DNA from: Ensifer sesbaniae
Lineage (GTDB): Bacteria; Pseudomonadota; Alphaproteobacteria; Rhizobiales; Rhizobiaceae
NCBI RefSeq assembly: GCF_013283665.1
Contig: NZ_JABEKU010000002.1
Coordinates: forward strand, 1,548,863-1,612,862
Reading direction: 5' to 3'
DNA length: 64,000 bases
Part shown: piece by piece, positions 1 to 64,000 of the stretch
Layout: each line of letters begins with the position of its first letter
How positions within the stretch are numbered: position 1 is the stretch's first letter
Notes under the pieces: generated by a model
What the model saw: only the letters and a program-made list of their open reading frames with translations
Told to the model about the DNA's origin: nothing
The model's database searches: none
Translations under genes and position numbers: made by a program

Positions 1-682
1 CGAAGGCGCGCAACGACTCGATCATCTTGACGAAGGCGAGCGAGATCAGCGGCGCCTTCAGCATCGGCAGCGCGATGAAGGCGTAGATTTCGAAGGTGCG
101 GGCATGGTCGAGCCGCGCTGCCTCGAAAGGCTGCGGCGGCAGGGTTTCCAGGAGCTTCAGTACGATGACGGCGAAGAACAGGCCCCATTGCCACACGTCC
201 ACCAGCGCCACAGTGGCAAGCGCCGTCGCCGGATTGGAGAGCAGGTCGAGCGGCTCGCCGGTTATCGCCTTGTAGGGATAGGTGGCGATGCCGTAGAGCG
301 GATGGAAGGCAAACTTCCAGACGAAGGCGGCGGAAACGCGCGGCAGGATCACCGGCACCAGAAACAACAGCGCCAGCAGGTTGCGCATGCGCGGCGAGAC
401 GCATTCGAACAGCAGGATGCCGAGGCCGACGGCGATGAGCAGGGTCATGCCGACTGTTACCGCCTCCCAGGTCAGCGAGACGCCAATCGCGTTGATGAAG
501 CGCCGATCCGAGAAGAGGTCGGCGTAGTTGGCGAAGCCGACGAAGCTGCCGTCGGGACGGCTGAGCTCCCGGTTCTGGAAGGATATGTAGATCGCATAGG
601 CCGTCGGCACGAGAGCCAGAACGGCAAGGATCCCGATCGCCGGGGTGAGGAATACCGCCGGCAGGCTGTTTTTCTGCTTCAT
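1..682 (-). CDS. Sugar ABC transporter permease (MalF/UgpA type), 3' end outside window
   Basis: The minus-strand frame opens with an ATG at 682 (MKQKNSLPAVFLTPAIG) and stays open to the window edge, so only about the first 227 residues are seen. It has a hydrophobic N-terminal helix followed by further membrane segments (for example LLALLFLVPVILPRV) and the start of a binding-protein-dependent permease core (EAARLDHARTFEIYAFIALP). That EAA-like stretch is where such permeases contact the ATPase. It lies 96 bp downstream of a family 1 sugar-binding protein gene on the same strand, so the two form an importer operon. The ATPase and second permease would be beyond position 1. The substrate cannot be read from the sequence. 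Confidence 0.85.
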   Translation of the reverse strand, partial: MKQKNSLPAVFLTPAIGILAVLALVPTAYAIYISFQNRELSRPDGSFVGFANYADLFSDRRFINAIGVSLTWEAVTVGMTLLIAVGLGILLFECVSPRMRNLLALLFLVPVILPRVSAAFVWKFAFHPLYGIATYPYKAITGEPLDLLSNPATALATVALVDVWQWGLFFAVIVLKLLETLPPQPFEAARLDHARTFEIYAFIALPMLKAPLISLAFVKMIESLRAF

Positions 683-778
683 GTGATCTGTCCTACGGCT
701 AAGCGCGACGCGCTCCCGATGGTGCGGGGCCACCGGCGCGACTTGCGCCAGCCGGTGGCTCCCTTGGGAGGAAGCGGC

Positions 779-2056
779 TTATTGGCTGCGGGCGACCAGG
801 TCCTTGGCAAAGCCGTCGAGTTCGTCGAGACCTTCCTTGATGTCGGTGCGCGTGCCGGTGATCAGCTCTTCGAGGATGATGCCCCAGCGGTCGCCGAGAT
901 CAGGCCATTGCGGGCTCTGCCAGAAGTTGACGGCAGTGACCTTGCCGGTGTCGGCAAGCGCCTGGCCGAGATCGGGACCATAGAGCTCGGCGAATTTTGG
1001 GGCGGTCATGATGCTGGTGCGGTTGAGTTCGCTGAACTGGTTGGCTTCGAGCCGGCGCGTCTCGTTTTCCTTGGAGGTCGCCCAGGCGATGAAGAGACCG
1101 GCGCAAGCCTTGGAGGCCTCATCCTTGTTGGCCTTGGTACCGATTGCCAGGCCATGGCCATAGCCGCCGCCCGTCAGCGGTGCCGGGGGCGGCAGGTAGC
1201 CGACCTTGCCGGCGACCTTCGAGGACTTCGGGTCGATCGCCATGCCGACGAGCGGGGTGGATTCGATCAGCATCGCCACCTGTCCCGAAGTGAAGGCGCC
1301 GACCGCCTCATCCCAGCCGCCGGTCTGGCTGCCCGGTGCCGAATACTTGAACAGTTCGAGATAGGTTTCGGTCGCCTTGACCGCCTGCTCGCCATCGAAG
1401 ACGGGCGTCTTGCCGTCGAACCAGTTGCCGCCAAACCCTTTGAAGAGCGGCATCCAGCGCCAGACATTGGCGCCCGAGCCACGCTGACCGCGAAGTGCGG
1501 TGCCATAGATGCCCTGGTCGGGCTGGTTGAGCTTCTTTACGGCCGCGATATATTCGTCGAGCGTCTTCGGCGGCGCGATGCCGGCTGCTTCGAGCAGGTC
1601 CTTGCGATAGACCATGAGGTCGCCGCCGCCGGTGATTGGCGCAAACCAGACCTTGCCGTCATAGGTCGCGACCTTCTGGCGGCCGGGATCAAAATCGGCG
1701 TAGTCGTACTCTGCAGGATAGTAGTCCATCAGCGGCGCGACCCAGCCGGCGGACGCAAAGAGCGCCACATTGGCTTCGTCGATGTAATAGACGTTATATT
1801 TGCCGATGGTCGAGGCGTCGGCTTTGGTCTTGGCGCGCCGGTCATTTTCGTTGAGATAATCGATCTCGAAGGAAGCGCCGCCGGAGAGCTTCTCGAATTC
1901 GGACTTGTAGTCTTCGAGCAGCGTCAGGCCGTCACGCGGCTGGGCGAGCACCTTGATCGTGCCGGAGCATTCGGCAGCGACCGCCAGCGTCGTGAGCCCG
2001 GTGGAAAGAAGGCATGCGAAGGCGATGCTCGAAACGAGCGTCTTGGCTTTTGTCAT
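779..2056 (-). CDS. Family 1 extracellular sugar-binding protein of an ABC transporter
   Basis: This 425-residue protein starts with a Sec signal peptide (about residues 1-27, ending LAVAA before ECSG). A family 1 solute-binding (MalE-like) fold follows, with typical stretches such as YYIDEANVALFASAGWV and the late segment FIAWATSKENETRR. The start at 2056 has a strong ribosome binding site, GGGGAGG, about 8 bases upstream. It should bind a sugar or oligosaccharide in the periplasm for the permease encoded next (682-1). The AraC-family gene 230 bp upstream on the same strand is the likely regulator. No binding-site signature allows a specific substrate to be named. Confidence 0.85.
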   Translation of the reverse strand: MTKAKTLVSSIAFACLLSTGLTTLAVAAECSGTIKVLAQPRDGLTLLEDYKSEFEKLSGGASFEIDYLNENDRRAKTKADASTIGKYNVYYIDEANVALFASAGWVAPLMDYYPAEYDYADFDPGRQKVATYDGKVWFAPITGGGDLMVYRKDLLEAAGIAPPKTLDEYIAAVKKLNQPDQGIYGTALRGQRGSGANVWRWMPLFKGFGGNWFDGKTPVFDGEQAVKATETYLELFKYSAPGSQTGGWDEAVGAFTSGQVAMLIESTPLVGMAIDPKSSKVAGKVGYLPPPAPLTGGGYGHGLAIGTKANKDEASKACAGLFIAWATSKENETRRLEANQFSELNRTSIMTAPKFAELYGPDLGQALADTGKVTAVNFWQSPQWPDLGDRWGIILEELITGTRTDIKEGLDELDGFAKDLVARSQ

Positions 2057-2283
2057 GTGAAGGACCTCCCCAAGGTCTGCGATGCGCGCTGGAAACTCCT
2101 CAGATCCGACGCGTTTTCCCGATAGCGAACCGTTTCGCTGGTCCCGATGATAGGCGCTATGACGTGTCGAACTAGCGTGCGCGATGCGCCGATTCTATAC
2201 TTTGATGCGATATTTTGGCTCGATCTATCTCTTTGCGGTGCAACAAATGCAAGGATTCATCGTTTCGCTGTCACGGAAGGGAT

Positions 2284-3216
2284 CTAGAGGCGTGCCGGTC
2301 GGCGTTGTCCCGTGAGCCGCCGATAGGCCGATGGCGTCATCTTGTGCTGACGCAGGAAGGTGCGGTTGAAGTTCGAGATGTTGAGGTAGCCGACCTCGAA
2401 GCAGATGTCGGTGATCGGCATGTCGGTTTCGGCAAGCAGCTTGCAGGCCCGCCATATGCGCAGCTTGTTGACGTGGTCGGTAAAGGTGTTGCCGGTGTTC
2501 TTCTTGAAGAAGCGGGAAAACGCCGTCTCGCTCATCCCGGCACGCTTGGCGAGGTCGGCAAGGTGGATGTCGGTGGCGATGTTTTCGTAGATGAAGGCGA
2601 GTGCGCCGCGCAGTACGTCGAGCGACTGCGCCTCCAACTCCGGTGCGAATTCCGGCGAAGAGAGCAGCTCGAACTCGTCGGTGTTGACGAGAAGATCGAG
2701 GAGCTGGATGAACAGCGAGAAGCGTGAGAGCCCCTTGAGATCGCCCATGCGCTCGATCAGCTCGGCGCCATTTGCACGGGTCTCTCGATGAAAAACCAGA
2801 CCGCGTTCAGCGCGGGAGAAGAAGGCCTCGAGTTCGGCAAACTCCGGCAGGGCATCGGTGATCGCGCGCATGCGATCCGGATGAAACTGGATGACGATGT
2901 CGCGCCCTTCGATGATCTCGTCGGGTTCGGTGGCCGTTACCCAGTCATGCGGCAGGTTGCTGCCGATGACCGTGAGATAACCCGGCCCGAACTGGCCGAT
3001 GTGATCGCCGACGAAGGCGAGGCCCGAGGCCTTCCGGATGAGATGGATCTCGATCTCCGGATGGAAATTCCAGACGTTTCGCTCCCAGGGGTAGTCATCG
3101 AGACGCCAGAGAAACGTCTCGTTGACGTTGGTGACGATGTGCTCGAACGTCGGCGGATTGGCTGCGAGCGAAGCGGGCCTGGCCGGCGCGCGCCTGGTGC
3201 GTCGCGTCGTGCTCAT
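2284..3216 (-). CDS. AraC-family transcriptional regulator with N-terminal cupin domain
   Basis: This is a 310-residue protein. The N-terminal part (about 45-130: FHPEIEIHLIRK, then FGPGYLTVIGSNLPHDW) looks like the AraC cupin effector domain. The C-terminal 100 residues contain two helix-turn-helix units (HLADLAKRAGMSETAFSRFF and ITDICFEVGYLNISNFNRTF), the pattern typical of AraC/XylS regulators. The gene lies immediately upstream of, and in line with, the sugar-binding-protein gene, so it probably controls that transporter in response to the imported sugar. The first 20 residues are basic and low complexity, so the true start could be a little further in. Confidence 0.88.
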   Translation of the reverse strand: MSTTRRTRRAPARPASLAANPPTFEHIVTNVNETFLWRLDDYPWERNVWNFHPEIEIHLIRKASGLAFVGDHIGQFGPGYLTVIGSNLPHDWVTATEPDEIIEGRDIVIQFHPDRMRAITDALPEFAELEAFFSRAERGLVFHRETRANGAELIERMGDLKGLSRFSLFIQLLDLLVNTDEFELLSSPEFAPELEAQSLDVLRGALAFIYENIATDIHLADLAKRAGMSETAFSRFFKKNTGNTFTDHVNKLRIWRACKLLAETDMPITDICFEVGYLNISNFNRTFLRQHKMTPSAYRRLTGQRRPARL

Positions 3217-3273
3217 TGCCCAGCCCCTGTTCGTGCCGTGCCGATCGCTCGTCTCCCTCGCAGAATATTTGCC

Positions 3274-4506
3274 TTAAGCGCGCTCCGCCCAGATCTTTGC
3301 CAGTTCAACGAGCGTCTTGACGCTCCTCTCCATGTCCTGCCGGCTGACCCACTCGAGCGGCGAGTGGAAGGCATGGCCGCCTGCAAAGAGGTTGGCCGAA
3401 GGCAGCCCCAGGAAGGAGAGCCGCGAACCATCGGTGCCACCGCGGATGCTGCCGCGTACAGGCTGCATGCCGGCGCGCCGGATTGCCTCGATCGCGTTCT
3501 CGACGATTTCCGGATGGCGGTCGAGAACAGCCTTCATGTTGCGATACTGCTCCTCGACCTCGAAGCTGTAGCTGGAGCCGGGATAGGCGCTCATCACGTC
3601 CTTGACGATTGCTTCGAGCATCGCTTCTTTTTGGGCAAGTCCGGCTTCATCGAAATCGCGTACGATGAAACCGAGCCGGGCCTTGTCCATGGAGCCTGTG
3701 ACACTCGTCGGGTGCACGAACCCATCGCGGCCTTCCGTGCCTTCCGGCGACACGTCATGCGGTAGCCGGCTAATGATCGCGCCGGCGATCTTGATGGCAT
3801 TCTCCATCCTGTCCTTGGCAAAGCCCGGATGAATGGCGACGCCGTGAATGACGATCTCGACGCCATCGGCGGAGAAGGTTTCATCCTCGATATGGCCGGC
3901 CGTTTCGCCATCGACCGTATAGCAGAACTCAGCGCCGAGCTTCTTCAGGTCGACCTTGTCGACGCCGCGACCGATCTCCTCATCGGTGGTGAAGAGCAGC
4001 TTGATCGTGCCGTGCTTGATATCGGGATTGTCGACGAGGATCTGCGCGGCCGTGACGATTTCGGCAAGGCCGGCCTTGTCGTCGGCACCGAGCAGCGTCG
4101 TACCATCTGTCGTGATGATGTCATTGCCGATCTGATTGTTCAGGACCGGATGGTCGCTAACGCGGATCACCTGTTGCGGGTCGCCCTTGAGCTGGATATC
4201 GCCACCCTGGTAGTTGCTGACGATCTGCGGCTTGACGTTCGTGCCGGTGAAATCGGGCGCGGTGTCCATGTGCGAGCACCAGCAGATGACCGGCACCGGC
4301 TTGTCCACATTCGAAGGGATCGTGGCGTAGACATAGCCGTTTTCGTCGAGATGGGCATCGGCAAGCCCGATTGCCAGCAGTTCCTCGACAAGCACGCGAC
4401 CGAGGTTCTTCTGCTTCTCCGTGGAAGGCTGGGTCTTCGACCTGGCGTCGGACTGGGTGTCAATGACGACGTAACGAAGGAAGCGGTCGAGAACGGTATC
4501 GGTCAT
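3274..4506 (-). CDS. pepT: Peptidase T (aminotripeptidase, M20B)
   Basis: PepT removes the N-terminal residue from tripeptides in the cytoplasm with two zinc ions. The protein is about 410 residues against 408 in E. coli. It contains the M20 zinc motif HMDTAPD (near residue 79), the catalytic glutamate region TTDEEIGRGVDK, the dimerisation-domain stretch IHPGFAKDRMENAIKIAGAI, and a C-terminal metal site GHAFHSPLEWV. The ATG at 4506 is preferred over the in-frame TTG at 4518 because known PepT proteins begin close to MTDTVLDRFLRYV. The gene appears to stand alone; the AraC gene begins 58 bp downstream of its stop. Confidence 0.95.
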   Translation of the reverse strand: MTDTVLDRFLRYVVIDTQSDARSKTQPSTEKQKNLGRVLVEELLAIGLADAHLDENGYVYATIPSNVDKPVPVICWCSHMDTAPDFTGTNVKPQIVSNYQGGDIQLKGDPQQVIRVSDHPVLNNQIGNDIITTDGTTLLGADDKAGLAEIVTAAQILVDNPDIKHGTIKLLFTTDEEIGRGVDKVDLKKLGAEFCYTVDGETAGHIEDETFSADGVEIVIHGVAIHPGFAKDRMENAIKIAGAIISRLPHDVSPEGTEGRDGFVHPTSVTGSMDKARLGFIVRDFDEAGLAQKEAMLEAIVKDVMSAYPGSSYSFEVEEQYRNMKAVLDRHPEIVENAIEAIRRAGMQPVRGSIRGGTDGSRLSFLGLPSANLFAGGHAFHSPLEWVSRQDMERSVKTLVELAKIWAERA

Positions 4507-4572
4507 GGCGGGATCCAATGAAGGTGGGCGTCAGACCGCTATACCCCCAGACCGAGACGAGGGAAAGTCCGG

Positions 4573-4625
4573 GACCGCCCAACGTATGCGGGCGGTCGTG
4601 GCCCGATCTGCCCCATCGGGCCACG
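4573..4625. terminator. Pair of overlapping strong hairpins, probable terminator
   Basis: Two stems follow each other. The first pairs GACCGCCC (4573-4580) with GGGCGGTC (4590-4597). The second pairs CGTGGCCCGAT (4597-4607) with ATCGGGCCACG (4615-4625), 11 bp with a 7-base loop. They lie just downstream of the decayed aldolase remnant and upstream of pepT on the same strand, so they probably ended transcription of the lost gene. There is no clear T-run. Confidence 0.5.
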
Positions 4626-4641
4626 ACGCAGGCATTACCGG

Positions 4642-4827
4642 TCAGTAGGTCTCGCCGGCCGTCGTATCGGTCTCGTCTCTGGCTCCCTTGAACGCTGCAG
4701 GCAGACGGGCGGTTGCACCGACCAGCAGACTGACGTCGCTGGCGAGCGCCTGATCAGAGGTCAGGACTCCGGCCGCCTTTCCGTGCGACTGGATCCGAAG
4801 CAAGGCCGCTTCGACCGCTTTTCGCAC
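4642..4827 (-). pseudogene. Remnant of an HpcH/HpaI-family aldolase C-terminus
   Basis: A short minus-strand frame encodes LLRIQSHGKAAGVLTSD followed by LASDVSLLVGATARLPAAFK. The first piece resembles the late GKAAGxLxxD strand of HpcH/HpaI (2-keto-3-deoxy acid) aldolases and the second resembles their terminal (G)SDxxLLxxAxxxLxxxFK helix. The stretch that normally separates them (about 12-15 residues) is missing, and no start or N-terminal domain is recognisable upstream, where the frame is broken. I read it as a decayed gene with an internal deletion. The interval 4828-4958 shows no other intact gene. The family call rests on memory of the motif and needs a search. Confidence 0.5.
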
Positions 4828-4958
4828 TTAGCGGAGACATCGAGAGAAAGGTCGGCGACCATTCCGCTTGCGTCATCGGCAATACGGGCAAAAGCACCCG
4901 TCTCGATCGCCGGCCGAGAAATGCACAAAACGGGGATGGTTCATCGGTTGGCTTCCGT

Positions 4959-6377
4959 CTACTTCTGATGCTTGCTCAGCGCAGCGGCGACTTCGATGAT
5001 GACTTCGAAAGCGGTCTCGGCATCCTCCTCCGTCATGTCGAACTGACCCGCCTGGAAGCGGATCGCGACGCGACCGTCGACACGGGTCTGGGTCAGGTAG
5101 ATGCGGCCGTCGTCGTTGATCGCGTTGACGAGCGCGATGTTGTGGGCGTCCGGATCCCCTTCATTGCGGTGGCGGAACGAAAACAGCGACAATATCGGCT
5201 GTGTCACGATCTCGAAATCCTTGTGTCCCGCAAGCCGCTCCGCCAGCTGTTCAGACCAGCGCACATGGTTACGGATCATCGTCTGCAGCCCTTCAAGGCC
5301 GTGGAAGCGCAACAGGAACCACAGTTTTAGCGCGCGGAAGCGCCGGCCGAGCGGGATCGTCCATTCGGAATAGTTGATGATGCCGTCGTAGCCGTGGGTT
5401 TTCAGGAATTCCGGCTGGATCGCCAGCGTCTTGACCAGGTCGTCCGGGCTGCGAATGAAATGCGCCGAGCAATCGAACTGGGCGCCGAGCCATTTGTGCG
5501 GGTTGAAGACGATCGAATCCGCCTTATCGACGCCGGCCCAAAGCTGTCGGAATTCCTCGCAGATCATCGCGGCACCGGCCCAGGCGGCGTCGACATGGAC
5601 GTAGAGACCATGGGCGTGCGCGACCCGTACCACCTCGGCGATATCATCGCAGGCGCCCGTGCTGGTGCCACCGGTGCAGGCGATCACGCCGGCCGGCAGC
5701 AGTCCCGCCGCCTTGTCCCGAAGAATGGCAGCTTCGAGCGCCTGGCAGTCCATGGCCCGCCTTGGACCCTTGGCTGGGATGCGCACCAGGTTTTCCTCGC
5801 CAATGCCAGAGACCCAGATCGCCCGGTCTATCGAGGTATGCACCTGATCGGAGGAATAGATGCGAAGCTGCGGCTGGCTTGCCAGCCCCTTCTTGTTGCC
5901 CTGCCAGCCAAGCGCGCGCTCGCGCATCACGAGCACGGCCGAAAGTGTCGCCGAGGAGGCAGAGTCCTGGATCACGCCGGAGAAGCCTTCCGGTAGGCCG
6001 ATTGCCTGGCGCAGCCAGTCGAGCACTTTTGTCTCAAGTTCGGTCGCTGCCGGTGAGGTCTGCCAGAGCATGCACTGCGCCGCCATGGCCGTCACGAGAT
6101 ATTCGGCAACGACGGAAACCGGCGCCGCATTCGCCGGGAAATAGGCGAAGAAACGCGGATGCTGCCAGTGGGTCATGCCCGGCAGGATGATCTTCTCGAA
6201 ATCCTCGAAGATCGCCTGCATGTCCTCGCCCGTTTGCGGCGGCCGCGATGGTATCTGCGCGGCAATCGCACCGGGTGCCGTCCTTGCGCGCACCGGCCGG
6301 TCGCGCAGCGATGCACGATAGTCTGCACCCCATTTCGCGGCCTTTAGTGACCACTCACTGAAACTCTTCTGGTCCAT
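4959..6377 (-). CDS. PLP-dependent group II decarboxylase (aromatic L-amino acid decarboxylase-like)
   Basis: This is a 472-residue, fold type I PLP enzyme. Clear family features are the Schiff-base lysine in FNPHKWLGAQ (K295), the PLP aspartate in HVDAAWAGA (D263), the ring-stacking histidine in SDQVHTS (H180) and the N-terminal HPRFFAYFPAN segment. These match aromatic-L-amino-acid, tyrosine and DOPA decarboxylases, which release CO2 from an aromatic amino acid to give an amine. Length matches the family (about 470-480). The start at 6377 has the ribosome binding site GGGAGGT seven bases upstream. Sequence upstream of the start is decayed gene debris, so any partner genes have been lost. 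The exact substrate (Trp, Tyr, Phe or DOPA) is not resolvable here. Confidence 0.87.
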   Translation of the reverse strand: MDQKSFSEWSLKAAKWGADYRASLRDRPVRARTAPGAIAAQIPSRPPQTGEDMQAIFEDFEKIILPGMTHWQHPRFFAYFPANAAPVSVVAEYLVTAMAAQCMLWQTSPAATELETKVLDWLRQAIGLPEGFSGVIQDSASSATLSAVLVMRERALGWQGNKKGLASQPQLRIYSSDQVHTSIDRAIWVSGIGEENLVRIPAKGPRRAMDCQALEAAILRDKAAGLLPAGVIACTGGTSTGACDDIAEVVRVAHAHGLYVHVDAAWAGAAMICEEFRQLWAGVDKADSIVFNPHKWLGAQFDCSAHFIRSPDDLVKTLAIQPEFLKTHGYDGIINYSEWTIPLGRRFRALKLWFLLRFHGLEGLQTMIRNHVRWSEQLAERLAGHKDFEIVTQPILSLFSFRHRNEGDPDAHNIALVNAINDDGRIYLTQTRVDGRVAIRFQAGQFDMTEEDAETAFEVIIEVAAALSKHQK

Positions 6378-6381
6378 TTGC

Positions 6382-6549
6382 TACCTCCCGTTCGCCCGTC
6401 TGCCCTATGCCTTCGATTCGGTCGGCATCCTCTACAATCGGATACTGCTCGGCAAGGACGTCACAGGCTGGCGCGGCCTGATCGAAACAGTGAAGGCAAA
6501 GGGGCTGAAGTTCACGCTGCTCGACGACATGCGCGAAGTGTCCACGTGA
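6382..6549 (+). pseudogene. Internal fragment of a polyamine-type ABC substrate-binding protein
   Basis: The plus-strand frame from 6382 encodes YAFDSVGILYNRILLGKDV, then GWRGLIETVKAKGLKFTLLD, then DMREV, ending at a TGA at 6547. This is the middle of a PotD/PotF-like spermidine/putrescine-binding protein (the segment before the LDDMREV turn). There is no signal peptide, no start and no C-terminal lobe. One end abuts the decarboxylase start region and the other abuts, at about 6540, a fragment of a different gene on the opposite strand, so it was left by deletions and is not expressed as a protein. Confidence 0.7.
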
Positions 6550-6892
6550 CTGCGAATTTGGAGAAGGCCCTGGCTGACGGCGAGGTCGCAATAGCGCAGC
6601 GCCCCTTGCGACCAGCAGCCGCCTTCGTCAGGCGGGGCGCAGTTCGCCCCAAAGCGCGAAGCCTTCGAGCAGCGTGCCGGAGACGTTCATTCGCGGAAGG
6701 CCGAGCGACAGCGTCGCATCGTGAAAATGCGGATCGCAGTACGCGGGCTGAGCAAGCGGCCGCTTGCGTCGATCTCTCGCCGTCGGTGGCGGTAAGGGTC
6801 TTCTCGATCGCGGTCTTTCCGTTGCTGACGCTCAGATCGAAGTCCTGGCGTCCGTCCGCAAGGTTGGCGTTGCGGATGATCAGATCGAACAT
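6540..6892 (-). pseudogene. codA: Broken N-terminal part of a cytosine deaminase-like amidohydrolase
   Basis: The minus strand from ATG 6892 reads MFDLIIRNANLADGRQDFDL, the usual start of CodA-type amidohydrolases. A frameshift near 6770 is needed to continue as EIDASGRLLSPAYCDPHFH and then LSLGLPRMNVSGTLLEGFAL. After an in-frame stop at about 6625 and a small deletion, the frame resumes as RYCDLAVSQGLLQIRSHVD. The metal motif normally HFHMD has lost one residue. The rest of the enzyme is missing: at about 6540 the sequence switches to the polyamine-binding-protein fragment. In intact form the enzyme deaminates cytosine to uracil. At least two frame disruptions plus truncation make it a pseudogene. 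Confidence 0.75.
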
Positions 6893-7038
6893 GGTCAGCC
6901 CCTCCATTTCAGGCTCGGTTGACCGTCGCGATGCTCTTACCGAAAGAGGAACGCAATTCCGATCCCAAGCGTCCTCAGTGATAGCATCCAAGCGCGCGTT
7001 GCGGTCAAGGGTCGCCGGCTAAAGGCCGAGGGATGGGG

Positions 7039-7821
7039 TCACGGCGCTATGTAGCTGCGCCAGAGAACGTAGAGGCTGACGGAAAAAATGATGCCGCGGA
7101 AGATCTGGGTCAGGACATCGCGGTGGGTCGAAAGCCGGGTGGAGACGATCGTGCCGAAAATCCCGCCCGCAATGCCGCCGGCGATGAAATAGCCGGCGAT
7201 GCGCCAATCCACCAGGCCTGAGGATGCATAGTTGATCGCCGTCGTCAGGCCGAAGGTGCCGACGGCGAGAAGCGAGGTGCCGACCGCGTTTATGAGCGGC
7301 ATGCCGGTCGCAAGCAGCAGTCCGGGAACGATGAGGAAGCCGCCGCCGATGCCGAAGAAGCCGGAACAGGTGCCGGTCAGCAGGGCGGTCAGGCCGGTCT
7401 TGCCATGGGTGAGCGCCGAGAGCGATTGCGGCGTGCTGGCCGCCTGGCTCTTCGCCCTTCGCATGGCGAAGCTGACGAACATCATCACGAGGCCGAAGAG
7501 AAATAGCAGTCGCTGTCCATCGACCAGCTTGCCGAGGCTGGAGCCGAGATAGGCGCCGAGCGAGCCGGCGACGGTGAAGATCAAAGCACAGCGCCACCAG
7601 AGATGGCCGCGAAGCGCATGGCTGATAAGGTTGAGGTAGGCGTTGGCGGAAACGGCGAGCGCACCGGTGCCGAGCGCCGTATGCACGTCGCGGATGCCGA
7701 CGACATAGATCAGCAGCGGAGTCGCAAGGATCGAGCCGCCGCCGCCGATCAGGCCGAGCGTGAAGCCGGTGAGCGAACCGGAGCCGATCGCAAGCAACAT
7801 TTGCTGGAAGGGGTCCGCCAC
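7039..7821 (-). CDS. TauE/SafE-family membrane exporter, probable sulfite exporter
   Basis: The protein has about 260 residues and is mostly hydrophobic, with 7-8 predicted membrane segments and two glycine-rich repeats (TGFTLGLIGGGGSILATPLL near the N-terminus and GTCSGFFGIGGGFLIVPGL in the middle). This duplicated motif is the hallmark of the TauE/SafE (DUF81) family, which exports sulfite and organosulfonates. I favour the GTG at 7821, which directly follows the stop of the upstream gene (TAG at 7829-7831). An ATG at 7845 is also in frame and would overlap that gene. Being tightly coupled to a persulfide-dioxygenase-like gene, it most likely removes the sulfite that enzyme makes. Confidence 0.85.
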   Translation of the reverse strand: MADPFQQMLLAIGSGSLTGFTLGLIGGGGSILATPLLIYVVGIRDVHTALGTGALAVSANAYLNLISHALRGHLWWRCALIFTVAGSLGAYLGSSLGKLVDGQRLLFLFGLVMMFVSFAMRRAKSQAASTPQSLSALTHGKTGLTALLTGTCSGFFGIGGGFLIVPGLLLATGMPLINAVGTSLLAVGTFGLTTAINYASSGLVDWRIAGYFIAGGIAGGIFGTIVSTRLSTHRDVLTQIFRGIIFSVSLYVLWRSYIAP

Positions 7822-7828
7822 GATGCCG

Positions 7829-8704
7829 CTACCCCCACACCGCACCGGGAAGGGCGTCGAGCGGTATCTTCAGGTAGCGCCGGCCGTTGTCTTCGGCGGC
7901 CGGCAGTTCGCCGCCACGAACGTTCACCTGGAGCGCATGCAGAATGAGCTTCGGCATCGGCAAGGTCCCGTCGCGCGCCTCGCGCAGGCTGATGTAGTCC
8001 GCCTCAGTCTTGCCGGTGACATGCGGGTTTGTGGCCTTCTGCTCCGCCACCGTGCTTTCCCAGCGTGCCTCGCGGCCGCCGTGGCAATAGTCGTGGCCGG
8101 TGAATAGGCGTGTCTCGTCCGGCAACGCCAGGATCGCCTGGATCGAACGCCAGAGGTCCCTCGCACTGCCGCCCGGAAAATCGGCGCGGGCCGAGCCGCT
8201 GTCGGGCATGAACAGCGTGTCATGGATGAAGGCTGCGTCGCCGATTACATAGTTGATCGATGCCAGCGTATGGCCGGGCGAATGCATGACTCGGGCCTTG
8301 AGTTCGCCGATCCGGAATGTCTCGCCGTCGACAAACAGCCGGTCCCATTGCGAGCCGTCGCAAGCAAAATCCGGCCAGTTGTAGATCTCCTTCCAGATCC
8401 GCTGCACGCCTTTGACGTGTTCGCCGATCGCCGTCGGTGCGCCGGTCCGGCTCTTCAGGTAGCGCGCTGCCGAAAAATGGTCCGCATGGGGATGGGTGTC
8501 GAGGATCCACTCGACCGTCAGGCCCTTGGCGGCGATCTGGTCGAGGATCGCGTCGGCATTCCGCGTGGCGGTCGAGCCCGACTTCTCGTCGAAATCGAGC
8601 ACTGGATCGATGATCGCGCATTTACCGGTCGCCGGATCGGCGACGACATACTGTATGCTGCCGGTGCGGGAATCGTAGAAGCCGGTAACATCGGGCTTAT
8701 GCAT
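7829..8704 (-). CDS. MBL-fold hydrolase, ETHE1/Blh-like persulfide dioxygenase
   Basis: This is a 291-residue metallo-beta-lactamase-fold protein. The metal motif is THPHADHFSAARYL (H71, H73, D75, H76), with a further ligand in HSPGHTLASINYVIG and a third in FTGHDYCHGG near residue 205. The order and spacing follow the ETHE1/Blh group of persulfide dioxygenases, which oxidise glutathione persulfide to sulfite using one Fe(II), rather than glyoxalase II. The genome context supports this: a sulfite-type exporter lies directly downstream, and a cysteine-desulfurase-like PLP enzyme directly upstream overlaps it by 8 bp. A glyoxalase-II-like role is the main alternative. Confidence 0.8.
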   Translation of the reverse strand: MHKPDVTGFYDSRTGSIQYVVADPATGKCAIIDPVLDFDEKSGSTATRNADAILDQIAAKGLTVEWILDTHPHADHFSAARYLKSRTGAPTAIGEHVKGVQRIWKEIYNWPDFACDGSQWDRLFVDGETFRIGELKARVMHSPGHTLASINYVIGDAAFIHDTLFMPDSGSARADFPGGSARDLWRSIQAILALPDETRLFTGHDYCHGGREARWESTVAEQKATNPHVTGKTEADYISLREARDGTLPMPKLILHALQVNVRGGELPAAEDNGRRYLKIPLDALPGAVWG

Positions 8705-10196
8705 AGGCGAGGGCCTCTTCAGCCGTGGCGCACGGGAAGAAGATCGCGCGGGCGGGGTCGAAATCGTAGTCGGCTTCGAAGGCGGGTGCGTCCGCCGCGA
8801 GTTGCGTTACGCAGTCGAGGATGTACTTCACCTTTTCGTCCGACAGCAGGACGCTGAAGTTCAGGCGCGTGAAGCCGGGCTTCTCGATCTCCTCGCCGGC
8901 GAGGATCGCCTGGCGGATTTGCTCGGAATGCGCCGCATCGATCGACAGCAGCCGGTGAACGTAAGGCCCGGCACAGGCACAGCCGCCGCGCGCCTGAATG
9001 CCGAAGCGGTCGCTGAGCATGCGGGTGACGAGCTGCTGGTGGACATAGCCGCCCTTGCCGTTCCTGATGCGGAAGGAAAAGATCGGCAGGCGATCCGGCT
9101 CTTGAAGACCGAGCAGCTCCAGTTGCGGTACGGCCTTCCAGGCGGCAAACGCCCGCCTGGTCAGCGCGCGGTTGCGCCTCTCGATCTCCTCAAGCCCGAT
9201 CGCATGTTTGACGATGAAGGCGAGTGCGGCGCGGATGTCGCCGACGACGTTCGGCGTTCCGGCTTCTTCGCGTGCCTCGAGGCTGGCGCTGTAGTCGTGC
9301 GTATCGGGCGAAACGAACTTGACCGTGCCGCCGCCCGGCCAGGTCGGATTGTTCGTGGCGACGCCGTCGCGGCGGACAATCAGAATGCCGGAGGCACCCG
9401 GGCCGCCGATGAACTTGTGCGGCGAGATGACGACGGCGTCGATCTCGGCACCGGCGGCTGGCGACATCGAGACCGGAATGTAAGGGCCGGCGCCGGCATA
9501 GTCCCAGATCATCTTCGCGCCGGCAGCCTTGACCATCCGGGTGATCGTGACGACATCGCTGGTGATCCCGGTGATGTTCGATCCGGCCGAGAGGGTGCAG
9601 ACCGTCAGCTCAGGCGAACCGGCGTTGAGCGCTTCGGCAAGTTCAGCAAGCTCCGGCCCCCCCGCCGAGCATTCGGCCAGTTCGATGATCTCGGCACCGC
9701 TTTCGCGCCAGGGCAGGATGTTGGAGTGATGCTCGTAGGGGCCGATGATAACCCGAACATTTTTCCCGGCCGCAACAGCTTCGGTGACGCCGAACAGCTT
9801 GACCAGGCGGTTGATGCCCGAGGTCGCGCCGGACCCGGTAAAGATGACCGCGTGTTCCGCCGTCGCACCGCAGAATTCGCCGATCAGCGTGCGCGCTTCC
9901 CGGCGCATCCGGGTCATGAAGCCTCCGCAATAGGAGGCCTCCGTGTGGCTGTTGGCGTAATAGGGCAGCACCTCTTCGAGCACGAAGTCTTCGATCACAC
10001 GCAAGGCGCGGCCCGAGGCGACATAGTCCGCATAGACCAGGTCCTTCATGCCGTAGGGACCGGCAATCTTCGTCTTGGCACCGACGAGACCGTCGCGGAG
10101 GTCGGCAACCACGTCCGGGCCATTCAAAGCCTGGCGGAAACGGGTAAGGGGCGTAAGTGCCTCTGAGGGCTGGCGGTGGACGGCAGGTACGATCAT
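8697..10196 (-). CDS. Class V aminotransferase-fold PLP enzyme (cysteine desulfurase-like)
   Basis: This is a 499-residue fold type I PLP enzyme of the NifS/SufS-like class V group. Features are the PLP-contact histidines in YEHHSNILPW (about 154-163), the PLP aspartate in WDYAGAGPY (about 231), the Schiff-base lysine in ISPHKFIGGPG (K261) and a late cysteine-rich loop RGGCACAGPYVH, placed where desulfurases keep their persulfide cysteine. The ATG at 10196 has GAGGAG 9 bases upstream, so I reject the longer frame opening at 10274. It is about 90 residues longer than SufS, so the reaction is not certain; removal of sulfur from cysteine or a related compound fits the dioxygenase and exporter downstream. 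Confidence 0.75.
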   Translation of the reverse strand: MIVPAVHRQPSEALTPLTRFRQALNGPDVVADLRDGLVGAKTKIAGPYGMKDLVYADYVASGRALRVIEDFVLEEVLPYYANSHTEASYCGGFMTRMRREARTLIGEFCGATAEHAVIFTGSGATSGINRLVKLFGVTEAVAAGKNVRVIIGPYEHHSNILPWRESGAEIIELAECSAGGPELAELAEALNAGSPELTVCTLSAGSNITGITSDVVTITRMVKAAGAKMIWDYAGAGPYIPVSMSPAAGAEIDAVVISPHKFIGGPGASGILIVRRDGVATNNPTWPGGGTVKFVSPDTHDYSASLEAREEAGTPNVVGDIRAALAFIVKHAIGLEEIERRNRALTRRAFAAWKAVPQLELLGLQEPDRLPIFSFRIRNGKGGYVHQQLVTRMLSDRFGIQARGGCACAGPYVHRLLSIDAAHSEQIRQAILAGEEIEKPGFTRLNFSVLLSDEKVKYILDCVTQLAADAPAFEADYDFDPARAIFFPCATAEEALAYA

Positions 10197-10296
10197 CTCG
10201 CTGACTCCTCGGAGCGAACATTGACAGCTATTGTAATCTCGTCCACGGTCGAAAAATTCACCTATTTTCTGCAATTTTGGCCATGGATTGTGTCAG

Positions 10297-10779
10297 ATGA
10301 TCGAATCTTCATTCAAAATCGATGGCTTCGATCTGAACATCCTTGCCGCATTGCAAAAAGATTCGTCGCTCTCTCAGCGCGACTTGGCTGAAAAGGTCGG
10401 CTTGTCACAGAATGCGTGCTGGCGGCGCCTTCAGCGTCTGCAGTCGATCGGACTGATCCGCGGCTCGCACGCAGACATAGATCTGAGTGCGCTAGGGTTG
10501 GATCTCACCGTGTTCGTGATGATCCGCACCCGTCATCACTCCAAGGAGTGGAGCGACGGTTTCCGGCAACATGTCGAGAAGCTGCCGGAGGTGATCGACT
10601 TCTATCGGATCGGGGGTGATTGGGACTATCTGATCAAGGTGGTGACCAGGGGCATGCGCGGCTACGACAGCTTTTACCAGAAGCTGATCACCAATTTCGA
10701 CCTCGCAACCGTCACTGGCTTCTTCTCGATGGAAGCGATCATCAACAATCGCCCCGTGGACCTCAGCCGGTTAAAATGA
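10297..10779 (+). CDS. Lrp/AsnC-family transcriptional regulator
   Basis: The protein has 160 residues, the normal size for this family. It carries an N-terminal winged HTH (DLNILAALQKDSSLSQRDLA then VGLSQNACWRRLQRLQSIGL) and a C-terminal RAM/ACT-like effector domain (for example VIDFYRIGGDWDYLIKVVTR). The ATG at 10297 is taken in preference to an upstream TTG at 10288. It is transcribed divergently from the class V PLP enzyme across about 100 bp, the usual position for an Lrp protein that switches on an adjacent amino acid catabolic operon. Cysteine or another sulfur amino acid is the logical effector, by inference from the neighbours. Confidence 0.9.
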   Translation: MIESSFKIDGFDLNILAALQKDSSLSQRDLAEKVGLSQNACWRRLQRLQSIGLIRGSHADIDLSALGLDLTVFVMIRTRHHSKEWSDGFRQHVEKLPEVIDFYRIGGDWDYLIKVVTRGMRGYDSFYQKLITNFDLATVTGFFSMEAIINNRPVDLSRLK

Positions 10780-10800
10780 GGCGCCGGCTCTCCCGGCGCC
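10780..10800. terminator. Bidirectional hairpin between convergent genes
   Basis: A perfect 8-bp stem pairs GGCGCCGG (10780-10787) with CCGGCGCC (10793-10800) around a 5-base loop. It fills the gap between the convergent lrp-type gene (stop 10779) and rraA-like gene (stop 10810) and can serve both. Confidence 0.6.
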
Positions 10801-10809
10801 CCACACACA

Positions 10810-11502
10810 TTACATGACGCCGAAACGTTCGAACGCCTCGACGGTGCTCATGCCGGCCTCGATCGCGAGGCGAACCTTGTTTTCGGTTTCGGCCTTTTCC
10901 AGGGCTAGCGCGATTGCCTCCCGTTCCGCCTCGCGCGGAATGACGAGCACGCCGTCGCGGTCGCCGAAGAGAATGTCGCCCGGCCGGATACGGATGCCGC
11001 CGATCTCGATCGGAATGCCGTAGTCGACGACCTTGCCACGCGGGCCCTGGTCCTGTGCATAGGATCCGTAGCAGAAGGTCGGGAAATCAAGCGCAAGAAT
11101 GCAGGCGCTGTCGCGGCAATAACCGTCGCAGATCGCACCCGCTGCCTTCAGCTTCAGCGCCCGCGTCGACATCAACTCGCCCCAGACGGCATAACGCGGT
11201 GAGGAGCCGGAGCAGACATAGATCTCGTTGGGCTTCAGGCTATCGAGCGCGTGGAACATCAGGCCGAACGGCTTGGCGCTGAACGCCGAGTTTCCGCTCG
11301 CCTCGGCGGCCGCGAAGAAATCGGCCTCGAGCACCGGCATCGCCCGCCCGATGGCAACCATGTCATCACGCAATGCCCGGATCTGCGGCGGCAGGAACTG
11401 GTGCTGCAGGCCCATCGTATCGAGAATGTCGCCGACCACAGCGGTAAACAGCCGGCTGCGCATGGCGGCAAACAGTTCGGCATCGTCTTCAAAATGGTTC
11501 AT
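10810..11502 (-). CDS. RraA-family protein (possible hydroxy-oxo-acid aldolase)
   Basis: This protein of about 230 residues is of the RraA/HMG-aldolase-like fold. Typical stretches are TAVVGDILDTMG at the N-terminus, the G-x-C-R-D region AGAICDGYCRDSACIL, and the terminal PGDILFGDRDGVLVIPREAE. Family members include the RNase E inhibitor RraA and class II pyruvate aldolases for 4-hydroxy-4-methyl-2-oxoglutarate; many paralogues in sugar-acid operons have no proven role. The ATG at 11502 is chosen over an alternative at 11514. The gene follows uxuA with only 8 bp between, so it is co-transcribed and probably acts on an acid produced in the same pathway. Confidence 0.8.
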   Translation of the reverse strand: MNHFEDDAELFAAMRSRLFTAVVGDILDTMGLQHQFLPPQIRALRDDMVAIGRAMPVLEADFFAAAEASGNSAFSAKPFGLMFHALDSLKPNEIYVCSGSSPRYAVWGELMSTRALKLKAAGAICDGYCRDSACILALDFPTFCYGSYAQDQGPRGKVVDYGIPIEIGGIRIRPGDILFGDRDGVLVIPREAEREAIALALEKAETENKVRLAIEAGMSTVEAFERFGVM

Positions 11503-11510
11503 TTCTTCCC

Positions 11511-12710
11511 TCAAGCCTTGTGCGCCATGGCGGTCGCGATGCCCTGCATGACGCCTCTGATTTCCGCGAGGCCCTTCAGTCGACCGATCAGCGAATAGCC
11601 GGGATTGATCCGCTCCTTGCCGATATCGTCGGCCAGCAGATGTCCGTGGTCTGGCCGAAGCGGGATCTGCCAGTCGGCGCTGCCATCGCGCGCACGACGT
11701 TCCTGTTCCTGCATCAGCGCGAAGATCACCGCCGGCATATCGCTCGATCCGCCGAGATGGTCCGCCTCGTAGAACGAGCCGTCCTCCTCGCGTTGGACGT
11801 TGCGCAGATGGGCGAAATGAATGCGCGGGCCGAATTCGCGCACCATGGCCGGCAGGTCGTTGTCGGCGCGGGTGCCGTAGGAGCCGGTGCAGAAAGTGAT
11901 GCCGTTGGCCGGGCTGTCGACAGCGGCGAGGATGCGCCTGACATCGGCTGCCGTCGAGACGATGCGCGGCAGGCCGTAGAGCGAAAAGGCCGGATCATCG
12001 GGGTGAATGCAAAGCCGGATACCGACGTCTTCGGCGACCGGTACGATCTCCCCGAGGAAGCGCGCCAGGTTGGCATGCAGATCGTCGGCCGTCACGCCGT
12101 CATATTCGGCAAGGGCGGCCAGAAAGCTTGCCCGGTTGAACTGGCGCTCGGTTGCCGGCAGGCCGGCAATGAGATTGCGCTCGATCCGGTCGATCTTTGC
12201 CTGGTCCATCTCATCGAGCCGCTGGCGCGCGAGGAAAATCTGCCTCTCGGAGTAGCTGTCTTCGACATGTGGGCGCTTCAACACGAAGAGGTCATAGGCG
12301 GCAAAGTCGACCGCATCGAAGCGAAGCGCAAAGCCGCCATTCGCCAAGGGCTGCATCAGCTCGGTGCGCGTCCAGTCGACCACCGGCATGAAGTTGTAGC
12401 AGACGATGCTTATGCCCGCCCGCGCCAGGGCGCGAAGCGTGTCCTTGTACCAGCCGATGTAGCGAGCGCTGTCGGCGGTCGCGAGCTTGATCGAATTGTG
12501 CACCGGAATGCTCTCGACGACGCTCCAGCGCATGCCCGCGGCTTCGATCAGCGCCTTTTGCGCCAGGATCGCTTCGTCGGGCCACGGCGAGCCGTCGTAG
12601 ATGTGGTGCAGCGCCGAGACGATCCCTGTCGCGCCTGCCTGCCGGATATGGCTGAGCGGCACCGGATCGTTTGGCCCATACCAGCGAAAGCACTCTTCCA
12701 TCAGTCTCAT
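11511..12710 (-). CDS. uxuA: Mannonate dehydratase
   Basis: UxuA removes water from D-mannonate to give 2-keto-3-deoxy-D-gluconate in hexuronate catabolism. The 399-residue length and motifs fit the family: the N-terminal [20 protein letters not shown], the HNSIKLA and [15 protein letters not shown] segments, the metal region IHPDDPAF, the CTGSYGTR loop and the [11 protein letters not shown] strand. A CAGGAG ribosome binding site precedes the ATG at 12710. It is divergent from the GntR/FCD regulator; the interval between them carries palindromic operators. A second, more distant family member is encoded at 18239-19351 under the same likely regulator. Confidence 0.93.
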
Positions 12711-12740
12711 GCAAATTCTCCTGCCCGTTTCCGGTCGCCT

Positions 12741-12785
12741 ATTGTTGGACCACGCCAGTCAATAATGTCCGATTGGTCCAACAAT
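12741..12785. promoter_or_regulatory. Perfect inverted repeat, likely GntR/FCD operator
   Basis: ATTGTTGGACC (12741-12751) and GGTCCAACAAT (12775-12785) form a perfect 11-bp inverted repeat with 23 bases between. Each arm holds a TTGGNCC core of the short palindrome TTGGNCCAA seen in many GntR/FadR-type operators. It sits 31 bp upstream of uxuA, in the divergent promoter region next to the regulator gene. Confidence 0.65.
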
Positions 12786-12869
12786 TCAAGCCTGAATACG
12801 GGCATTTAGCATGAAAATCATGGATGCGACACGGAATTTTCGAGTTTGCGCTTGACTGCCGGCGCAATC

Positions 12870-12880
12870 TGGACCAACAA
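12870..12880. promoter_or_regulatory. Third copy of the TTGGNCCAA-type half-site
   Basis: TGGACCAACAA at 12870-12880 repeats the arm TGGTCCAACAA (12774-12784) with a single change. It lies about 35 bp upstream of the GntR gene's start, suited to autoregulation. Confidence 0.55.
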
Positions 12881-12905
12881 ATAAAGCATCGCAGGGAGGA
12901 TGGTG

Positions 12906-13640
12906 GTGAGCAGTTCGGTACGGGAAGATGCATTGTCGGGCGTAGAGGCCGTGGAGCCGGGTAGGACTTCGGCCGTCGATCGCCTCGTCGAGCAGATCCG
13001 CGACATGATCTCCGAGCGCGGTCTCGGCATCGGCGATGCGCTGCCGACCGAGCGCGACCTCGGTGAGCAGTTCCAGGCCGGACGCAATACCGTGCGCGAG
13101 GCGCTGCAGGTGCTGCGCGCCTATGGCATGGTCGAGACCCGGCCGAAGGTCGGCGCCGTCATCAGCGGCGGACACGGCGAGGCCATCCGCCGGCTTTTCG
13201 CCTTCCACAACGGAATTTCACCGGACTCTTTTCGCGACCTGCAGGGTTTCCGGCGCATCATCGAGACCGGTGTCGGCGAGCATATCATCCTGACGGCTGG
13301 GGATGACGACTTAGAGCGGCTGGACGCGATCAATGCGCGGATCCTGGAGGCCGAGACCGTCGAGGATGCGGCGCGCTGCGATTACGAGTTTCATTCGGCG
13401 ATCGTCGAGCTCTCAGGCAACCGCACGACGCTGGCCGCCTACCACATGCTGCGCTCGGTGATCGAGGAGGTCATGCGGCTCGGCAAGGCAGAGCGCACGG
13501 TGCATGCGGAAACCTTCGAGGCGCACGCCGAAATCATCCGGGCGCTGAAGGCTCGTGATCGCATCGCCTACGTCTACCTGATGAGCCGCCATTTGGAGTT
13601 CGGCATCCGGTTCGTCGATGCCGCGCCAGGCGGCCAGTAA
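12906..13640 (+). CDS. GntR-family regulator, FadR/FCD subfamily
   Basis: The protein has 244 residues with an N-terminal winged HTH (IGDALPTERDLGEQFQAGRN then TVREALQVLRAYGMVE) and a C-terminal all-helical FCD ligand domain whose metal residues are visible (DYEFHSAIVELSGN and later ETFEAHAEIIRAL). FCD domains usually bind small carboxylates such as sugar acids. The GTG at 12906 is preferred because GGGAGG then lies six bases upstream; the ATG at 12900 would sit directly on that site. It stands between the uxuA-rraA pair and the long rightward transporter/catabolic set, with three related half-sites around it, so it probably represses both until the acid is present. Confidence 0.88.
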   Translation: MSSSVREDALSGVEAVEPGRTSAVDRLVEQIRDMISERGLGIGDALPTERDLGEQFQAGRNTVREALQVLRAYGMVETRPKVGAVISGGHGEAIRRLFAFHNGISPDSFRDLQGFRRIIETGVGEHIILTAGDDDLERLDAINARILEAETVEDAARCDYEFHSAIVELSGNRTTLAAYHMLRSVIEEVMRLGKAERTVHAETFEAHAEIIRALKARDRIAYVYLMSRHLEFGIRFVDAAPGGQ

Positions 13641-13670
13641 CCGCGATGAGCATATGGGAGTTTTGAGCCA

Positions 13671-13686
13671 CACCGCCTTGGCGGTG
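13671..13686. terminator. Short hairpin after the GntR gene
   Basis: CACCGCC (13671-13677) pairs with GGCGGTG (13680-13686) across two bases. It lies between the regulator stop (13640) and the binding-protein start (13761). It could limit read-through from the regulator or be an operator; there is no T-run, so the role is open. Confidence 0.3.
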
Positions 13687-13760
13687 CGGGCAGCCGTTTG
13701 CCGGATCCACTCGCCCGTTGGTCCGGCGGCACGAACAGGGCACTTGGGAGGAGAACCAAT

Positions 13761-14720
13761 ATGAGCAACATGAAACGTCTGGCGCTTGCCGCGCTACTTG
13801 CCTCTGTCAGCTTTGCGCCGGGCGCGGCCTTCGCCGGCGGCAAGGCGATCGCCGGCATCGTCTTTCAGCAGGACCAGTATTTCCGCGGCATTCAGATCGG
13901 CATGGAGAAGGCAGCGGAAGCTGCCGGAGACGAGCTCCTTGCCGGCAACAGCGACAGCAAGCTGGAGAAGGAAGCCCAGCTGATCGACACCTATATCGCC
14001 CGCGGCGTGAACTCGATCGTCGTGGCGCCGCTTTCGGCCGACGCTTCGGTGCCTGCGCTGAAAAAGGCGCGCGACGCCGGCATCACGGTGGTGACCTACG
14101 GCACCTCGGCCAACGGCGACGTCGCCCAGGCCACCGTGATGAGCTCGGATCGCGATATCGGCATCGGTACCGGCAAGGCCGCGACCGATTTCCTAAAGAC
14201 GCTCGGCAACGGCGAGAAGGTGAAGATCGGCACGCTGGCCTTCAAGGCGCTGCTGCCTGAGCAGTCGAATGCCCGCGTCGATGGGTTCCTGAGCGTCGTC
14301 AAAGATCAGGTGGACATCGTCGCCCAGCAGGATGCCTGGCTTGCCGAGAAGGCGCTGGCAGTTGCAAGCGACATGCTGACGGCCAATCCCGATATCCGAG
14401 TGATCTATGCCGCCAACGAAGGCGGCACGATCGGCGCCGTTCAGGCGGTGAAGAAGGCAGGCCTCGAGGGCAAGGTTTTCGTCTTCGGCACCGACGGTTC
14501 CGAGCAACTCGCCAACATGCTCCTGAATTCGGACAACGTGCTGCAGGCAACGACGGCGCAGCAGCCGCTCGAGGTTGGCAAGCAGGCGATCGAAGCCGCG
14601 CAGAACCTGCTCGACGGCAAGAAGATCGAGACGAAGGTCAACGTTCCGGTTCTGCCTCTGACCCGCGCCGACGCGGAAGGCGTCGCTGCCTACAAAGAAG
14701 GCCTCAAAGCCTTGAAGTAA
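13761..14720 (+). CDS. Sugar ABC transporter periplasmic binding protein (RbsB/type I fold)
   Basis: A 319-residue precursor with a signal peptide (about residues 1-23, MSNMKRLALAALLASVSFAP onward) and a Peripla_BP_4 sugar-binding fold (IAGIVFQQDQYFRGIQIGME and later FGTDGSEQLANMLL). The ATG at 13761 follows GGGAGGAG at a good distance; an in-frame ATG at 13698 lies before any signal sequence. It is the first gene of a three-component CUT2-type importer (with 14793-16337 and 16334-17326), which normally takes up monosaccharides. Context suggests the cargo is an aldose that the downstream enzymes oxidise. Confidence 0.9.
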   Translation: MSNMKRLALAALLASVSFAPGAAFAGGKAIAGIVFQQDQYFRGIQIGMEKAAEAAGDELLAGNSDSKLEKEAQLIDTYIARGVNSIVVAPLSADASVPALKKARDAGITVVTYGTSANGDVAQATVMSSDRDIGIGTGKAATDFLKTLGNGEKVKIGTLAFKALLPEQSNARVDGFLSVVKDQVDIVAQQDAWLAEKALAVASDMLTANPDIRVIYAANEGGTIGAVQAVKKAGLEGKVFVFGTDGSEQLANMLLNSDNVLQATTAQQPLEVGKQAIEAAQNLLDGKKIETKVNVPVLPLTRADAEGVAAYKEGLKALK

Positions 14721-14792
14721 GGGCCCGAAAGTGAACTGGGCGGCGGGAGCATTGTCCCATCGCTCCTTCACCGCGCACAGCAGGAAATCCGC

Positions 14793-16337
14793 ATGAGCTA
14801 TCCGCAACCAAGGTCAGCCGCGTTGCAAGGGGTGCAGGGACGGCTGGACTTTCGGGCCGTGACCAAGCGTTATGGCCCGACCGTCGCCCTTTGCGAATTC
14901 ACCCACAGCTTCGCGCCCGGGAAGGTGCATGCCCTGATGGGCAAGAACGGCTCGGGCAAGTCGACGCTAGTCAAGCTTCTCGCTGGCGTCACCGAACCGA
15001 CATCCGGCACGATCAGCGTTAACGGCGAGGACCGCCACTTCACCTCGCCGCATGACGCCTTCGCCGCCGGCATCGTCACCGTGCATCAGGAGCTCTCGCT
15101 GGTGCCGGAACTTTCGGTCGGCGAGAACATCTTTCTCGGCCGGCTGCCGCATCGGCGGCGCGCCGGTTTCAGCGTCGTCGACTGGACGGGCCTGCACCGG
15201 CGCGCCGGCGAACTGCTCGCCGACATGGGACTTGCGCTCGATTCCCGCCAGCCGGTCTCCGCCCTCAGCGTCGGCCAGCAGCAGGTGGTGGAGATCGTCA
15301 AGGCGATGTCCTTCAACCCGTCGATCCTGCTGCTCGACGAGCCGACCTCGGCGCTCGCCACCCGCGAGGTCAAGCAGCTCTTTGCGCTGATCGAACGCTT
15401 GCGCGCCCGCCGCGTGACGATGATCTACATCACCCACCGCATGAGCGAACTCTTCGAGATCGCTGACACCTGTACGGTGATCCGCGACGGCCACTATATC
15501 GGCTCGGTCGCGATGAAAGAGACGACGCCTTCGGCGATCGTCGGAATGATGTTCGGCGATGCGGCGCGTGCCACGCGTCCGCCGCGGCGCGAGCTCGATC
15601 GCACCAAGCCGGTGCTCGAAGTGCGCGAACTCAGCCGGTCAGGGCATTTCCACGACGTCTCCTTCGACCTCTATCCCGGCGAAATCCTCGGCATCGCCGG
15701 CCTGCTTGGCGCCGGGCGCACGGAACTGATGCGGGCGATTTTCGGCGCAGACCGGATCGACGGCGGTTCCGTCAGGCTCGATGGCCGCATCATGACCGGC
15801 GCAAGCCCGCGCGATATGCGCAAGGCGGGGCTTGGCTACACGCCGGAAAACCGCAAGGAGGTCGGGCTCGTGCAGTCGCGCTCGACCGCCGACAACCTCT
15901 GCATGGCGAGCCTCGGCCCGATCTCCAACAGGGGCTTCATCTCGCGTCGGCGCGAACAACCGCATGTGCGCCGCCAGATCGCCGATCTGCATATCAAGTG
16001 CGGCGACCCGGAACTGCCGGTGTCGTCGCTTTCCGGCGGCAACCAGCAGAAGGTGGTGATCGGCAAATGGCTGAACCGGCAGCCCTCGGTGATGTTCTTC
16101 GATGAACCGAGCCGCGGCGTCGACGTTCAGGCCAAGCGCCAGATCTTCGACATCATCTGGCAGAAGGCGGCCGACGGCCTTTCCAGCATCTTCGTATCGA
16201 CGGAACTCGAGGAGGTCCTCGAAGTCGCCGATCGCATCCTGGTGATGCACCACGGCGCCGTTGTCGCCGAAGTGGATCCGACGAGAACCGATCTTACCGA
16301 ACTCTACGGCCTGTGCATGGAAGGGGCCAAGCGATGA
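14793..16337 (+). CDS. Sugar ABC transporter ATPase with two ABC domains (RbsA/MglA type)
   Basis: This 514-residue protein is the duplicated ATPase of CUT2 sugar importers. The first domain has a full Walker A (MGKNGSGKST), signature (SALSVGQQQVVEIVKA) and Walker B (ILLLDEPTSAL). The second has the degenerate Walker A GLLGAGRTEL usual for this family, the signature LSGGNQQKVVIGKWL and Walker B FFDEPSRGVD. Its stop overlaps the permease start by four bases (ATGA at 16334), so the two are translationally coupled. It sits on the inner face of the membrane and powers import of the sugar bound by the 13761-14720 protein. Confidence 0.95.
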   Translation: MSYPQPRSAALQGVQGRLDFRAVTKRYGPTVALCEFTHSFAPGKVHALMGKNGSGKSTLVKLLAGVTEPTSGTISVNGEDRHFTSPHDAFAAGIVTVHQELSLVPELSVGENIFLGRLPHRRRAGFSVVDWTGLHRRAGELLADMGLALDSRQPVSALSVGQQQVVEIVKAMSFNPSILLLDEPTSALATREVKQLFALIERLRARRVTMIYITHRMSELFEIADTCTVIRDGHYIGSVAMKETTPSAIVGMMFGDAARATRPPRRELDRTKPVLEVRELSRSGHFHDVSFDLYPGEILGIAGLLGAGRTELMRAIFGADRIDGGSVRLDGRIMTGASPRDMRKAGLGYTPENRKEVGLVQSRSTADNLCMASLGPISNRGFISRRREQPHVRRQIADLHIKCGDPELPVSSLSGGNQQKVVIGKWLNRQPSVMFFDEPSRGVDVQAKRQIFDIIWQKAADGLSSIFVSTELEEVLEVADRILVMHHGAVVAEVDPTRTDLTELYGLCMEGAKR

Positions 16338-17326
16338 CACTTGTGAGCCAAACGACCGAGGCCGGCGGACAGAAAACGCCGCTCAAGTTCCTCAAGACCT
16401 ATCCGATGGAGATCATTCTCGCGGCGCTGATGATCTTCCTGATCCTGGTCGCGCCCGGCTTTGCCTCGACCAGCAACGTCTTGAACGTGCTGCGCACGGT
16501 CTCGATGCTCGGCATCATCGCCTTCGGCATGACGGCGGTCATCATCAGCGGCGAGATCGACCTTTCGGTCGGGGCGGGCGCAGCACTTGCCGGCTGCATC
16601 GTTGCCTGGTTTGCCGACCGCTTCACCGATGCGCTCGGCGATTGGGGCGCGGTCACGGTCGGTTTTGCCGTGGCGCTGCTGCTCGGTTTCATGCTCGGCT
16701 ATCTCACTGGCCGTTTCCGGCAATGGTTCAACGTGCCGACCTTCATCACCACGCTTGCGCTTTTTGCGGCGCTCCGCGGGGTCGCCAATCTCATCACCGG
16801 CGGCTTCCCGATGTCGTCCTTCCCGCTCGGCTTCGATTTCCTCGGCGGCGGCTACCTCTTCGGCATTCCGTTCCCGGTCTATATCTTTGCGCTCACCTTT
16901 GCCGGCATGCATTTCCTGATGAAGTATACGAGCTTCGGCCGCGAGGTTTATGCCGTCGGCGGCAACATGGAGGCAGCCCGCCTCTCCGGCATCGACATCT
17001 GGAAGGTAAAGGCGCTGACACTGGGGCTCACTGGCGCGCTCACCGCCGTCTCCGGCACGCTGATTGCCTCGCAGATCGGCGCCGGAACCGGGACGACGGC
17101 AACGGGCATGGAGCTCGACGTCATCGCGGCCGTGATCATCGGCGGCACCTCGCTCTTTGGTGGCAAGGGCCGTATTTGGGGCACGCTGATCGGGGTCCTG
17201 TTCCTCGGTTGCATTTCCAACGGCATGACGCTGATGAATGTCAGCGAATATTGGCAATACGTCGTGCGCGGCGGGATCATTCTCGGCGCCGTGCTCCTGA
17301 ACCAGGTTCTGGAACGGGTGCGCTGA
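16334..17326 (+). CDS. Sugar ABC transporter permease (RbsC type)
   Basis: The protein is 330 residues with about 8-10 membrane segments. It contains family stretches such as GMTAVIISGEIDLSVGAGAA, near the N-terminal third, and the coupling region VYAVGGNMEAARLSGIDIWK. These are typical of BPD_transp_2 (RbsC/XylH) permeases. The ATG at 16334 overlaps the ATPase stop, which fixes the start; a frame opening at 16313 would overlap more. It forms the membrane channel of the importer and ends the transport part of the operon; a hairpin follows at 17334. Confidence 0.94.
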   Translation: MTLVSQTTEAGGQKTPLKFLKTYPMEIILAALMIFLILVAPGFASTSNVLNVLRTVSMLGIIAFGMTAVIISGEIDLSVGAGAALAGCIVAWFADRFTDALGDWGAVTVGFAVALLLGFMLGYLTGRFRQWFNVPTFITTLALFAALRGVANLITGGFPMSSFPLGFDFLGGGYLFGIPFPVYIFALTFAGMHFLMKYTSFGREVYAVGGNMEAARLSGIDIWKVKALTLGLTGALTAVSGTLIASQIGAGTGTTATGMELDVIAAVIIGGTSLFGGKGRIWGTLIGVLFLGCISNGMTLMNVSEYWQYVVRGGIILGAVLLNQVLERVR

Positions 17327-17333
17327 GACCGGC

Positions 17334-17353
17334 GCGGGATGCTCGCATCCCGC
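17334..17353. repeat. GCGGGATG palindrome (REP-like copy)
   Basis: GCGGGATG (17334-17341) pairs with CATCCCGC (17346-17353) around CTCG. The same GCGGGATG/CATCCCGC arms recur at 32182, 34542 (left arm), 43968 and 62160. Here it separates transporter genes from catabolic genes and could stabilise the upstream transcript. Confidence 0.55.
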
Positions 17354-17433
17354 GGCCCTCATGAAAATCGATCACGCTGATGATCTTGGGTCGCCCGCGA
17401 TCCAAATCATCGCGATCCATCGCGGAGACAATC

Positions 17434-18219
17434 ATGACTGAATTCAAAGGAAAAATCGCACTCGTCACCGGCACGTCCGGTATCGGCCTCGCCTCGGCGA
17501 TCCGCCTTGCCTCGTCAGGTGCCATCGTGCTCGCGTGTGGCAATGACCTTGCCACCAACGAGAGGTTCGACAAGATCGCCAGCGAGCGCAATCTGCCGAT
17601 GTCGACGCGGCTGACGGATGTCTCGGTCGAGGCGGAGGTGGAGGCGGCCGTCCGTGAGGCAGTGCTGCGCCACGGCGGCCTTGATATCATCGTCAATGCC
17701 GCGGCCGTCCATCCCTATGGCACGGTAGTCGATACCAGCGCCGAGAGCTTTGCGCGCTGCCTCTCGGTCAATGTCGGTTCGATCTATCTGACCGGCCGCT
17801 TCGGCATTCCCGAAATGGTCAAGCGTGGCGGCGGCGCGATCGTCAACATTTCTTCGGTGCAGGGGCACGCCTGCCAGCAAAACGTTGCCGCCTATGTCGC
17901 CTCCAAGGGGGCGATCCACGCGCTGACGCGCGCCATGGCGCTCGATCACGCCGCGGCCAAGGTCCGGGTGAACTCGGTCAGCCCCGGGTCGGTGCGCACG
18001 CCTTTGCTTTCGCTTGCGGCCCGCACCTATGGCGGCGAGGGCGTCAGCGAGGCGGAAGCCTTTGCTCGCTTCGGTGCCGCGCACCCGATCGGCCGCATTG
18101 GCGAACCAGAGGAGGTGGCCGAACTGGTCGCCTACCTCGCCTCCGAGCGCGCCGCCTTCGTCACCGGCTCGGATTTCCGCATTGACGGCGGCCTCACCGC
18201 TGGCATCGGCGTCAAGTAA
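17434..18219 (+). CDS. SDR-family NAD(P)-dependent dehydrogenase
   Basis: A 261-residue classical short-chain dehydrogenase. It has the nucleotide motif TGTSGIGLAS near residue 12, the NAA motif (DIIVNAAAVHP), the catalytic serine (NISSVQGHA) and the YxxxK motif in YVASKGAIHALTRA, followed by the usual PG motif VSPGSVRTPLL. It is the first enzyme gene after the sugar importer and precedes a dehydratase, a lactonase and an aldose epimerase. In that setting it is a good candidate for oxidising the imported aldose to its lactone, or for oxidising a keto-deoxy acid. The start ATG 17434 is favoured over an upstream in-frame ATG at 17380. Confidence 0.85.
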   Translation: MTEFKGKIALVTGTSGIGLASAIRLASSGAIVLACGNDLATNERFDKIASERNLPMSTRLTDVSVEAEVEAAVREAVLRHGGLDIIVNAAAVHPYGTVVDTSAESFARCLSVNVGSIYLTGRFGIPEMVKRGGGAIVNISSVQGHACQQNVAAYVASKGAIHALTRAMALDHAAAKVRVNSVSPGSVRTPLLSLAARTYGGEGVSEAEAFARFGAAHPIGRIGEPEEVAELVAYLASERAAFVTGSDFRIDGGLTAGIGVK

Positions 18220-18238
18220 TCACACGAGGAATCGACAA

Positions 18239-19351
18239 ATGAAGATCGGCCTTGGGCTCTACCGGGAGCAACTCACTCCGGATAACTTTCAGTTTGCCTT
18301 GCAGGCAGGCGCGACCCATGTCGTCGCGCACCTGACCAACTATTTCGCGGGCAAGGATCCGAAGATCGACAGCGGTGATCAGGGCGGCTGGGGCGATTGC
18401 TCCAGCGATCGGCTCTGGACTTACGATGAGTTGTCGGCGCTGGTGAAGGACGTGCGCGCCGGCGGCCTGGAGGTGGCGGCGATCGAGAACTTTTCGCCGC
18501 GCTTCTGGCATGATGTGCTCCTGGACGGGCCTGAGCGCGCGCAGCAGATCGAGGGGCTGAAGCAGCTCATCCGCGACGCCGGCCGCGCCGGCATTCCCTG
18601 CATCGGCTACAATTTCTCGCTCGCCGGCGTCTATGGCTGGACCCGTGGCCCCTATGCCCGCGGTGGCGCCGAATCCGTCGGCTTTGGCGTCGAAAACAGC
18701 ATCGCGCCGAGCCCGGATGCGCCGATCCCGGACGGCATGGTGTGGAACATGCGGTACCGCCGCGGCATCCCCGGTGTCGCCCCGGTTTCCGTCAGCTCGG
18801 CGGAGCTTTGGGACCGCCTCAGCCACTTCCTGAAGGCGGTTGTACCGGTCGCCGAAGAGGCGGGCGTCGTACTTGGCGCTCACCCTGACGATCCGCCGGC
18901 GGAGGAACTGCGCGGCACGGCGCGGCTCGTCAACCGACCGGAGAAATACGATCGGCTGATGGCGATCGTCGACTCGCCCTCGAACGGCCTGGAACTCTGC
19001 CTCGGCTCGCTGCAGGAGATGCCGGGCGGCGATATCTACGACCATGTCCGCCGCTTTGCCCGCTCCGGCCGCATCGGCTACATCCATTTCCGCAACGTGC
19101 GCGGAAAGATGCCGCGCTATGTCGAGACCTTCGTCGATGAGGGCGATATCGACATGGCCGAGATCATCCGCATCCTGCGCGACGAGAACTACCGGGGCGT
19201 GATGATCCCCGACCACACGCCGGCCATGACCTGCGGTGCCTCCTGGCATGCGGGCAAGGCTTTTGCGCTCGGCTACATGAAGGCGCTGGTGCAGAACGCC
19301 GAAGCGCTCGGGCCATCGCGCTCGATCCCTGCAAGCATGGCGGCGGAATAG
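18239..19351 (+). CDS. UxuA-related sugar-acid dehydratase (mannonate dehydratase family)
   Basis: A 370-residue TIM-barrel protein related to UxuA but not orthologous to the copy at 11511-12710. It keeps the metal/substrate segments CIGYNFSLAGVYGWTRGP, LGAHPDDPPAEEL, ELCLGSLQEMPG and IHFRNVRGKMP, which align with the HPDDP and FRNV regions of mannonate dehydratase. The ATG at 18239 has the site ACGAGGA in front and follows the SDR stop by 19 bp. It should dehydrate an aldonate to a 2-keto-3-deoxy acid. Two different family members around one regulator suggest two substrates or two epimers. Confidence 0.78.
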   Translation: MKIGLGLYREQLTPDNFQFALQAGATHVVAHLTNYFAGKDPKIDSGDQGGWGDCSSDRLWTYDELSALVKDVRAGGLEVAAIENFSPRFWHDVLLDGPERAQQIEGLKQLIRDAGRAGIPCIGYNFSLAGVYGWTRGPYARGGAESVGFGVENSIAPSPDAPIPDGMVWNMRYRRGIPGVAPVSVSSAELWDRLSHFLKAVVPVAEEAGVVLGAHPDDPPAEELRGTARLVNRPEKYDRLMAIVDSPSNGLELCLGSLQEMPGGDIYDHVRRFARSGRIGYIHFRNVRGKMPRYVETFVDEGDIDMAEIIRILRDENYRGVMIPDHTPAMTCGASWHAGKAFALGYMKALVQNAEALGPSRSIPASMAAE

Positions 19352-19360
19352 GAGGCAGCG

Positions 19361-20260
19361 ATGGCACCCGAGCTTATCTGTGTCGCGCCCGTCGGCGACC
19401 GCTGCGGTGAGGGCGCCGTCTGGTCCGCGGACGAGGCGGCTGTCTACTGGACGGACATCAACCGGTTCCTCGTGCATCGCTACGACGAGGCAACTCAAGC
19501 GGTCAGAACCTGGTTGTTCGACGAACCGGTGGTGGCGATCTCGCTGACAAATGAAGCCGGCCGCCTGCTCGTTGCTCTCGGTTCGAAACTCCTCTGGTGG
19601 TGGCCGGAGACCGATCGGCGCGAAGATCACGGCTTCCGCCTACCCGGCGCGCCGCGGGTACGGCTCAATGATGGCCGCACCGATCCCGCCGGAAACTTCT
19701 GGGTCGGTTCGATGAAGAACAATGTCCTGCCCGATGGCGAGCTCGGCGAAGCGGGCCCGGGCGAGGGCATTCTCTTTCGCATCGCGCCTGACGGGACTGT
19801 CACCGAATGGCGCCAGGGGCTCGGCATCTCCAACACGCTCTGCTGGAGCCCGGACCAGCGCACCTTCTACTTCGCCGACACGCTGGCAAACGAGATCTAT
19901 GCCTTCGACTATGACGCGGCCGAGGGGGCGATTTCAGGCGAACGGCATTTCTTCACCGGATTCGATCGCGGCTCGCCCGATGGCTCGACGATCGACAGCG
20001 AAGGCTTTCTCTGGAACTGCCGTTTCGGCGGAAGCTGCATTGCCCGGATCGCACCCGATGGCCGTCTTGCCGAAGTAATCGACGTGCCGGTGACCAACAT
20101 CACCACCTGCACCTTCGGTGGTGCCGATCTGAAGACGCTCTATATCACCACCGCCAGCATTCTTTCCGGCCCCGGTGAACGCCTCGCCGGCAGCCTTTAT
20201 GCCATGCGCGTCGAAGTTCCCGGCCTTCCGGAAAACCGGTTTGGAGTGGCAACCAGGTGA
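19361..20260 (+). CDS. SMP-30/gluconolactonase-family sugar lactonase
   Basis: A 299-residue six-bladed beta-propeller of the SMP-30/LRE family. Metal-site strands are recognisable: GEGAVWSADEAAVYWTDI at the N-terminus (Glu ligand), RLNDGRTDPAGNFWVGSM (Asn and Asp), ISNTLCWSPDQRTFYFAD (Asn) and GSPDGSTIDSEGFLWNC (Asp). These enzymes hydrolyse aldonolactones to aldonates in the cytoplasm, the step that should follow aldose oxidation. It begins nine bases after the UxuA-like stop with an AGGAGG site and its stop overlaps the next start (GTGA at 20257), so it is within one operon. Confidence 0.9.
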   Translation: MAPELICVAPVGDRCGEGAVWSADEAAVYWTDINRFLVHRYDEATQAVRTWLFDEPVVAISLTNEAGRLLVALGSKLLWWWPETDRREDHGFRLPGAPRVRLNDGRTDPAGNFWVGSMKNNVLPDGELGEAGPGEGILFRIAPDGTVTEWRQGLGISNTLCWSPDQRTFYFADTLANEIYAFDYDAAEGAISGERHFFTGFDRGSPDGSTIDSEGFLWNCRFGGSCIARIAPDGRLAEVIDVPVTNITTCTFGGADLKTLYITTASILSGPGERLAGSLYAMRVEVPGLPENRFGVATR

Positions 20261-21330
20261 GTGCGGTGACGACACGACGCGCGCTTGCCTGGGCGCATGG
20301 CTGCCTTTCGGTGCAGTCGCTCGGCGGCATGCTCGGCCCCGTGCTGTTTTTGCTGCCGGACGGGCGGCACGTCAGTCCCTTGCATGTGGCACCTTGGGGT
20401 AGTGATCCCGAGCGCGACACGCTGCCCGAAATCCTGCAAGAATTGCGCGGCGAATGGCCCTGCGTCCCCTTCGGCAGCGACGCCGACCGGGCGCTTCCCG
20501 CAGGCTGGTCTGCGACAGGAGAAAGTTTCGATGGCGCCGGCGTGCCCCATGGCCATAGCGCCAATGCTCATTGGGATTGGAGCGCTTGCGACGACCGTCA
20601 GATCACCATGGAATGCCGGTATCCGGAGGACCATCCGATCGGCCTTTTGCGGCGGAGGATTATGCCGGATCCAAGCGCGGCCGCCATCGACATCACCCTG
20701 GAAATCGAGGCGCGGCGGCCATGCCGGCTGCCGATCGGCCTGCATCCGACGTTCCGGCTGCCGAGCCGCCCGGGTTCGGTCACTATCGAACCCGGTGCCT
20801 ATGATCGCGTCTTGAGTTTTCCCGGCGACGTCGAACCGGGCGCGGCCTTGTTCTCGCTCGATCGGCAATGGCCATCGCTTGGCAAAGTCGAGACCCGTAG
20901 CGGTGCGACAATCGACGCCTCGCAGGTGCCGCTCACCGAAGAAACCGAGGATCTGCTGCAGCTCTGCGGTGTCGACGGCAGCCTGGCGCTCCACTATCGC
21001 GACGAGGGGTTTCGCGCGCGGCTCACCTGGCAGAAGGATCACTTTCCGAGCCTGCTACTCTGGTTCAGCAATCGCGGCCGCAAGGCCTATCCCTGGAACG
21101 GGCGGCACGTGGCGCTCGGCCTCGAGCCCATCGCCTCTGCTTTCGATCTCGGACCGGCGGTCTGCACGGCGGCTAACCCGCTGGCATTATCGGGCGTTGC
21201 CACGGCGATTGCGTTCGAGCCGGGTCAGATCTTCATCACCCACTACCGACTTTCCGTCGAAGTCGCTCCTATCAGCAATCCTGCCGGGCACGCGGCCACA
21301 ACAAGCCTAGCTGCAGTTCGGCAAGTTTAG
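20257..21330 (+). CDS. Aldose 1-epimerase-like protein
   Basis: A 357-residue galactose-mutarotase-fold protein. The central region GLHPTFRLPSRPGSV and late strands (LLLWFSNRGRKAYPWN, ALGLEPIASAFD) fit aldose-1-epimerase-like enzymes, which interconvert alpha and beta sugar anomers. The GTG start overlaps the lactonase stop by four bases. In this operon it would supply the anomer accepted by the dehydrogenase. The canonical catalytic His/Glu pair is not obvious to me beyond GLHPTF and GLEPI, so a neighbouring family in the same fold is possible. Confidence 0.75.
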   Translation: MSAVTTRRALAWAHGCLSVQSLGGMLGPVLFLLPDGRHVSPLHVAPWGSDPERDTLPEILQELRGEWPCVPFGSDADRALPAGWSATGESFDGAGVPHGHSANAHWDWSACDDRQITMECRYPEDHPIGLLRRRIMPDPSAAAIDITLEIEARRPCRLPIGLHPTFRLPSRPGSVTIEPGAYDRVLSFPGDVEPGAALFSLDRQWPSLGKVETRSGATIDASQVPLTEETEDLLQLCGVDGSLALHYRDEGFRARLTWQKDHFPSLLLWFSNRGRKAYPWNGRHVALGLEPIASAFDLGPAVCTAANPLALSGVATAIAFEPGQIFITHYRLSVEVAPISNPAGHAATTSLAAVRQV

Positions 21331-21339
21331 TCGCATCAC

Positions 21340-21375
21340 TGCTGGCCGACTAATGCCTAGCTGGTCAGCATTTTT
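21340..21375 (+). terminator. Hairpin followed by T-run after the epimerase gene
   Basis: TGCTGGCC (21340-21347) pairs with GGTCAGCA (21363-21370, one G-T pair), followed at once by TTTTT. It is the best rho-independent terminator in the plus-strand sugar-acid set and lies between the epimerase (stop 21330) and the kinase (start 21390). It may partly separate the two halves. Confidence 0.6.
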
Positions 21376-21389
21376 CATTGGGGCAAGTC

Positions 21390-22421
21390 ATGTCTAGTCT
21401 TGCATGCATTCTCGGGGCCGGAAATGTGGATCCCGCCATTCTTGAATTCCTTCACAGGTCCGGGCAGGTCCAGGATAAGCAGGCGTGGGCGATTGAGCCG
21501 CTGACCGGCGGCGTCGCATCGGACATTTGGAAGGTCACGACGAATGAAACGAGTTTCGTCGTCAAGAAGGCGCTGGCGAGCCTGCGCGTAGCCCAGGACT
21601 GGAAAGCGCCGGTGACGCGAAACGCCAGCGAGGTCGAATGGATGCTCGAGGCCGCAAAGGTCGCTCCGAATGCCGTTCCGCGCATTCTTGCACATGATCC
21701 GTCGCTCGGTGCATTCGCCATGACCTACTTCAATCCTTCCGAAAATCCCGTCTGGAAGGAGGAACTGCGTAATGGGCGCGTCGATGTGACGTTCGCGCGT
21801 CGTCTGGGGGGCGTTGTTGCGGCGATCCATGCGGCGACCGCGCACTCGCAAGATATCGGCCGCCGGTTCGCCAATGACGAGGTCTTTCACTCGATCCGCC
21901 TTGAGCCCTATCTTGAAGCGACGGCGCAGGTGCATCCTGATCTTGCTGCACCGCTTCTTGCACTGTCGCGGGACGTGATGAACACGAAGACCGCACTTGT
22001 TCACGGGGACGTCAGCCCAAAGAACATTCTGATTGGCCAGGATGGTCCGATCATCCTCGATGCAGAATGTGCTTGGTATGGCGATCCATGCTTCGATCTT
22101 GCCTTCTGTCTCAATCACCTGCTGCTGAAGTGTATCTGGCGACGGCAGGATGCGGCGGAGCTTCTGCACAGTTTCGAGGCTCTCGTGAAATCATATCTCA
22201 CGGGAGTGACCTGGGAGCCGGCAATTGCGCTTGAGGCCCGGGCTGCGAGGCTCTTGCCGGCTCTTCTTCTGGCGCGCGTCGACGGAAAGTCGCCGGTCGA
22301 ATACATCACAACAAGCACAGACAAGGACTTCGTCCGCCAATTTGCCCGTAACCTGATCCAGTCACCCCCAGCCACCCTGGCCGATGTAACGCGAGCCTGG
22401 GCCGAGGAACTCTGCAAATGA
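21390..22421 (+). CDS. APH-fold small-molecule kinase
   Basis: A 343-residue protein of the aminoglycoside/choline phosphotransferase fold. It shows the Brenner motif HGDVSPKNIL (H205-L214) and the metal aspartate in ILDAECAWYGDPCFDLAF (D224), plus the ATP-lysine strand TNETSFVVKKAL. Nothing suggests antibiotic resistance: its stop overlaps the start of an enolase paralogue (22418), followed by an FAH-family hydrolase and an SDR. It therefore more likely phosphorylates a hydroxyl on a metabolite that the enolase then dehydrates, such as a glycerate or a longer sugar acid. The ATG at 21390 follows GGGGCAAG. The substrate is unknown. Confidence 0.75.
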   Translation: MSSLACILGAGNVDPAILEFLHRSGQVQDKQAWAIEPLTGGVASDIWKVTTNETSFVVKKALASLRVAQDWKAPVTRNASEVEWMLEAAKVAPNAVPRILAHDPSLGAFAMTYFNPSENPVWKEELRNGRVDVTFARRLGGVVAAIHAATAHSQDIGRRFANDEVFHSIRLEPYLEATAQVHPDLAAPLLALSRDVMNTKTALVHGDVSPKNILIGQDGPIILDAECAWYGDPCFDLAFCLNHLLLKCIWRRQDAAELLHSFEALVKSYLTGVTWEPAIALEARAARLLPALLLARVDGKSPVEYITTSTDKDFVRQFARNLIQSPPATLADVTRAWAEELCK

Positions 22422-23737
22422 ACGACACGCAAATCGCCGGGATCAAGGGCCGGCGCGTTTGGGACTCGCGGGGAAACCCGACCGTCGAGGCCGAAATTAC
22501 GCTTGCCAGCGGAGCGCAAGGCCGCGCGATCGCACCGGCCGGCGCTTCGAGAGGAACCCGCGAAGCAACTGACTTGCGTGATGGCGGCAGCAGCTTGTGC
22601 GGGAAGGGCGTTGCAAAGGCCGTGGCAAATATCGACGGGCCGATTGCGAGGGCGCTGATCGGAAGGGACGTCTTCGATCAATCGGGAGCAGACGCTGCCC
22701 TCTGCGCGCTCGACCCGTCGCCGTCAAAGGCGGTTCTCGGCGGCAACGCCACAGTCGCCGTGTCACTTGCGGTATTGCACGCCGCTGCTGCGGCCGCCCG
22801 TGAGCCGTTATGGCGCCGTGTTGCCAGCGCATATGGCCGGCAGCCGTCCATCCCTCTGCCCGAGATCCAGATATTCGGTGGAGGGGCTCACGCAGGCAGG
22901 CGCGTGGACGTGCAGGACTTCATGATCATGGTTCCGGGCGCCTCGAGTTTCGAAGAGGTCATGGAGATCACCAATGCCGTTTACTTCGCCGCCGGCGATC
23001 TTATGGCGAGCAGAGGCCGGCTTGCGGGGGTGGCGGACGAGGGCGGATGGTGGCCCGCTTTCGATAGCAACGAAGAGGCGCTCGAGACGTTATGCGACGC
23101 TATCGTGAAAGCGGGCGAGACACCGGGCGACCGGGTCGTCATCTCGCTTGACGTTGCTGCCTCGGAGTTCGGACGAGGTGGCCGCTACAAATTGGCGCTG
23201 GAAAATCGCGAACTGGATTCGGGCGAGATGATCGACCAGCTGGGCCGATGGCTCGATACCTACCCGATCGCGTCGATCGAAGACCCTCTGGCCGAGGACG
23301 ATATCGAAGGCATGGCCGCATTTACGACCCGTTTCGGGGGGCGTGTCCAAATAATCGGCGACGACTATCTCGTGACAAACGCGGCTCTCGTCCGCGATGC
23401 AGCCAGCAATGGCGCCTGTAATGCCGTACTGATCAAGGTCAATCAGGTAGGAACAGTCACGGAAGCCGTGGAAACCTATCTCACCGCCGAAAGGGCCGGT
23501 TGGCGATCGGTCGTGTCGGCACGCTCGGGAGAAACGGAGGACATATCCATCAGTCATCTCGCCATAGGGCTCGGCGCCGGCCAGCTGAAGGTTGGTTCAT
23601 TCACGCGCTCGGAGCGGATGGCCAAGTGGAATGAGTGCATTCGAATCCAGGAGCAGCTCGGTGCCAGCGCGTTCGTGGCCGGCGCTCCGCTGCACAACAC
23701 CTGGTGGTCTAAAAAGAACAATAGGACAACAGTATGA
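22418..23737 (+). CDS. Divergent enolase paralogue
   Basis: A 439-residue protein that aligns along its length with enolase (2-phosphoglycerate to PEP). Conserved positions are the metal ligands D245 (ISLDVAASEF), E288 (SIEDPLAEDD) and D315/D316 (IIGDDYLV), the catalytic bases E208 (VADEGGW) and K340 (LIKVNQVGT), K391 (QLKVGSF), and R369-S370. It departs where housekeeping enolases are nearly invariant: the mobile loop reads PAGASRG instead of PSGASTG, the QEFMI glutamate is D167 (QDFMI), and the SHRSGE histidine is A368 (SARSGE). Start ATG overlaps the kinase stop. It is probably an active relative with a shifted substrate, not the glycolytic enzyme. Confidence 0.85.
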   Translation: MNDTQIAGIKGRRVWDSRGNPTVEAEITLASGAQGRAIAPAGASRGTREATDLRDGGSSLCGKGVAKAVANIDGPIARALIGRDVFDQSGADAALCALDPSPSKAVLGGNATVAVSLAVLHAAAAAAREPLWRRVASAYGRQPSIPLPEIQIFGGGAHAGRRVDVQDFMIMVPGASSFEEVMEITNAVYFAAGDLMASRGRLAGVADEGGWWPAFDSNEEALETLCDAIVKAGETPGDRVVISLDVAASEFGRGGRYKLALENRELDSGEMIDQLGRWLDTYPIASIEDPLAEDDIEGMAAFTTRFGGRVQIIGDDYLVTNAALVRDAASNGACNAVLIKVNQVGTVTEAVETYLTAERAGWRSVVSARSGETEDISISHLAIGLGAGQLKVGSFTRSERMAKWNECIRIQEQLGASAFVAGAPLHNTWWSKKNNRTTV

Positions 23738-24576
23738 AATTGGTCCGGATAGGCGACATCGGTCGCGAAAAACCGTGCATGCTCGACGAGAACGGCAAAG
23801 CATGGGACGTATCCTCGTTGATCGGGGACGTCACGCCCGAAACGATTGGAACTGTAAGCGCGCAGCTGGCAGACGCCGATTTCGACGCACTTCCCGAGGT
23901 TGCGGTCTTGTCGACGCGTATCGGCGCCCCCATCAAGCAACCGCGCAACATTTGGTGCATCGGCCTCAACTATTCGGACCATGCTGCTGAAGCCGGGCTG
24001 CCGGTGCCTGCTGAACCAATCCTCTTCAACAAGGCGGCCGGCACCTATTGCGGTCCGAACGATCCAATCCTCTATTCGAGGACGATGGCCAAGCTCGACT
24101 GGGAGGTCGAGCTCGGCATCGTCATCGGCAAGCGGGCGTTGAATGTTTCGCGTAGCGAGGCGATGGACCATGTCTTCGGCTACACGGTTGTCAACGATGT
24201 CTCGGAACGCGCCTGGCAGATGGAGCGCGGCGGCCAATGGGTGAAGGGCAAGAGCTTCCCAAACTTCTGCCCGACGGGTCCGTGGCTCGTCACCCGTGAC
24301 GAGGTGCCGGATCCGCAGGCGCTTTCGATGTGGCTCGACGTCAACGGCGAACGCATGCAGGCGGGCACGACCGCGCGCATGATCTTCGATGTCGCGACCA
24401 TCGTCTCCTACATGAGCGAGTTCTGCGTGCTTGAGCCCGGCGATCTCATCTGCACCGGCACACCGCCAGGCGTCGGCATGGGCAAGAAGCCGCCGCGCTA
24501 TCTGAAACCCGGCGACGTGGTGGAACTCGGCATCGACCGGCTCGGCCGCCAGCGCCAGATCGTTCAGTCACTCTAG
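23734..24576 (+). CDS. Fumarylacetoacetate hydrolase-family enzyme (diketo-acid hydrolase-like)
   Basis: A 280-residue FAH-family protein with metal ligands in LDWEVELGIVIG (E124, E126) and VVNDVSERAWQ (D155), the family strand IGLNYSDHAAEAGLPVPAEP and the terminal LICTGTPPGVGMG loop. The FAH group includes 2,4-diketo-3-deoxy-L-fuconate hydrolase, which splits a diketo acid into pyruvate plus a hydroxy acid. The close partnering with an SDR resembling 2-keto-3-deoxy-L-fuconate dehydrogenase (24598-25347) favours that reaction type. ATGA overlap with the enolase stop shows coupling. Other FAH activities (hydratase, decarboxylase, ureidoglycolate lyase) remain possible. Confidence 0.85.
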   Translation: MKLVRIGDIGREKPCMLDENGKAWDVSSLIGDVTPETIGTVSAQLADADFDALPEVAVLSTRIGAPIKQPRNIWCIGLNYSDHAAEAGLPVPAEPILFNKAAGTYCGPNDPILYSRTMAKLDWEVELGIVIGKRALNVSRSEAMDHVFGYTVVNDVSERAWQMERGGQWVKGKSFPNFCPTGPWLVTRDEVPDPQALSMWLDVNGERMQAGTTARMIFDVATIVSYMSEFCVLEPGDLICTGTPPGVGMGKKPPRYLKPGDVVELGIDRLGRQRQIVQSL

Positions 24577-24597
24577 GCTTACAAAAGGGGTCTCGCC

Positions 24598-25347
24598 ATG
24601 AATGGAAAGACGGAACGTTTGGCCGGACGCGTGGCCGTGGTCACGGCGGCCGGCCAGGGCATCGGCCGTGCCGTCGCCGAGCGGCTGATATCGGAGGGCG
24701 CCGAGGTTCACGCCAGCGACATCAATGCCGACCTGCTCGCCACCCTTGACGGCGCCGCGACGACGCGGCTCGATGCGACCGATCACGCGGCGGTCGCCGC
24801 CTATTTCGAGGCCTTCGCACGGATCGATATCCTGGTGCATGCCGTCGGTTACGTGCATCAGGGCACGATCGAGGAATGCTCGGCTGCCGACTGGCGCCGC
24901 TCGGTAAACATCACCCTCGACAGCGCCTATAACGTCATCGCCGGCGCGGTCCCGAAGATGAAGGCTGATGGCGGCAGCATCATCACCATCGGATCGGTCG
25001 CCTCCTCGATCAAGGGCTTTCCGCGGCGCGCCGCTTACGGCGCCGCCAAGGGCGGCGTCATCGGGCTGACCAAGGCAGTCGCCGCCGACTACGTGTCCCT
25101 GGGCATTCGCTGTAACTCGGTCTGCCCCGGAACGGTCGCATCGCCCTCGCTGGAGGAACGCATCGGCGAACTTGGCGAGAAACTCGGAAGCCGGGACGAG
25201 GCTTACCGGTCCTTCATCAGCCGACAGCCGGCCGGGCGTTTCGGCACGGTGGAGGAGGTCGCTGCCGTCTGCGCCTTTCTCGCCTCCGACGAGGCTGCCT
25301 TCATCACCGGCCAGGCGATCAACATCGACGGCGGCATCACGATCTGA
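24598..25347 (+). CDS. SDR dehydrogenase, 2-keto-3-deoxy-L-fuconate dehydrogenase-like
   Basis: A 249-residue classical SDR. Motifs are TAAGQGIGRAVAE (cofactor), the catalytic serine in TIGSVASSIKG, YGAAKGGVIGLTKA (Tyr/Lys) and the C-terminal RFGTVEEVAAVCAFLASDEA. The AAGQGIG form and the late SRQPAGRFGT stretch recall 2-keto-3-deoxy-L-fuconate dehydrogenase and its relatives, which make the 2,4-diketo acid cut by an FAH hydrolase. It starts 21 bp after the FAH gene and ends the plus-strand set; a perfect hairpin follows. The exact sugar acid is inferred only from neighbours. Confidence 0.82.
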   Translation: MNGKTERLAGRVAVVTAAGQGIGRAVAERLISEGAEVHASDINADLLATLDGAATTRLDATDHAAVAAYFEAFARIDILVHAVGYVHQGTIEECSAADWRRSVNITLDSAYNVIAGAVPKMKADGGSIITIGSVASSIKGFPRRAAYGAAKGGVIGLTKAVAADYVSLGIRCNSVCPGTVASPSLEERIGELGEKLGSRDEAYRSFISRQPAGRFGTVEEVAAVCAFLASDEAAFITGQAINIDGGITI

Positions 25348-25379
25348 CGCGATACTGTCGCTCAATGCGTCAAACGCAA

Positions 25380-25408
25380 GACACCTCCGGATGCGCTCCG
25401 GAGGTGTC
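25380..25408. terminator. Perfect 12-bp hairpin between convergent genes
   Basis: GACACCTCCGGA (25380-25391) pairs perfectly with TCCGGAGGTGTC (25397-25408) across five bases, followed by TGTTTGTC. It ends the plus-strand sugar-acid set and, on the other strand, lies beyond the leuB stop at 25464. Confidence 0.75.
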
Positions 25409-25463
25409 TGTTTGTCGGGTGGCGCGTCGGGCCGACGCCACGCCCTGCGGCATCGTCCGCTGA

Positions 25464-26573
25464 TCAGGCCGACAGCGCCTTGAACTCGGAAAGGATGGCG
25501 TCGCCCATCTCTGTCGTGCCGACCTTCTTCGCACCTTCGGCCATGATGTCGCCGGTGCGGATGCCCTGGTCGAGCACGTTGGCGATCGCCTTCTCCAGAT
25601 TGTCGGCGTCCTTCACCAGGTTGAAGGAGTAGCGCAGGCACATGGCGAAGGAGGCGATCATCGCGATCGGGTTGGCAATGCCCTTGCCGGCGATGTCCGG
25701 GGCCGAACCATGCACCGGCTCGTAGAGCGCCTTGCGCTTGCCGCTGACCGCATCCGGGGCGCCGAGCGAGGCCGACGGCAGCATGCCGAGCGAGCCGGTC
25801 AGCATCGCCGCCACGTCCGACAGCATGTCGCCGAACAGATTGTCGGTGACGATGACGTCGAACTGCTTCGGCTGGCGCACCAGCTGCATGCCGCCGGCAT
25901 CCGCCAGCATGTGCTCGAGCTGGACGTCGGCGTATTTCGCCTTGTGCGTCTCGGTCACCACCTGGTTCCACAGCACACCCGACTTCATGACGTTGCGCTT
26001 CTCCATCGAGCAGACGCGGTTCTGCCGCGTGCGGGCAAGCTCGAAGGCGACGCCGGCGATGCGCTCGATCTCGTAGGTGTCGTAGACCTGGGTGTCGATG
26101 CCGCGCTTCTGGCCGTTGCCGAGATCGATGATCTCCTTCGGCTCGCCGAAATAGACGCCGCCGGTCAGCTCGCGCACGATCAGGATGTCGAGGCCTTCGA
26201 CGAGCTCGGGCTTCAGCGACGAGGCGCTGGCGAGCGCCGGATAGCAGATCGCCGGCCGCAGGTTGGCGAAGAGCTCGAGGTCCTTGCGCAGGCGCAGCAG
26301 ACCGGCTTCCGGGCGGACCTCATAGGGCACCGCATCCCACTTCGGGCCGCCGACGGCGCCGAACAGCACCGCATCGGCGGCCAGCGCCTTTGCCATGTCC
26401 GCCTCCGAGATCGCCTGGCCGTGGGCGTCATAGGCCGAACCGCCGACCAGGCCCTCGTCCGTCACGAAGCCGGCGCCAAGCTCGGCATTCATGTAGGCGA
26501 TGATCTTGCGGACTTCCGCCATGGCTTCCGGGCCGATGCCGTCGCCGGGAAGGATGAAAAGTTTGCGAGCCAT
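25464..26573 (-). CDS. leuB: 3-isopropylmalate dehydrogenase
   Basis: The 369-residue protein carries all LeuB signatures: [16 protein letters not shown] at the start, [20 protein letters not shown] (substrate Arg residues), [15 protein letters not shown], the catalytic [12 protein letters not shown], the metal motif [20 protein letters not shown] and the NAD motif [19 protein letters not shown]. The usual reaction is NAD-dependent oxidative decarboxylation of 3-isopropylmalate in leucine synthesis. Placement is odd: it follows an amidase and a small ACT-like gene at the end of a peptide-transporter operon, with no leuA, leuC or leuD nearby. It may be a second copy serving a related beta-hydroxy acid, or the leucine gene displaced here. 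Confidence 0.92.
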
Positions 26574-26645
26574 TTCGGCACTCCTGTCGTTTTCGTCTGA
26601 TTGTGAGCGGCGTTGCCGCAGGGGTTGGTTGAAAGCTGCGCCTGG

Positions 26646-26903
26646 TTACGAGGTGGCGGCGCCATGCTCGACGCCCGGCAGCGGTCGAGCGCCCTCGATT
26701 TGCGCGATGCGCTCCCTGAGGGTGTTGGCTACGGCGTGCGAAGCCGAGGACATGGCGATTTCGAGGTTCGCCTTGCCTCCATCCACCTCTATGGCAAGCT
26801 TGGAAACGCTGACGCCGAGCCGGCGAACGATGTCGAGCAGGCGGGAGACGATGTTTTCCAGGTCGCCGCTCTCGATGGTGTAGCGCATCGTGTGGCTCAT
26901 CAT
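26646..26903 (-). CDS. Small ACT-like protein of unknown role
   Basis: An 85-residue protein, MMSHTMRYTIESGDLENIV onward. The predicted order beta-alpha-beta-beta-alpha, with DIVRRLGVSVSKLAIEVDGG in the middle, resembles a single ACT domain such as the regulatory subunits of acetolactate synthase. I cannot assign a function. Its start codon overlaps the amidase stop (ATGATGA at 26900-26906 region) and leuB begins 72 bp downstream, so it is part of the same transcript. It could bind a branched-chain amino acid, given the leuB neighbour, but that is inference. Confidence 0.6.
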   Translation of the reverse strand: MMSHTMRYTIESGDLENIVSRLLDIVRRLGVSVSKLAIEVDGGKANLEIAMSSASHAVANTLRERIAQIEGARPLPGVEHGAATS

Positions 26904-28288
26904 GCGACCTTCGGCCAAGGCCGCTGCTCAGGGCGCATGGTTTCAAAGGCGCGTGCGAGACGCAGCACACCGATGTCGTCGAAGGACTGACCGATGATCT
27001 GCAGACCGATCGGCAGGCCGCCCGAAGTATAGCCGCAATTGATCGAAATCGCCGGTTGCCCGCCCATGTTGGCGGCGACGGTGAAGGCGATATGCTCGAA
27101 CGGTTTTTGCGGGTCGTTGATCGGCGAGGCCCATTCGGCCGGATAGGACGCCGTCGGTGCGGTCGGCGACAGGATGAAATCGAAGCCGTTAAGGGCTGCG
27201 TGCAGCGCATTGCGCATGGCCTCGATCTGGGCGAAGCCGGTATAGACCTCGCGACCGGAGAAATTCTCGGCCGTTTTGATCCAGTCGAAGATGTAGGGCA
27301 GGATCTGCGCCTGTTTTTCCGGCGAAAGGCGCGACACGTCCTCCCAGCCGCGCGCCCGCCAGAAGCGGTCGAGGCCGTCGATCATCTCGCGGGTGAGGAA
27401 CGGGCCGACCGGTTCGATGATCGCACCGGCATCGGCGAAAAGCTTCGCCGCCTGGCTGATCGCCTGTTCCGTTTCCTCGGTAACAGACTGGCCAAAGCCG
27501 GCGTCGAGCCAGAGACCGATCTTCAGGCCCCTCACGTCGCAATCGAGGTCGAGCCACGGGAGTTCCGCATAGGGCAGAGCCATCGTGTCGCGGGCATCGG
27601 GTTTTGAGAGCACGGACATGTAGAGCGCGGTGTCGGCGACCGTCCGGGTCATCGGCCCCGCGACGCGGCCGATGAAGGGTGGATTGATCGGGATCCGCCC
27701 CGCCGAAGGTTTCAGGCCGACGATGCCGCACCAGCCGGCCGGCAGGCGGACCGAGCCGCCGATATCAGTGCCGATATGTAGGGGACCATAGCCCGCGGCG
27801 GCTGCCGCTGCGGCGCCAGCGCTGGAGCCACCGGGATTGGCCGAAAGATTCCACGGGTTGCGGGCAAGTTTGTGGAAGCTGGAAAGGCCGGAGGAAAGCA
27901 TGCCGTAGTCGGGCATGGTGGTCTTGGCGAGCAGAATGCCGCCCGCCTCTCGGGTGCGTGCGGCCGGCGGCGCGTCAGCGGCGGCCGGTGTGAGCGTCAC
28001 GGCGGCGCAGCCGAGCGGGACCGCTGTCCCCTTGGTTGCGATGTTCTCCTTGATCGTCACGGGCACGCCATCGATCGCGCCCAGAGGAGCGCCTTTCGCC
28101 CAGCGTTCTTCCGAGGCCTTTGCGGCCTTGCGCGCTTCGGCCGGGTCATAGGCCCAAAGCGCGTTCAGTTTAGGTTCCGAGGCGTCGATGCGGGCGATGA
28201 CGGCTTCGGTGACATCGACAGGGGAGAGCTTTTTCGAGCGGTAGGCCTCGACAAGATCGACGGCGGAGAAATCGGCAAGTTCGGACAT
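26900..28288 (-). CDS. Amidase-signature hydrolase
   Basis: A 462-residue amidase-signature enzyme with the Ser-cisSer-Lys triad visible: lysine in GVPVTIKENIATKG, the cis-serine in NPGGSSAGAAAAAAAG, and the nucleophile in GTDIGGSVRLPAGWCG. It hydrolyses a C-N amide bond; related enzymes act on free amides, carbamates or the amidotransferase GatA reaction. The standalone length, the absence of gatB/gatC and a location directly behind a dipeptide-type ABC importer point to catabolism of an imported amide. The stop at 26900 overlaps the next gene and 12 bp separate it from the ATPase gene upstream. Confidence 0.9.
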   Translation of the reverse strand: MSELADFSAVDLVEAYRSKKLSPVDVTEAVIARIDASEPKLNALWAYDPAEARKAAKASEERWAKGAPLGAIDGVPVTIKENIATKGTAVPLGCAAVTLTPAAADAPPAARTREAGGILLAKTTMPDYGMLSSGLSSFHKLARNPWNLSANPGGSSAGAAAAAAAGYGPLHIGTDIGGSVRLPAGWCGIVGLKPSAGRIPINPPFIGRVAGPMTRTVADTALYMSVLSKPDARDTMALPYAELPWLDLDCDVRGLKIGLWLDAGFGQSVTEETEQAISQAAKLFADAGAIIEPVGPFLTREMIDGLDRFWRARGWEDVSRLSPEKQAQILPYIFDWIKTAENFSGREVYTGFAQIEAMRNALHAALNGFDFILSPTAPTASYPAEWASPINDPQKPFEHIAFTVAANMGGQPAISINCGYTSGGLPIGLQIIGQSFDDIGVLRLARAFETMRPEQRPWPKVA

Positions 28289-28299
28289 GGGATCAATTC

Positions 28300-29274
28300 C
28301 TAGGCGAAATGGCAGCGGGCGGACCAGGCCGGCGATACCGGCTTGGCCTCAGGCGTTCGGGTCCGGCAGATCTCCTGCCTCATCGGACAGACGGCGGCAT
28401 AGGCGCAGCCGGCTGCGGTCGTTGCGGTATGGACGGGCGTTTGCGGCGGTGCATCAGAGCGAATCCGCTTGCGACGGCCGGAAAACGGTTTCGGCACGGC
28501 GGCGACCAGCGCCTGGGTGTAAGGATGGCGCGGATTGTCGAAGACCTCAGCCGTCGGTCCCTCCTCGACGATCCGGCCGAGATGCATGACCGCGACCCGA
28601 TCGGTGATGGCGCGCACCACGCCGAGATCGTGGCTGATGAAGAGATAGGAGAGGCCGAGCTTCTCCTGCAGGTCCATCATCAGGTTCAGGACCTGCGCCT
28701 GGATCGAGACGTCGAGCGCCGAAACGGGCTCGTCGGCGACGATCAGCGCCGGCCGGGTAATGAGCGCGCGGGCTATGGCGATGCGCTGGCGCTGGCCGCC
28801 GGAAAACTCGTGCGGGAACTTGTCGGCGGATGCAAGCGGCAGGCCGACAGCTTCCAGCACCTCGGCGATGCGCTTGTTGCGCTCCGCCGTGCTGGTGCCG
28901 CGTTCCAACGAAACGATCGGCTCGGAGATGATCGTGCGGACCGTATGGCGCGGATCAAGCGAACCGTACGGATCCTGGAAAATCGCCTGAAAGCCCTTGC
29001 GCGCTTCGCGCAGTCCGGCGCGGTCGAGCGCATAGATGTCCTTGCCGGCAATATTCACCTCACCCGATTGCGGCCGCTCCAGTCCCATAACCGCGCGTGC
29101 CAGCGTCGATTTGCCGGAGCCGCTTTCGCCGACGATGCCGAGGCTCCGGCCGGCTTGGAGTTCGATGCTCACGCTATGCAGCACCCGCAGGCGGCTTTGT
29201 TTCGAGAAGATCGAAGGGCGCGGCAGATCGTATTCACGCACGAGATCAGTGGTTTTGAGAATAACCTCGCTCAC
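28300..29274 (-). CDS. Dipeptide/oligopeptide ABC transporter ATPase (DppF type)
   Basis: A 324-residue ATPase. Walker A is [16 protein letters not shown], the signature is EFSGGQRQRIAIARAL and Walker B is LIVADEPVSALDVS. The C-terminal extension with four cysteines (CAYAAVCPMRQEIC) is the iron-sulfur-type tail typical of oligopeptide/dipeptide transporter ATPases. Its start overlaps the partner ATPase stop at 29271-29274. With 29271-30287 it forms the ATPase pair of the importer. Confidence 0.93.
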   Translation of the reverse strand: MSEVILKTTDLVREYDLPRPSIFSKQSRLRVLHSVSIELQAGRSLGIVGESGSGKSTLARAVMGLERPQSGEVNIAGKDIYALDRAGLREARKGFQAIFQDPYGSLDPRHTVRTIISEPIVSLERGTSTAERNKRIAEVLEAVGLPLASADKFPHEFSGGQRQRIAIARALITRPALIVADEPVSALDVSIQAQVLNLMMDLQEKLGLSYLFISHDLGVVRAITDRVAVMHLGRIVEEGPTAEVFDNPRHPYTQALVAAVPKPFSGRRKRIRSDAPPQTPVHTATTAAGCAYAAVCPMRQEICRTRTPEAKPVSPAWSARCHFA

Positions 29275-30287
29275 GGTGCCACCATCCTTTCGCGCGGATG
29301 AAAGCAGGCGGCGCGATGCTCGACATTTTCATCGGTGTTGATCAGATCCAGTGCCGGGATCGCCCGCCGGCAATCCGGCTGAACGTAAGCGCAGCGCTCG
29401 GCAAAGGAACAGTGAGGCGGCCGACCGAAAGGATCGGGAACGATGCCGGGGATAGCGTTCAGTCGCGGACGTCCTTCGCCCGCTTGGCGTGGCGCAAGGG
29501 CCGCGCCATGTGGTGAGGCGGCAAAGAGGCCGCGGGCATAGGGATGTGCCATGCGGGCGAAGACATCGTCGGTCCGCCCGGTTTCGATGATGCGCCCGGC
29601 ATACATGACCGCGATGCGGTCGGTCATCTCGGAGACGACGCCGAGATCGTGGGTGATCAGCATCAGCGCGGTGCCGGTGTCTTCAACCAGTTCGTCCAGC
29701 AGGTCGAGGATCTGCGCCTGCACGGTGACGTCGAGCGCGGTCGTCGGCTCGTCGGCAATCAAGAGGTCCGGTTCGCAGGCGATCGCCATGGCGATCATCA
29801 CGCGCTGCCGCTGGCCACCGGAGAGCTGATGCGGGTAGAGGTCCAGATCGAAGCGCGGCGCCGGCAGGCCGACCCGGTCGAGAAGCGCACGGGCCCGCTT
29901 TTCAGCATCGGCCCTGGTTTCGCCGAGGTGAAGCCGCCGTCCCTCGGCAATCTGCGCGCCGATCGATTTCACCGGGTTGAGCGCTGTCATCGGCTCCTGG
30001 AAGATCATCGCCATGCGCCGGCCGCGATAGTCGCAATAGTCGGCTTCCGACAGGCCGGCGAGATTGCGGCCGTCGAAAGAAAGTTCGCCCCGCACTCGCA
30101 TGCGCTGCGGCAGCAGACCCATCACGGCGAGTGCGGTCATAGACTTGCCGCTGCCCGATTCGCCGACGATGCCGAGGCGCTCGCCACGTTTGAGCTCAAG
30201 ATCGATGTCGCAGACGATATCGACCTGGCTCGTGCCCGCCGTGAGTTCGACCGACATGCCGGTCATTCTAAGCAAGGGTTTCGTCAT
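29271..30287 (-). CDS. Dipeptide/oligopeptide ABC transporter ATPase (DppD type)
   Basis: A 338-residue ATPase starting [15 protein letters not shown] at 30287. Walker A is [16 protein letters not shown], the signature is [17 protein letters not shown] and Walker B is [16 protein letters not shown]; a C-terminal cysteine-rich peptide-transporter tail ([15 protein letters not shown]) follows. The open frame continues far upstream (to 30956) but this is an antisense-like overlap with the permease gene; the ATG at 30287 overlapping the permease stop gives the normal length. Confidence 0.93.
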
Positions 30288-31143
30288 CGTTGCCGCCTCA
30301 CGCGCGGGTCGAGAATGTCGCGCAGGCCATCGCCTAACAGGTTGAGGCCGAGCACGGCAAAGGTGATCGCCAGCCCCGGGAAGATCGCGAGCCAGGGCGC
30401 CTGGTAGATGAAGGTCTGGGCGTCGTTCAGCATCTTGCCCCAGCTCGGCATCGGCGGCTGCGTGCCGAGCCCAACATAGGAGAGACCGGCCTCGGCGACG
30501 ATCGCCAAGGCGAACTGGATCGTCACCTGGACGAGCAGCACGTGGTTGATGTTGGGCAGGATGTGCAAAAGGGTGATCGCCACGTCGCCGCGGCCGGCGC
30601 AGCGCGCCGCCTGCACATATTCGCGCTTCCAGAGCCCCATCGAGGCGCCACGGGTGACGCGGGCAAAGACCGGGATATTGAAGATGCCGATCGCGATCAT
30701 CGCATTCGTTGCACCGGGGCCGAAGATGGCGGTGATGATGACGGCGGTCAGAAGCGCCGGAAAGGCGAAGGCAAGGTCGCTCATGCGCATGACGAGGCCA
30801 TCGACAAAGCCGCCGCGCGCGGCAGCCCAGGCGCCGAGCGGTACGCCGATGCCGGCACCGACCAGAACCGCGACGATCGAAACGCTGATCGAGTTGCGTG
30901 CGCCCACCATGATCATCGACAGGATGTCGCGGCCGAAATTGTCGGTGCCGAACCAATGGGCAAGACTAGGCCCCTGCAGCTTGTCGCGGAAGTTCATCCC
31001 GGTCGGCGAATAGGGCGTCCAGACATAGGAGACGATCGCCATTGCCAGGAGGATGACGGTGACGGTGGCGCCGATCGTCAGGTTCCTGCTGCCGATGAGC
31101 TTGGAGACGATGCCTTGTTCAGAAGCGACTGCGGGATTGGACA

Positions 31144-31144
<1 letters not shown>
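30284..31144 (-). CDS. Dipeptide-type ABC transporter permease (DppC type)
   Basis: A 286-residue membrane protein starting MSNPAVASEQGIVSKL at 31144. After a cytoplasmic N-terminus and a first helix (LTIGATVTVILLAMAIVSYV) it has the DppC hallmark GTDNFGRDILSMIMVGAR and a coupling segment REYVQAARCAGRGDVAI. The start overlaps the DppB stop. It pairs with the 31144-32094 protein to form the channel. Confidence 0.93.
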
Positions 31145-32094
<950 letters not shown>

Positions 32095-32163
32095 ATCAAC
32101 CTCCCGGAAAGAGCGAGCGTTGACCGGCGCCGGGTGCGGCGGTCAACGGCATATCTGCAGCCA

Positions 32164-32224
32164 CCCTTCCCGACGGGAAGGGCGGGATGCCGGGGCGGGG
32201 TGCGGGTTTCTGCCCGCATCCCGC
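32164..32224. repeat. Two hairpins between binding-protein and permease genes
   Basis: CCCTTCCC (32164-32171) pairs with GGGAAGGG (32175-32182). Then GCGGGATGC (32182-32190) pairs with GCATCCCGC (32216-32224), another copy of the dispersed GCGGGATG palindrome. Such hairpins commonly protect the 3' end of a binding-protein message. Confidence 0.6.
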
Positions 32225-32238
32225 TCATTGAAAGTCGA

Positions 32239-33714
32239 TCAGTTTTCCCAATGGGTCTGGGTCTGATCGTCGGCTGGCACCGGCATGTTCTTCCAAAGCC
32301 CCTTTACCTTCTTGTTCCAGACGCCGATCTTCGGCAGCGCATAGAGGAAGACGTTCGGTTCGTCGGCTGCCAGCTTGCGCTGGAGCTGGCCGCTGAGGTC
32401 CATCTGTTCGGTTTCGGTCGAGGCGAGCGTGTAGGACTTGTAGAGCGCCTTGTATTCCGGGTTCTGGTAGTTGAAGTAGTATTTGTCGCGGGCATAGATA
32501 TCGAGGTCGCGGGCCTCGGCATGGGCGATGATCGTCGCGTCGAAGTCCGAGTTCTTGAACACCTGGTCCAGCCACTGCGCGAACTCGATCGGGACGAGGT
32601 TCACCTTGACGCCGACTTCGCTGAGCATGGCCGCGATGATCTCGCCGCCGCGGCGGGCATAGGCCGGCGGCGGCAGCATGATGGTGATCTCGAGACCTTG
32701 GACGCCCGCTTCCTGCAGCAATTGCTGCGCCTTGCCGGGGTCGTAGGGGTAGGTCTCGTTCAGATCGACGTAACCGGGTTCGACCGGCGAATAGTGCGAG
32801 CCGATCGTCGTGCCGAAGCCGGAATAGGTGCCTTCGACCAGCGCCTTGCGGTCGATTGCATAAGCGAGCGCCTGACGGACACGCACGTCGTCGAACGGCT
32901 TCCTTGCATTGTTGAGAGCGAGGACCACCTTGCCCGAGGTACTGCCGACCTCGACCTGGAGGTTCGGATCGCTCTGGAACTGGCTCACGAGTTCCGCTGC
33001 CTGGAACATTGGGAAGGCATCGACATTGCCAGCGAGAACGGCGGCGGCAGCGGCCGAAGGATCGCTGATGAACTTGAAGGTCACTTCGCTGAGCTTGGCC
33101 GGTTCGCCCCAGTAGTCGGCGTTCTTTTCGAGTACGACCTTGTCGCCCTTTGCCCATTCCTTGAACTTGAACGGACCGGTGCCGACAGGCTTGGTCTTGT
33201 TGTCGGCGGCGGATGAAGGCGCGATCATCACCGCGTCGCCCCAGGCCATGTTGAAGAGGAAATTCGACGCCGGGCGCTTCAGCGTCACGACGGCGGTGGC
33301 TGGATCCGGGCATTCGGTCTTTTCGATCGGCTCGAACAGGCCCTTCTGCGCATTGGTGGAGTCCGCCGCAACCGCGCGTTCATAGGAGAACTTGACGACC
33401 GAGCAGTCGAACGGCGTGCCGTCGTGGAACTTGACGCCCTGGCGAAGCTTGAAGCTGTAGGTCTTCTGGTCCCCGGAGACGGTCCAGCTTTCGGCGAGCA
33501 GCGGCTTCACCGTGCCGTCTTCCACCACGCGCACCAAGCCCTCGAAGAGGTTGCCGTAGGTGATGTAGCGGATCGGTGCTGCGGCACCGGCGGTCGGGTC
33601 GAGGCCCGGCGGCTCCAGCACCTGGCCGACGGTGATTGTGTCCTTGGCCATCGCCGTCGTCAGCGACGCGGCGATGAAGCACGAGGCAAGTGCCCATTTC
33701 GTCAAGTTCATCAT
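32239..33714 (-). CDS. Family 5 (DppA/OppA) ABC transporter binding protein
   Basis: A 491-residue precursor with a signal peptide (about residues 1-23, ending TTAMA) and a family 5 solute-binding fold: LEPPGLDPTAGAAAPIRYIT, the YSFKLRQGVKFHDGTPFDC strand that all DppA-like proteins share, VRQALAYAIDRKALVEGTYS, and PYDPGKAQQLLQEAG. These proteins bind peptides, nickel, opines or other charged molecules in the periplasm. Partner catabolic genes (amidase, SDR, aldehyde dehydrogenase) argue for an amide-containing small molecule rather than generic peptides. It is the first transporter gene after the SDR. Confidence 0.92.
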   Translation of the reverse strand: MMNLTKWALASCFIAASLTTAMAKDTITVGQVLEPPGLDPTAGAAAPIRYITYGNLFEGLVRVVEDGTVKPLLAESWTVSGDQKTYSFKLRQGVKFHDGTPFDCSVVKFSYERAVAADSTNAQKGLFEPIEKTECPDPATAVVTLKRPASNFLFNMAWGDAVMIAPSSAADNKTKPVGTGPFKFKEWAKGDKVVLEKNADYWGEPAKLSEVTFKFISDPSAAAAAVLAGNVDAFPMFQAAELVSQFQSDPNLQVEVGSTSGKVVLALNNARKPFDDVRVRQALAYAIDRKALVEGTYSGFGTTIGSHYSPVEPGYVDLNETYPYDPGKAQQLLQEAGVQGLEITIMLPPPAYARRGGEIIAAMLSEVGVKVNLVPIEFAQWLDQVFKNSDFDATIIAHAEARDLDIYARDKYYFNYQNPEYKALYKSYTLASTETEQMDLSGQLQRKLAADEPNVFLYALPKIGVWNKKVKGLWKNMPVPADDQTQTHWEN

Positions 33715-33757
33715 GGTTCCCCCGCTTTGCGGTTTCGTTGTTTATGGTCCCAGTTAC

Positions 33758-34504
33758 TTAGATCGAGCGTCCGCCGTCCACATCCAGTGCGACGCCGGTG
33801 ATCATCGAGGCCTGCGGCGAGGCGACGAAGGCGGCGGCCTCGGCGAGATCCTCGGGCTTCAGCAGGCGTCCGAGCGGAATGGAATCGCGGAACTTCTTGC
33901 GGATTTCCTCGGTGTCTTCTCCCATGAAGGTCGAAAGCAGCGGCGTCTCGCCGGCGACCGGATTGAGCGCCACCACGCGGATGTTGAACGGCGCAAGTTC
34001 GATCGCCAGTGCCTTGGTGGCGGAGACCACCCAGCCCTTGGTCGCATTGTACCAGGCCAGATTCGGTCGCGGCCGGTTGGCGCCGGTGGACGCGATGTTG
34101 ACGATGACGCCGGCCTTATTTTCCTTCATGTGCGGCAGCAGCGCCCGGGTCATCAGGTAAACGCCGCGCACGTTGACGCCGAGGATGCGATCGAACTCAT
34201 CAGGCTCGACCAGTTCGGCGTTTTGCGGCTTGTGGCCGATGCCGGCATTGTTGATCAGGATATCGACGCGGCCGAACGACTCGATACCGGCCGCGACGGC
34301 GGCTTCGACATCGGTCTGCTTGGCGATATCGGCAACGACGGCAATGACGTTGTCGCCGAGTTCCTTGGCAACGCGCTCAGCGCCGACGGCATCGCGGTCG
34401 ACGACAATGACCTTGGCGCCGCCTGCGACGAAGCGTTTCGCAATGCCCTCACCGAAGCCCGAACCCGCGCCGGTGATGAGAGCGACTTTACCTTCTAGTG
34501 ACAC
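33758..34504 (-). CDS. SDR-family oxidoreductase (FabG-like)
   Basis: A 248-residue classical SDR: cofactor motif TGAGSGFGEGIAKRF, NNAG motif (ILINNAGIGHKP), catalytic serine (NIASTGANRP), YNATKGWVVSATKA (Tyr/Lys) and the terminal ITGVALDVDGGRSI. The GTG at 34504 is chosen because GGGAGG lies a few bases upstream; a longer frame to 34567 adds residues that no SDR has. It is placed between the aldehyde dehydrogenase and the transporter, so an alcohol-to-carbonyl step before the aldehyde dehydrogenase is plausible. Confidence 0.87.
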   Translation of the reverse strand: MSLEGKVALITGAGSGFGEGIAKRFVAGGAKVIVVDRDAVGAERVAKELGDNVIAVVADIAKQTDVEAAVAAGIESFGRVDILINNAGIGHKPQNAELVEPDEFDRILGVNVRGVYLMTRALLPHMKENKAGVIVNIASTGANRPRPNLAWYNATKGWVVSATKALAIELAPFNIRVVALNPVAGETPLLSTFMGEDTEEIRKKFRDSIPLGRLLKPEDLAEAAAFVASPQASMITGVALDVDGGRSI

Positions 34505-34541
34505 GTGTTCCTCCCGGGGCAAACTTGGATCAGAAATTAGA

Positions 34542-34580
34542 GCGGGATGTGGGCGGAAAACGCCCACGGTTCCTGGCTCT
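34542..34580. repeat. Dispersed palindrome copy (GCGGGATG, GTGGGCG stem)
   Basis: The sequence begins with the GCGGGATG arm, then GTGGGCG (34549-34555) pairs with CGCCCAC (34561-34567) around GAAAA; AGAGC/GCTCT close the outer stem. It sits between the aldehyde dehydrogenase stop and the SDR start and resembles the copies at 43967 and 62160. Confidence 0.5.
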
Positions 34581-36024
34581 AGCCGTGGTAGACGGAAATG
34601 GTTTTCATGCTGGCAAAGCCGTAGAGGGCCTCAAAACCCTTTTCGCGGCCATGGCCCGATTTCTTCACGCCGCCGAAGGGCAGCTCGACGCCGCCGCCCG
34701 CGCCATAATTGTTGATGAACACCTGGCCGGCGTGCACGGCGCGCGCCATGCGCAACTGCCGTCCGCCGTCATTGGTCCAGACGCCGCAGACGAGGCCGTA
34801 GGCGGTGCCGTTGGCAAGGCGGATTGCCTCCTCTTCGCCGTCGAAGGGCATGATCACCTGCACCGGTCCGAAGATCTCTTCCTGCACCGTGCGGTGTTCG
34901 TGCGGCACGTCGCGCAGAAGCGTGGGGGCGACATAGGCGCCCTCGGCGGGTGCGTCAGCGACGATCTCGCCTTGAGCTGCGATCTTCAGGCCATCCTTTG
35001 CAGCGTCGGCAAGGAAGCTCTCGATGATCGCCTTCTGCCGCTGCGAGACGACCGGACCGACCGAGAAATCGGCGCCGGCCGGGCCGACCTTGAGCGCACG
35101 ATATCTCTCGCTCATGCGCGCGACCACCTCCTCGTAGACCGACCGCTCAACGAGAATGCGCGACGAGGCCGAGCAGGTCTGGCCGGCGTTCTGAATGCCG
35201 GCATTGACGAGGAAGGGAATGGCGCGATCGAGATCGGCATCGGCAAAGACGATCTGCGCCGACTTGCCACCGAGTTCCAGTGTCACCGGCACCGCATTCT
35301 TCGCGGCTGCCGCCTGCACCATCTCGCCGGTGCGGACAGAACCGGTGAACGATATGTGGTTGACGTCAGGATGTTCGGAAAGGGCCGCACCGGCCTCCGC
35401 GCCGAAGCCGGTGACGATGTTCAGCGCGCCCGCGGGCAGGCCTTCTTCTTCGGCGATGCGGGCAAATTCCAGAATGGTGAGGCAGGCTTCTTCCGCCGGC
35501 TTGACCACCGCCGCATTGCCCATCGCAAGCGCGGCACCCAGGCTACGGCCGAGGATCTGCATCGGGTAGTTCCAGGGGATGATATGGCCGGTAACCCCGT
35601 GCGGTTCATAGACCGTCAAGACGGTGAAGCCGTTCTGGTAGGGGATCGTGTCGCCATGCACCTTGTCGGCGGCGCCGCCATAGAATTCGAGATAACGGGC
35701 GAGCGCCACGACGTCGGCGCGCGCCTGCGTCAGCGGCTTGCCGACATCGCGCGCCTCGAGCTCCGTCAGCAGATCAATGTTGCGCAGCACTGCTGCCGAA
35801 ATCCGGCTCAGCACCCGCCCGCGCTCCGTGGGCGTCATGCGCCCCCAGTCGCCGGAGAGCGCCGCGCGTGCAGACCGCACGGCGAGATCGATGTCGTCCC
35901 GGGTGCCCCGGGCAATGCGCGCGAATTCCTGGCCGTTGGAAGGGTCTCTGACGGCGATGAACTCTCCACCCGATGCATCCTGCCATTTGTTCGCGATGAA
36001 ATTGCCGTAGGTCTTCACGATCAT
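34579..36024 (-). CDS. NAD(P)-dependent aldehyde dehydrogenase
   Basis: A 481-residue aldehyde dehydrogenase. The catalytic glutamate is E250 in TLELGGKSAQIVF and the catalytic cysteine is C284 in NAGQTCSASSRI; the cofactor stretch IIPWNYPMQILGRSLGAALA and the FTGSVRTGEMV loop are present. It oxidises an aldehyde to an acid, probably that produced by the SDR encoded 74 bp downstream. It overlaps the end of the GntR gene (ATGA at 36021-36024), so it is the first structural gene of the operon. Confidence 0.93.
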   Translation of the reverse strand: MIVKTYGNFIANKWQDASGGEFIAVRDPSNGQEFARIARGTRDDIDLAVRSARAALSGDWGRMTPTERGRVLSRISAAVLRNIDLLTELEARDVGKPLTQARADVVALARYLEFYGGAADKVHGDTIPYQNGFTVLTVYEPHGVTGHIIPWNYPMQILGRSLGAALAMGNAAVVKPAEEACLTILEFARIAEEEGLPAGALNIVTGFGAEAGAALSEHPDVNHISFTGSVRTGEMVQAAAAKNAVPVTLELGGKSAQIVFADADLDRAIPFLVNAGIQNAGQTCSASSRILVERSVYEEVVARMSERYRALKVGPAGADFSVGPVVSQRQKAIIESFLADAAKDGLKIAAQGEIVADAPAEGAYVAPTLLRDVPHEHRTVQEEIFGPVQVIMPFDGEEEAIRLANGTAYGLVCGVWTNDGGRQLRMARAVHAGQVFINNYGAGGGVELPFGGVKKSGHGREKGFEALYGFASMKTISVYHG

Positions 36025-36704
36025 GCCTCGTTGTCAGTCTCGCGCTCGTCGAGGAGCGCTTTCAATCTCGTTGCGGTCGCGTGGATATGCGCGCGCGCCA
36101 GCTTCTCGGCCTCGTCGAGGTTCCGTGCCGCGATCGCCTCGACGATCAGCTCGTGTTCGGCGACGGCCGCGCTGGCGCGTTCGCTCGAAAGCGAAAAGGC
36201 CGGCGCAAAGACCTGCGAGGTCATGCGCAGAAGCGGGCCGAGCGGTGCCAGCGATGCATTGCGTGAGGCGGCGACGATTGCCTCGTGAAAAAGGACGTTG
36301 GATTGGGTGTAGGCACCGGGATCCCAGTTCTCGACGATCTTGCGCTGTCGCTCAACCTGCTTTGCGAGATCCTTGATTTCGGCCGGTGTCGCGCGCTCGG
36401 CGGCGTTGCGTGCCGCGACACCGTCCATTGCCTCGCGCACAGCATAGGCGTCGAGAAGTTTCGGCAGGTCGGCAGTCGCGACCCTGACGCCGCTGCCCGG
36501 CTTATTGACCACGAGCCCGTCGCGCTCCAGCACCCGCAGGGCTTCGCGCAGCGGCGTTCGGCTGATGCCGAATTCGGCAGCGATCCGCTCCTGGCGGAGC
36601 GTCGCTCCGGGGGCGTAGACGCCGGCATAGATGCGTTCGCGAAGCGCTTGCGCCACTTCGTCGAGTAGGCGCGATTGGCTTCGCCATTCGAAGGATTGGT
36701 TCAT
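36021..36704 (-). CDS. GntR-family regulator, FCD subfamily
   Basis: A 227-residue protein with an N-terminal winged HTH (LRQERIAAEFGISRTPLREA then LRVLERDGLVVN) and a C-terminal FCD domain (QSNVLFHEAIVAASRNASLA, VAEHELIVEAIAARNLDEAE). The ATG at 36704 follows GGGAGGG. It is first in an operon with the aldehyde dehydrogenase, SDR, ABC importer and amidase, all on the same strand, and its own promoter region carries a 15-bp palindrome. It presumably represses this operon until the substrate or a derived acid is bound. Confidence 0.9.
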   Translation of the reverse strand: MNQSFEWRSQSRLLDEVAQALRERIYAGVYAPGATLRQERIAAEFGISRTPLREALRVLERDGLVVNKPGSGVRVATADLPKLLDAYAVREAMDGVAARNAAERATPAEIKDLAKQVERQRKIVENWDPGAYTQSNVLFHEAIVAASRNASLAPLGPLLRMTSQVFAPAFSLSSERASAAVAEHELIVEAIAARNLDEAEKLARAHIHATATRLKALLDERETDNEA

Positions 36705-36730
36705 CGATCCCTCCCACAGTCGAAGCAAAT

Positions 36731-36745
36731 TGTATCCAGGATACA
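36731..36745. promoter_or_regulatory. 15-bp palindrome upstream of GntR gene, likely operator
   Basis: TGTATCCAGGATACA is a perfect palindrome about one central A, 27 bp upstream of the regulator start. TGTAT-x5-ATACA spacing matches operators of several GntR/FCD proteins (TGTATNxATACA). It would overlap the promoter of the whole operon. Confidence 0.7.
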
Positions 36746-36898
36746 GGTCGTGTCAATCCGTTGATGGAATGTAAGTCGCCAGGATGCTCAATCCCCGAGG
36801 CCACGACCTCGGCTCCGGCAAATCCCGATTACGCCGACGCGTTGACGAGTCACGCGTCGCGGCTTCTATTAGGAATAGCTGTGATGGGAGGCTGGGCC

Positions 36899-37657
36899 GT
36901 GCAGATGCTTGATTGGATTGCGATTATTCTGTTTCTCGCGACCTGGGTGGGATTGGAGCCGATGATGGCTCTTGGCTGGCCGCGCCGGACTGACAGCCTG
37001 ATGCTGGACATGGTGCGTGTGAGGCAGGCCTGGATGCGCGAGGTTCTGACACGAGACACCAATTTCATCGGCGATGCGGCCATCCTCGGCCACACGATCA
37101 ACTCGGCCTCGTTCTTCGGTTCGGCCAACCTTATCGTCATCGTCGCCATGAGCAGTGCGCTTTTCATCCAGCCGACGATCGGCCTTCAGGCGGGGATCAT
37201 CGCGATCTTCGCCCCAATCGAGCCGCTGTGGCTGTTTCAATCCAAGGTGCTGCTCGTCATGGCGACATTGCTGCGAGGGCTTTCCGAGTTCATCTGGGCC
37301 GTGCGGCAGATCAACTATTGTCTCGCGGCGATCGGAGCCAGCCCGTCGCGCGATGAAGTCCGAGACATCACTGCCTGGACCCAGGCCCTGTCGCTGATGA
37401 TCAATCCGGCGCTTCGCTCCTTCAGCCAGGGCGTTCGCTCGTACTACTTCACAGTTGCCGCGGCTCTCTGGTTCCTGGGTCCGATCGCGTTTCTCGTCGC
37501 CATCGTCGGCTCGGTAGGACTTCTCGTCTGGAGACATAGCTGGTCGGATACGGCCAAGGGCGTGATGGAGGTGCGCAAGCTGCTCGACAAGAGCAATCCA
37601 CCCGCCGGCGCGGCACAGCCGACCACGGCGATCAGTTCTCCGGCGGCGGATAGCTGA
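36899..37657 (+). CDS. DUF599-family integral membrane protein
   Basis: A protein of about 252 residues with an N-terminal membrane helix (LDWIAIILFLATWVG), two to three more helices in the middle (SANLIVIVAMSSALF; LWLFQSKVLLVMATLL) and one near the end (AALWFLGPIAFLVAIVGSVG). The pattern MVRVRQAWMREVLTRD and DAAILGHTINSASFFGSAN fits the DUF599 family, whose function is unknown. The GTG at 36899 is favoured by GGGAGG seven bases upstream; in-frame ATGs at 36884 and 36905 are alternatives. It stands alone, downstream of no obvious promoter partner. Confidence 0.8.
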   Translation: MQMLDWIAIILFLATWVGLEPMMALGWPRRTDSLMLDMVRVRQAWMREVLTRDTNFIGDAAILGHTINSASFFGSANLIVIVAMSSALFIQPTIGLQAGIIAIFAPIEPLWLFQSKVLLVMATLLRGLSEFIWAVRQINYCLAAIGASPSRDEVRDITAWTQALSLMINPALRSFSQGVRSYYFTVAAALWFLGPIAFLVAIVGSVGLLVWRHSWSDTAKGVMEVRKLLDKSNPPAGAAQPTTAISSPAADS

Positions 37658-37799
37658 GGACGAACCGCGGTGAGGGCCTAGGAATCCGGTATGTTCCGCT
37701 GTCCTTGACCAGGCTCGGCAGGTACTTTTGGCCCGATTGGTTGGAATTCGCGGGCAAGGCAACCATCTAGAGATTACCAATGTTTCAAAGGCGGCGACT

Positions 37800-38175
37800 A
37801 TGTCCGACAAACCGATCAAGATTCCCGGCCCAGATCATCCGATCAGTATTGATCGAAACACGGCGCGCGTCGTCGTCAAGCTCGATGGACGCGTCGTTGC
37901 CGACACCCGCGACGCATTGACGTTGCGCTAGGCGTCCTACCCGCCGCTTCAATACATTCCGCGTGAGGATGTCGATATGTCCTTGCTTCAGCGCACGGAT
38001 CATGCGTCGCATTGCCCTTACAAAGGCGACGCCTCCTATTACCAGCATCCCGATCGGTGGCGAGCGGTCGAGAAATGCCGTCTGGACCTACGAAAACCCG
38101 CATGCGGCGGTGGCCGAAATCAAGGGCCGCCTGGCCTTCGATCCCGATCGGGTGGATAGGATCGAGGAATTGTAG
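37800..38175 (+). pseudogene. DUF427-family gene broken by a stop and a frameshift
   Basis: The frame starting at 37800 reads SDKPIKIPGPDHPISIDRN and VADTRDALTLR, then a TAG at 37929-37931 where the family has LREASYPP (a GAG-to-TAG change). The same frame continues ASYPPLQYIPREDVDMSLL and CPYKGDASYYQHP, after which a one-base frameshift near 38055 is needed to read GGERSRNAVWTYENPHAAV and ending DRIEEL at 38175. Restored, it would be an about 124-residue DUF427 protein, of unknown biochemical role. The two lesions make it inactive unless read through. Flanks 37658-37799 and 38176-38248 show nothing else. Confidence 0.8.
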
Positions 38176-38248
38176 TCACCTTGCCCGTCCGTCTCATGGG
38201 TTGCCGAGGTGTCGTGGCACGCTCGTCGTTCTTGAGGCCCGGCGGCCC

Positions 38249-39160
38249 TTAATCAGCCCGAACACGGAACGTCTCGCGCACTGCCTTCAGGAACTGCGCC
38301 ACTTTCGGCAGATCGCCCAGTTGCTGATGATAGAGGTAGTAAAGGGTCGTGGGCGGTCCCGACCATTCGGCAAGAACCGGAACCAGCCGCCCCGTGGCGA
38401 CCCCGTCTGCGGCGAGCGCATCACTGAGCAGACCGATGCCGAGGCCCTCGGCGATCAGGCGCTCTCCAATGGCCGGATCGTCGACCACGATGGATGGTGG
38501 CCGCTCCAATGTGAAGTGCCGGTTGCCATCCGACAGCAGCCAGTGGGCGAGTTCGCGCCGCATGCGCGTCCGATGCGCCACCAGGGCGACCCCCATCAGA
38601 TCCTCGGGTGACGACAGGGTCACCCCGGTGCAGTAGGTCGGGGCGGCATAGAGGCGCTGCTCGATCGTTCCGATCTTTCGGTAGATCATCTCGCTGTCGA
38701 CCGGCTCGCCCATTCTCAGCGCCACGTCGACGCTTTCGCCAATCAGGTCGACATTGTGATGGGTCGTCTGCAGGTCGACCTGAACTTCGGGGCAGAGATC
38801 TGCGTAGAGCTTGAGGATCGGTGGCAGGTAAGTGCGCGCGAAAGCCACCGATGTTGCGACCCGCAGCCGCCCGCGGGCCGTTCCGTCGGCGGGGCGGAAA
38901 CTGGCAATGCCACGATCGATCAATTCCACTGCTCCACCAATCGACTCCAGCAGCTGTTTGCCGGCTTCGGTCAAGGAGACGCGGCGCGTCGAGCGCAACA
39001 ACAATGCGACGCCGAGCACGGTCTCTAGCTCCAGCAGGCGTCGGCTGACCGTGCTCGGTGGAAGGTGCAGGCGAAGCGCGGCGGCGGAAAAACTCTCGGT
39101 GCGGGCGACCTCCAGGAAGATCCTGAGGCTATTGAGATCGGGAGACTGGGGGGATTTCAT
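38249..39160 (-). CDS. LysR-family transcriptional regulator
   Basis: A 303-residue LysR-type protein. The HTH is clear (LNSLRIFLEVARTESFSAAA then PPSTVSRRLLELETVLGVAL), followed by the PBP2-like effector domain (GRLRVATSVAFARTYLPPIL). The ATG at 39160 is chosen over a TTG at 39175. It is divergent from the secreted metallo-hydrolase gene (39252) across 91 bp; that interval holds TTGAAT and ATTCAA (39210-39215, 39231-39236) as a possible binding dyad. It most likely controls that gene. Confidence 0.88.
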   Translation of the reverse strand: MKSPQSPDLNSLRIFLEVARTESFSAAALRLHLPPSTVSRRLLELETVLGVALLLRSTRRVSLTEAGKQLLESIGGAVELIDRGIASFRPADGTARGRLRVATSVAFARTYLPPILKLYADLCPEVQVDLQTTHHNVDLIGESVDVALRMGEPVDSEMIYRKIGTIEQRLYAAPTYCTGVTLSSPEDLMGVALVAHRTRMRRELAHWLLSDGNRHFTLERPPSIVVDDPAIGERLIAEGLGIGLLSDALAADGVATGRLVPVLAEWSGPPTTLYYLYHQQLGDLPKVAQFLKAVRETFRVRAD

Positions 39161-39251
39161 GCGTTTCCGGAACAATCACTTCCATGATCGAAGGATAATC
39201 GACGAAGGGTTGAATTGATAGCTTCATCGCATTCAATCGAAGGAGCCGATC

Positions 39252-40211
39252 ATGACCACCCGCAGACAAGCTTTGGGTTTTCTCGCCGCCACCGCCCTGT
39301 TGCCGCTCGCGCCGCGCCTGGCCTTTTCCGCCGCGCCGTTCTCGACCGTTGCCAATGCCGGTTTCTACCGCTTCCGCTTCGGAAAATATGAAGTCACTGC
39401 GCTGTCGGACGGCACGCTGGCGCTGCCTATGGCGACGATCTATCAGAACGAACCGGTGGACGACCTGCAGCGCAAGCTCGACGACAACTTTCTCGGCAAG
39501 GAGCCGCATCTGTCGATCAATGCCTATCTGGTGAACGACGGCGAACGCCTGGTGCTGATCGACGCGGGGTCGGGCGCGCTGCTCGGCGCCGCTGCCGGCA
39601 AGCTCCTTCGCCACATGACGGCCTCCGGCTACGCAGCCGAGCAGGTCGACGCCGTGATCCTGACGCATGTGCACGCCGATCATTCGGGCGGCCTCACCGT
39701 CGATGGCAAGCCGCAATATCCGAATGCCGAGATCCATCTCGCCGATCGCGAATATCGGTTCTGGATCGAGCGCGAAGGCGTGACGTCGATGACCGAGGCA
39801 CAGAAGACCGACTTCCAGCGTGCCCACGATGCTCTCGCCCCCTATATCGCCGCCGGAAAGGTGAAGCGTTTCGCCGACAACGCCGACGTTTTGCCGAACA
39901 TCGGTTCGATCCTCAGGGCCGGGCATACGCCCGGACATTCATCGATCGTGTTGAAATCCGATGACGGTCAACGCCTCGTCTTTTGGGGTGACGTGATCCA
40001 CGGCGACCACATCCAGTTCGATGCACCCGACGTCTTCGTTACCTTCGACGTCGACGGCGCTGCGGCGGTCGCGACCCGTGCCATGGCACTTGCAGATGCG
40101 GCGGATGGCCGTTACCTCGTCGCCGGCGCGCACCTGCCGTTTCCCGGCATCGGCCACGTGGCCAGGGATGAAACGCTCTATCGCTTCATTCCCTGGAATT
40201 ACATCGAGTAG
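39252..40211 (+). CDS. Exported MBL-fold metallo-hydrolase (Tat signal)
   Basis: A 319-residue protein. The N-terminus MTTRRQALGFLAATALLPL has the twin-arginine form (TRRQALGF) and an alanine-rich end before AAPFST, so it should be exported folded by the Tat system. The MBL metal motif is THVHADHSGG; a further ligand is HTPGHSSIVL and a third is FWGDVIHGDH. Related proteins include quorum-quenching lactonases and N-acyl homoserine lactonase-like hydrolases, but most are uncharacterised. The divergent LysR gene is its likely regulator. Confidence 0.88.
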   Translation: MTTRRQALGFLAATALLPLAPRLAFSAAPFSTVANAGFYRFRFGKYEVTALSDGTLALPMATIYQNEPVDDLQRKLDDNFLGKEPHLSINAYLVNDGERLVLIDAGSGALLGAAAGKLLRHMTASGYAAEQVDAVILTHVHADHSGGLTVDGKPQYPNAEIHLADREYRFWIEREGVTSMTEAQKTDFQRAHDALAPYIAAGKVKRFADNADVLPNIGSILRAGHTPGHSSIVLKSDDGQRLVFWGDVIHGDHIQFDAPDVFVTFDVDGAAAVATRAMALADAADGRYLVAGAHLPFPGIGHVARDETLYRFIPWNYIE

Positions 40212-40303
40212 CGCGCGCTCTTGCCGCTGCCTGAGGCGACGAGATCACCTCGAAACGACCGACTTCCCTCACGCGGCGCAACGGCGGAGGGCGGCCGGTT
40301 CGC

Positions 40304-41029
40304 TTAGGGCTCGATATCCAGCTCGCGATAGCGACGGAAGATGCCGTCCTCGTTGAAGGCCAGCCGTCGCGGCGAAGCGAGATAGGCGCCAAGCCTTGGT
40401 CTTGCCTTGACCCAGGCATGCAGCTTCAAGAGGTTGGGGTACAGGTGCTCATAGTGCCGCATCGCCCTGGGAAAAGCATAGCGCAGTCCTTCGATCACCT
40501 GGAACAGCGAGAGATCGACATAGCTAACGGCGCTGCCAACGGCGTGACCGCCGCCCTCAGGGTTCTGCGCAAGAACGCGCTCGAAATAGCCGAGAAACTT
40601 CGGGATGCGGTTCGTGACGAATTCGGATGCGCGGGCCTTCGCCTCTTCCTTCTGGTCTTCGTAGTATTTCGACGTTGCAATCGGGTGGTGTGTGTCATGC
40701 ACTTCGGCGACGAAATCGGTGATGGTGAGCTGCAGGCCGTTGGCGTACCAGCGCAGCGCCTCCTCCTTTGGTGCAAGGCCGAGCTTGGGACCGAGGTAGA
40801 GGAGGATGTTCGCCACATGGGAAATGATCTGGTCGCCGTCTCTTAGGAACGGCGGCGCGAAAGGGATGTGTGCTGCGGTGGTACTTCCCATGAGCCTCAT
40901 CATCTCGCCGGTGCCGCGGTCAGCGACGCGTGTGACATCGACGTAAGCCGCGTCGGCATCTTCGAGCGCCAGTCGTACGAATTCGCCACGGCCCTGAATG
41001 CCGTTCCAGTAGTACAATTCATAAGTCAT
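40304..41029 (-). CDS. Glutathione S-transferase family protein
   Basis: A 241-residue GST. The N-terminal thioredoxin-like domain starts YELYYWNGIQGRGEFVRLAL, where the tyrosine of the first strand (YYW) can be the glutathione-activating residue; the SHVANILLYLG helix (about 70-80) and a helical C-terminal domain (VSYVDLSLFQVIEGLRY) follow. This order fits the sigma/alpha-like soluble GSTs that conjugate glutathione or reduce peroxides. It stands alone between two divergent units. The substrate is unknown. Confidence 0.85.
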   Translation of the reverse strand: MTYELYYWNGIQGRGEFVRLALEDADAAYVDVTRVADRGTGEMMRLMGSTTAAHIPFAPPFLRDGDQIISHVANILLYLGPKLGLAPKEEALRWYANGLQLTITDFVAEVHDTHHPIATSKYYEDQKEEAKARASEFVTNRIPKFLGYFERVLAQNPEGGGHAVGSAVSYVDLSLFQVIEGLRYAFPRAMRHYEHLYPNLLKLHAWVKARPRLGAYLASPRRLAFNEDGIFRRYRELDIEP

Positions 41030-41188
41030 GGAAGCCTCTGTGGTTCTTGGGCATCCAGTTGATATAGGCCATCGGCGGTAAGCGGCGAGGCTGACGCAGC
41101 AATTGCGGCGCGCACGCTGTCGAACGGGCCGTGCCGCATGCTATGGCGCTGTGGAGATGCATCGGAAATCCAGGCGAGGGATGTTGGG

Positions 41189-42190
41189 GTGAGCAAACCG
41201 AACTATCGCGATATCGCCAAGTTGGCAGGCGTCGGAACCGCGACGGTCGAGCGGGTCCTGAACGGGCGCGGCGGCGTTCGCCCGGATCTGGTCGAAAAGG
41301 TCGTCGTCGCCGCCCGCACGCTGAATTACCCGCGCACGCTTCCCGATACCCATCGCGGGCTGCTGCGCATAGATGTGCTAATGGTGCGGCCCGAAACCAC
41401 GTTCTATCGGCGGCTGTCCCAGGCGTTCCAGCGAATTGCCGAGACGCTCGATCCGCTCGTCGTCGTCCAGCGCAGCTTCGCCGAGGAAATGAAACCGGAG
41501 GAGATTGCTGGGCGAATTCTGTCGAGCGAGGTGCCGCGTGCCGGCCTGATCCTTGCAGTGCCCAACAGCCCGCTGATCAGCGCCGCGGTCGAAGCGGTCG
41601 TCGCGCGCGGTGTGCCGGTGGTCCATGTCGTCACGCGGGCATCCGAGACGCTCGGAGAGTTCGTCGGGATCGACAACCACGCCGCCGGAAGAACGGCGGC
41701 CCTCTTCATCGCCCGCATGGCGCGTCGGGCCGGCCCGGTCGTTGCCCTCTGCCATCCGATCTATCAGGTCCATCGCGATCGTATCAGCGGCTTTTCGGAT
41801 TATTTCCGCGAACACCCAGGCGAACGTCGGTTCGAGTGGCTGGGCTTCACCCGCGACGAAGAACTCTACGGCGCCGAAGCGCTGCGATCGGCGCTCGAGA
41901 TCTATCCTGATATGGCCGGGCTCTATAATGCGGGCGGGGCCAACGCGGCCCTGATCGATGTGCTTCGCCGGCATCCGCGCGGCAGGGAGATCTTTTTCGT
42001 CGGCCACGAGCTCACCGACTATACGCGCAACGCTCTTAGCGACGGCGTCATGGACGTCGTGCTCGACCAGGCACCTGAAGCTCAGGCCCGTCGCGCCCTT
42101 GATATTGTCCTCCGCCGAATCGGCCTTACCGAAATGGAACCCGACAGGGCGCCCATTCGCTTCATCACTGTCACGGCCGAAAGCCTTTGA
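41189..42190 (+). CDS. LacI-family regulator, probable controller of the moc-like locus
   Basis: A 333-residue LacI/GalR-type repressor. The HTH with hinge helix is NYRDIAKLAGVGTATVERVL NGRG (split for length), and the periplasmic-binding-like domain contains VGIDNHAAGRTAALFIARMA and ALCHPIYQVHRDRISGFSDY. The GTG at 41189 follows GAGGGATG. It is 170 bp upstream of the MocD-like gene, with an inverted repeat (42185-42206) between, and is transcribed the same way. LacI proteins usually sense sugars or inositols, consistent with a cyclitol-type substrate. Confidence 0.9.
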   Translation: MSKPNYRDIAKLAGVGTATVERVLNGRGGVRPDLVEKVVVAARTLNYPRTLPDTHRGLLRIDVLMVRPETTFYRRLSQAFQRIAETLDPLVVVQRSFAEEMKPEEIAGRILSSEVPRAGLILAVPNSPLISAAVEAVVARGVPVVHVVTRASETLGEFVGIDNHAAGRTAALFIARMARRAGPVVALCHPIYQVHRDRISGFSDYFREHPGERRFEWLGFTRDEELYGAEALRSALEIYPDMAGLYNAGGANAALIDVLRRHPRGREIFFVGHELTDYTRNALSDGVMDVVLDQAPEAQARRALDIVLRRIGLTEMEPDRAPIRFITVTAESL

Positions 42191-42206
42191 TCTGATTTGA
42201 TCAAAG
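42185..42206. promoter_or_regulatory. Inverted repeat between LacI and mocD-like genes
   Basis: CTTTGATC (42185-42192) and GATCAAAG (42199-42206) form a perfect 8-bp inverted repeat, overlapping the LacI stop codon. A second stem, GCCTCCT/AGGAGGC (42227-42233, 42252-42258), follows. The first is a candidate LacI operator or terminator; there is no T-run. Confidence 0.4.
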
Positions 42207-42359
42207 AAGGCTTCGTCGTTCAGGCCGCCTCCTGCTAGATTTTTGTCAAGAAGGAGGCCGGGCTCCAGCGGCGAACCGGAACCGGCAAAAGCGCTGAAGG
42301 CGCCCCTTCCATCAGTGAAATTGTGCGGAGCGCAGGCGATCCGCCGGGAGGAGAGCGTC

Positions 42360-43394
42360 ATGGATGATCTGAAGTATGGAACGCGCAACAAGCGCGGCGA
42401 CTGGGCGCCGAACCAGCCGATCGAGACGGCGCCGCTGTTTGCCTTTCCACCCAGGCTCGTGGCCCTGATCAAGTGGCTGCCGCACTATTTCTTTCCGTGG
42501 AATGCCATCTTCGCCGTTTCGGCGGTCGCCTATTGGGCCTGGGTGATTCCGCCGATGGGAGCGATGCAGACGCTTGGCATCGGCTGGATCGCCTGGCTTT
42601 ACGCGGTGAACGCCGTCTGCGTGTTCCTGTTTTATGGCGCTTTCGAACTGCATCTCTATGTGCTGAAGCGGCAGGAAAACCGCTTCAAGTACAATGGCAA
42701 ATTCCCGGCCGAGCAGAAGAGCAAGGCCTTCTGGTTCGAGAGCCAGAACCTCGACAACATCCTGCGCACCTTCCTTTCGGGCGTGACCATCTGGACTGCC
42801 GTCGAGGTCGCCATGCTCTGGGCCTATGCCAATGGTTATGCGCCATGGCTGAGCTTCGCGGAAAATCCCTGGGCGCTCGCCGCGGTCGCGCTCGTCGTGC
42901 CCGTGATCCACGAGTTCCACTTCTTCTGCATCCACCGGCTCATCCACACGCCGTTCCTCTACAAGTGGGTGCATTCGGTCCACCACAATTCGGTGAATCC
43001 GTCGCCGTGGTCGTCGCTGTCGATGCATCCGGTCGAGCACCTGCTCTACTTCGCAACGGCCTTGTATCATCTGATCCTGCCGTCCAACCCGATCCTGATG
43101 CTCTATCAGCTTCACTATGCGGGCTTCGGCGCCATTCCCGGCCACGTCGGCTTCGACAAGGTCGAGGTCGGCGAAAAGACCCTCGTCGATAGCCACGCCT
43201 ATGCCCATTACCTGCACCACAAGTATTTCGAGGTGAACTACGGCGACGCGCTCATACCGCTCGATCGCTGGTTCGGCACCTGGCACGACGGCTCGGCCGA
43301 GGGCGAGGCGCGGATGCAGGAACGCTACCGCAAACGCAAGGAAAAACTCGCAGCCCGCAAGGCACGCAACACGATCGGGGAGGCAGCCAAATGA
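42360..43394 (+). CDS. mocD: Membrane di-iron hydroxylase, MocD-like (rhizopine O-demethylase component)
   Basis: A 344-residue integral membrane protein of the fatty-acid-hydroxylase/sterol-desaturase superfamily. It has several membrane segments and the histidine clusters for two irons: HEFHFFCIHRLIH, HSVHHN and HAYAHYLHH. In Rhizobium leguminosarum, MocD with ferredoxin MocE and reductase MocF is needed to use the rhizopine 3-O-methyl-scyllo-inosamine; the three-gene set here (42360, 43391, 44040) matches. The start follows GGGAGGAG. The oxygenase would act on an O-methyl or aliphatic group. Assignment as MocD is by architecture and neighbours; a general hydroxylase is the alternative. Confidence 0.7.
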   Translation: MDDLKYGTRNKRGDWAPNQPIETAPLFAFPPRLVALIKWLPHYFFPWNAIFAVSAVAYWAWVIPPMGAMQTLGIGWIAWLYAVNAVCVFLFYGAFELHLYVLKRQENRFKYNGKFPAEQKSKAFWFESQNLDNILRTFLSGVTIWTAVEVAMLWAYANGYAPWLSFAENPWALAAVALVVPVIHEFHFFCIHRLIHTPFLYKWVHSVHHNSVNPSPWSSLSMHPVEHLLYFATALYHLILPSNPILMLYQLHYAGFGAIPGHVGFDKVEVGEKTLVDSHAYAHYLHHKYFEVNYGDALIPLDRWFGTWHDGSAEGEARMQERYRKRKEKLAARKARNTIGEAAK

Positions 43395-43714
43395 GCAACA
43401 TGATCACCTGGGTACCAGCCTGCAAGCTTGAGGACATCGAACAGGAAGGCGCGATCCGCTTCGACCATGCGGGCCGCACCTATGCGGTCTACCGCGGCCC
43501 GGACGACAGCGTCTATTGCACTGCCGGTCTCTGCACCCATGAGGCGATCCATCTCGCCGATGGGCTGGTTATGGACTTCGAGGTGGAATGTCCCAAGCAT
43601 TCCGGCGCCTTCGACTACCGCACCGGCGAGGCTCTCAGGCTTCCCGCCTGCGAAAACCTCAAGACCTACCCCGCCGAAATCGTCGACGGAGAGGTCCGCG
43701 TGGCGCTCGGCTAG
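43391..43714 (+). CDS. mocE: Rieske [2Fe-2S] ferredoxin, MocE family
   Basis: A 107-residue soluble Rieske ferredoxin with the two ligand pairs C48-T-H50 and C67-P-K-H70, the normal length for the dioxygenase-type ferredoxins. It carries electrons from the FAD reductase encoded at 44040-45245 to the membrane oxygenase encoded just upstream, whose stop it overlaps (ATGA at 43391). The MocE name is used for this group in rhizobial genomes. Its gene is followed by a truncated binding-protein gene where the rest of a transporter would be expected. Confidence 0.8.
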   Translation: MSNMITWVPACKLEDIEQEGAIRFDHAGRTYAVYRGPDDSVYCTAGLCTHEAIHLADGLVMDFEVECPKHSGAFDYRTGEALRLPACENLKTYPAEIVDGEVRVALG

Positions 43715-43806
43715 AGCCGCCTTCGGCGCTGCCGTGCGCCGCGATTGATCGGGCCCGCCGGGCCTTCCGGAATGCGATCGGGTGATCCGGCACCCATTGG
43801 GAGGAT

Positions 43807-43968
43807 ATGATGAAATCCATGTACCTGGCGGCAGCGCTTGCCGCCTTGCTGGGAAGTGCTGCCTCGGCGGAGACAATCGGCGTCTCGATGCAGAGCTTCG
43901 ACAACAATTTCCAGACCCTGCTGCGCGCCGGCGCATTTCTCCTGCCTGCGCCGGCCACTTTTTCCTGA
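43807..43968 (+). pseudogene. mocB: Truncated MocB-like sugar/rhizopine-binding protein, signal peptide only
   Basis: A GGGAGGAT site leads to ATG 43807 and a signal peptide (KSMYLAAALAALLGSAASA), then the first mature residues AETIGVSMQSFDNNFQTLLR AG, which match the start of type I sugar- and rhizopine-binding proteins. The frame then changes to unrelated residues (FLLPAPATFS) and stops at 43968, directly at a GCGGGATG palindrome. About 270 residues are missing, as are the ATPase and permease genes that would be expected beside it. The deletion end coincides with a repeat, suggesting how it arose. The encoded 53-residue stub should be non-functional. Confidence 0.75.
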
Positions 43969-44014
43969 GCGGGATGAGGAAACGTGCGCGCGGTTTTCCG
44001 CCCGCATCCCGCTC
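43967..44014. repeat. Dispersed palindrome copy at the mocB deletion scar
   Basis: GAGCGGGATG (43967-43976) pairs perfectly with CATCCCGCTC (44005-44014); an inner part pairs GGAAA with TTTCC. This is the longest-armed copy of the repeat in the window and lies exactly at the end of the truncated mocB frame. Confidence 0.65.
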
Positions 44015-44039
44015 CAACTTACGATCTACGGAGCAAGTT

Positions 44040-45245
44040 ATGGACGGCATCGTTATCATTGGCGCCGGGGAGTCCGGCACCCGTGCGGCCTTTGCGCTGC
44101 GGGAAACAGGGTTTTCCGGCAGCGTCACGCTGGTCGGCGCGGAACCGCATCTGCCCTATGAGCGCCCGCCGCTCTCGAAGCCATTGGATGGTGCGGTGCA
44201 GATGAAGCCGATCTGCAGGGGCGACGCGCTGGAGTCCGTCGGGATCGACTATCTTCAGGGCGTATCCGCCTTGAGGATCGACGCGGATGCCCGGTCCGTC
44301 GCTTTGAGCGATGGACGGACGCTCGCCTATGACAAGTTGCTGCTCGCCACCGGCGCCCGCCCGCGACGGCTCAATTGCCCGGGGGCCGAGCGCGCGCTCG
44401 ATTTTCGCACCTATGCCGATGCGGCGGCGATCTTCGCCCGTGCCGAAGCCGGCAAAATGGTTGCGATCATTGGCGGCGGTCTGATCGGCTTGGAGCTTGC
44501 GGCCGTGCTGCGCGGCAAAGGGATCGCCGTCAGCGTCATCGAAATGGCGCCGAAGCCGCTCGGCCGCGCCGTTCCTCCGCGCTTCGCCACAAGACTCCAC
44601 GCCCGCCATCAGGATGAAGGCGTTGTTTTTCATCTCGGGCAGAGTATCGCCGAAATCACTGACGATGCGATTGTTCTCGCCGATGGCATTGCGGTGCCGG
44701 CCGATATCGTTGTCGCAGCCATTGGCGTTCAGCCGGATATCGCGCTCGCCGAGGCGGCGGGGCTTGCGACAGGAAACGGCATTCTGACGGACGGTCATCT
44801 GCGGACCAGCGACCCGAATATTTATGCGGCTGGCGACTGCGCGGCCGTTGCTCAGCCGGGTGGAGGGCATGTGCGATTTGAAAGCTGGCGCAATGCGCGC
44901 AGCCAGGCGGAGACGGCGGCTCGGAACTTAGCCGGCGGCAAAGAAACACTCATGGCCATCCCCTGGTTCTGGTCCGATCAGTACGATCTCGGCCTCCAGG
45001 TAGCGGGCTTGCCGCATCCAGACCATCAGAGCGTTACGCGCCGGCTCGACGGCGGCGAACTCGAATTCTACCTGGATGGCGGGCGTCTCGTCGCGGCCGC
45101 AGGCCTCGGTCTCGGCAATAGTCTCGCCAAGGATATCAAGCTGGCGGAGATGCTGATTGCCGCCGGCGTCAGCCCTGACCCCGCTGCACTCGCCGACACG
45201 AGCGTGAACCTCAAGGCACTGCTCAAGAGCGCGCGGGCGGCCTGA
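44040..45245 (+). CDS. mocF: FAD-dependent ferredoxin reductase, MocF-like
   Basis: A 401-residue flavoprotein of the oxygenase-coupled NADH-ferredoxin reductase family. It shows the FAD motif IIGAGESGTRAAFAL, the PYERPPLSKPL stretch, the NADH motif AIIGGGLIGLELAAVL and the late FAD motif IYAAGDCAAVAQP. It passes electrons from NAD(P)H to the Rieske ferredoxin encoded at 43391. The ATG at 44040 follows GGAG at a good distance; the open frame extends further upstream across the mocB scar but without homology. It overlaps the next gene by one base (TGATG). Confidence 0.83.
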   Translation: MDGIVIIGAGESGTRAAFALRETGFSGSVTLVGAEPHLPYERPPLSKPLDGAVQMKPICRGDALESVGIDYLQGVSALRIDADARSVALSDGRTLAYDKLLLATGARPRRLNCPGAERALDFRTYADAAAIFARAEAGKMVAIIGGGLIGLELAAVLRGKGIAVSVIEMAPKPLGRAVPPRFATRLHARHQDEGVVFHLGQSIAEITDDAIVLADGIAVPADIVVAAIGVQPDIALAEAAGLATGNGILTDGHLRTSDPNIYAAGDCAAVAQPGGGHVRFESWRNARSQAETAARNLAGGKETLMAIPWFWSDQYDLGLQVAGLPHPDHQSVTRRLDGGELEFYLDGGRLVAAAGLGLGNSLAKDIKLAEMLIAAGVSPDPAALADTSVNLKALLKSARAA

Positions 45246-46126
45246 TGCAGACGCTGCTTGTCTTTCAATCACTCTGGGCGATGGAACGTCGGCATGCCGA
45301 CGGCTACGAGCGCAGCCTCGAAGAAAACATCGCTGATATCGTCGCGGCCGGGTTCGACGGCATCAGCGCGCACTACACCAGCCGTCGCGACGTCGTTCGC
45401 CTTAACGAAGCGATCCGGGGCACCGGCCTGAAGATCGAGGGCGTCTGCTTTCCACGGACTGTCGAGGACCTGCGGCTGACGCTCGAACTGGCGACGGATT
45501 TTCCCGTCAGCCACATCGATCTGCAGGCGGATGTCCGTCCGCGCCGGATCGAGGACTGTCTGCCGCTTCTCGACGGATGGATGCGGCTCGCAGAGGAGAC
45601 AGGCGTTCCCGTCTATATCGAGACCCACCGCCACCGGATCACCAGCGACCTGTTGTTCACGCTCGATCTCCTCGAGCATCGACCCGATCTGCCGCTTCTC
45701 GCCGACCTCTCGCACTATCTGGTTGGTCGCGAATTTGCCTTCCCGGTCGAAGAGGAAAGCCACGCGCAGATCCGGCGCATCCTCGACAACGCCGAGGCCT
45801 TTCACGGCCGTATCGGTTCGTGCCAACAGATTCAGGTCGAGATTTCCTTTCCGCACCATCGCCCCTGGGTCGATCTCTTCTGCGGCTGGTGGAGCTATGG
45901 TTTCGCCAATTGGCGAACCCGTGCTTCTGCCGATGCCGAACTGGTCATGACCTGCGAGCTTGGTCCCAGGCCCTATGCGATCACCAGGGCGGACGGCGAA
46001 GACTCCACGGACCGGTGGGCCGAAGCGCTCGCGCTTCGGCAAATGGTACGGCAGCTATGGGGTGAGAGCACAGACGCCTCGGGCAACAGGATGCCCGACG
46101 TGCGAATGCCGGCCCTCATCACGTAA
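45245..46126 (+). CDS. Sugar phosphate isomerase/epimerase-like TIM-barrel protein
   Basis: A 293-residue protein of the AP-endonuclease-2/xylose-isomerase-like TIM-barrel superfamily. Barrel strands with likely metal ligands are VYIETHRHRI, LLADLSHYLV and the late VMTCELGPRPYAI. Family members include inosose dehydratase (IolE), MocC and various keto-sugar isomerases. Its start overlaps the reductase stop, so it belongs to the moc-like unit and may act on the demethylated cyclitol. I cannot tell whether it is MocC itself. The convergent LysR gene overlaps its 3' end by eight bases. Confidence 0.75.
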   Translation: MQTLLVFQSLWAMERRHADGYERSLEENIADIVAAGFDGISAHYTSRRDVVRLNEAIRGTGLKIEGVCFPRTVEDLRLTLELATDFPVSHIDLQADVRPRRIEDCLPLLDGWMRLAEETGVPVYIETHRHRITSDLLFTLDLLEHRPDLPLLADLSHYLVGREFAFPVEEESHAQIRRILDNAEAFHGRIGSCQQIQVEISFPHHRPWVDLFCGWWSYGFANWRTRASADAELVMTCELGPRPYAITRADGEDSTDRWAEALALRQMVRQLWGESTDASGNRMPDVRMPALIT

Positions 46127-47060
46127 CGAACGAAGGCCGGAAGGGGAGATTGTGCTCAAGGCCGAGCCAGGGCGGGTTTTCCGCATACATTTCCTCGATC
46201 AGCTGCTTGATCAGCTCGATGTGGCGCGAATTGTCGCCGACCCGGTGGTTGAGGATGACAGGCGAGGTCGCGCGTTCCCCCTCGATCATGCGGTAGTGGA
46301 GATCCGAGCGCACCTGGCGCGCCGAGGAGGGGACAATGCAAAGACCCGCTTCCGAGGCGACAAGACCAAGGGCGCTCTGGATCTCGCGCACTTCATGCAC
46401 CTCCGCCGGGCGCACATCGTGGGCGTGAAGCAGGCTTAGCACGTGGTCGGCATAGCTCGGGCGCGGCTCCTTCGGATAGACGATCAGCGTCTGGCCACCA
46501 AGCGCACTTAAGGGCAGGGGCGACGTTTCCTCAGCCAGCGGCGTGCCCTGGGGTATCGCCAAGGCGAGGCGTTCCTCACGCATGAGGATGCCGACGACGT
46601 TGGGATCGTTGTGGTGAAGCCGGCCGAAGCCGACATCGATCCGTCCTTCCTTCAACGCCGCGATCTGCTGCACCGACACCATCTCGAGCAACCGTATGTC
46701 GAGCTCGGGCGCGTTCTGGCGCAGCTTGCGCACGAGCGTCGGCAATCCGCCATAGAGCGTGGAGGCGACGAAGCCGATGGACAGGACGCGGTTCTGGTTG
46801 AGGCCAACGCGGCGCGTGGCCTCAACCATCTGCTCGACTCGCCCCAGAACCTGCAGCGACTGTTCGTAGAACAACCGGCCGGCCTCAGTCAGCCGCACCG
46901 GGCGGCTCTTGCGGATGATCAGCGGGACACCCAGCTCTTCTTCCAAAAGCTGGATTTGCCGGCTGAGCGGGGGCTGGGCGATGTGCAACTGCTCGGCGGC
47001 GCGCGTGAAATTGCGCTCACGGGCGACGGCGACGAAATAGCGAAGCTGGCGCAGATCCAT
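46119..47060 (-). CDS. catR: LysR-type regulator of the cat/ben genes (CatR/BenM-like)
   Basis: A 313-residue LysR protein. The HTH region LRQLRYFVAVARERNFTRAA then EQLHIAQPPLSRQIQLLEEE is very close to CatM/BenM/CatR proteins, which bind cis,cis-muconate (and benzoate for BenM). It is divergent from catB over 153 bp, the classical position for CatR-type activators, with two near-consensus ATAC-x7-GTAT sites in the interval. It should activate catBCA and perhaps the ben genes when muconate builds up. Confidence 0.85.
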   Translation of the reverse strand: MDLRQLRYFVAVARERNFTRAAEQLHIAQPPLSRQIQLLEEELGVPLIIRKSRPVRLTEAGRLFYEQSLQVLGRVEQMVEATRRVGLNQNRVLSIGFVASTLYGGLPTLVRKLRQNAPELDIRLLEMVSVQQIAALKEGRIDVGFGRLHHNDPNVVGILMREERLALAIPQGTPLAEETSPLPLSALGGQTLIVYPKEPRPSYADHVLSLLHAHDVRPAEVHEVREIQSALGLVASEAGLCIVPSSARQVRSDLHYRMIEGERATSPVILNHRVGDNSRHIELIKQLIEEMYAENPPWLGLEHNLPFRPSFVT

Positions 47061-47081
47061 GGTCTAGCTCCCGATATTCTC

Positions 47082-47157
47082 CTACTATTGCGGTATGTTG
47101 CAATGCGGCAACTGCCTGAATACCCGCAATCTTTGCCATACTATATCATAAAGGTAT
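47082..47157. promoter_or_regulatory. Two CatM/BenM-type binding sites between catR and catB
   Basis: CTAC-x7-GTAT at 47082-47096 and ATAT-x7-GTAT at 47143-47157 each differ by one base from the ATAC-N7-GTAT site known for CatM and BenM. The first lies 22 bp from catR, suited to autorepression; the second 57 bp upstream of catB. Confidence 0.65.
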
Positions 47158-47213
47158 CATAGCGAACCTAATTGGTGTTGGACGCCGCCGGGTCCGCGGC
47201 GCACAGTCACGCC

Positions 47214-48395
47214 ATGAACAAGATCCTTGCCCCCATTGCTCCGACCGCAGCCCTTTCCCCCGTTGTCGAACGGGTCGAAACGATGCTGGTCGACCTGCCG
47301 ACCATCCGGCCGCACAAGCTCTCCGTTGCGACCATGACCGGCCAGACGCTGATGCTGGTGAAGGTGCACTGCAGCGACGGCACGGTTGGCATCGGCGAGG
47401 GCACGACGATCGGCGGTCTTGCCTATGGGGGCGAGAGCCCGGAAACGATGAAGCTTGCCATCGATACCTATTTCGCGCCTGTCATGATCGGCGAGGACGC
47501 GAGCCATGTCCGCGCTCTGATGATGCGGATTGGCAAGGCGGTGAAGGAAAATCGCTTCGCCAAGAGCGCGGTGGAAACCGCCCTGCTCGACGCCCATGGC
47601 AAGCGTCTTGGCCTGCCGATCAGCGAACTGCTTGGTGGGGCATTGCGCAAGCGGCTGCCGGTCGCCTGGACGCTTGCCTCCGGCGATACCGCGAAAGACA
47701 TTGCCGAGGCCGAGACGATGCTCGACCTTCGCCGCCATCGGATCTTCAAATTGAAGATCGGCGCCAGGCCTTTGAAGGACGATATCGCCCATGTGGCAGC
47801 GATCAAGCAGGCGCTGGGTGACCGCGGCGCTGTGCGTGTCGACGTCAACATGGCCTGGAGCGAATTCGAGGCGGCCTACGGCATGGCGGCGCTGGCGGAG
47901 GCCGGCTGTGAACTGATCGAACAGCCGGTCGCTTCGACGGCGGCGCTCAAGCGCCTGGTCCGTCGTTTCCCGGTGGCGCTGATGGCGGACGAGTCGCTCA
48001 CCGGTCCGGAATCTGCCTTCGAGATAGCGAAGAGCAAAGGCGCCGACGTTTTTGCCGTCAAGATCGAGCAGAGCGGTGGCCTCTTCAATGCCCAGCGTGT
48101 CGCGGCGATCGCCGATGCCGCCGGCATCGAGCTCTATGGCGGCACGATGCTGGAAGGTGGCGTCGGCACGGCGGCGTCAGCCCATGTGTTTTCCACCTTC
48201 GCCAATCTGCAATGGGGCACGGAGCTTTTCGGCCCGCTGCTCTTGACCGAGGAAATTTTGGCGACGCCGCTCGATTACAGCGATTTCGAACTGACGGTGC
48301 CGGATGGACCGGGTCTCGGGATCGAACTCGACGAAGACCGCCTGAAGTTCTTTGCGCGCGACGGACTGCGCAAGACGATCAGCGTTGCAAAGTGA
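47214..48395 (+). CDS. catB: Muconate cycloisomerase
   Basis: CatB converts cis,cis-muconate to muconolactone. The 393-residue protein is in the enolase superfamily with the KxK base in HRIFKLKIGARP, metal ligands in VRVDVNMAW, LIEQPV and ALMADESL, and the second lysine in FAVKIEQSGG. The early region PTIRPHKLSVATMTGQTLML matches muconate and chloromuconate cycloisomerases. ATG 47214 is the most likely start given family length. It is divergent from catR and is followed by catC and catA, so it opens the catBCA unit. Confidence 0.92.
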   Translation: MNKILAPIAPTAALSPVVERVETMLVDLPTIRPHKLSVATMTGQTLMLVKVHCSDGTVGIGEGTTIGGLAYGGESPETMKLAIDTYFAPVMIGEDASHVRALMMRIGKAVKENRFAKSAVETALLDAHGKRLGLPISELLGGALRKRLPVAWTLASGDTAKDIAEAETMLDLRRHRIFKLKIGARPLKDDIAHVAAIKQALGDRGAVRVDVNMAWSEFEAAYGMAALAEAGCELIEQPVASTAALKRLVRRFPVALMADESLTGPESAFEIAKSKGADVFAVKIEQSGGLFNAQRVAAIADAAGIELYGGTMLEGGVGTAASAHVFSTFANLQWGTELFGPLLLTEEILATPLDYSDFELTVPDGPGLGIELDEDRLKFFARDGLRKTISVAK

Positions 48396-48405
48396 GGAGC
48401 AGGTC

Positions 48406-48696
48406 ATGCTGTTTCACGTCAGAATGGACGTCTGCATTCCCCATGATTTCCCCGCCGAACAGGCGGCCGAAATTATCGCCCGGGAAAAGGCCTATTCGCA
48501 GGAGCTGCAGCGGAACGGCAAGTGGCGGCACATCTGGCGGATCGCCGGTGAGTACGCGAACTATAGTGTTTTCGACGTCAGGGACAATGCCGAGCTGCAC
48601 GAGGTCCTCTCCGGCCTGCCGCTCTTCAAATTCATGGAGATCGCGGTGACGCCGCTTCTTCGGCATCCTTCATCGATCCGCGAGGACGATACCTAG
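48406..48696 (+). CDS. catC: Muconolactone delta-isomerase
   Basis: CatC isomerises muconolactone to 3-oxoadipate enol-lactone. The 96-residue length is exactly typical (decameric enzyme in Pseudomonas is 96). The opening MLFHVRMDVCIPHDFP, the helix EIIAREKAYSQELQRNGKW and the segment IWRIAGEYANYSVFDV match the family. It starts 10 bp after catB with a GAGGAGCAGG site and precedes catA by 73 bp. Confidence 0.93.
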   Translation: MLFHVRMDVCIPHDFPAEQAAEIIAREKAYSQELQRNGKWRHIWRIAGEYANYSVFDVRDNAELHEVLSGLPLFKFMEIAVTPLLRHPSSIREDDT

Positions 48697-48769
48697 AATT
48701 CGTTCAGCCGTCGCCGGGAGGTTGGCAGACGGCACCCGCTTTCAAACTGATCCAAGTGGAGGAATTGAT

Positions 48770-49708
48770 ATGAGCGTGAAGATTTTCGACAAGCCGGAGA
48801 CCCAGGACTTCCTGAAGGTCTTGAGCGGCCTCGACAAGGACGGCGGCAACCCGCGCGTCAAAGAGATCGTGCACCGGCTGATGTCCGACCTGTTCAAGGC
48901 GATCGACGATCTCGACATCACTCCGGACGAATATTGGACTGGCATTGCCTGGTTGAACGAGATCGGTGCTGCCGGTCAGGCCGGCCTGATTTCGCCCGGC
49001 CTCGGCCTCGACCACTTCCTCGACGAACGTCTCGACGCGATCGACGAGGAGCTCGGCATCAAGAACCCGACGCCACGCACCATCGAAGGGCCGCTTTATG
49101 TCGCCGGCGCACCGGCTTCGGAAGGTTTCGCCCGCCTTGATGATGGCCGCGACACCAATGGCAAGACGCTGATCATGCACGGCACCGTCTATGGTGCTGA
49201 CGGCAAGCCTCTCCAGGGCGCGACCGTCGAAGTCTGGCACTGCGACACCCGCGGCTTCTATTCCCACTTCGACCCGACCGGCCTGCAATCACCGTTCAAC
49301 ATGCGCCGCACGATCGTGACCGATACCAAGGGCTGTTACAAATTCCAGAGCATCGTGCCCCATGGTTACGGCGTCCCTCCAGGAAGCCCGACCGAACAGT
49401 TGCTCTCGGCGCTTGGACGCCATGGCCAGCGCCCGGCCCATATCCACTTCTTCATCAGCGCCGACGGCCACCGGAAGCTCACGACCCAGATCAACATCGC
49501 CGGCGACCCGCTGGTCAATGACGATTTCGCCTATGCGACGCGTGACGGCCTGGTGCCTGATGTTACCGAGCGGACCGACGAGGCGAGCATCAAGGCCAAC
49601 AATCTCTCCGGCCCGTTTGCCGAGATCGAATTCGACATCCATCTCACCGCCTTGGTGAATGGCGTCGACAACCAGATCAACGAGCAGCGCAAGCGCGCTG
49701 CCGCCTGA
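48770..49708 (+). CDS. catA: Catechol 1,2-dioxygenase
   Basis: CatA opens the catechol ring between the hydroxyls to give cis,cis-muconate, using non-heme Fe(III). The 312-residue protein has the N-terminal dimerisation helices, then the intradiol core: PLYVAGAP (first Tyr), [28 protein letters not shown] (second Tyr) and [14 protein letters not shown] (the two iron His). The ATG at 48770 follows GGAGG. It lies between catC and benA, so the pathway genes are in one run, although the 98 bp to benA may hold another promoter. Confidence 0.95.
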
Positions 49709-49806
49709 TCCTTTCCAGCGGCGGCCAAATGAGCCGCCGCCCCCGACACCGACATTGTTGCAATCGCCGAGCCGAACACGGGTCAGCCGTTTGCGGGAGA
49801 AGAACC

Positions 49807-51165
49807 ATGTCTGCGATTATCGATAAAGCTGAGGCCCTCGACAACCTGCTCGCGACCGCGGTCGAGGATGATCATGAGGCAGGCACGTTCCGCTGCCGTC
49901 GCGACATCTTCACCAACGAAGATCTCTTCGAACTGGAGATGAAGCACATCTTCGAAAGCAACTGGGTCTACCTCGCCCACGAGAGCCAGATCCCCGAGAA
50001 CAACGACTATTACACCACCTATATCGGCCGGCAGCCTGTCGTCGTCACCCGTGACAAGACAGGCGAGCTACACGCGGTCATCAATGCCTGTGCCCACCGC
50101 GGCGCGATGCTCTGTCGGCGCAAGCACGGCAACAAGGGCAGCTTCACCTGTCCCTTCCACGGCTGGACCTTCTCCAACGCCGGTAAGCTCTTGAAGGTGA
50201 AGGACGAGAAGACGACGCAATATCCGCCGCAATTCGCGAAAGACGGCTCGCACGACCTGAAGCGCGTCGCCCGTTTCGAGAGCTACCGCGGCTTCCTGTT
50301 CGGCAGCCTGAACCCGGACGTCTCGTCGCTCGAAGACTATCTCGGCGAAACCAAGGTCATCATCGACCAGATCGTCGACCAGGCGCCCGACGGGCTCGAA
50401 GTGCTGCGCGGCAATTCCTCCTACATCTACGACGGGAACTGGAAGCTGCAGATGGAGAACGGCTGCGACGGTTATCACGTCAGCTCCGTGCACTGGAACT
50501 ATGCCGCCACGATGGGCCGTCGCAACGAAGAGGGCACCAAGGCGGTCGACGCCAGCAGCTGGAGCCGCTCGATCGCCGGCGTCTATGGCTTCGACAATGG
50601 CCACATCCTGCTCTGGACCAACACTATGAACCCGGAGGTTCGGCCGATCTTCAGCCATCGCGAGGAGATCAAGGCGCGGGTCGGCGAGGTCCAGGCGGAT
50701 TTCATCGTCAACCAGACACGCAACCTCTGCCTCTATCCGAATGTGTTCCTGATGGATCAGTTCAGCACGCAGATCCGCGTGACCCGCCCGATCAGTGTCG
50801 ACAAGACCGAGATCAGCATCTTCTGCTTCGCGCCGAAGGGCGAAAGCACTGCCGATCGCACACTGCGCATCCGCCAATATGAGGATTTCTTCAACGTCTC
50901 CGGCATGGGCACAGCGGACGATCTCGAAGAGTTCCGCGCCTGCCAGCAAGGCTATGCCGGCATCACCGCGCTCTGGAACGACCTGTCGCGCGGTGCCCCG
51001 CTCTGGATCGATGGCCCGGACGAGAATGCCAGGCGCATGGGTATCGAGCCGCTGCTTTCGGGCGAGCGCAGCGAGGACGAAGGCCTCTTTGTCCGCCAGC
51101 ACGAGTATTGGGTGAAGGTGATGCGCGCAGCGCTTGCCTCTGAAAGGAAGGGAGCGGTCGCATGA
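49807..51165 (+). CDS. benA: Benzoate 1,2-dioxygenase large (alpha) subunit
   Basis: A 452-residue Rieske oxygenase alpha subunit. The Rieske ligands are C95-A-H97 and C115-P-F-H118, and the catalytic iron ligands lie in [17 protein letters not shown]. Together with BenB and BenC it adds O2 to benzoate to form the cis-1,2-diol carboxylate. Length and the LFGSLNPDV and [12 protein letters not shown] stretches match benzoate/toluate dioxygenases; anthranilate dioxygenase is a close alternative, but the benD gene and benK downstream favour benzoate. GGGAG precedes the start. Confidence 0.93.
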
Positions 51166-51650
51166 GCATCTCCTTTGAAGCCGCTTGCGCCTTTCTCTAC
51201 CGCGAAGCGCGCCTGCTCGACGATCGCCAATGGGACGAATGGCTGACCTGCTATGCGCCCGACGTCAGCTACTGGATGCCCGCCTGGGACGACGACGATC
51301 AACTGACCGAGGATCCGCAGTCAGAGATCTCGCTGATCTATTATCCGAGCCGCGACGGCCTGGAAGATCGCGTCTTCCGCATCAAGACCGAACGTTCCGG
51401 TGCATCCACGCCGGAGCCGCGCACCAGTCACAACGTCACCAATGTCGAACGGGTGGCTGATCGCGGTGAGGAGGCGGACTTCCGCTACAACTTCCACACG
51501 CTCAACCACCGCTACAAGGTCACCGACCATTTCTTCGGGACCATGTTCGTCACGCTGCGCAAGAGCGGCGGTGAGCTCGTGATTTCGCGGAAGAAAATCG
51601 TGCTGAAGAACGACTACATCCGCCAGGTCATCGACGTCTACCACATCTGA
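51162..51650 (+). CDS. benB: Benzoate 1,2-dioxygenase small (beta) subunit
   Basis: A 162-residue ring-hydroxylating dioxygenase beta subunit: [37 protein letters not shown] and the [20 protein letters not shown] segment are characteristic. It has no cofactor and holds the alpha3beta3 hexamer together. Start ATG overlaps the benA stop by four bases. It is followed by benC after 39 bp. Confidence 0.95.
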
Positions 51651-51689
51651 CGGTCGGCGCCTGACAAGACAGGAATGGGAGGAGCAACC

Positions 51690-52718
51690 ATGGCCAGCTA
51701 CAGGATCGCTTTGAATTTTGAGGACGGCGTCACTCGCTTCGTCGAATGCAGGGACGATGAGAAGGTGCTCGACGCCGCCTTCCGCAACAAGATCAACCTG
51801 CCGATGGACTGTTCCGACGGTGTATGCGGCACCTGCAAGTGCCGCGCCGAAAGCGGCGCTTATGACCTCGGCGACGACTTTATCGACGATGCGCTGACGG
51901 CGGACGAGGCTCAGAGCGGATTGGTGCTCACCTGTCAGATGAAGCCGTCGAGCGATTGCGTAATCGCGGTGCCGACGACGTCGGCCGCCTGCAAGACCGG
52001 ACAGCAGAAGTTCGCGGCAACAGTCGCGCGTGTCACGCCACACAATGATGCGGCGATCGTGCTCGAACTGGATATCGAAGGTGCTGCGGCGCCGGCCTTT
52101 CTGCCCGGGCAGTATGTCAATATCGACGTGCCCGGCAGCGGCCAAAGCCGTTCCTATTCCTTCTCGTCGGCGCCCGGTGAACAGCGCATCTGCTTCCTGA
52201 TCAAGAAGATCCCGGGCGGGGTGATGAGCACGTGGCTGGAGCGTGCCGAAGTCGGCGCGAAACTCAACCTGACCGGCCCGCTCGGCAGCTTCTATCTGCG
52301 CGAGGTCCATCGCCCCCTCCTGTTTCTGGCTGGCGGCACCGGCCTTGCGCCGTTCCTGTCGATGCTTGAACAACTCGCCCGCACAAACGCCGAGCAGAAG
52401 GTCCATCTCATCTACGGCGTCACCCGCGATCTGGACCTGGTGCTGGTCGACGAGATCGAGGCCTACGCCAAACTACTTCCCAACTTCACTTACGCGACCG
52501 TCGTCGCGGACGCCGCCTCCAGCCATCCGCGCAAGGGGTGGGTCACCCAGCATATGCCGGAAGAGCTGCTCAACGGTGGTCATGTCGACGTCTATCTCTG
52601 CGGTCCGCCGCCGATGGTCGACGCGGTGCGCAAGCACTTCGACGAGAGTGGCATTACGCCCAACAGCTTCCACTACGAGAAGTTCACGCCGAATGTCGTG
52701 GCGAAGGAGGCAGCATGA
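51690..52718 (+). CDS. benC: Benzoate dioxygenase reductase (ferredoxin, FAD and NAD domains)
   Basis: A 342-residue electron-transfer protein. Residues 1-100 form a plant-type [2Fe-2S] ferredoxin (MDCSDGVCGTCKC plus a later cysteine in VLTCQ), residues about 105-200 an FAD domain (RSYSFSSAP) and the rest an NADH domain (LLFLAGGTGLAPFLSML, VYLCGPPPMVD). It supplies electrons from NADH to BenAB. GGGAGGAG precedes the start; the stop overlaps benD (ATGA). Confidence 0.95.
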   Translation: MASYRIALNFEDGVTRFVECRDDEKVLDAAFRNKINLPMDCSDGVCGTCKCRAESGAYDLGDDFIDDALTADEAQSGLVLTCQMKPSSDCVIAVPTTSAACKTGQQKFAATVARVTPHNDAAIVLELDIEGAAAPAFLPGQYVNIDVPGSGQSRSYSFSSAPGEQRICFLIKKIPGGVMSTWLERAEVGAKLNLTGPLGSFYLREVHRPLLFLAGGTGLAPFLSMLEQLARTNAEQKVHLIYGVTRDLDLVLVDEIEAYAKLLPNFTYATVVADAASSHPRKGWVTQHMPEELLNGGHVDVYLCGPPPMVDAVRKHFDESGITPNSFHYEKFTPNVVAKEAA

Positions 52719-53503
52719 AAACGGTCCTCTTTGCCGACCGTTTCGCCGGCAAAGTAATCGTGGTGACCGGTGCCGCCCAGGGCATCGGCCGTGCCGTGGC
52801 GCTGCGGGCCGCGGCGGAAGGCGGCAAGGTGCTGTTCGTCGACCGCGCCGATTTCGTCGCCGAGGTGGCGGCGGAGGCGGACAGTGAGCGGGCGACCGCC
52901 TTCGAAGCCGATCTCGAAACCCATGAGGGGGCGGCAGCGGCGATGCGCTTTGCTGCCGAAAGGTTCGGCGGCATCGACATCCTGATCAACAATGTCGGCG
53001 GTGCGATCCGTATGCGTCCCTTCGAGGAATTCGAGCCGGCGCAGATCGACGCGGAGATTCGCCGTTCGCTGATGCCCACGCTTTATTGCTGCCATGCCGT
53101 GCTGCCGCATCTCTTCGCTCGTGGCGGCGGCACCATTGTCAATGTGTCCTCAAACGCCACGCGCGGCATTCATCGTGTGCCCTATTCGGCGGCGAAGGGC
53201 GGCGTCAATGCCATCACCCAGTCGCTGGCGATGGAGCTTGCGGAGCGCAACATCCGGGTCGTCGCAACAGCGCCGGGTGGGACAGAGGCGCCGCCGCGCC
53301 GCATCCCGCGCAATGCGGAGGGTGACAGCGAAGCCGAGAAGTCCTGGATGGGGGACGTCTTTGCCCAGGTAAAGCAGTCGAGCTTCATGAAGCGCTACGG
53401 CAGCATCGAGGAGCAAGCGGCGCCCATTCTGTTCCTGGCCTCGGACGAGGCCTCCTACATCACCGGCAATGTGCTGCCGGTCGCCGGCGGCGATCTCGGC
53501 TGA
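52715..53503 (+). CDS. benD: cis-1,2-Dihydroxycyclohexadiene carboxylate dehydrogenase
   Basis: BenD oxidises and decarboxylates the benzoate cis-diol to catechol with NAD. The 262-residue SDR has the cofactor motif TGAAQGIGRAVALRAA, the NNVGG motif typical of BenD (LINNVGGAIRMRPFEEF), catalytic serine (NVSSNATRG) and YSAAKGGVNAITQS. The late PPRRIPRNAEG stretch is also BenD-like. The start overlaps benC by four bases, completing benABCD. Confidence 0.93.
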   Translation: MKTVLFADRFAGKVIVVTGAAQGIGRAVALRAAAEGGKVLFVDRADFVAEVAAEADSERATAFEADLETHEGAAAAMRFAAERFGGIDILINNVGGAIRMRPFEEFEPAQIDAEIRRSLMPTLYCCHAVLPHLFARGGGTIVNVSSNATRGIHRVPYSAAKGGVNAITQSLAMELAERNIRVVATAPGGTEAPPRRIPRNAEGDSEAEKSWMGDVFAQVKQSSFMKRYGSIEEQAAPILFLASDEASYITGNVLPVAGGDLG

Positions 53504-53544
53504 CGGTTCCTTGTTTAAACGCGCAAACACCTGGGGAGGAGACG

Positions 53545-54876
53545 ATGCGCACGATCGATGTGAATGAGGCAATAGACGGGAGCCCTCTCGGGGGCTTCCA
53601 GTGGATGGTGGTGGCGCTCTCGGCGCTGCTCTTGATCGTCGACGGTTACGACGTCTTCGTCGCCGGCACCGTGCTGCCGACGCTGATTGCGGAATGGGAC
53701 TTAAGCAAGCCACAGGCCGGCGCGCTGCAGGCCTGGGCGCTCTTCGGCATGATGTTCGGCGCCCTGATCTTCGGCCCACTTGCCGACCGGATTGGCCGCA
53801 GGAAGGGGATCGCCATCAGCTTCCTGCTGTTTACGGTCTCGACGCTTCTGACCGGCTTTGCCAATTCGCCGGAGCAATTCAAGATCTTCCGCTTTTTTGC
53901 CGGTCTCGGCTGCGGCGGGTTGATGCCCAACGCGGTGGCGCTGATGAACGAATATGCGCCGAAGCGCCTTCGCGGCACCCTGGTGGCGCTGATGTTCTCC
54001 GGCTATTCGGTCGGCGGCATGGTGGCAGCCAGCCTTGGTATCGGTCTCATCCCGTCCTATGGCTGGAAGCCGATGTTCTTCATCGCGGCGGTGCCGCTGC
54101 TGCTCTTGCCCGTCATTCTCTGGAGGCTGCCGGAATCACTCGGCTTCCTCATCCGGCAGGGCAAGCAGGAGGAGGCGAAGCGTATCTATGCCAAGATCGA
54201 CCCGAACGCGCGTCTTGGTGCCGCCGACAGGCTGGTCTTCTCGGAAACGAAGGGTGCTTCGGCATCGGTTCTGGAACTCTTTCGCCACCAGCGGACACTG
54301 CGCACCCTCATGCTCTGGATCGCGTTCTTCTGCTGCCTGCTGCTCGTCTACCTGCTCTCCTCCTGGCTGCCGAAGGTGCTGCAGGAAGCCGGCTATGCCG
54401 AGAAGGCGAGCTTGCTCAGTCTGTTCTCGCTCAATTTCGGCGGCATGATAGGAGCCATTGCCGGCGGCTGGCTCGGCGACCGCTTCGGCCTGCCGAAGGT
54501 GGTGGTCGGCTTCTTCGTCGCGGCAGCGCTGTCGATCGCGCTAATCGGCTTCAACCCGCCGGTGGTGTTCCTGTTCCTGATGGTGTTCGTCGCCGGCGCC
54601 ACCACGATCGGCACGCAGATCCTGCTCTATGCCAGCGTGGCGCAACTCTACAATCTCTCGATACGCTCGACGGGGCTGGGCTGGGCGTCCGGTGTCGGTC
54701 GTATCGGCGCGATCGTTGGGCCGACGCTCGGCGGCGTACTGTTGGCGCAGGAGTTTCCGCTGCAGCAGAACTTCCTGATCTTTGCCGTCCCGGCGGCGAT
54801 CTCGGCGCTCGCCATGCTGGTGTTTGCGATCAGCAATGCCCGCCGCGTCGAGGTCGGCCAACTGGCGACCGCATAG
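53545..54876 (+). CDS. benK: MFS aromatic acid transporter, BenK-like
   Basis: A 443-residue, 12-helix major facilitator of the aromatic acid:H+ symporter family. The motif DGYDVFVAGTVLPTLIAEW in helix 1 and the loop 2-3 motif GPLADRIGRRKGIAIS are typical of BenK and PcaK. It starts 41 bp after benD with GGGAGGAG. Benzoate uptake is the natural role in this position. Other aromatic acids are possible. Confidence 0.88.
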   Translation: MRTIDVNEAIDGSPLGGFQWMVVALSALLLIVDGYDVFVAGTVLPTLIAEWDLSKPQAGALQAWALFGMMFGALIFGPLADRIGRRKGIAISFLLFTVSTLLTGFANSPEQFKIFRFFAGLGCGGLMPNAVALMNEYAPKRLRGTLVALMFSGYSVGGMVAASLGIGLIPSYGWKPMFFIAAVPLLLLPVILWRLPESLGFLIRQGKQEEAKRIYAKIDPNARLGAADRLVFSETKGASASVLELFRHQRTLRTLMLWIAFFCCLLLVYLLSSWLPKVLQEAGYAEKASLLSLFSLNFGGMIGAIAGGWLGDRFGLPKVVVGFFVAAALSIALIGFNPPVVFLFLMVFVAGATTIGTQILLYASVAQLYNLSIRSTGLGWASGVGRIGAIVGPTLGGVLLAQEFPLQQNFLIFAVPAAISALAMLVFAISNARRVEVGQLATA

Positions 54877-54998
54877 CCGGCAGCAATGGTAGCCGGATCA
54901 CGAAGGGTCCGGCCGCCACCCCATGAGTGCGTTATGTCGCTATCTACGTGTGCAGCGCGCATAAGGCACCCGAGCCGTGGTGTCGCCAGCAACATCGA

Positions 54999-55019
54999 GC
55001 CGCCATCGCTGGCGGCTTT
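54999..55019 (+). terminator. Hairpin with short T-run between benK and pcaD
   Basis: GCCGCCA (54999-55005) pairs with TGGCGGC (55010-55016) around TCGC, followed by TTT. It lies 22 bp upstream of pcaD and could end the ben transcript or reduce read-through. Confidence 0.45.
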
Positions 55020-55040
55020 CCCGATCGGAGTTCCTGTCTC

Positions 55041-55826
55041 ATGGCCTATCTCGAGTTACCCAGCCATCGCCTTCATTACCGCATCGACGGTGATCAGAAG
55101 AGCAGCGCCCCATGGCTGCTCTTCTGCAACTCGCTCGGCACCGACCTTTCGATGTGGGACGCCCAGATCGAGGCGCTTTCACCGCATTTCCGTGTGCTGC
55201 GTTACGATCGCCGGGGCCATGGTCGTTCCTCGGCGCCGCCGCCACCCTATGGGCTCGCCGATCTCGGCCATGACGTGCTGGCCCTTCTGGACGCCTTGGA
55301 GATCGAAAAGGCGCATTTCTGCGGCCTGTCGATCGGCGGGATGACAGGACAATGGCTCGGCGCGCACGCGGGTAAGCGGCTGAACAAGATCGTACTCTGT
55401 GCGACGGCGGCCCGCATCGGCACGCCCGAGGGCTGGGCCGCGCGCATCGACGCCGTCAGGGCGAGCGGCCTTGAGGGCTTGACCGCCGCCACGGCCGAGC
55501 GCTGGTTCAGTCCGACATACGCAGCCAGCCATGGTGATGTCGTCGATCGCATCATCGAGAGCTTCGACGCCACCTCGACGGAAGGTTACATCGGCGGCTG
55601 CACCGCGCTGGCGGCTGCGGATTTGCAGGAAGAAATCGCAAATATCGCCAATCCCTTGCTGGCGATTTCCGGCGAGGGGGATCCGGTATGCCCCCCGGCG
55701 GACCTCGAAGATATCGCCACGCGCGTGCAGCGGGGCCGGCACCTGTCGCTGCCGGGCCGCCATATCGTCAACATCGAGTCCGCGTCCATGTTCAACGCGG
55801 CGCTGCTCGAATTCCTTCACGCCTGA
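55041..55826 (+). CDS. pcaD: 3-Oxoadipate enol-lactonase
   Basis: PcaD hydrolyses 3-oxoadipate enol-lactone to 3-oxoadipate, the step after CatC. The 261-residue alpha/beta hydrolase has the oxyanion region LLFCNSLGTDLSMWD, the RYDRRGHGRSS loop, the nucleophile S97 in FCGLSIGGMTGQW, an acid near DPVCPP and the terminal GRHIVNIE histidine. These closely match PcaD/CatD. It completes the route here up to 3-oxoadipate; no 3-oxoadipate CoA-transferase or thiolase gene is in the window. Confidence 0.9.
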   Translation: MAYLELPSHRLHYRIDGDQKSSAPWLLFCNSLGTDLSMWDAQIEALSPHFRVLRYDRRGHGRSSAPPPPYGLADLGHDVLALLDALEIEKAHFCGLSIGGMTGQWLGAHAGKRLNKIVLCATAARIGTPEGWAARIDAVRASGLEGLTAATAERWFSPTYAASHGDVVDRIIESFDATSTEGYIGGCTALAAADLQEEIANIANPLLAISGEGDPVCPPADLEDIATRVQRGRHLSLPGRHIVNIESASMFNAALLEFLHA

Positions 55827-55865
55827 AGGCGCATTCGCACGGCGCCACGCCGATCAACGCATCGT

Positions 55866-56270
55866 CTACTTGACGGGAACAAGAAGCGGCGCGTCCTTGG
55901 TGACGATGTAGGTCGCGAGTTCAGACGCCTTGGTGGTGCCGACGTTCTTCGCCACATGGGCAACGCCAGCTGGAATGAACAACGCCTGGCCCGCCTGAAG
56001 CGTCACCGGTGCCCGGCCCTCGAGCTGGTATTCCAGCGAACCTTCGAGCACATAGGCGATTTCTTCGCCTGGATGCGAATGCTTGATCGAGGTTGTGCCC
56101 GGCTCGATGTCGACGCGGACCTGCACGGCTTCATGTCCGGGCACGCTGATCTCGTTCTTGATCAGATCCGTGCGCTGAATGCCCTGCATCTGCTGGGCCT
56201 GTGCCAGGCGAAGCGTCGTCACGCTACAGGCGATCAGTAATGCGGCGGCGAAGATGCGGGTGGTTTTCAT
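55866..56270 (-). CDS. Exported single-domain cupin protein
   Basis: A 134-residue protein with a signal peptide (MKTTRIFAAALLIACSVTTL to about residue 25) and one cupin domain: IKHSHPGEEIAYVLEGSLEY with the metal histidines and glutamate, and ALFIPAGVAHVAKNVG with the second motif histidine. The ATG at 56270 follows GGAGG. The family is widespread in Rhizobiales and uncharacterised. It is convergent with pcaD (40 bp apart) and is probably unrelated to the pathway. The interval 56271-56513 upstream shows no gene. Confidence 0.85.
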   Translation of the reverse strand: MKTTRIFAAALLIACSVTTLRLAQAQQMQGIQRTDLIKNEISVPGHEAVQVRVDIEPGTTSIKHSHPGEEIAYVLEGSLEYQLEGRAPVTLQAGQALFIPAGVAHVAKNVGTTKASELATYIVTKDAPLLVPVK

Positions 56271-56513
56271 GAATTCCTCCATCAGAGCGTTGGTTGCGTC
56301 GGGGCGCTGGAAACATGCTTATTTCTATGGAGGCGTGTATTCGCGGTGTGTCGCGCAGATGGGACTTTTGTAAGCGCTTGTAGCGGCAAGAAGGGGGTAA
56401 TCTGGCTTGTCGTCAGCCGTTCACAATCTCCAGCGATAGGCCCGGCCGCGGGTGCGGCCGAGCGAACAAGGCGACGGAGCTTGCGTTGACGTGTGCCAGA
56501 GATCTGCAGGCGG

Positions 56514-57689
56514 TTACTGCCGGTCTCCAGCGTTGCGGCCGACGGTGATCGAGAGATCCTTGGTCTTGCCGGCACGCCAGACGCTCATGCTCTTCGACGT
56601 GCCGGGCGTGAGGTCGGCAACCATGCGCGAGAGATCGCGCGGTGACTTGACAGGGCTGCCGCCGAAGGCGGTGATGATGTCACCGGCCCTGAGGCCCGCC
56701 TTGGCGGCAGGCGTTCCGCCGTTGACACCGGCGACCAGCGCGCCTTCTGCCCGGTGGAGGCCGATCGCATCGGCGATGTCAGTGGTCACCGGTTGAATTT
56801 CGACGCCGATGAAGCCGTGCTGGATCCAGCCGTCCTTCATCAGTTCGGCGACGACCTTCTGGGCCTGATCGGAGGGGATGGCAAAGCCGACGCCGACGCT
56901 GCCGCCGTTAGGCGAATAGATGGCGGTGTTGATGCCGACCACGCGGCCTTCGGCGTCGACCAGCGGTCCGCCGGAATTGCCGCGGTTGATCGGCGCGTCG
57001 ATCTGGATGAAGTCGTCATAGGGGCCGCTGTTGAGATCGCGGCCACGCGCCGAAACGATGCCGGCCGTCACGGTCGTGCCGATACCGAACGGATTGCCGA
57101 TCGCCAGCACCTGGTCGCCGACCCGTAAGGCGTCGGAATCGCCCCAGGCGACGGTGGCGAGCGGTTTCGTCGGTTTGATCTTCAACACAGCGAGATCGTT
57201 TTTTGGATCGGCGCCGACAAGCTTGGCAGGCACCTGCGTGCCGTCGTCGAGGGTCACCGTGATGCTCGACGCCTTGTCGATGACGTGGTTGTTGGTGACG
57301 ATGTAGCCATCGGACGTTACGATAAAACCAGAGCCGAGCGCTTCGGCCCGTTGAGTCGGGCGCCGCTCAGGCGCCTGGTCCGGCAGCGGAATGCCCTGGT
57401 CGCGGAAGAATTGGCGAAACTGATCGTCGAAGGGCAAGTCTCCGCCGAGTTGTGACGTTTCGTCGTTGTCGGCCCTGATCACGGTCGTGATGGTGACGAC
57501 CGCCGGCTTGTCCGCCGAAACGATCGGGGCGAAGGAGCCACCGGATGTCACCGGTACGGCAACCGCGGAGCCGGGCGCGGTGGCCGCAGCCACGTCACGG
57601 CCCGCGAAGGTTGCCACGGACAAGGGCGCGATGATGACGGCTGCGCCGAGGAGGGCGGCAGCACGATATCTTCTCACAATGTTTGACAT
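56514..57689 (-). CDS. Deg/HtrA-type periplasmic serine protease with one PDZ domain
   Basis: A 391-residue protein. It has an N-terminal signal or anchor region (YRAAALLGAAVIIAPLSVA), then a trypsin-like protease domain with catalytic His in TNNHVIDKA, Asp in KNDLAVLKI and Ser in NRGNSGGPLVDAEGRVVG, followed by one PDZ domain (EGALVAGVNGGTPAAKAGLR AGDIIT). Classical DegP has two PDZ domains; a single one is closer to DegS or DegQ-short forms. It would degrade or refold damaged proteins in the periplasm. The ATG at 57689 fits the signal sequence better than the longer frame from 57755. Confidence 0.9.
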   Translation of the reverse strand: MSNIVRRYRAAALLGAAVIIAPLSVATFAGRDVAAATAPGSAVAVPVTSGGSFAPIVSADKPAVVTITTVIRADNDETSQLGGDLPFDDQFRQFFRDQGIPLPDQAPERRPTQRAEALGSGFIVTSDGYIVTNNHVIDKASSITVTLDDGTQVPAKLVGADPKNDLAVLKIKPTKPLATVAWGDSDALRVGDQVLAIGNPFGIGTTVTAGIVSARGRDLNSGPYDDFIQIDAPINRGNSGGPLVDAEGRVVGINTAIYSPNGGSVGVGFAIPSDQAQKVVAELMKDGWIQHGFIGVEIQPVTTDIADAIGLHRAEGALVAGVNGGTPAAKAGLRAGDIITAFGGSPVKSPRDLSRMVADLTPGTSKSMSVWRAGKTKDLSITVGRNAGDRQ

Positions 57690-57881
57690 GATCTTGTTCC
57701 TTTCGCTGCCAAAGCCGAGCGATCCCCACCGGGTGCCTATAATGGACCTGAACACGGCTCATTGCTTCGATCGGCTTCGTTCAAGACTTGTGTTGATTGC
57801 TGAGGGACCGGGCTCGAGGAGCGAACCCGGCGCCGTACATGCGCTCACCCGCAAGCCGGGTGAGCCGGGTCTGCCGGCCGA

Positions 57882-58328
57882 TCAGGCCATTCGGGCAATG
57901 TCGCGGTCGAGGTGCCGAACTTCGTTCTGTAGCCGCGCATAGGATTGCGTCGGCAGCATGCCGTGATGGGCGGCGGCGGTCCTGATCGCCTGGGCGCGAA
58001 CTGTACCGTCTTCGCGCTCGAGCTTCCTGTAATTTGCCGCGGTCAGCTTGCCCTGTTCGCGATCGGCATGGATCCGATGATTGTCGACCTTGAGTTCGTG
58101 CAGGACGCGGTCGAGCCGCGACGACGCCATGTGAGCGGGTACGCGGTGGGCCGGCATGGCCGGGGCCGTCATGTCGTCCTGGCCGAAAATGCCCTGATAA
58201 TAATCACCGGTATAGGCGCCCTTGTCGTTGTCGCGACCGAAGTCGTGGTGATCGGCCGCAAAGGCTCCACCGGCGAAAACGACGAGGGAAAGGGTTGCAA
58301 TGGCGGTAGTCTTGAGAGGCGAGCGCAT
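57882..58328 (-). CDS. Small exported protein of unknown function
   Basis: A 148-residue protein with a clear signal peptide (SPLKTTAIATLSLVVFAGGA, cleaved about residue 24). The mature part has an acidic N-terminus (HHDFGRDNDKGAYTGDYYQ) and a charged helical C-terminal half (NHRIHADREQGKLTAANYRK, LQNEVRHLDRDIARMA). I recognise no named family. Similar small exported helical proteins occur in Rhizobiales near envelope-stress genes. It precedes, on the same strand, the Deg-type protease, 192 bp upstream of its start. Confidence 0.65.
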   Translation of the reverse strand: MRSPLKTTAIATLSLVVFAGGAFAADHHDFGRDNDKGAYTGDYYQGIFGQDDMTAPAMPAHRVPAHMASSRLDRVLHELKVDNHRIHADREQGKLTAANYRKLEREDGTVRAQAIRTAAAHHGMLPTQSYARLQNEVRHLDRDIARMA

Positions 58329-58612
58329 ATCTGCTTCTCCTTCAACTCGGGAAGCGGGAGGAGCTTCCCTGCGAGGCCGTCTCCTATTGTCGCGTCACGG
58401 CCGAAGCGGCCGCCGGCAATATTCAGCCTCGGCTCGAAGGTAATGCTGCCGTGGGGCGTCGTCACGTTAATATCGTGTAATATTACCTCGAAGTTTATCC
58501 GGGGTTGGCGTCCATTAACTTTATGTAATGAAAGTCGATCTGCGCCTGTATTACGAATTCCTTTATGCGAATGGCGTGCGACTTACTCCATGCCGGACTT
58601 GTATGCTTGCTT

Positions 58613-59749
58613 TCAGCGATCCTGGCCGGCGTAGTGCGCGCGCGGGCGGATCAATTCACCGCTCTCCACTTGTTCCATCGCGTGGGCGAGCCAGCCGACG
58701 GTGCGCGCAAGCGCGAAAATAACGAGGGGCGCGTCTAGCGGAAGGTCGTATGTCGCCGCCAGCGCCGCCAGCGAAAAGTCGAGATTGGCGGGCTCTCCGA
58801 GCAGTTCTTCACCGGCTTCGGCTAACGCGCTGTAGAGCGCCGGCACCTCGAAGCTCGCCATGATCGCCTTGGCGCGCGGATCGCCATCGGGATAGAGCCG
58901 ATGGCCGAAGGCTCTGACCACGCCCTCCGTGGAGAGCATTCCCCGGATCGCCTCGCGGACGCCGCTCGCCGCCGCCTGTTCGGCCAGGCGCGTGACGCTG
59001 AGCCAGGCGCCGCCATGTCTCGGCCCGGTCAGCGTGGCAAGCCCCGATAGAGTGGCGGCGGAAAGCGCAGCACCCGAGGAGGCCGTGACCCGGGCCGCGA
59101 AGGCCGAAACATTGAGCTCGTGCTCCGCGGTCAGCACCAGGCATTTGCGGATCGGCTCCGCCACCTCCGGCCGCCCCCAGCCCAGTGCCAGCCGCTGGTG
59201 CAGCGGCACTGGTTCTCGTGACGGCGCCAGCCCAGCCGCGGCGGTCGCAAGCACCTCGGCGGCTTCGGCCTTCAGTATCGCCGGCCGTCTCCCGAGTGCC
59301 GGCAGGTCGCTCTCGATCCGTGCAGCCAGGCGTCCGAATGTTGCGGCCAGGCGCGATTGGCTGCCACCATGGCCACCGGCGGGAACGGTCACTGTCTCGG
59401 ATGATTGCCAAAGCAGCGTGGCAATTTCCTCCAATGTAGCGTCGCCGGAGAGTTCGACCGCATCGCGGCCGCGATAGAATAACCGTCCGCCAGCGATGCT
59501 GGAGATTGTTGTCTGCAGAACCGGTTCGCCCCAGCGGATCGCTTCGGCGGCGACGACCGCCGCCTGCCGCCGCCCGGCATGGCGTTCGGCCAACCGGTGC
59601 ACGTCGTCTGCCTGGTAGAGGCTGCGGCGCGGATCAGTCGGGTCGGGCTTGGCGCGAATGCGCCCGCGACTGACATTGGCATAAAGCGTCTGCCGCTTGC
59701 TGCCGAGCCGGGCGAGCGCCTCTTCGGCGGTGAACCAGAGTGTCTTCAT
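58613..59749 (-). CDS. Citrate synthase-family protein with N-terminal HTH domain
   Basis: A 378-residue protein in two parts. Residues 1 to about 60 form a MerR/excisionase-like HTH (WFTAEEALARLGSKRQTLYA then the basic RGRIRAKPDPTDPRRS). The rest is a citrate-synthase fold with the oxaloacetate/acetyl-CoA histidines in TAEHELNVSAF and GPRHGGAW, FGHRLYPDGDPRA, and the catalytic aspartate in ANLDFSLAAL. Citrate synthase or 2-methylcitrate synthase activity is likely. The HTH could let it bind DNA, perhaps the palindromes next to its start. I take the ATG at 59749; upstream in-frame starts (59779, 59764) overlap those palindromes. Confidence 0.8.
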   Translation of the reverse strand: MKTLWFTAEEALARLGSKRQTLYANVSRGRIRAKPDPTDPRRSLYQADDVHRLAERHAGRRQAAVVAAEAIRWGEPVLQTTISSIAGGRLFYRGRDAVELSGDATLEEIATLLWQSSETVTVPAGGHGGSQSRLAATFGRLAARIESDLPALGRRPAILKAEAAEVLATAAAGLAPSREPVPLHQRLALGWGRPEVAEPIRKCLVLTAEHELNVSAFAARVTASSGAALSAATLSGLATLTGPRHGGAWLSVTRLAEQAAASGVREAIRGMLSTEGVVRAFGHRLYPDGDPRAKAIMASFEVPALYSALAEAGEELLGEPANLDFSLAALAATYDLPLDAPLVIFALARTVGWLAHAMEQVESGELIRPRAHYAGQDR

Positions 59750-59780
59750 ATTGATCAATTGCATCAAGATTGACGTCAAT
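59750..59780. promoter_or_regulatory. Two perfect palindromes in the divergent citrate-synthase promoter region
   Basis: ATTGATCAAT (59750-59759) and ATTGACGTCAAT (59769-59780) are perfect palindromes sharing ATTGA half-sites, centred about 20 bp apart, in the 71-bp gap between two divergent citrate-synthase-family genes. They look like paired operators. Confidence 0.6.
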
Positions 59781-59820
59781 AGGTCTAGGTCGGATCATCC
59801 TTCGCGTAAAGGAGAAACTG

Positions 59821-60915
59821 ATGATGAAGAACGGACTTGAAGACGTCGTCGCCGCCGAGACGCAGCTTTCCCATGTCGACGGTGAGGCCGGCGAATTGAT
59901 CATCCGCGGCGTATCGCTCGATCACCTGGTCGGTTACGCAAGCTATGAAGATGTCGTGGCCCTGCTGGTCGACGGCTTGGTGGGGGCTGCTCCGGATCGA
60001 ACCGAGCTTGCCCGGGGCCTCGGGCAGAAGCGTCAAGAGGTGTTTGCCCATGTCGGCGCAATCGACGACGCGCTGCTGGAACTGCCGCCAGTCGACATCA
60101 TGCGCGCGCTGATCGCCAGGCTTCCGGATGGTGATGATCTCGATACGGCGCTGCGCCTGCTTGCCGCTCCGGCCGTTTTCCTGACCGCTGCGCTGCGCCT
60201 GAAGAGAGGTGAAAGCCCGGTTGCGCCGCGGCCGGCGCTTTCCCATGCCGCCGATATCCTGGCGATGCTCGGCGCCAAGGTGCCGATGAGGCAGGAAGTG
60301 GCGGCGCTCGATGCCTATCTGGTGACGATTTCGGACCACGGCCTCAACGCCTCCACCTTTGCCTCGCGTGTGGTCGCGTCCACGAAAGCCGGTCTCACAT
60401 CTTCGGTGCTCGCTGCAATCAGCGCTCTCAAGGGGCCGCTTCACGGCGGTGCGCCGGGTCCGGTGCTGGACATGCTTGATGCGATCGGAACACCGGAGAA
60501 TGCGGAAACCTGGCTCACCCGTGCGCTCGACCGCGGCGAGCGGCTGATGGGCTTTGGCCATCGTGTCTATCGTGTCCGCGACCCCCGTGCCGACGCGCTG
60601 AAAGGCGCTTTGAGGCAACTGATCGCCGCCGACCCGGCGAACCGCGATCGTATTCAACTGGCCGAAGCGGTCGAACAGTCGGCGCTCGCGATCTTGAAGG
60701 TGCGCAAGCCCGACCGTCCGCTCGACGTCAATGTGGAGTTCTATACCGCGCTTCTGCTCGATGCGCTGAATTTCCCGCGCGAGGCTTTTACCGGCGTTTT
60801 TGCGATCGGCCGCACCGTCGGCTGGGTCGCCCATGCGCGCGAGCAGGCACTCGAAGGCCGGCTCATCCGGCCGCGCTCCGTCTATGTCGGGCCTCTGCCG
60901 CAACAGGCGGCCTGA
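59821..60915 (+). CDS. Citrate synthase-family protein, paralogue without HTH
   Basis: A 364-residue citrate-synthase-fold protein. Conserved parts are the opening DVVAAETQLSHVDGEAGELI, the histidines in SDHGLNASTFASRV and GPLHGGAPGP, and GFGHRVYRVRDPRAD. Where most citrate synthases have NVDFY, it reads VNVEFYTALLLDAL, so the catalytic aspartate position is a glutamate, as in some methylcitrate-type relatives. AAAGGAG precedes the start. It is divergent from the HTH-bearing paralogue; the two may form a mixed complex or act on different acyl-CoAs. Confidence 0.85.
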   Translation: MMKNGLEDVVAAETQLSHVDGEAGELIIRGVSLDHLVGYASYEDVVALLVDGLVGAAPDRTELARGLGQKRQEVFAHVGAIDDALLELPPVDIMRALIARLPDGDDLDTALRLLAAPAVFLTAALRLKRGESPVAPRPALSHAADILAMLGAKVPMRQEVAALDAYLVTISDHGLNASTFASRVVASTKAGLTSSVLAAISALKGPLHGGAPGPVLDMLDAIGTPENAETWLTRALDRGERLMGFGHRVYRVRDPRADALKGALRQLIAADPANRDRIQLAEAVEQSALAILKVRKPDRPLDVNVEFYTALLLDALNFPREAFTGVFAIGRTVGWVAHAREQALEGRLIRPRSVYVGPLPQQAA

Positions 60916-60960
60916 GCGGGCGTGCTCTACGGTGAGACGGTCACGGAAATCGTCGAAATC

Positions 60961-60990
60961 GAGGACGGTCGCAAACGGGCGACCGTCCTC
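60961..60990. terminator. Perfect 12-bp hairpin between citrate-synthase and minE genes
   Basis: GAGGACGGTCGC (60961-60972) pairs perfectly with GCGACCGTCCTC (60979-60990) around AAACGG. It serves the convergent ends of the citrate-synthase paralogue (60915) and minE (61013). Confidence 0.75.
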
Positions 60991-61012
60991 GGCGAAACGC
61001 AGCAGGCGGCCG

Positions 61013-61273
61013 TCAGGCCGCCTTCTTGGCGTCGAAGGGGATCTCGATATCGACTGCGAGCGTCGAGACCTGGGCGCCGCGCTCCATCGTCACGCGGACC
61101 TTTTCGTCGTCGATCTGCATGTGCTTGGAGATCGCCTGGAGGATTTCGTCACGCAGCTTGGTGACGAGATCGGAATCGCCGGCAGATGCGCGCTCGTGGG
61201 CCAGCAGCACCTGCAGCCGTTCGCGGGCGGCTGGAGCTGACTGGGAGCGGGAGAAGAAACGGAACGGGTTCAT
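61013..61273 (-). CDS. minE: Cell division topological factor MinE
   Basis: MinE drives the pole-to-pole movement of MinD and so confines MinCD inhibition to the poles. The 86-residue length is typical. The N-terminal membrane-targeting/anti-MinCD part (MNPFRFFSRSQSAPAARERL QVLLAHERA) and the C-terminal topological domain (LRDEILQAISKHMQIDDEKV) are clear. Its start overlaps the minD stop by four bases. In S. meliloti the min genes are on pSymB. Confidence 0.95.
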   Translation of the reverse strand: MNPFRFFSRSQSAPAARERLQVLLAHERASAGDSDLVTKLRDEILQAISKHMQIDDEKVRVTMERGAQVSTLAVDIEIPFDAKKAA

Positions 61274-62085
61274 GCCGCCTTCCTTCCGAAGATTTTGCCG
61301 AGGAAGCTGCGCTTTTCACCGGGAATGGTGATCGGCAGGGCTTCGCCCTTGAGCCGGCGTGCAGCGTCGAAATAGGCCAGCGCCGGGGCTGAGCGGTTGT
61401 CTGCGAGCGTGACCGGCGAGCCGACGTTGGAGGCGCGCAGCACGTCAGCGCTTTCCGGGATGATGCCCATCAGCGGGATCGACAGGATTTCCAAGACGTC
61501 GTCGACCTTCAGCATGTCGCCGCGCTCGGCCCGAATGGGGTCGTAGCGGGTGAGCAGCAGGTGCTTTTCCATGCGCTCGCCGTTCTCGGCCTTGAGCGTC
61601 TTGGAATCGAGCAGGCCGATGATGCGATCGGAATCGCGCACCGACGAGACTTCCGGGTTGGTTACGACGATGGCGATATCCGCATGGCGCATGGCCAGCG
61701 TCGCGCCACGCTCGATGCCGGCGGGGCTGTCGCAGATAACCCAGTCGAAGGCGCTCTGAAGGGCGGCGATGACCTTCTCAACACCTTCCGGCGTCAGATT
61801 GTCCTTGTCGCGGGTCTGGGAGGCCGGCAGCAGGTAGAGCGTCTCCAGGCGCTTGTCGCGGATCAGTGCCTGCGACAGCTTGGCCTCGCCCTGGATCACG
61901 TTGACCAGATCATAGACGACGCGCCGTTCCGCGCCCATGACCAGGTCGAGATTGCGAAGACCGACGTCAAAGTCCACGACGACAACCTTCTCGCCATTCT
62001 GCGCGAGGGCGGCGCCCAATGCGGCGCTGGACGTCGTCTTGCCGACGCCGCCTTTGCCCGATGTAACCACGACTACCTTGCCCAT
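61270..62085 (-). CDS. minD: Septum site-determining ATPase MinD
   Basis: A 271-residue ParA/MinD ATPase. The deviant Walker A is TSGKGGVGKTTSSAALG (K11 and K16), switch regions include VDFDVGLRNLDLVMG and the Walker B-like VICDSPAGIERG; the C-terminus SFLGKIFGRKAA is the amphipathic membrane-targeting helix. ATP-bound MinD recruits MinC to the membrane and is released by MinE. The ATG at 62085 follows GGAGAGACG; the open frame reaches further upstream across a repeat without homology. Confidence 0.97.
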   Translation of the reverse strand: MGKVVVVTSGKGGVGKTTSSAALGAALAQNGEKVVVVDFDVGLRNLDLVMGAERRVVYDLVNVIQGEAKLSQALIRDKRLETLYLLPASQTRDKDNLTPEGVEKVIAALQSAFDWVICDSPAGIERGATLAMRHADIAIVVTNPEVSSVRDSDRIIGLLDSKTLKAENGERMEKHLLLTRYDPIRAERGDMLKVDDVLEILSIPLMGIIPESADVLRASNVGSPVTLADNRSAPALAYFDAARRLKGEALPITIPGEKRSFLGKIFGRKAA

Positions 62086-62157
62086 TCGTCTCTCCAAGTA
62101 TCTAGAATTCGCCTTCGCCTGCGTCCTTATGATTTGGGCCGGATCGACCGAAATCAT

Positions 62158-62200
62158 CAGCGGGATGCGGGCGGCGGCCGCCCGCACTCGTCCTCGTCTC
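62158..62200. repeat. Dispersed palindrome copy between minC and minD
   Basis: Starts with the AGCGGGATG arm; TGCGGGCGGC (62166-62175) pairs with GCCGCCCGCA (62177-62186). It matches the other GCGGGATG elements and sits in the 118-bp gap between minC and minD, a place where it could separate their expression. Confidence 0.55.
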
Positions 62201-62203
62201 GCC

Positions 62204-62953
62204 CTAGCCGAGAGTTCCCGCCTTGAGCGCTTCGCCGTCGAGCCAGATCTGCACAGCCTTGCCGCGCAGGTTTGGCTCCATCTCGTCGGCCGTCTTGTAA
62301 AAGCCGTCGATCGCAATCAGTTCCGCTTCGAGCTTGCGGCAGAAAATCCGCGCAGATGCATTGCCCGTGGTGCCGGCCATCGCCCGGCCGCGCAGCGCGC
62401 CGTAGATGTGGATCGAGCCGCCGGCCACGACCTCTGCGCCGGAGGCGACCGAGCCGACGATCGTCACGTCGCCTTCGGGGAAGAACAGCGATTGGCCGGA
62501 GCGTACCGGCTGGGTGACGACGATCGAAGGCGTTGCCTTGGCGGCAAGCGGCTCGGCCGTGATGACGGCCTGCGTTGCCGTCTCCGGGGCCTCGGCCGCC
62601 CTTTCGGCCTGCTCCGCCATCTTCGCTTCGTAGTCGGCTGCCGGACGCCCGTCATTCATCGCCGGCGGAAGATCGGCGCCGAGCAACGACTGGCGTGCGC
62701 CTTCGATGCCCATGATCCGGACGTTGCGTTTGCCCAGTTGATCGACGAGTTCGCGCAACTGTGAACGATCGATGTCGAGTCCCTCGACATCGAGCACGAC
62801 CGGCCGCCGCAGGAAAAACCCGGCGGAGCGGGATGCCAGATCGTCGAGCCGGGTGAGCCAGTCCTCGAGAGGCAACTCGGGGGTTAGCGCTAGAGCAAGG
62901 AAGGAGCGCCCCTTGAGGCGGATCGGCCGGGATTCAGTTAACACGTCGTTCAT
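62204..62953 (-). CDS. minC: Septum site-determining protein MinC
   Basis: MinC blocks FtsZ ring assembly. The 249-residue protein has an N-terminal FtsZ-inhibiting domain (about 1-105: LKGRSFLALALTPELPLEDW, VVLDVEGLDIDRSQLRELVD), an alanine/glutamate-rich linker (about 105-145) and the beta-helical C-terminal domain that binds MinD (GDVTIVGSVASGAEVVAGGS and IHIYGALRGRAMAG). The start at 62953 (MNDVLTESRPIRLKG) gives family length. It is first in minC-minD-minE order, the usual arrangement. Confidence 0.95.
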   Translation of the reverse strand: MNDVLTESRPIRLKGRSFLALALTPELPLEDWLTRLDDLASRSAGFFLRRPVVLDVEGLDIDRSQLRELVDQLGKRNVRIMGIEGARQSLLGADLPPAMNDGRPAADYEAKMAEQAERAAEAPETATQAVITAEPLAAKATPSIVVTQPVRSGQSLFFPEGDVTIVGSVASGAEVVAGGSIHIYGALRGRAMAGTTGNASARIFCRKLEAELIAIDGFYKTADEMEPNLRGKAVQIWLDGEALKAGTLG

Positions 62954-63265
62954 CTTGGTAAATTTTCCGTTGCTTCGGTGTACCGACGAAATGGTTAACA
63001 AATGGTTAATTCGGCAATGCGAAGGTTAATGACGCAGGTCCCGCGACGAGCCCGCCGACGTTGAAAAACAAGGGAAATCGACCTCTTGGAAGAGGCATAT
63101 CTTTTGGTCGTCGGTGCCTTGGCGATGGAGGGTTGATTGTCTGCCGGCCGCTGAGGGGAGCGTGAATCGTCGACCCCCGGCGATTGCGATTCGGCCGGTT
63201 GCGTGAAGGGAGTTGACATTGGAGTGTCAAAATAAGAACATAACGTGAACAAATGGAGGTTTCCC

Positions 63266-63469
63266 ATGAACCGGACAGAAACCATGACCCATACCGAAGA
63301 AGTGATCGAACGCGCCATGGCTGCCGTCGCAGCCGCCCGGAAGAAGCGGGAACGCGAAGCCGAGTGGCGCAAGCGCACCTTTGGGCGCATCGACATGACG
63401 CCGCCTCTGCCGCGGCTGAAGCGCGGCGGCGTGCAGCTTTCCCTGCGGCTCGACGGTTCTGCCCGGTGA
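63266..63469 (+). CDS. Small basic protein of unknown function
   Basis: A 67-residue protein beginning MNRTETMTHTEEVIERAMAA, then a strongly basic helix (AAARKKREREAEWRKRTFGR) and a proline-rich end. A good site, GGAGG, lies 6 bases before the ATG at 63266, and codon composition is gene-like. No family is recognised; the charged helix could bind nucleic acid or another protein. It is divergent from minC. A start at 63245 (GTG) is possible but less well placed. Confidence 0.55.
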   Translation: MNRTETMTHTEEVIERAMAAVAAARKKREREAEWRKRTFGRIDMTPPLPRLKRGGVQLSLRLDGSAR

Positions 63470-63801
63470 TCGAAGAGACGATCACTCATGGGATTGCGGC
63501 TCTGACGACGATGGATGTCGCAGAAGTCAGGCGCATAACTCGAACCAAATTCGGGATTTCCGCGACATTAGGCAGCATATTATACGTCGCCGCATGACGA
63601 TACTGGAACAAAAGCACCTAGCCTTGCTCGATGAAGCACAGCGCCGTGGACAACCGGACATGGACACGGACATGGACAAGGCGGGCGCGGGTTGCCTTCG
63701 TCTGCTCCGTTGCTTGAGGAACGGCCGCTTCCGGCGCTGCTGGAAAACGCCCGAACACACACCATTCATCACGAATGGTGCGTGTTCCTTTTGCGCGCTT
63801 C
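63470..63801. other. Gene-free interval with a terminator-like hairpin
   Basis: I see no convincing gene here. A short repetitive stretch (near 63658-63678, repeats of GGACATGGACACGG type) gives misleading open frames. The only structure is the hairpin at 63753-63787. Confidence 0.5.
63753..63787. terminator. Imperfect 15-bp hairpin
   Basis: GAACACACACCATTC (63753-63767) pairs with GAATGGTGCGTGTTC (63773-63787) with one mismatch, loop ATCAC, followed by CTTTTG on the plus strand. It lies 14 bp beyond the stop of the minus-strand gene at the window end and may terminate it. Confidence 0.55.
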
Positions 63802-64000
63802 TCACTTCGGCTCGTTGTCGTTGTCGGCTTTGGCATTGAAATCGCACTGATAGCTGACCTCGACCTTGGCGATGAGAGGAACCGAGACTGCGACCGAAAT
63901 CTTCAACCGGCCCTTTTGGGACAGCTTGGCGACTTGCCGGCCCGTGATGGCGCGCCTGCCATTGATCCCAAGAAACAGCGCCGCCGCGCCGAAGAAGAAA
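63802..64000 (-). CDS. C-terminal part of an unidentified protein (start outside window)
   Basis: The minus strand is open from the window edge to a TGA at 63802. The last residues include a hydrophobic stretch (FFFGAAALFLGI), then GRRAITGRQVAKLSQKGRLK, a beta-like ISVAVSVPLIAKVEV and an acidic tail ADNDNEPK. The visible part suggests a membrane-anchored or exported protein, but about 66 residues are too few to name a family. The codon pattern is consistent with real coding sequence. Confidence 0.5.
   Translation of the reverse strand, partial: FFFGAAALFLGINGRRAITGRQVAKLSQKGRLKISVAVSVPLIAKVEVSYQCDFNAKADNDNEPK

Follow-up and report, generated by a model that had tools for sequence, protein, structure and literature searches.

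An APH-fold kinase (KIN) and an enolase paralogue (ENO2), encoded side by side in a sugar-acid operon of Ensifer sesbaniae, are a near-obligate pair with relatives in many bacteria and some archaea. Judged by its active-site residues, ENO2 is more than a second copy of the ordinary enolase, and the pair probably turns an acid stranded by ordinary metabolism into a central metabolite. We tentatively favour a widespread and undescribed module that would convert L-glycerate via 2-phospho-L-glycerate to phosphoenolpyruvate (PEP), in which two residue replacements would have switched the handedness of the substrate and which would be portable among catabolic operons.

Organization of the operon

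The window, that is the whole stretch of 64,000 nucleotides analysed, carries eleven genes on the forward strand between positions 13761 and 25347, with a GntR regulator gene upstream (Table 1). Every gene lies where the first-pass annotation had placed it, and the tight joins it described are confirmed: seven of the ten joins within the operon are overlaps or gaps of at most 21 bp (-25, 19, 9, -4, -4, -4 and 21 bp). The remaining three measure 72, 107 and 59 bp; ATG starts at 17434 (SDR1) and 21390 (KIN) underlie the 107 and 59 bp values. A promoter and terminator scan gave no signal above shuffled sequence.

Sinorhizobium chiapasense (locus L021), a near copy of the window, has the identical gene order. 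Rhizobium sp. RCAM05350 (L008) holds the same genes minus the "epimerase", arranged as two convergent runs and several of them frameshifted. Since the order recurs in the former and the gene set in the latter, the arrangement is not a product of chance. The first-pass annotation was aware of no earlier account of such an operon, and a literature search found no paper combining enolase, aminoglycoside phosphotransferase, fumarylacetoacetate hydrolase and operon.

Table 1. Genes of the operon and its upstream neighbours in the window
Position	Strand	Product	Evidence
10810..11514	-	RraA-like protein (aldolase/decarboxylase family), adjoins the UxuA gene	PF03737 111 bits; below the cut-off of all six NCBIfam models listed
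11511..12710	-	True mannonate dehydratase of the UxuA family, gene divergent from GntR	TIGR00695 490 bits vs cut-off 199.55
12900..13640	+	GntR/FCD-family protein, likely to regulate the operon	PF00392 + PF07729; adjacent, conserved in L021
13761..14720	+	CUT2 sugar-binding protein (Peripla_BP_4)	PF13407 150 bits; best NCBIfam RbsB, 99 bits, far below the RbsB cut-off
14793..16337	+	CUT2 ABC ATPase	PF00005; AraG/RbsA-like, below cut-off
16313..17326	+	CUT2 permease (BPD_transp_2)	PF02653
17434..18219	+	SDR1, putative aldose 1-dehydrogenase	SDR Pfam; best PDB 3vtz (glucose 1-dehydrogenase, 180 bits)
18239..19351	+	UxuA-family dehydratase, divergent	PF03786 176 bits; best PDB match mannonate dehydratase, 132 bits
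19361..20260	+	SMP-30/gluconolactonase-family (SGL) lactonase	PF08450 265.6 bits
20257..21330	+	Protein without family match ("aldose epimerase" of the first-pass annotation)	None in Pfam, NCBIfam, PDB
21390..22421	+	KIN, APH-fold small-molecule kinase, putative 2-hydroxy-acid kinase	PF01636 63 bits
22418..23737	+	ENO2, enolase paralogue, remodelled C3-hydroxyl pocket	PF00113 293 bits; Enolase_N + Enolase_C full length
23734..24576	+	FAH-family hydrolase (FAA_hydrolase), putative 2,4-diketo-3-deoxy-aldonate hydrolase	8gsr 293 bits
24598..25347	+	SDR2, putative 2-keto-3-deoxy-aldonate 4-dehydrogenase	SDR Pfam; PDB matches DHRS6-like and other SDRs

A predicted route from sugar to glycerate

The diketo-acid hydrolase route suggested earlier is supported by the FAH-family protein, whose closest PDB relative, 8gsr, is an L-2,4-diketo-3-deoxyrhamnonate hydrolase, the next best match scoring 193 bits. 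As the protein reaches 370 bits against NF053535, under the cut-off of 500, we do not claim a specificity identical to that family. An aldose dehydrogenase, a lactonase and an aldonate dehydratase are all encoded within the operon, each assigned at family level only. The UxuA-like dehydratase keeps its family match and falls under the TIGR00695 equivalog cut-off (110.7 vs 199.55 bits). SDR2 reaches the cut-off of none among the 25 NCBIfam models listed and is 65-73% identical to the SDR partners of KIN-ENO2 in L004, L005, L008, L181, L190 and L197. The label of aldose epimerase is unsupported: the protein matches no Pfam model up to E 10 and no NCBIfam model, and it has no meaningful PDB sequence match.

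In the route that we propose, the CUT2 system would import an aldohexose or its acid, SDR1 would oxidise the aldohexose to a lactone and the SMP-30 lactonase would open the ring. The UxuA-family enzyme would then dehydrate the aldonate and SDR2 oxidise C4, so that the FAH enzyme could split the 2,4-diketo acid into pyruvate and glycerate. KIN would phosphorylate the 2-hydroxyl of the released glycerate and ENO2 would remove water from 2-phosphoglycerate to give PEP. Taken as a whole, with L-glycerate as the favoured substrate and 2-phospho-L-glycerate as intermediate, this route is plausible without being probable. Gene content, pairing, active-site replacement and coexistence with the ordinary enzymes are what was observed; each reaction and the stereochemistry are inferred from there.

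The non-phosphorylative L-fucose/L-rhamnose diketo-hydrolase pathway likewise runs through SDR oxidation of the aldose, a lactonase, a dehydratase, a second SDR and an FAH hydrolase. The operon differs from it by a UxuA-family dehydratase and by the kinase and enolase paralogue that follow the FAH step. The lactate formed from 6-deoxy sugars offers an enolase no leaving group at C3. The dehydratase was also considered as a guide to the D or L series and gave no decision: the C2/C3 arrangement needed by UxuA is present in both D-mannonate and L-gulonate.

Pairing of the kinase and the enolase across genomes

The kinase-enolase linkage is strong and extends well beyond the window, a point on which the first-pass annotation had set part of its refutation test. 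Of 132 kinase loci, L021 excluded, 127 also hold ENO2 (18/18 plasmid, 76/80 genome-contig and 33/34 order-level loci); in three of the five loci that lack it, a contig end is no more than 162 bp away from the kinase match. The two genes are at most 200 bp apart in 114/132 loci, and on the same strand in all 114. KIN loci were found in Proteobacteria, Actinomycetota, Bacteroidota, Acidobacteriota, Chloroflexota and haloarchaea, and the plasmid records that annotate ENO2 usually call it "phosphopyruvate hydratase".

We chose the 18 plasmid loci after viewing the kinase matches (60 of 113 records) and the enolase matches; L004, L005 and L008 were obtained through the latter, the same records also being among the former. 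The genome-contig sample was limited to the best 80 kinase relatives among at least 569; a first search of genome contigs with a single kinase sequence found no relative. The 34 order-level loci represent 33 genomes and exclude the window's own locus. Genes of unannotated loci were called by a codon-usage script, and the kinase gene of L095 was missed by gene calling.

The Pfam matches of KIN are limited to APH, TCAD9 and fructosamine-kinase models, with neither MOFRL nor Gly_kinase, and its five solved profile matches include no glycerate kinase. The closest Foldseek match of its AlphaFold model (pLDDT 90.4) is methylthioribose kinase, the nearest solved fold (TM 0.82, about 14% identity); KIN lies far under the TIGR01767 cut-off for that enzyme (74.5 bits vs 275). 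The reaction proposed for KIN is that of the MOFRL/GckA-type glycerate 2-kinases and of GlxK, but its family is APH-type. A role as a drug-modifying kinase was rejected, KIN being paired with an enolase and often found within catabolic operons.

The tie of the pair to an FAH gene did not hold. Such a gene is found up to three genes away from the pair in just 12/97 loci (L008, frameshifted, and the near copy L021 excluded) and was recognised in 3/34 further order-level loci, counts from which FAH genes and other neighbours unlike the references may be missing in unannotated loci. By the same measure, a D-2-hydroxyacid dehydrogenase family protein is near the pair in 36/97 loci. PEP carboxylase, 2-hydroxyacid dehydrogenase and kinase genes follow one another directly in L006, L164 and L165, and a PEP carboxylase gene lies farther from the pair in L013 and L019.

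The pair is also seen in loci where no sugar-acid gene was recognised, next to genes of housekeeping type, among them those for PdxH, an AFG1 ATPase or riboflavin synthesis. This accords poorly with the alternative of the first-pass annotation, in which ENO2 would dehydrate a 2-phospho-aldonate that KIN makes by phosphorylating C2 of a C5-C6 aldonate. The surrounding operon is a sugar-acid operon, as that alternative expects, but it already holds a dehydratase of another family, and we consider the aldonate a very improbable substrate.

A remodelled enolase active site

As an enolase paralogue, ENO2 passes the NCBI model TIGR01060 (451.6 vs 300 bits); the usual active site is absent, two pocket residues being replaced. 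Residues are given in what we take to be yeast enolase numbering, in which Glu168 and His373 presumably lie around the C3 hydroxyl; the yeast positions presumably correspond to Glu163/Glu204 of Mycobacterium tuberculosis. Asp takes the position of Glu168 in 92/92 ENO2. At that of His373, 90/92 carry Ala and the other two Gly, whereas Glu and His are found at these positions in 31/31 canonical enolases. The canonical set comprises the host's own enolase and the 30 top-scoring of the order, in frames containing SHRSGE or RSGET. A study of the M. tuberculosis enzyme describes active-site alanine mutants as non-functional, one contrasted mutant excepted.

Among 93 ENO2 sequences, the window protein included and one gapped at several active-site columns, the equivalents of K345, K396, D246, E295, D320, R374, S375, H159 and S39 are retained wherever the residue is present. 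The window ENO2 keeps Lys345, Lys396, Glu211 and the Mg ligands. With base, metal and phosphate ligands retained, the handling of carboxylate, Mg and phosphate looks intact. Glu211 is found in 91 of the 92 ENO2 with a residue there, which suggests hydroxide as the leaving group. A sulfo-sugar (sulfolactate) route was rejected on this ground and because the operon proteins have no glycosidase or sulfonate-exporter family match.

A single branch splits ENO2 from canonical enolases (SH-aLRT 100) in a quick tree of 41 ENO2, from KIN-ENO2 pairs that we picked ourselves, and 10 canonical sequences. The predicted model has the full-length enolase fold and is weak in active-site loops, with pLDDT <50 at 44-63, 156-161 and 205-210. 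ENO2 thus shares with glycolytic enolase its fold, metal ligands, base, phosphate ligands and TIGR01060 score, and departs from it by Glu168Asp, His373Ala, a separate branch and a kinase partner. The Glu168 change might simply give a slow enolase, a point against the favoured reading that the M. tuberculosis mutants raise.

Both replacements shrink the side chain and would make room at C3, and the loop beside them has gained Arg161 in 69/92 and Arg162 in 79/92 ENO2. Such changes would suit a pair acting on a C3-substituted or longer 2,3-dihydroxy acid, for instance a tetronate, or on an acid with another leaving group, with a PEP analogue as product; the L018 cluster, which has an HpaD-like dioxygenase (290.9 bits, cut-off 321.4) and no recognised sugar genes, would suit it too. 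But a 2,4-diketo acid derived from a hexose yields a C3 acid when FAH cleaves it, and PEP carboxylase near the pair in five loci fits genuine PEP, so that we judge a C3-substituted substrate unlikely.

Substrate and product of the pair

The PEP carboxylase genes beside the pair in three loci, and farther from it in two, point to PEP as the product. KIN and ENO2 probably convert a 2,3-dihydroxy acid through its 2-phospho form to PEP, the substrate in this operon probably being glycerate from the FAH step.

Two or more enolases occur in 32/34 KIN genomes vs 13/363 genomes without KIN, among 397 genomes of the order (one-sided Fisher p 2.5e-34, copy numbers read by eye). Replacement of an absent housekeeping enolase by ENO2 was rejected on this count. 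The two other genomes, G032 and G078 (completeness 90 and 76; 770 and 420 contigs), have one enolase each, with an ENO2-like score only. An ordinary enolase is encoded in 32/34 KIN genomes, and an ordinary D-glycerate kinase likewise in 32/34, of MOFRL type in 29 and of GlxK type in three of the other five.

These counts bear on the main reading of the first-pass annotation, in which a glycerate 2-kinase and an enolase give the operon its own lower pathway. The wide pairing agrees with it; the independence from FAH, the altered active site and the near-universal presence of an ordinary D-glycerate kinase and enolase in the hosts do not. Stated for D-glycerate, KIN would serve as a D-glycerate 2-kinase of non-orthologous origin, with ENO2 as an enolase under common regulation. 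The TIGR01060 score, the D-2-hydroxyacid dehydrogenase family neighbours and the true mannonate dehydratase adjoining the operon speak for it, as does the row of PEP carboxylase, 2-hydroxyacid dehydrogenase and kinase genes, reminiscent of the serine cycle in its lower half. Against it stand the redundancy of both activities in KIN genomes and the near-invariance of the two pocket replacements, not expected from drift or mere duplication; D-glycerate therefore seems to us a rather unlikely substrate.

Two observations lead us to favour L-glycerate: the ordinary D-glycerate kinases and enolase already present in the host, and an ENO2 pocket changed at two positions that are shared by nearly all homologues. 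On the opposing side, the D-2-hydroxyacid dehydrogenase family proteins would point to a D-acid if they feed the kinase, and the retained Lys345 base may preserve D geometry. ENO2 remains above the TIGR01060 cut-off, and FAH accompanies a minority of the KIN-ENO2 loci.

Relation to known metabolism

Enolase is among the most conserved metabolic enzymes, and ENO2 is a large subfamily with two pocket residues replaced and nearly always accompanied by a kinase. Many bacteria and some archaea would accordingly carry out a reaction not yet recognised. Should L-glycerate be the substrate, the pair would fill a gap by giving the L-glycerate half of L-hexoses a way into central metabolism.

A literature search found no report of an L-glycerate kinase, no work on L-glycerate with an enolase and kinase of the KIN-ENO2 kind, nothing relevant on His373/Glu168/Glu211 of enolase and nothing linking L-galactose to L-glycerate; no enolase paralogue of the ENO2 kind was found among the literature matches listed. 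The available excerpts on L-2-phosphoglycerate concern CpgD only and mention no natural source of it, and those of PMC13228409 indicate that both 2-phosphoglycerate enantiomers are commercially sold. Luteolibacter LG18 uses L-glucose and L-galactose, according to PMC12632266, via 5-keto-L-gluconate, D-tagaturonate, D-altronate and KDG. It shares with our proposal bacterial L-hexose use and oxidation to aldonates, and the main text of that paper mentions no enolase, hydrolase or L-glycerate.

The divergent genes upstream

True UxuA would yield D-configured KDG and hence D-glycerate, so that the neighbouring mannonate dehydratase is an observation against L-glycerate. Its gene is conserved in L021 and possibly belongs to one regulon with the operon.

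A recurrent kinase–enolase pair

The APH-fold kinase of the operon (KIN) and the enolase paralogue encoded after it (ENO2) recur together in distant hosts. With the kinase as the query, 132 loci were gathered: 80 from species genomes, 34 from 33 members of an even sample of 397 genomes drawn from the order, and 18 from kinase-matching plasmid records, three of which were fetched via an enolase match on the same record. ENO2 shares the locus with the kinase in 127 of the 132 and lies within 200 bp of it in 114, always on the same strand (114/114); among the five loci without ENO2, a contig end falls within 162 bp of the kinase in three. According to record titles and taxonomy, hosts include Alpha-, Beta- and Gammaproteobacteria, Actinomycetota, Bacteroidota, Acidobacteriota, Chloroflexota and haloarchaea. 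Within that sample of 397, 32 of the 34 genomes with the kinase encode two or more enolases, versus 13 of the 363 lacking it (Fisher p 2.5e-34). The first-pass annotation had proposed a kinase–enolase–FAH linkage; its kinase–enolase half holds, but the pair does not depend on the FAH-family hydrolase (FAH). Of 97 loci, only 12 have this gene at most three genes away, and it was recognised in 3 of the 34 order-level loci.

The predicted model of KIN is confident (pLDDT 90.4). Among solved structures its fold comes closest to that of methylthioribose kinase (TM 0.82, roughly 14% identity), but KIN scores well under that family model's cut-off, and none of its characterised relatives indicates a substrate. 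The motif HGDxSPKN is present in all 130 kinase sequences longer than 250 residues.

A remodelled enolase active site

We aligned 93 ENO2 sequences, including that of the window and one gapped at several compared columns, with 31 canonical enolases (yeast numbering). The metal ligands, Lys345, Lys396, His159, Arg374, Ser375 and Ser39 are retained at every non-gap position, and Glu211 in 91 of 92. Glu168 is replaced by Asp in 92/92 and His373 nearly always by Ala (90 of 92, with Gly in the other two), while canonical enolases carry Glu and His in 31/31. In yeast enolase, the residues on either side of the C3 hydroxyl are His373 and Glu168, so the C3-facing part of the active site is altered in ENO2, and the carboxylate-, metal- and phosphate-facing parts unaltered. 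We take Glu163 and Glu204 of the M. tuberculosis enolase to be the equivalents of Glu168 and Glu211. In outline, work on that enzyme treats both as catalytic, with alanine mutants produced and crystallised.

A separate tally found the QD motif in 124/124 ENO2 and SARSGE in 120 (exceptions: loci L010, L022, L051 and L064). Both motifs occur in all 32 order-level sequences passing a 300-residue filter, from 33 loci with ENO2. A single branch divides 41 ENO2 from 10 canonical enolases (SH-aLRT 100). The NCBI model for ordinary enolase nevertheless accepts ENO2 (451.6 vs 300 bits), and automatic annotation therefore cannot separate the two.

An Enterobacter chuandaensis plasmid (L010, 6253-8978) carries a divergent kinase and enolase (38% and 34% identity to the window's pair), with catalytic Glu211 replaced by Lys. 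They head a gene run of biosynthetic appearance, with a U32 peptidase, an aminotransferase, an M14 peptidase and an MFS gene.

Probable product and candidate substrate

Most likely, judging from sequence, the cassette carries out C2 phosphorylation of a 2,3-dihydroxy acid by KIN, followed by dehydration of the phosphorylated acid to PEP, which ENO2 would catalyse. PEP as the product fits the presence of PEP carboxylase in 5 of the 132 loci: in L006, L164 and L165 it immediately precedes a 2-hydroxyacid dehydrogenase gene, which the kinase follows; in L019 one extra gene intervenes, and in L013 it lies about 8 kb upstream. The genome that contains the window itself lacks PEP carboxylase.

Cleavage of a hexose-derived 2,4-diketo-3-deoxy acid would yield pyruvate and glycerate, and glycerate is the natural candidate substrate in this operon. 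Besides a canonical enolase, the window's genome encodes two glycerate kinases of the MOFRL type; among the 34 genomes with KIN, this one included, 29 have MOFRL and three of the other five the GlxK type. With these ordinary enzymes present, a second D-glycerate route would be redundant; a route for another compound would not. L-glycerate is favoured over D-glycerate because the latter is already served and the ENO2 pocket is changed. Action on D-glycerate remains an alternative in spite of both points: a D-2-hydroxyacid dehydrogenase family protein lies at most three genes from the pair in 36 of 97 loci and, if it supplies the kinase, suggests a D-acid. A C3-substituted acid likewise remains a candidate.

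The window's ENO2 clades with those of L004, L005, L181, L187, L190-L193 and L197 (SH-aLRT 99; tree of 41 ENO2 and 10 canonical enolases). Its KIN groups with L026 (SH-aLRT 97), in a different clade from the partners of its ENO2. These discordant trees are a sign that the pair (21390-23737) was reassembled from two lineages, and such re-pairing suggests a shared chemistry.

The operon and its proposed upper pathway

The one-strand gene order first read from the sequence is borne out, with 7 of 10 joins overlapping or separated by at most 21 bp. The diketo-acid hydrolase route proposed with it is supported at the level of the FAH family, the best solved match being L-2,4-diketo-3-deoxyrhamnonate hydrolase (8gsr, 293 bits; runner-up 193). 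The exact substrate is not supported, since FAH scores 370 against the NCBIfam cut-off of 500 for that activity. The closest solved protein to SDR1 is a glucose 1-dehydrogenase. A second FAH protein (57% identity to that of the operon) is encoded at a distance on the window's own contig (C2, 345054-345887).

Features of the operon and its surroundings (window positions)
Feature	Position	Strand	Remarks
Long ORF	8697-10779		divergent from Lrp/AsnC regulator; presumably class-V aminotransferase
True UxuA	within 10810-12710	-	divergent from GntR regulator; 490 bits vs cut-off 199.55
RraA-like gene	within 10810-12710	-	beside true UxuA; divergent from GntR regulator
GntR regulator	upstream of operon
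Operon	13761-25347	+	CUT2 importer, SDR, UxuA-family protein, SMP-30 lactonase, unverified-family protein, KIN, ENO2, FAH, second SDR
SDR1	17434-18219	+
KIN	21390-22421	+	APH-fold kinase
ENO2	22418-23737	+	full-length enolase paralogue
FAH	23734-24576	+	FAH-family hydrolase
SDR2	24598-25347	+
Second LeuB-like protein	25464-26573	-	directly after operon; PF00180; name presumed from sequence

The contig holding the window measures 2.35 Mb, in a genome of 6.9 Mb. Among plasmid records, Sinorhizobium chiapasense pA comes closest (97.7% identity across the 3.6 kb queried). The divergent true UxuA and RraA-like genes, both kept in S. chiapasense, are possibly an alternative branch of the operon's regulon. 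The LeuB-like protein and a copy encoded on the largest contig score alike, at 459.4 and 459.6 bits.

Neighbourhoods of the pair

The pair occurs together with FAH and an SDR2 homologue in Roseibium, Paracoccus, Rhizobium sp. RCAM05350, Brucella haematophila, Rhizobium setariae, Embleya and one order-level genome (G051). A mandelate-racemase-type protein is present in L045 and L181, and many loci hold the pair without any recognised sugar gene.

Six related clusters (L003, L006, L012, L013, L018 and L019) carry around KIN-ENO2 varying subsets of a VOC-family protein (an HpaD-like dioxygenase in L018), a cupin, a zinc ADH, FAH and a 2-hydroxyacid dehydrogenase, with PEP carboxylase in three (L006, L013 and L019); they would represent one putative catabolic pathway. 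On the haloarchaeal plasmids of L009 and L020, KIN-ENO2 adjoins a paralogue of ilvC (ketol-acid reductoisomerase) and several genes of the mandelate racemase family.
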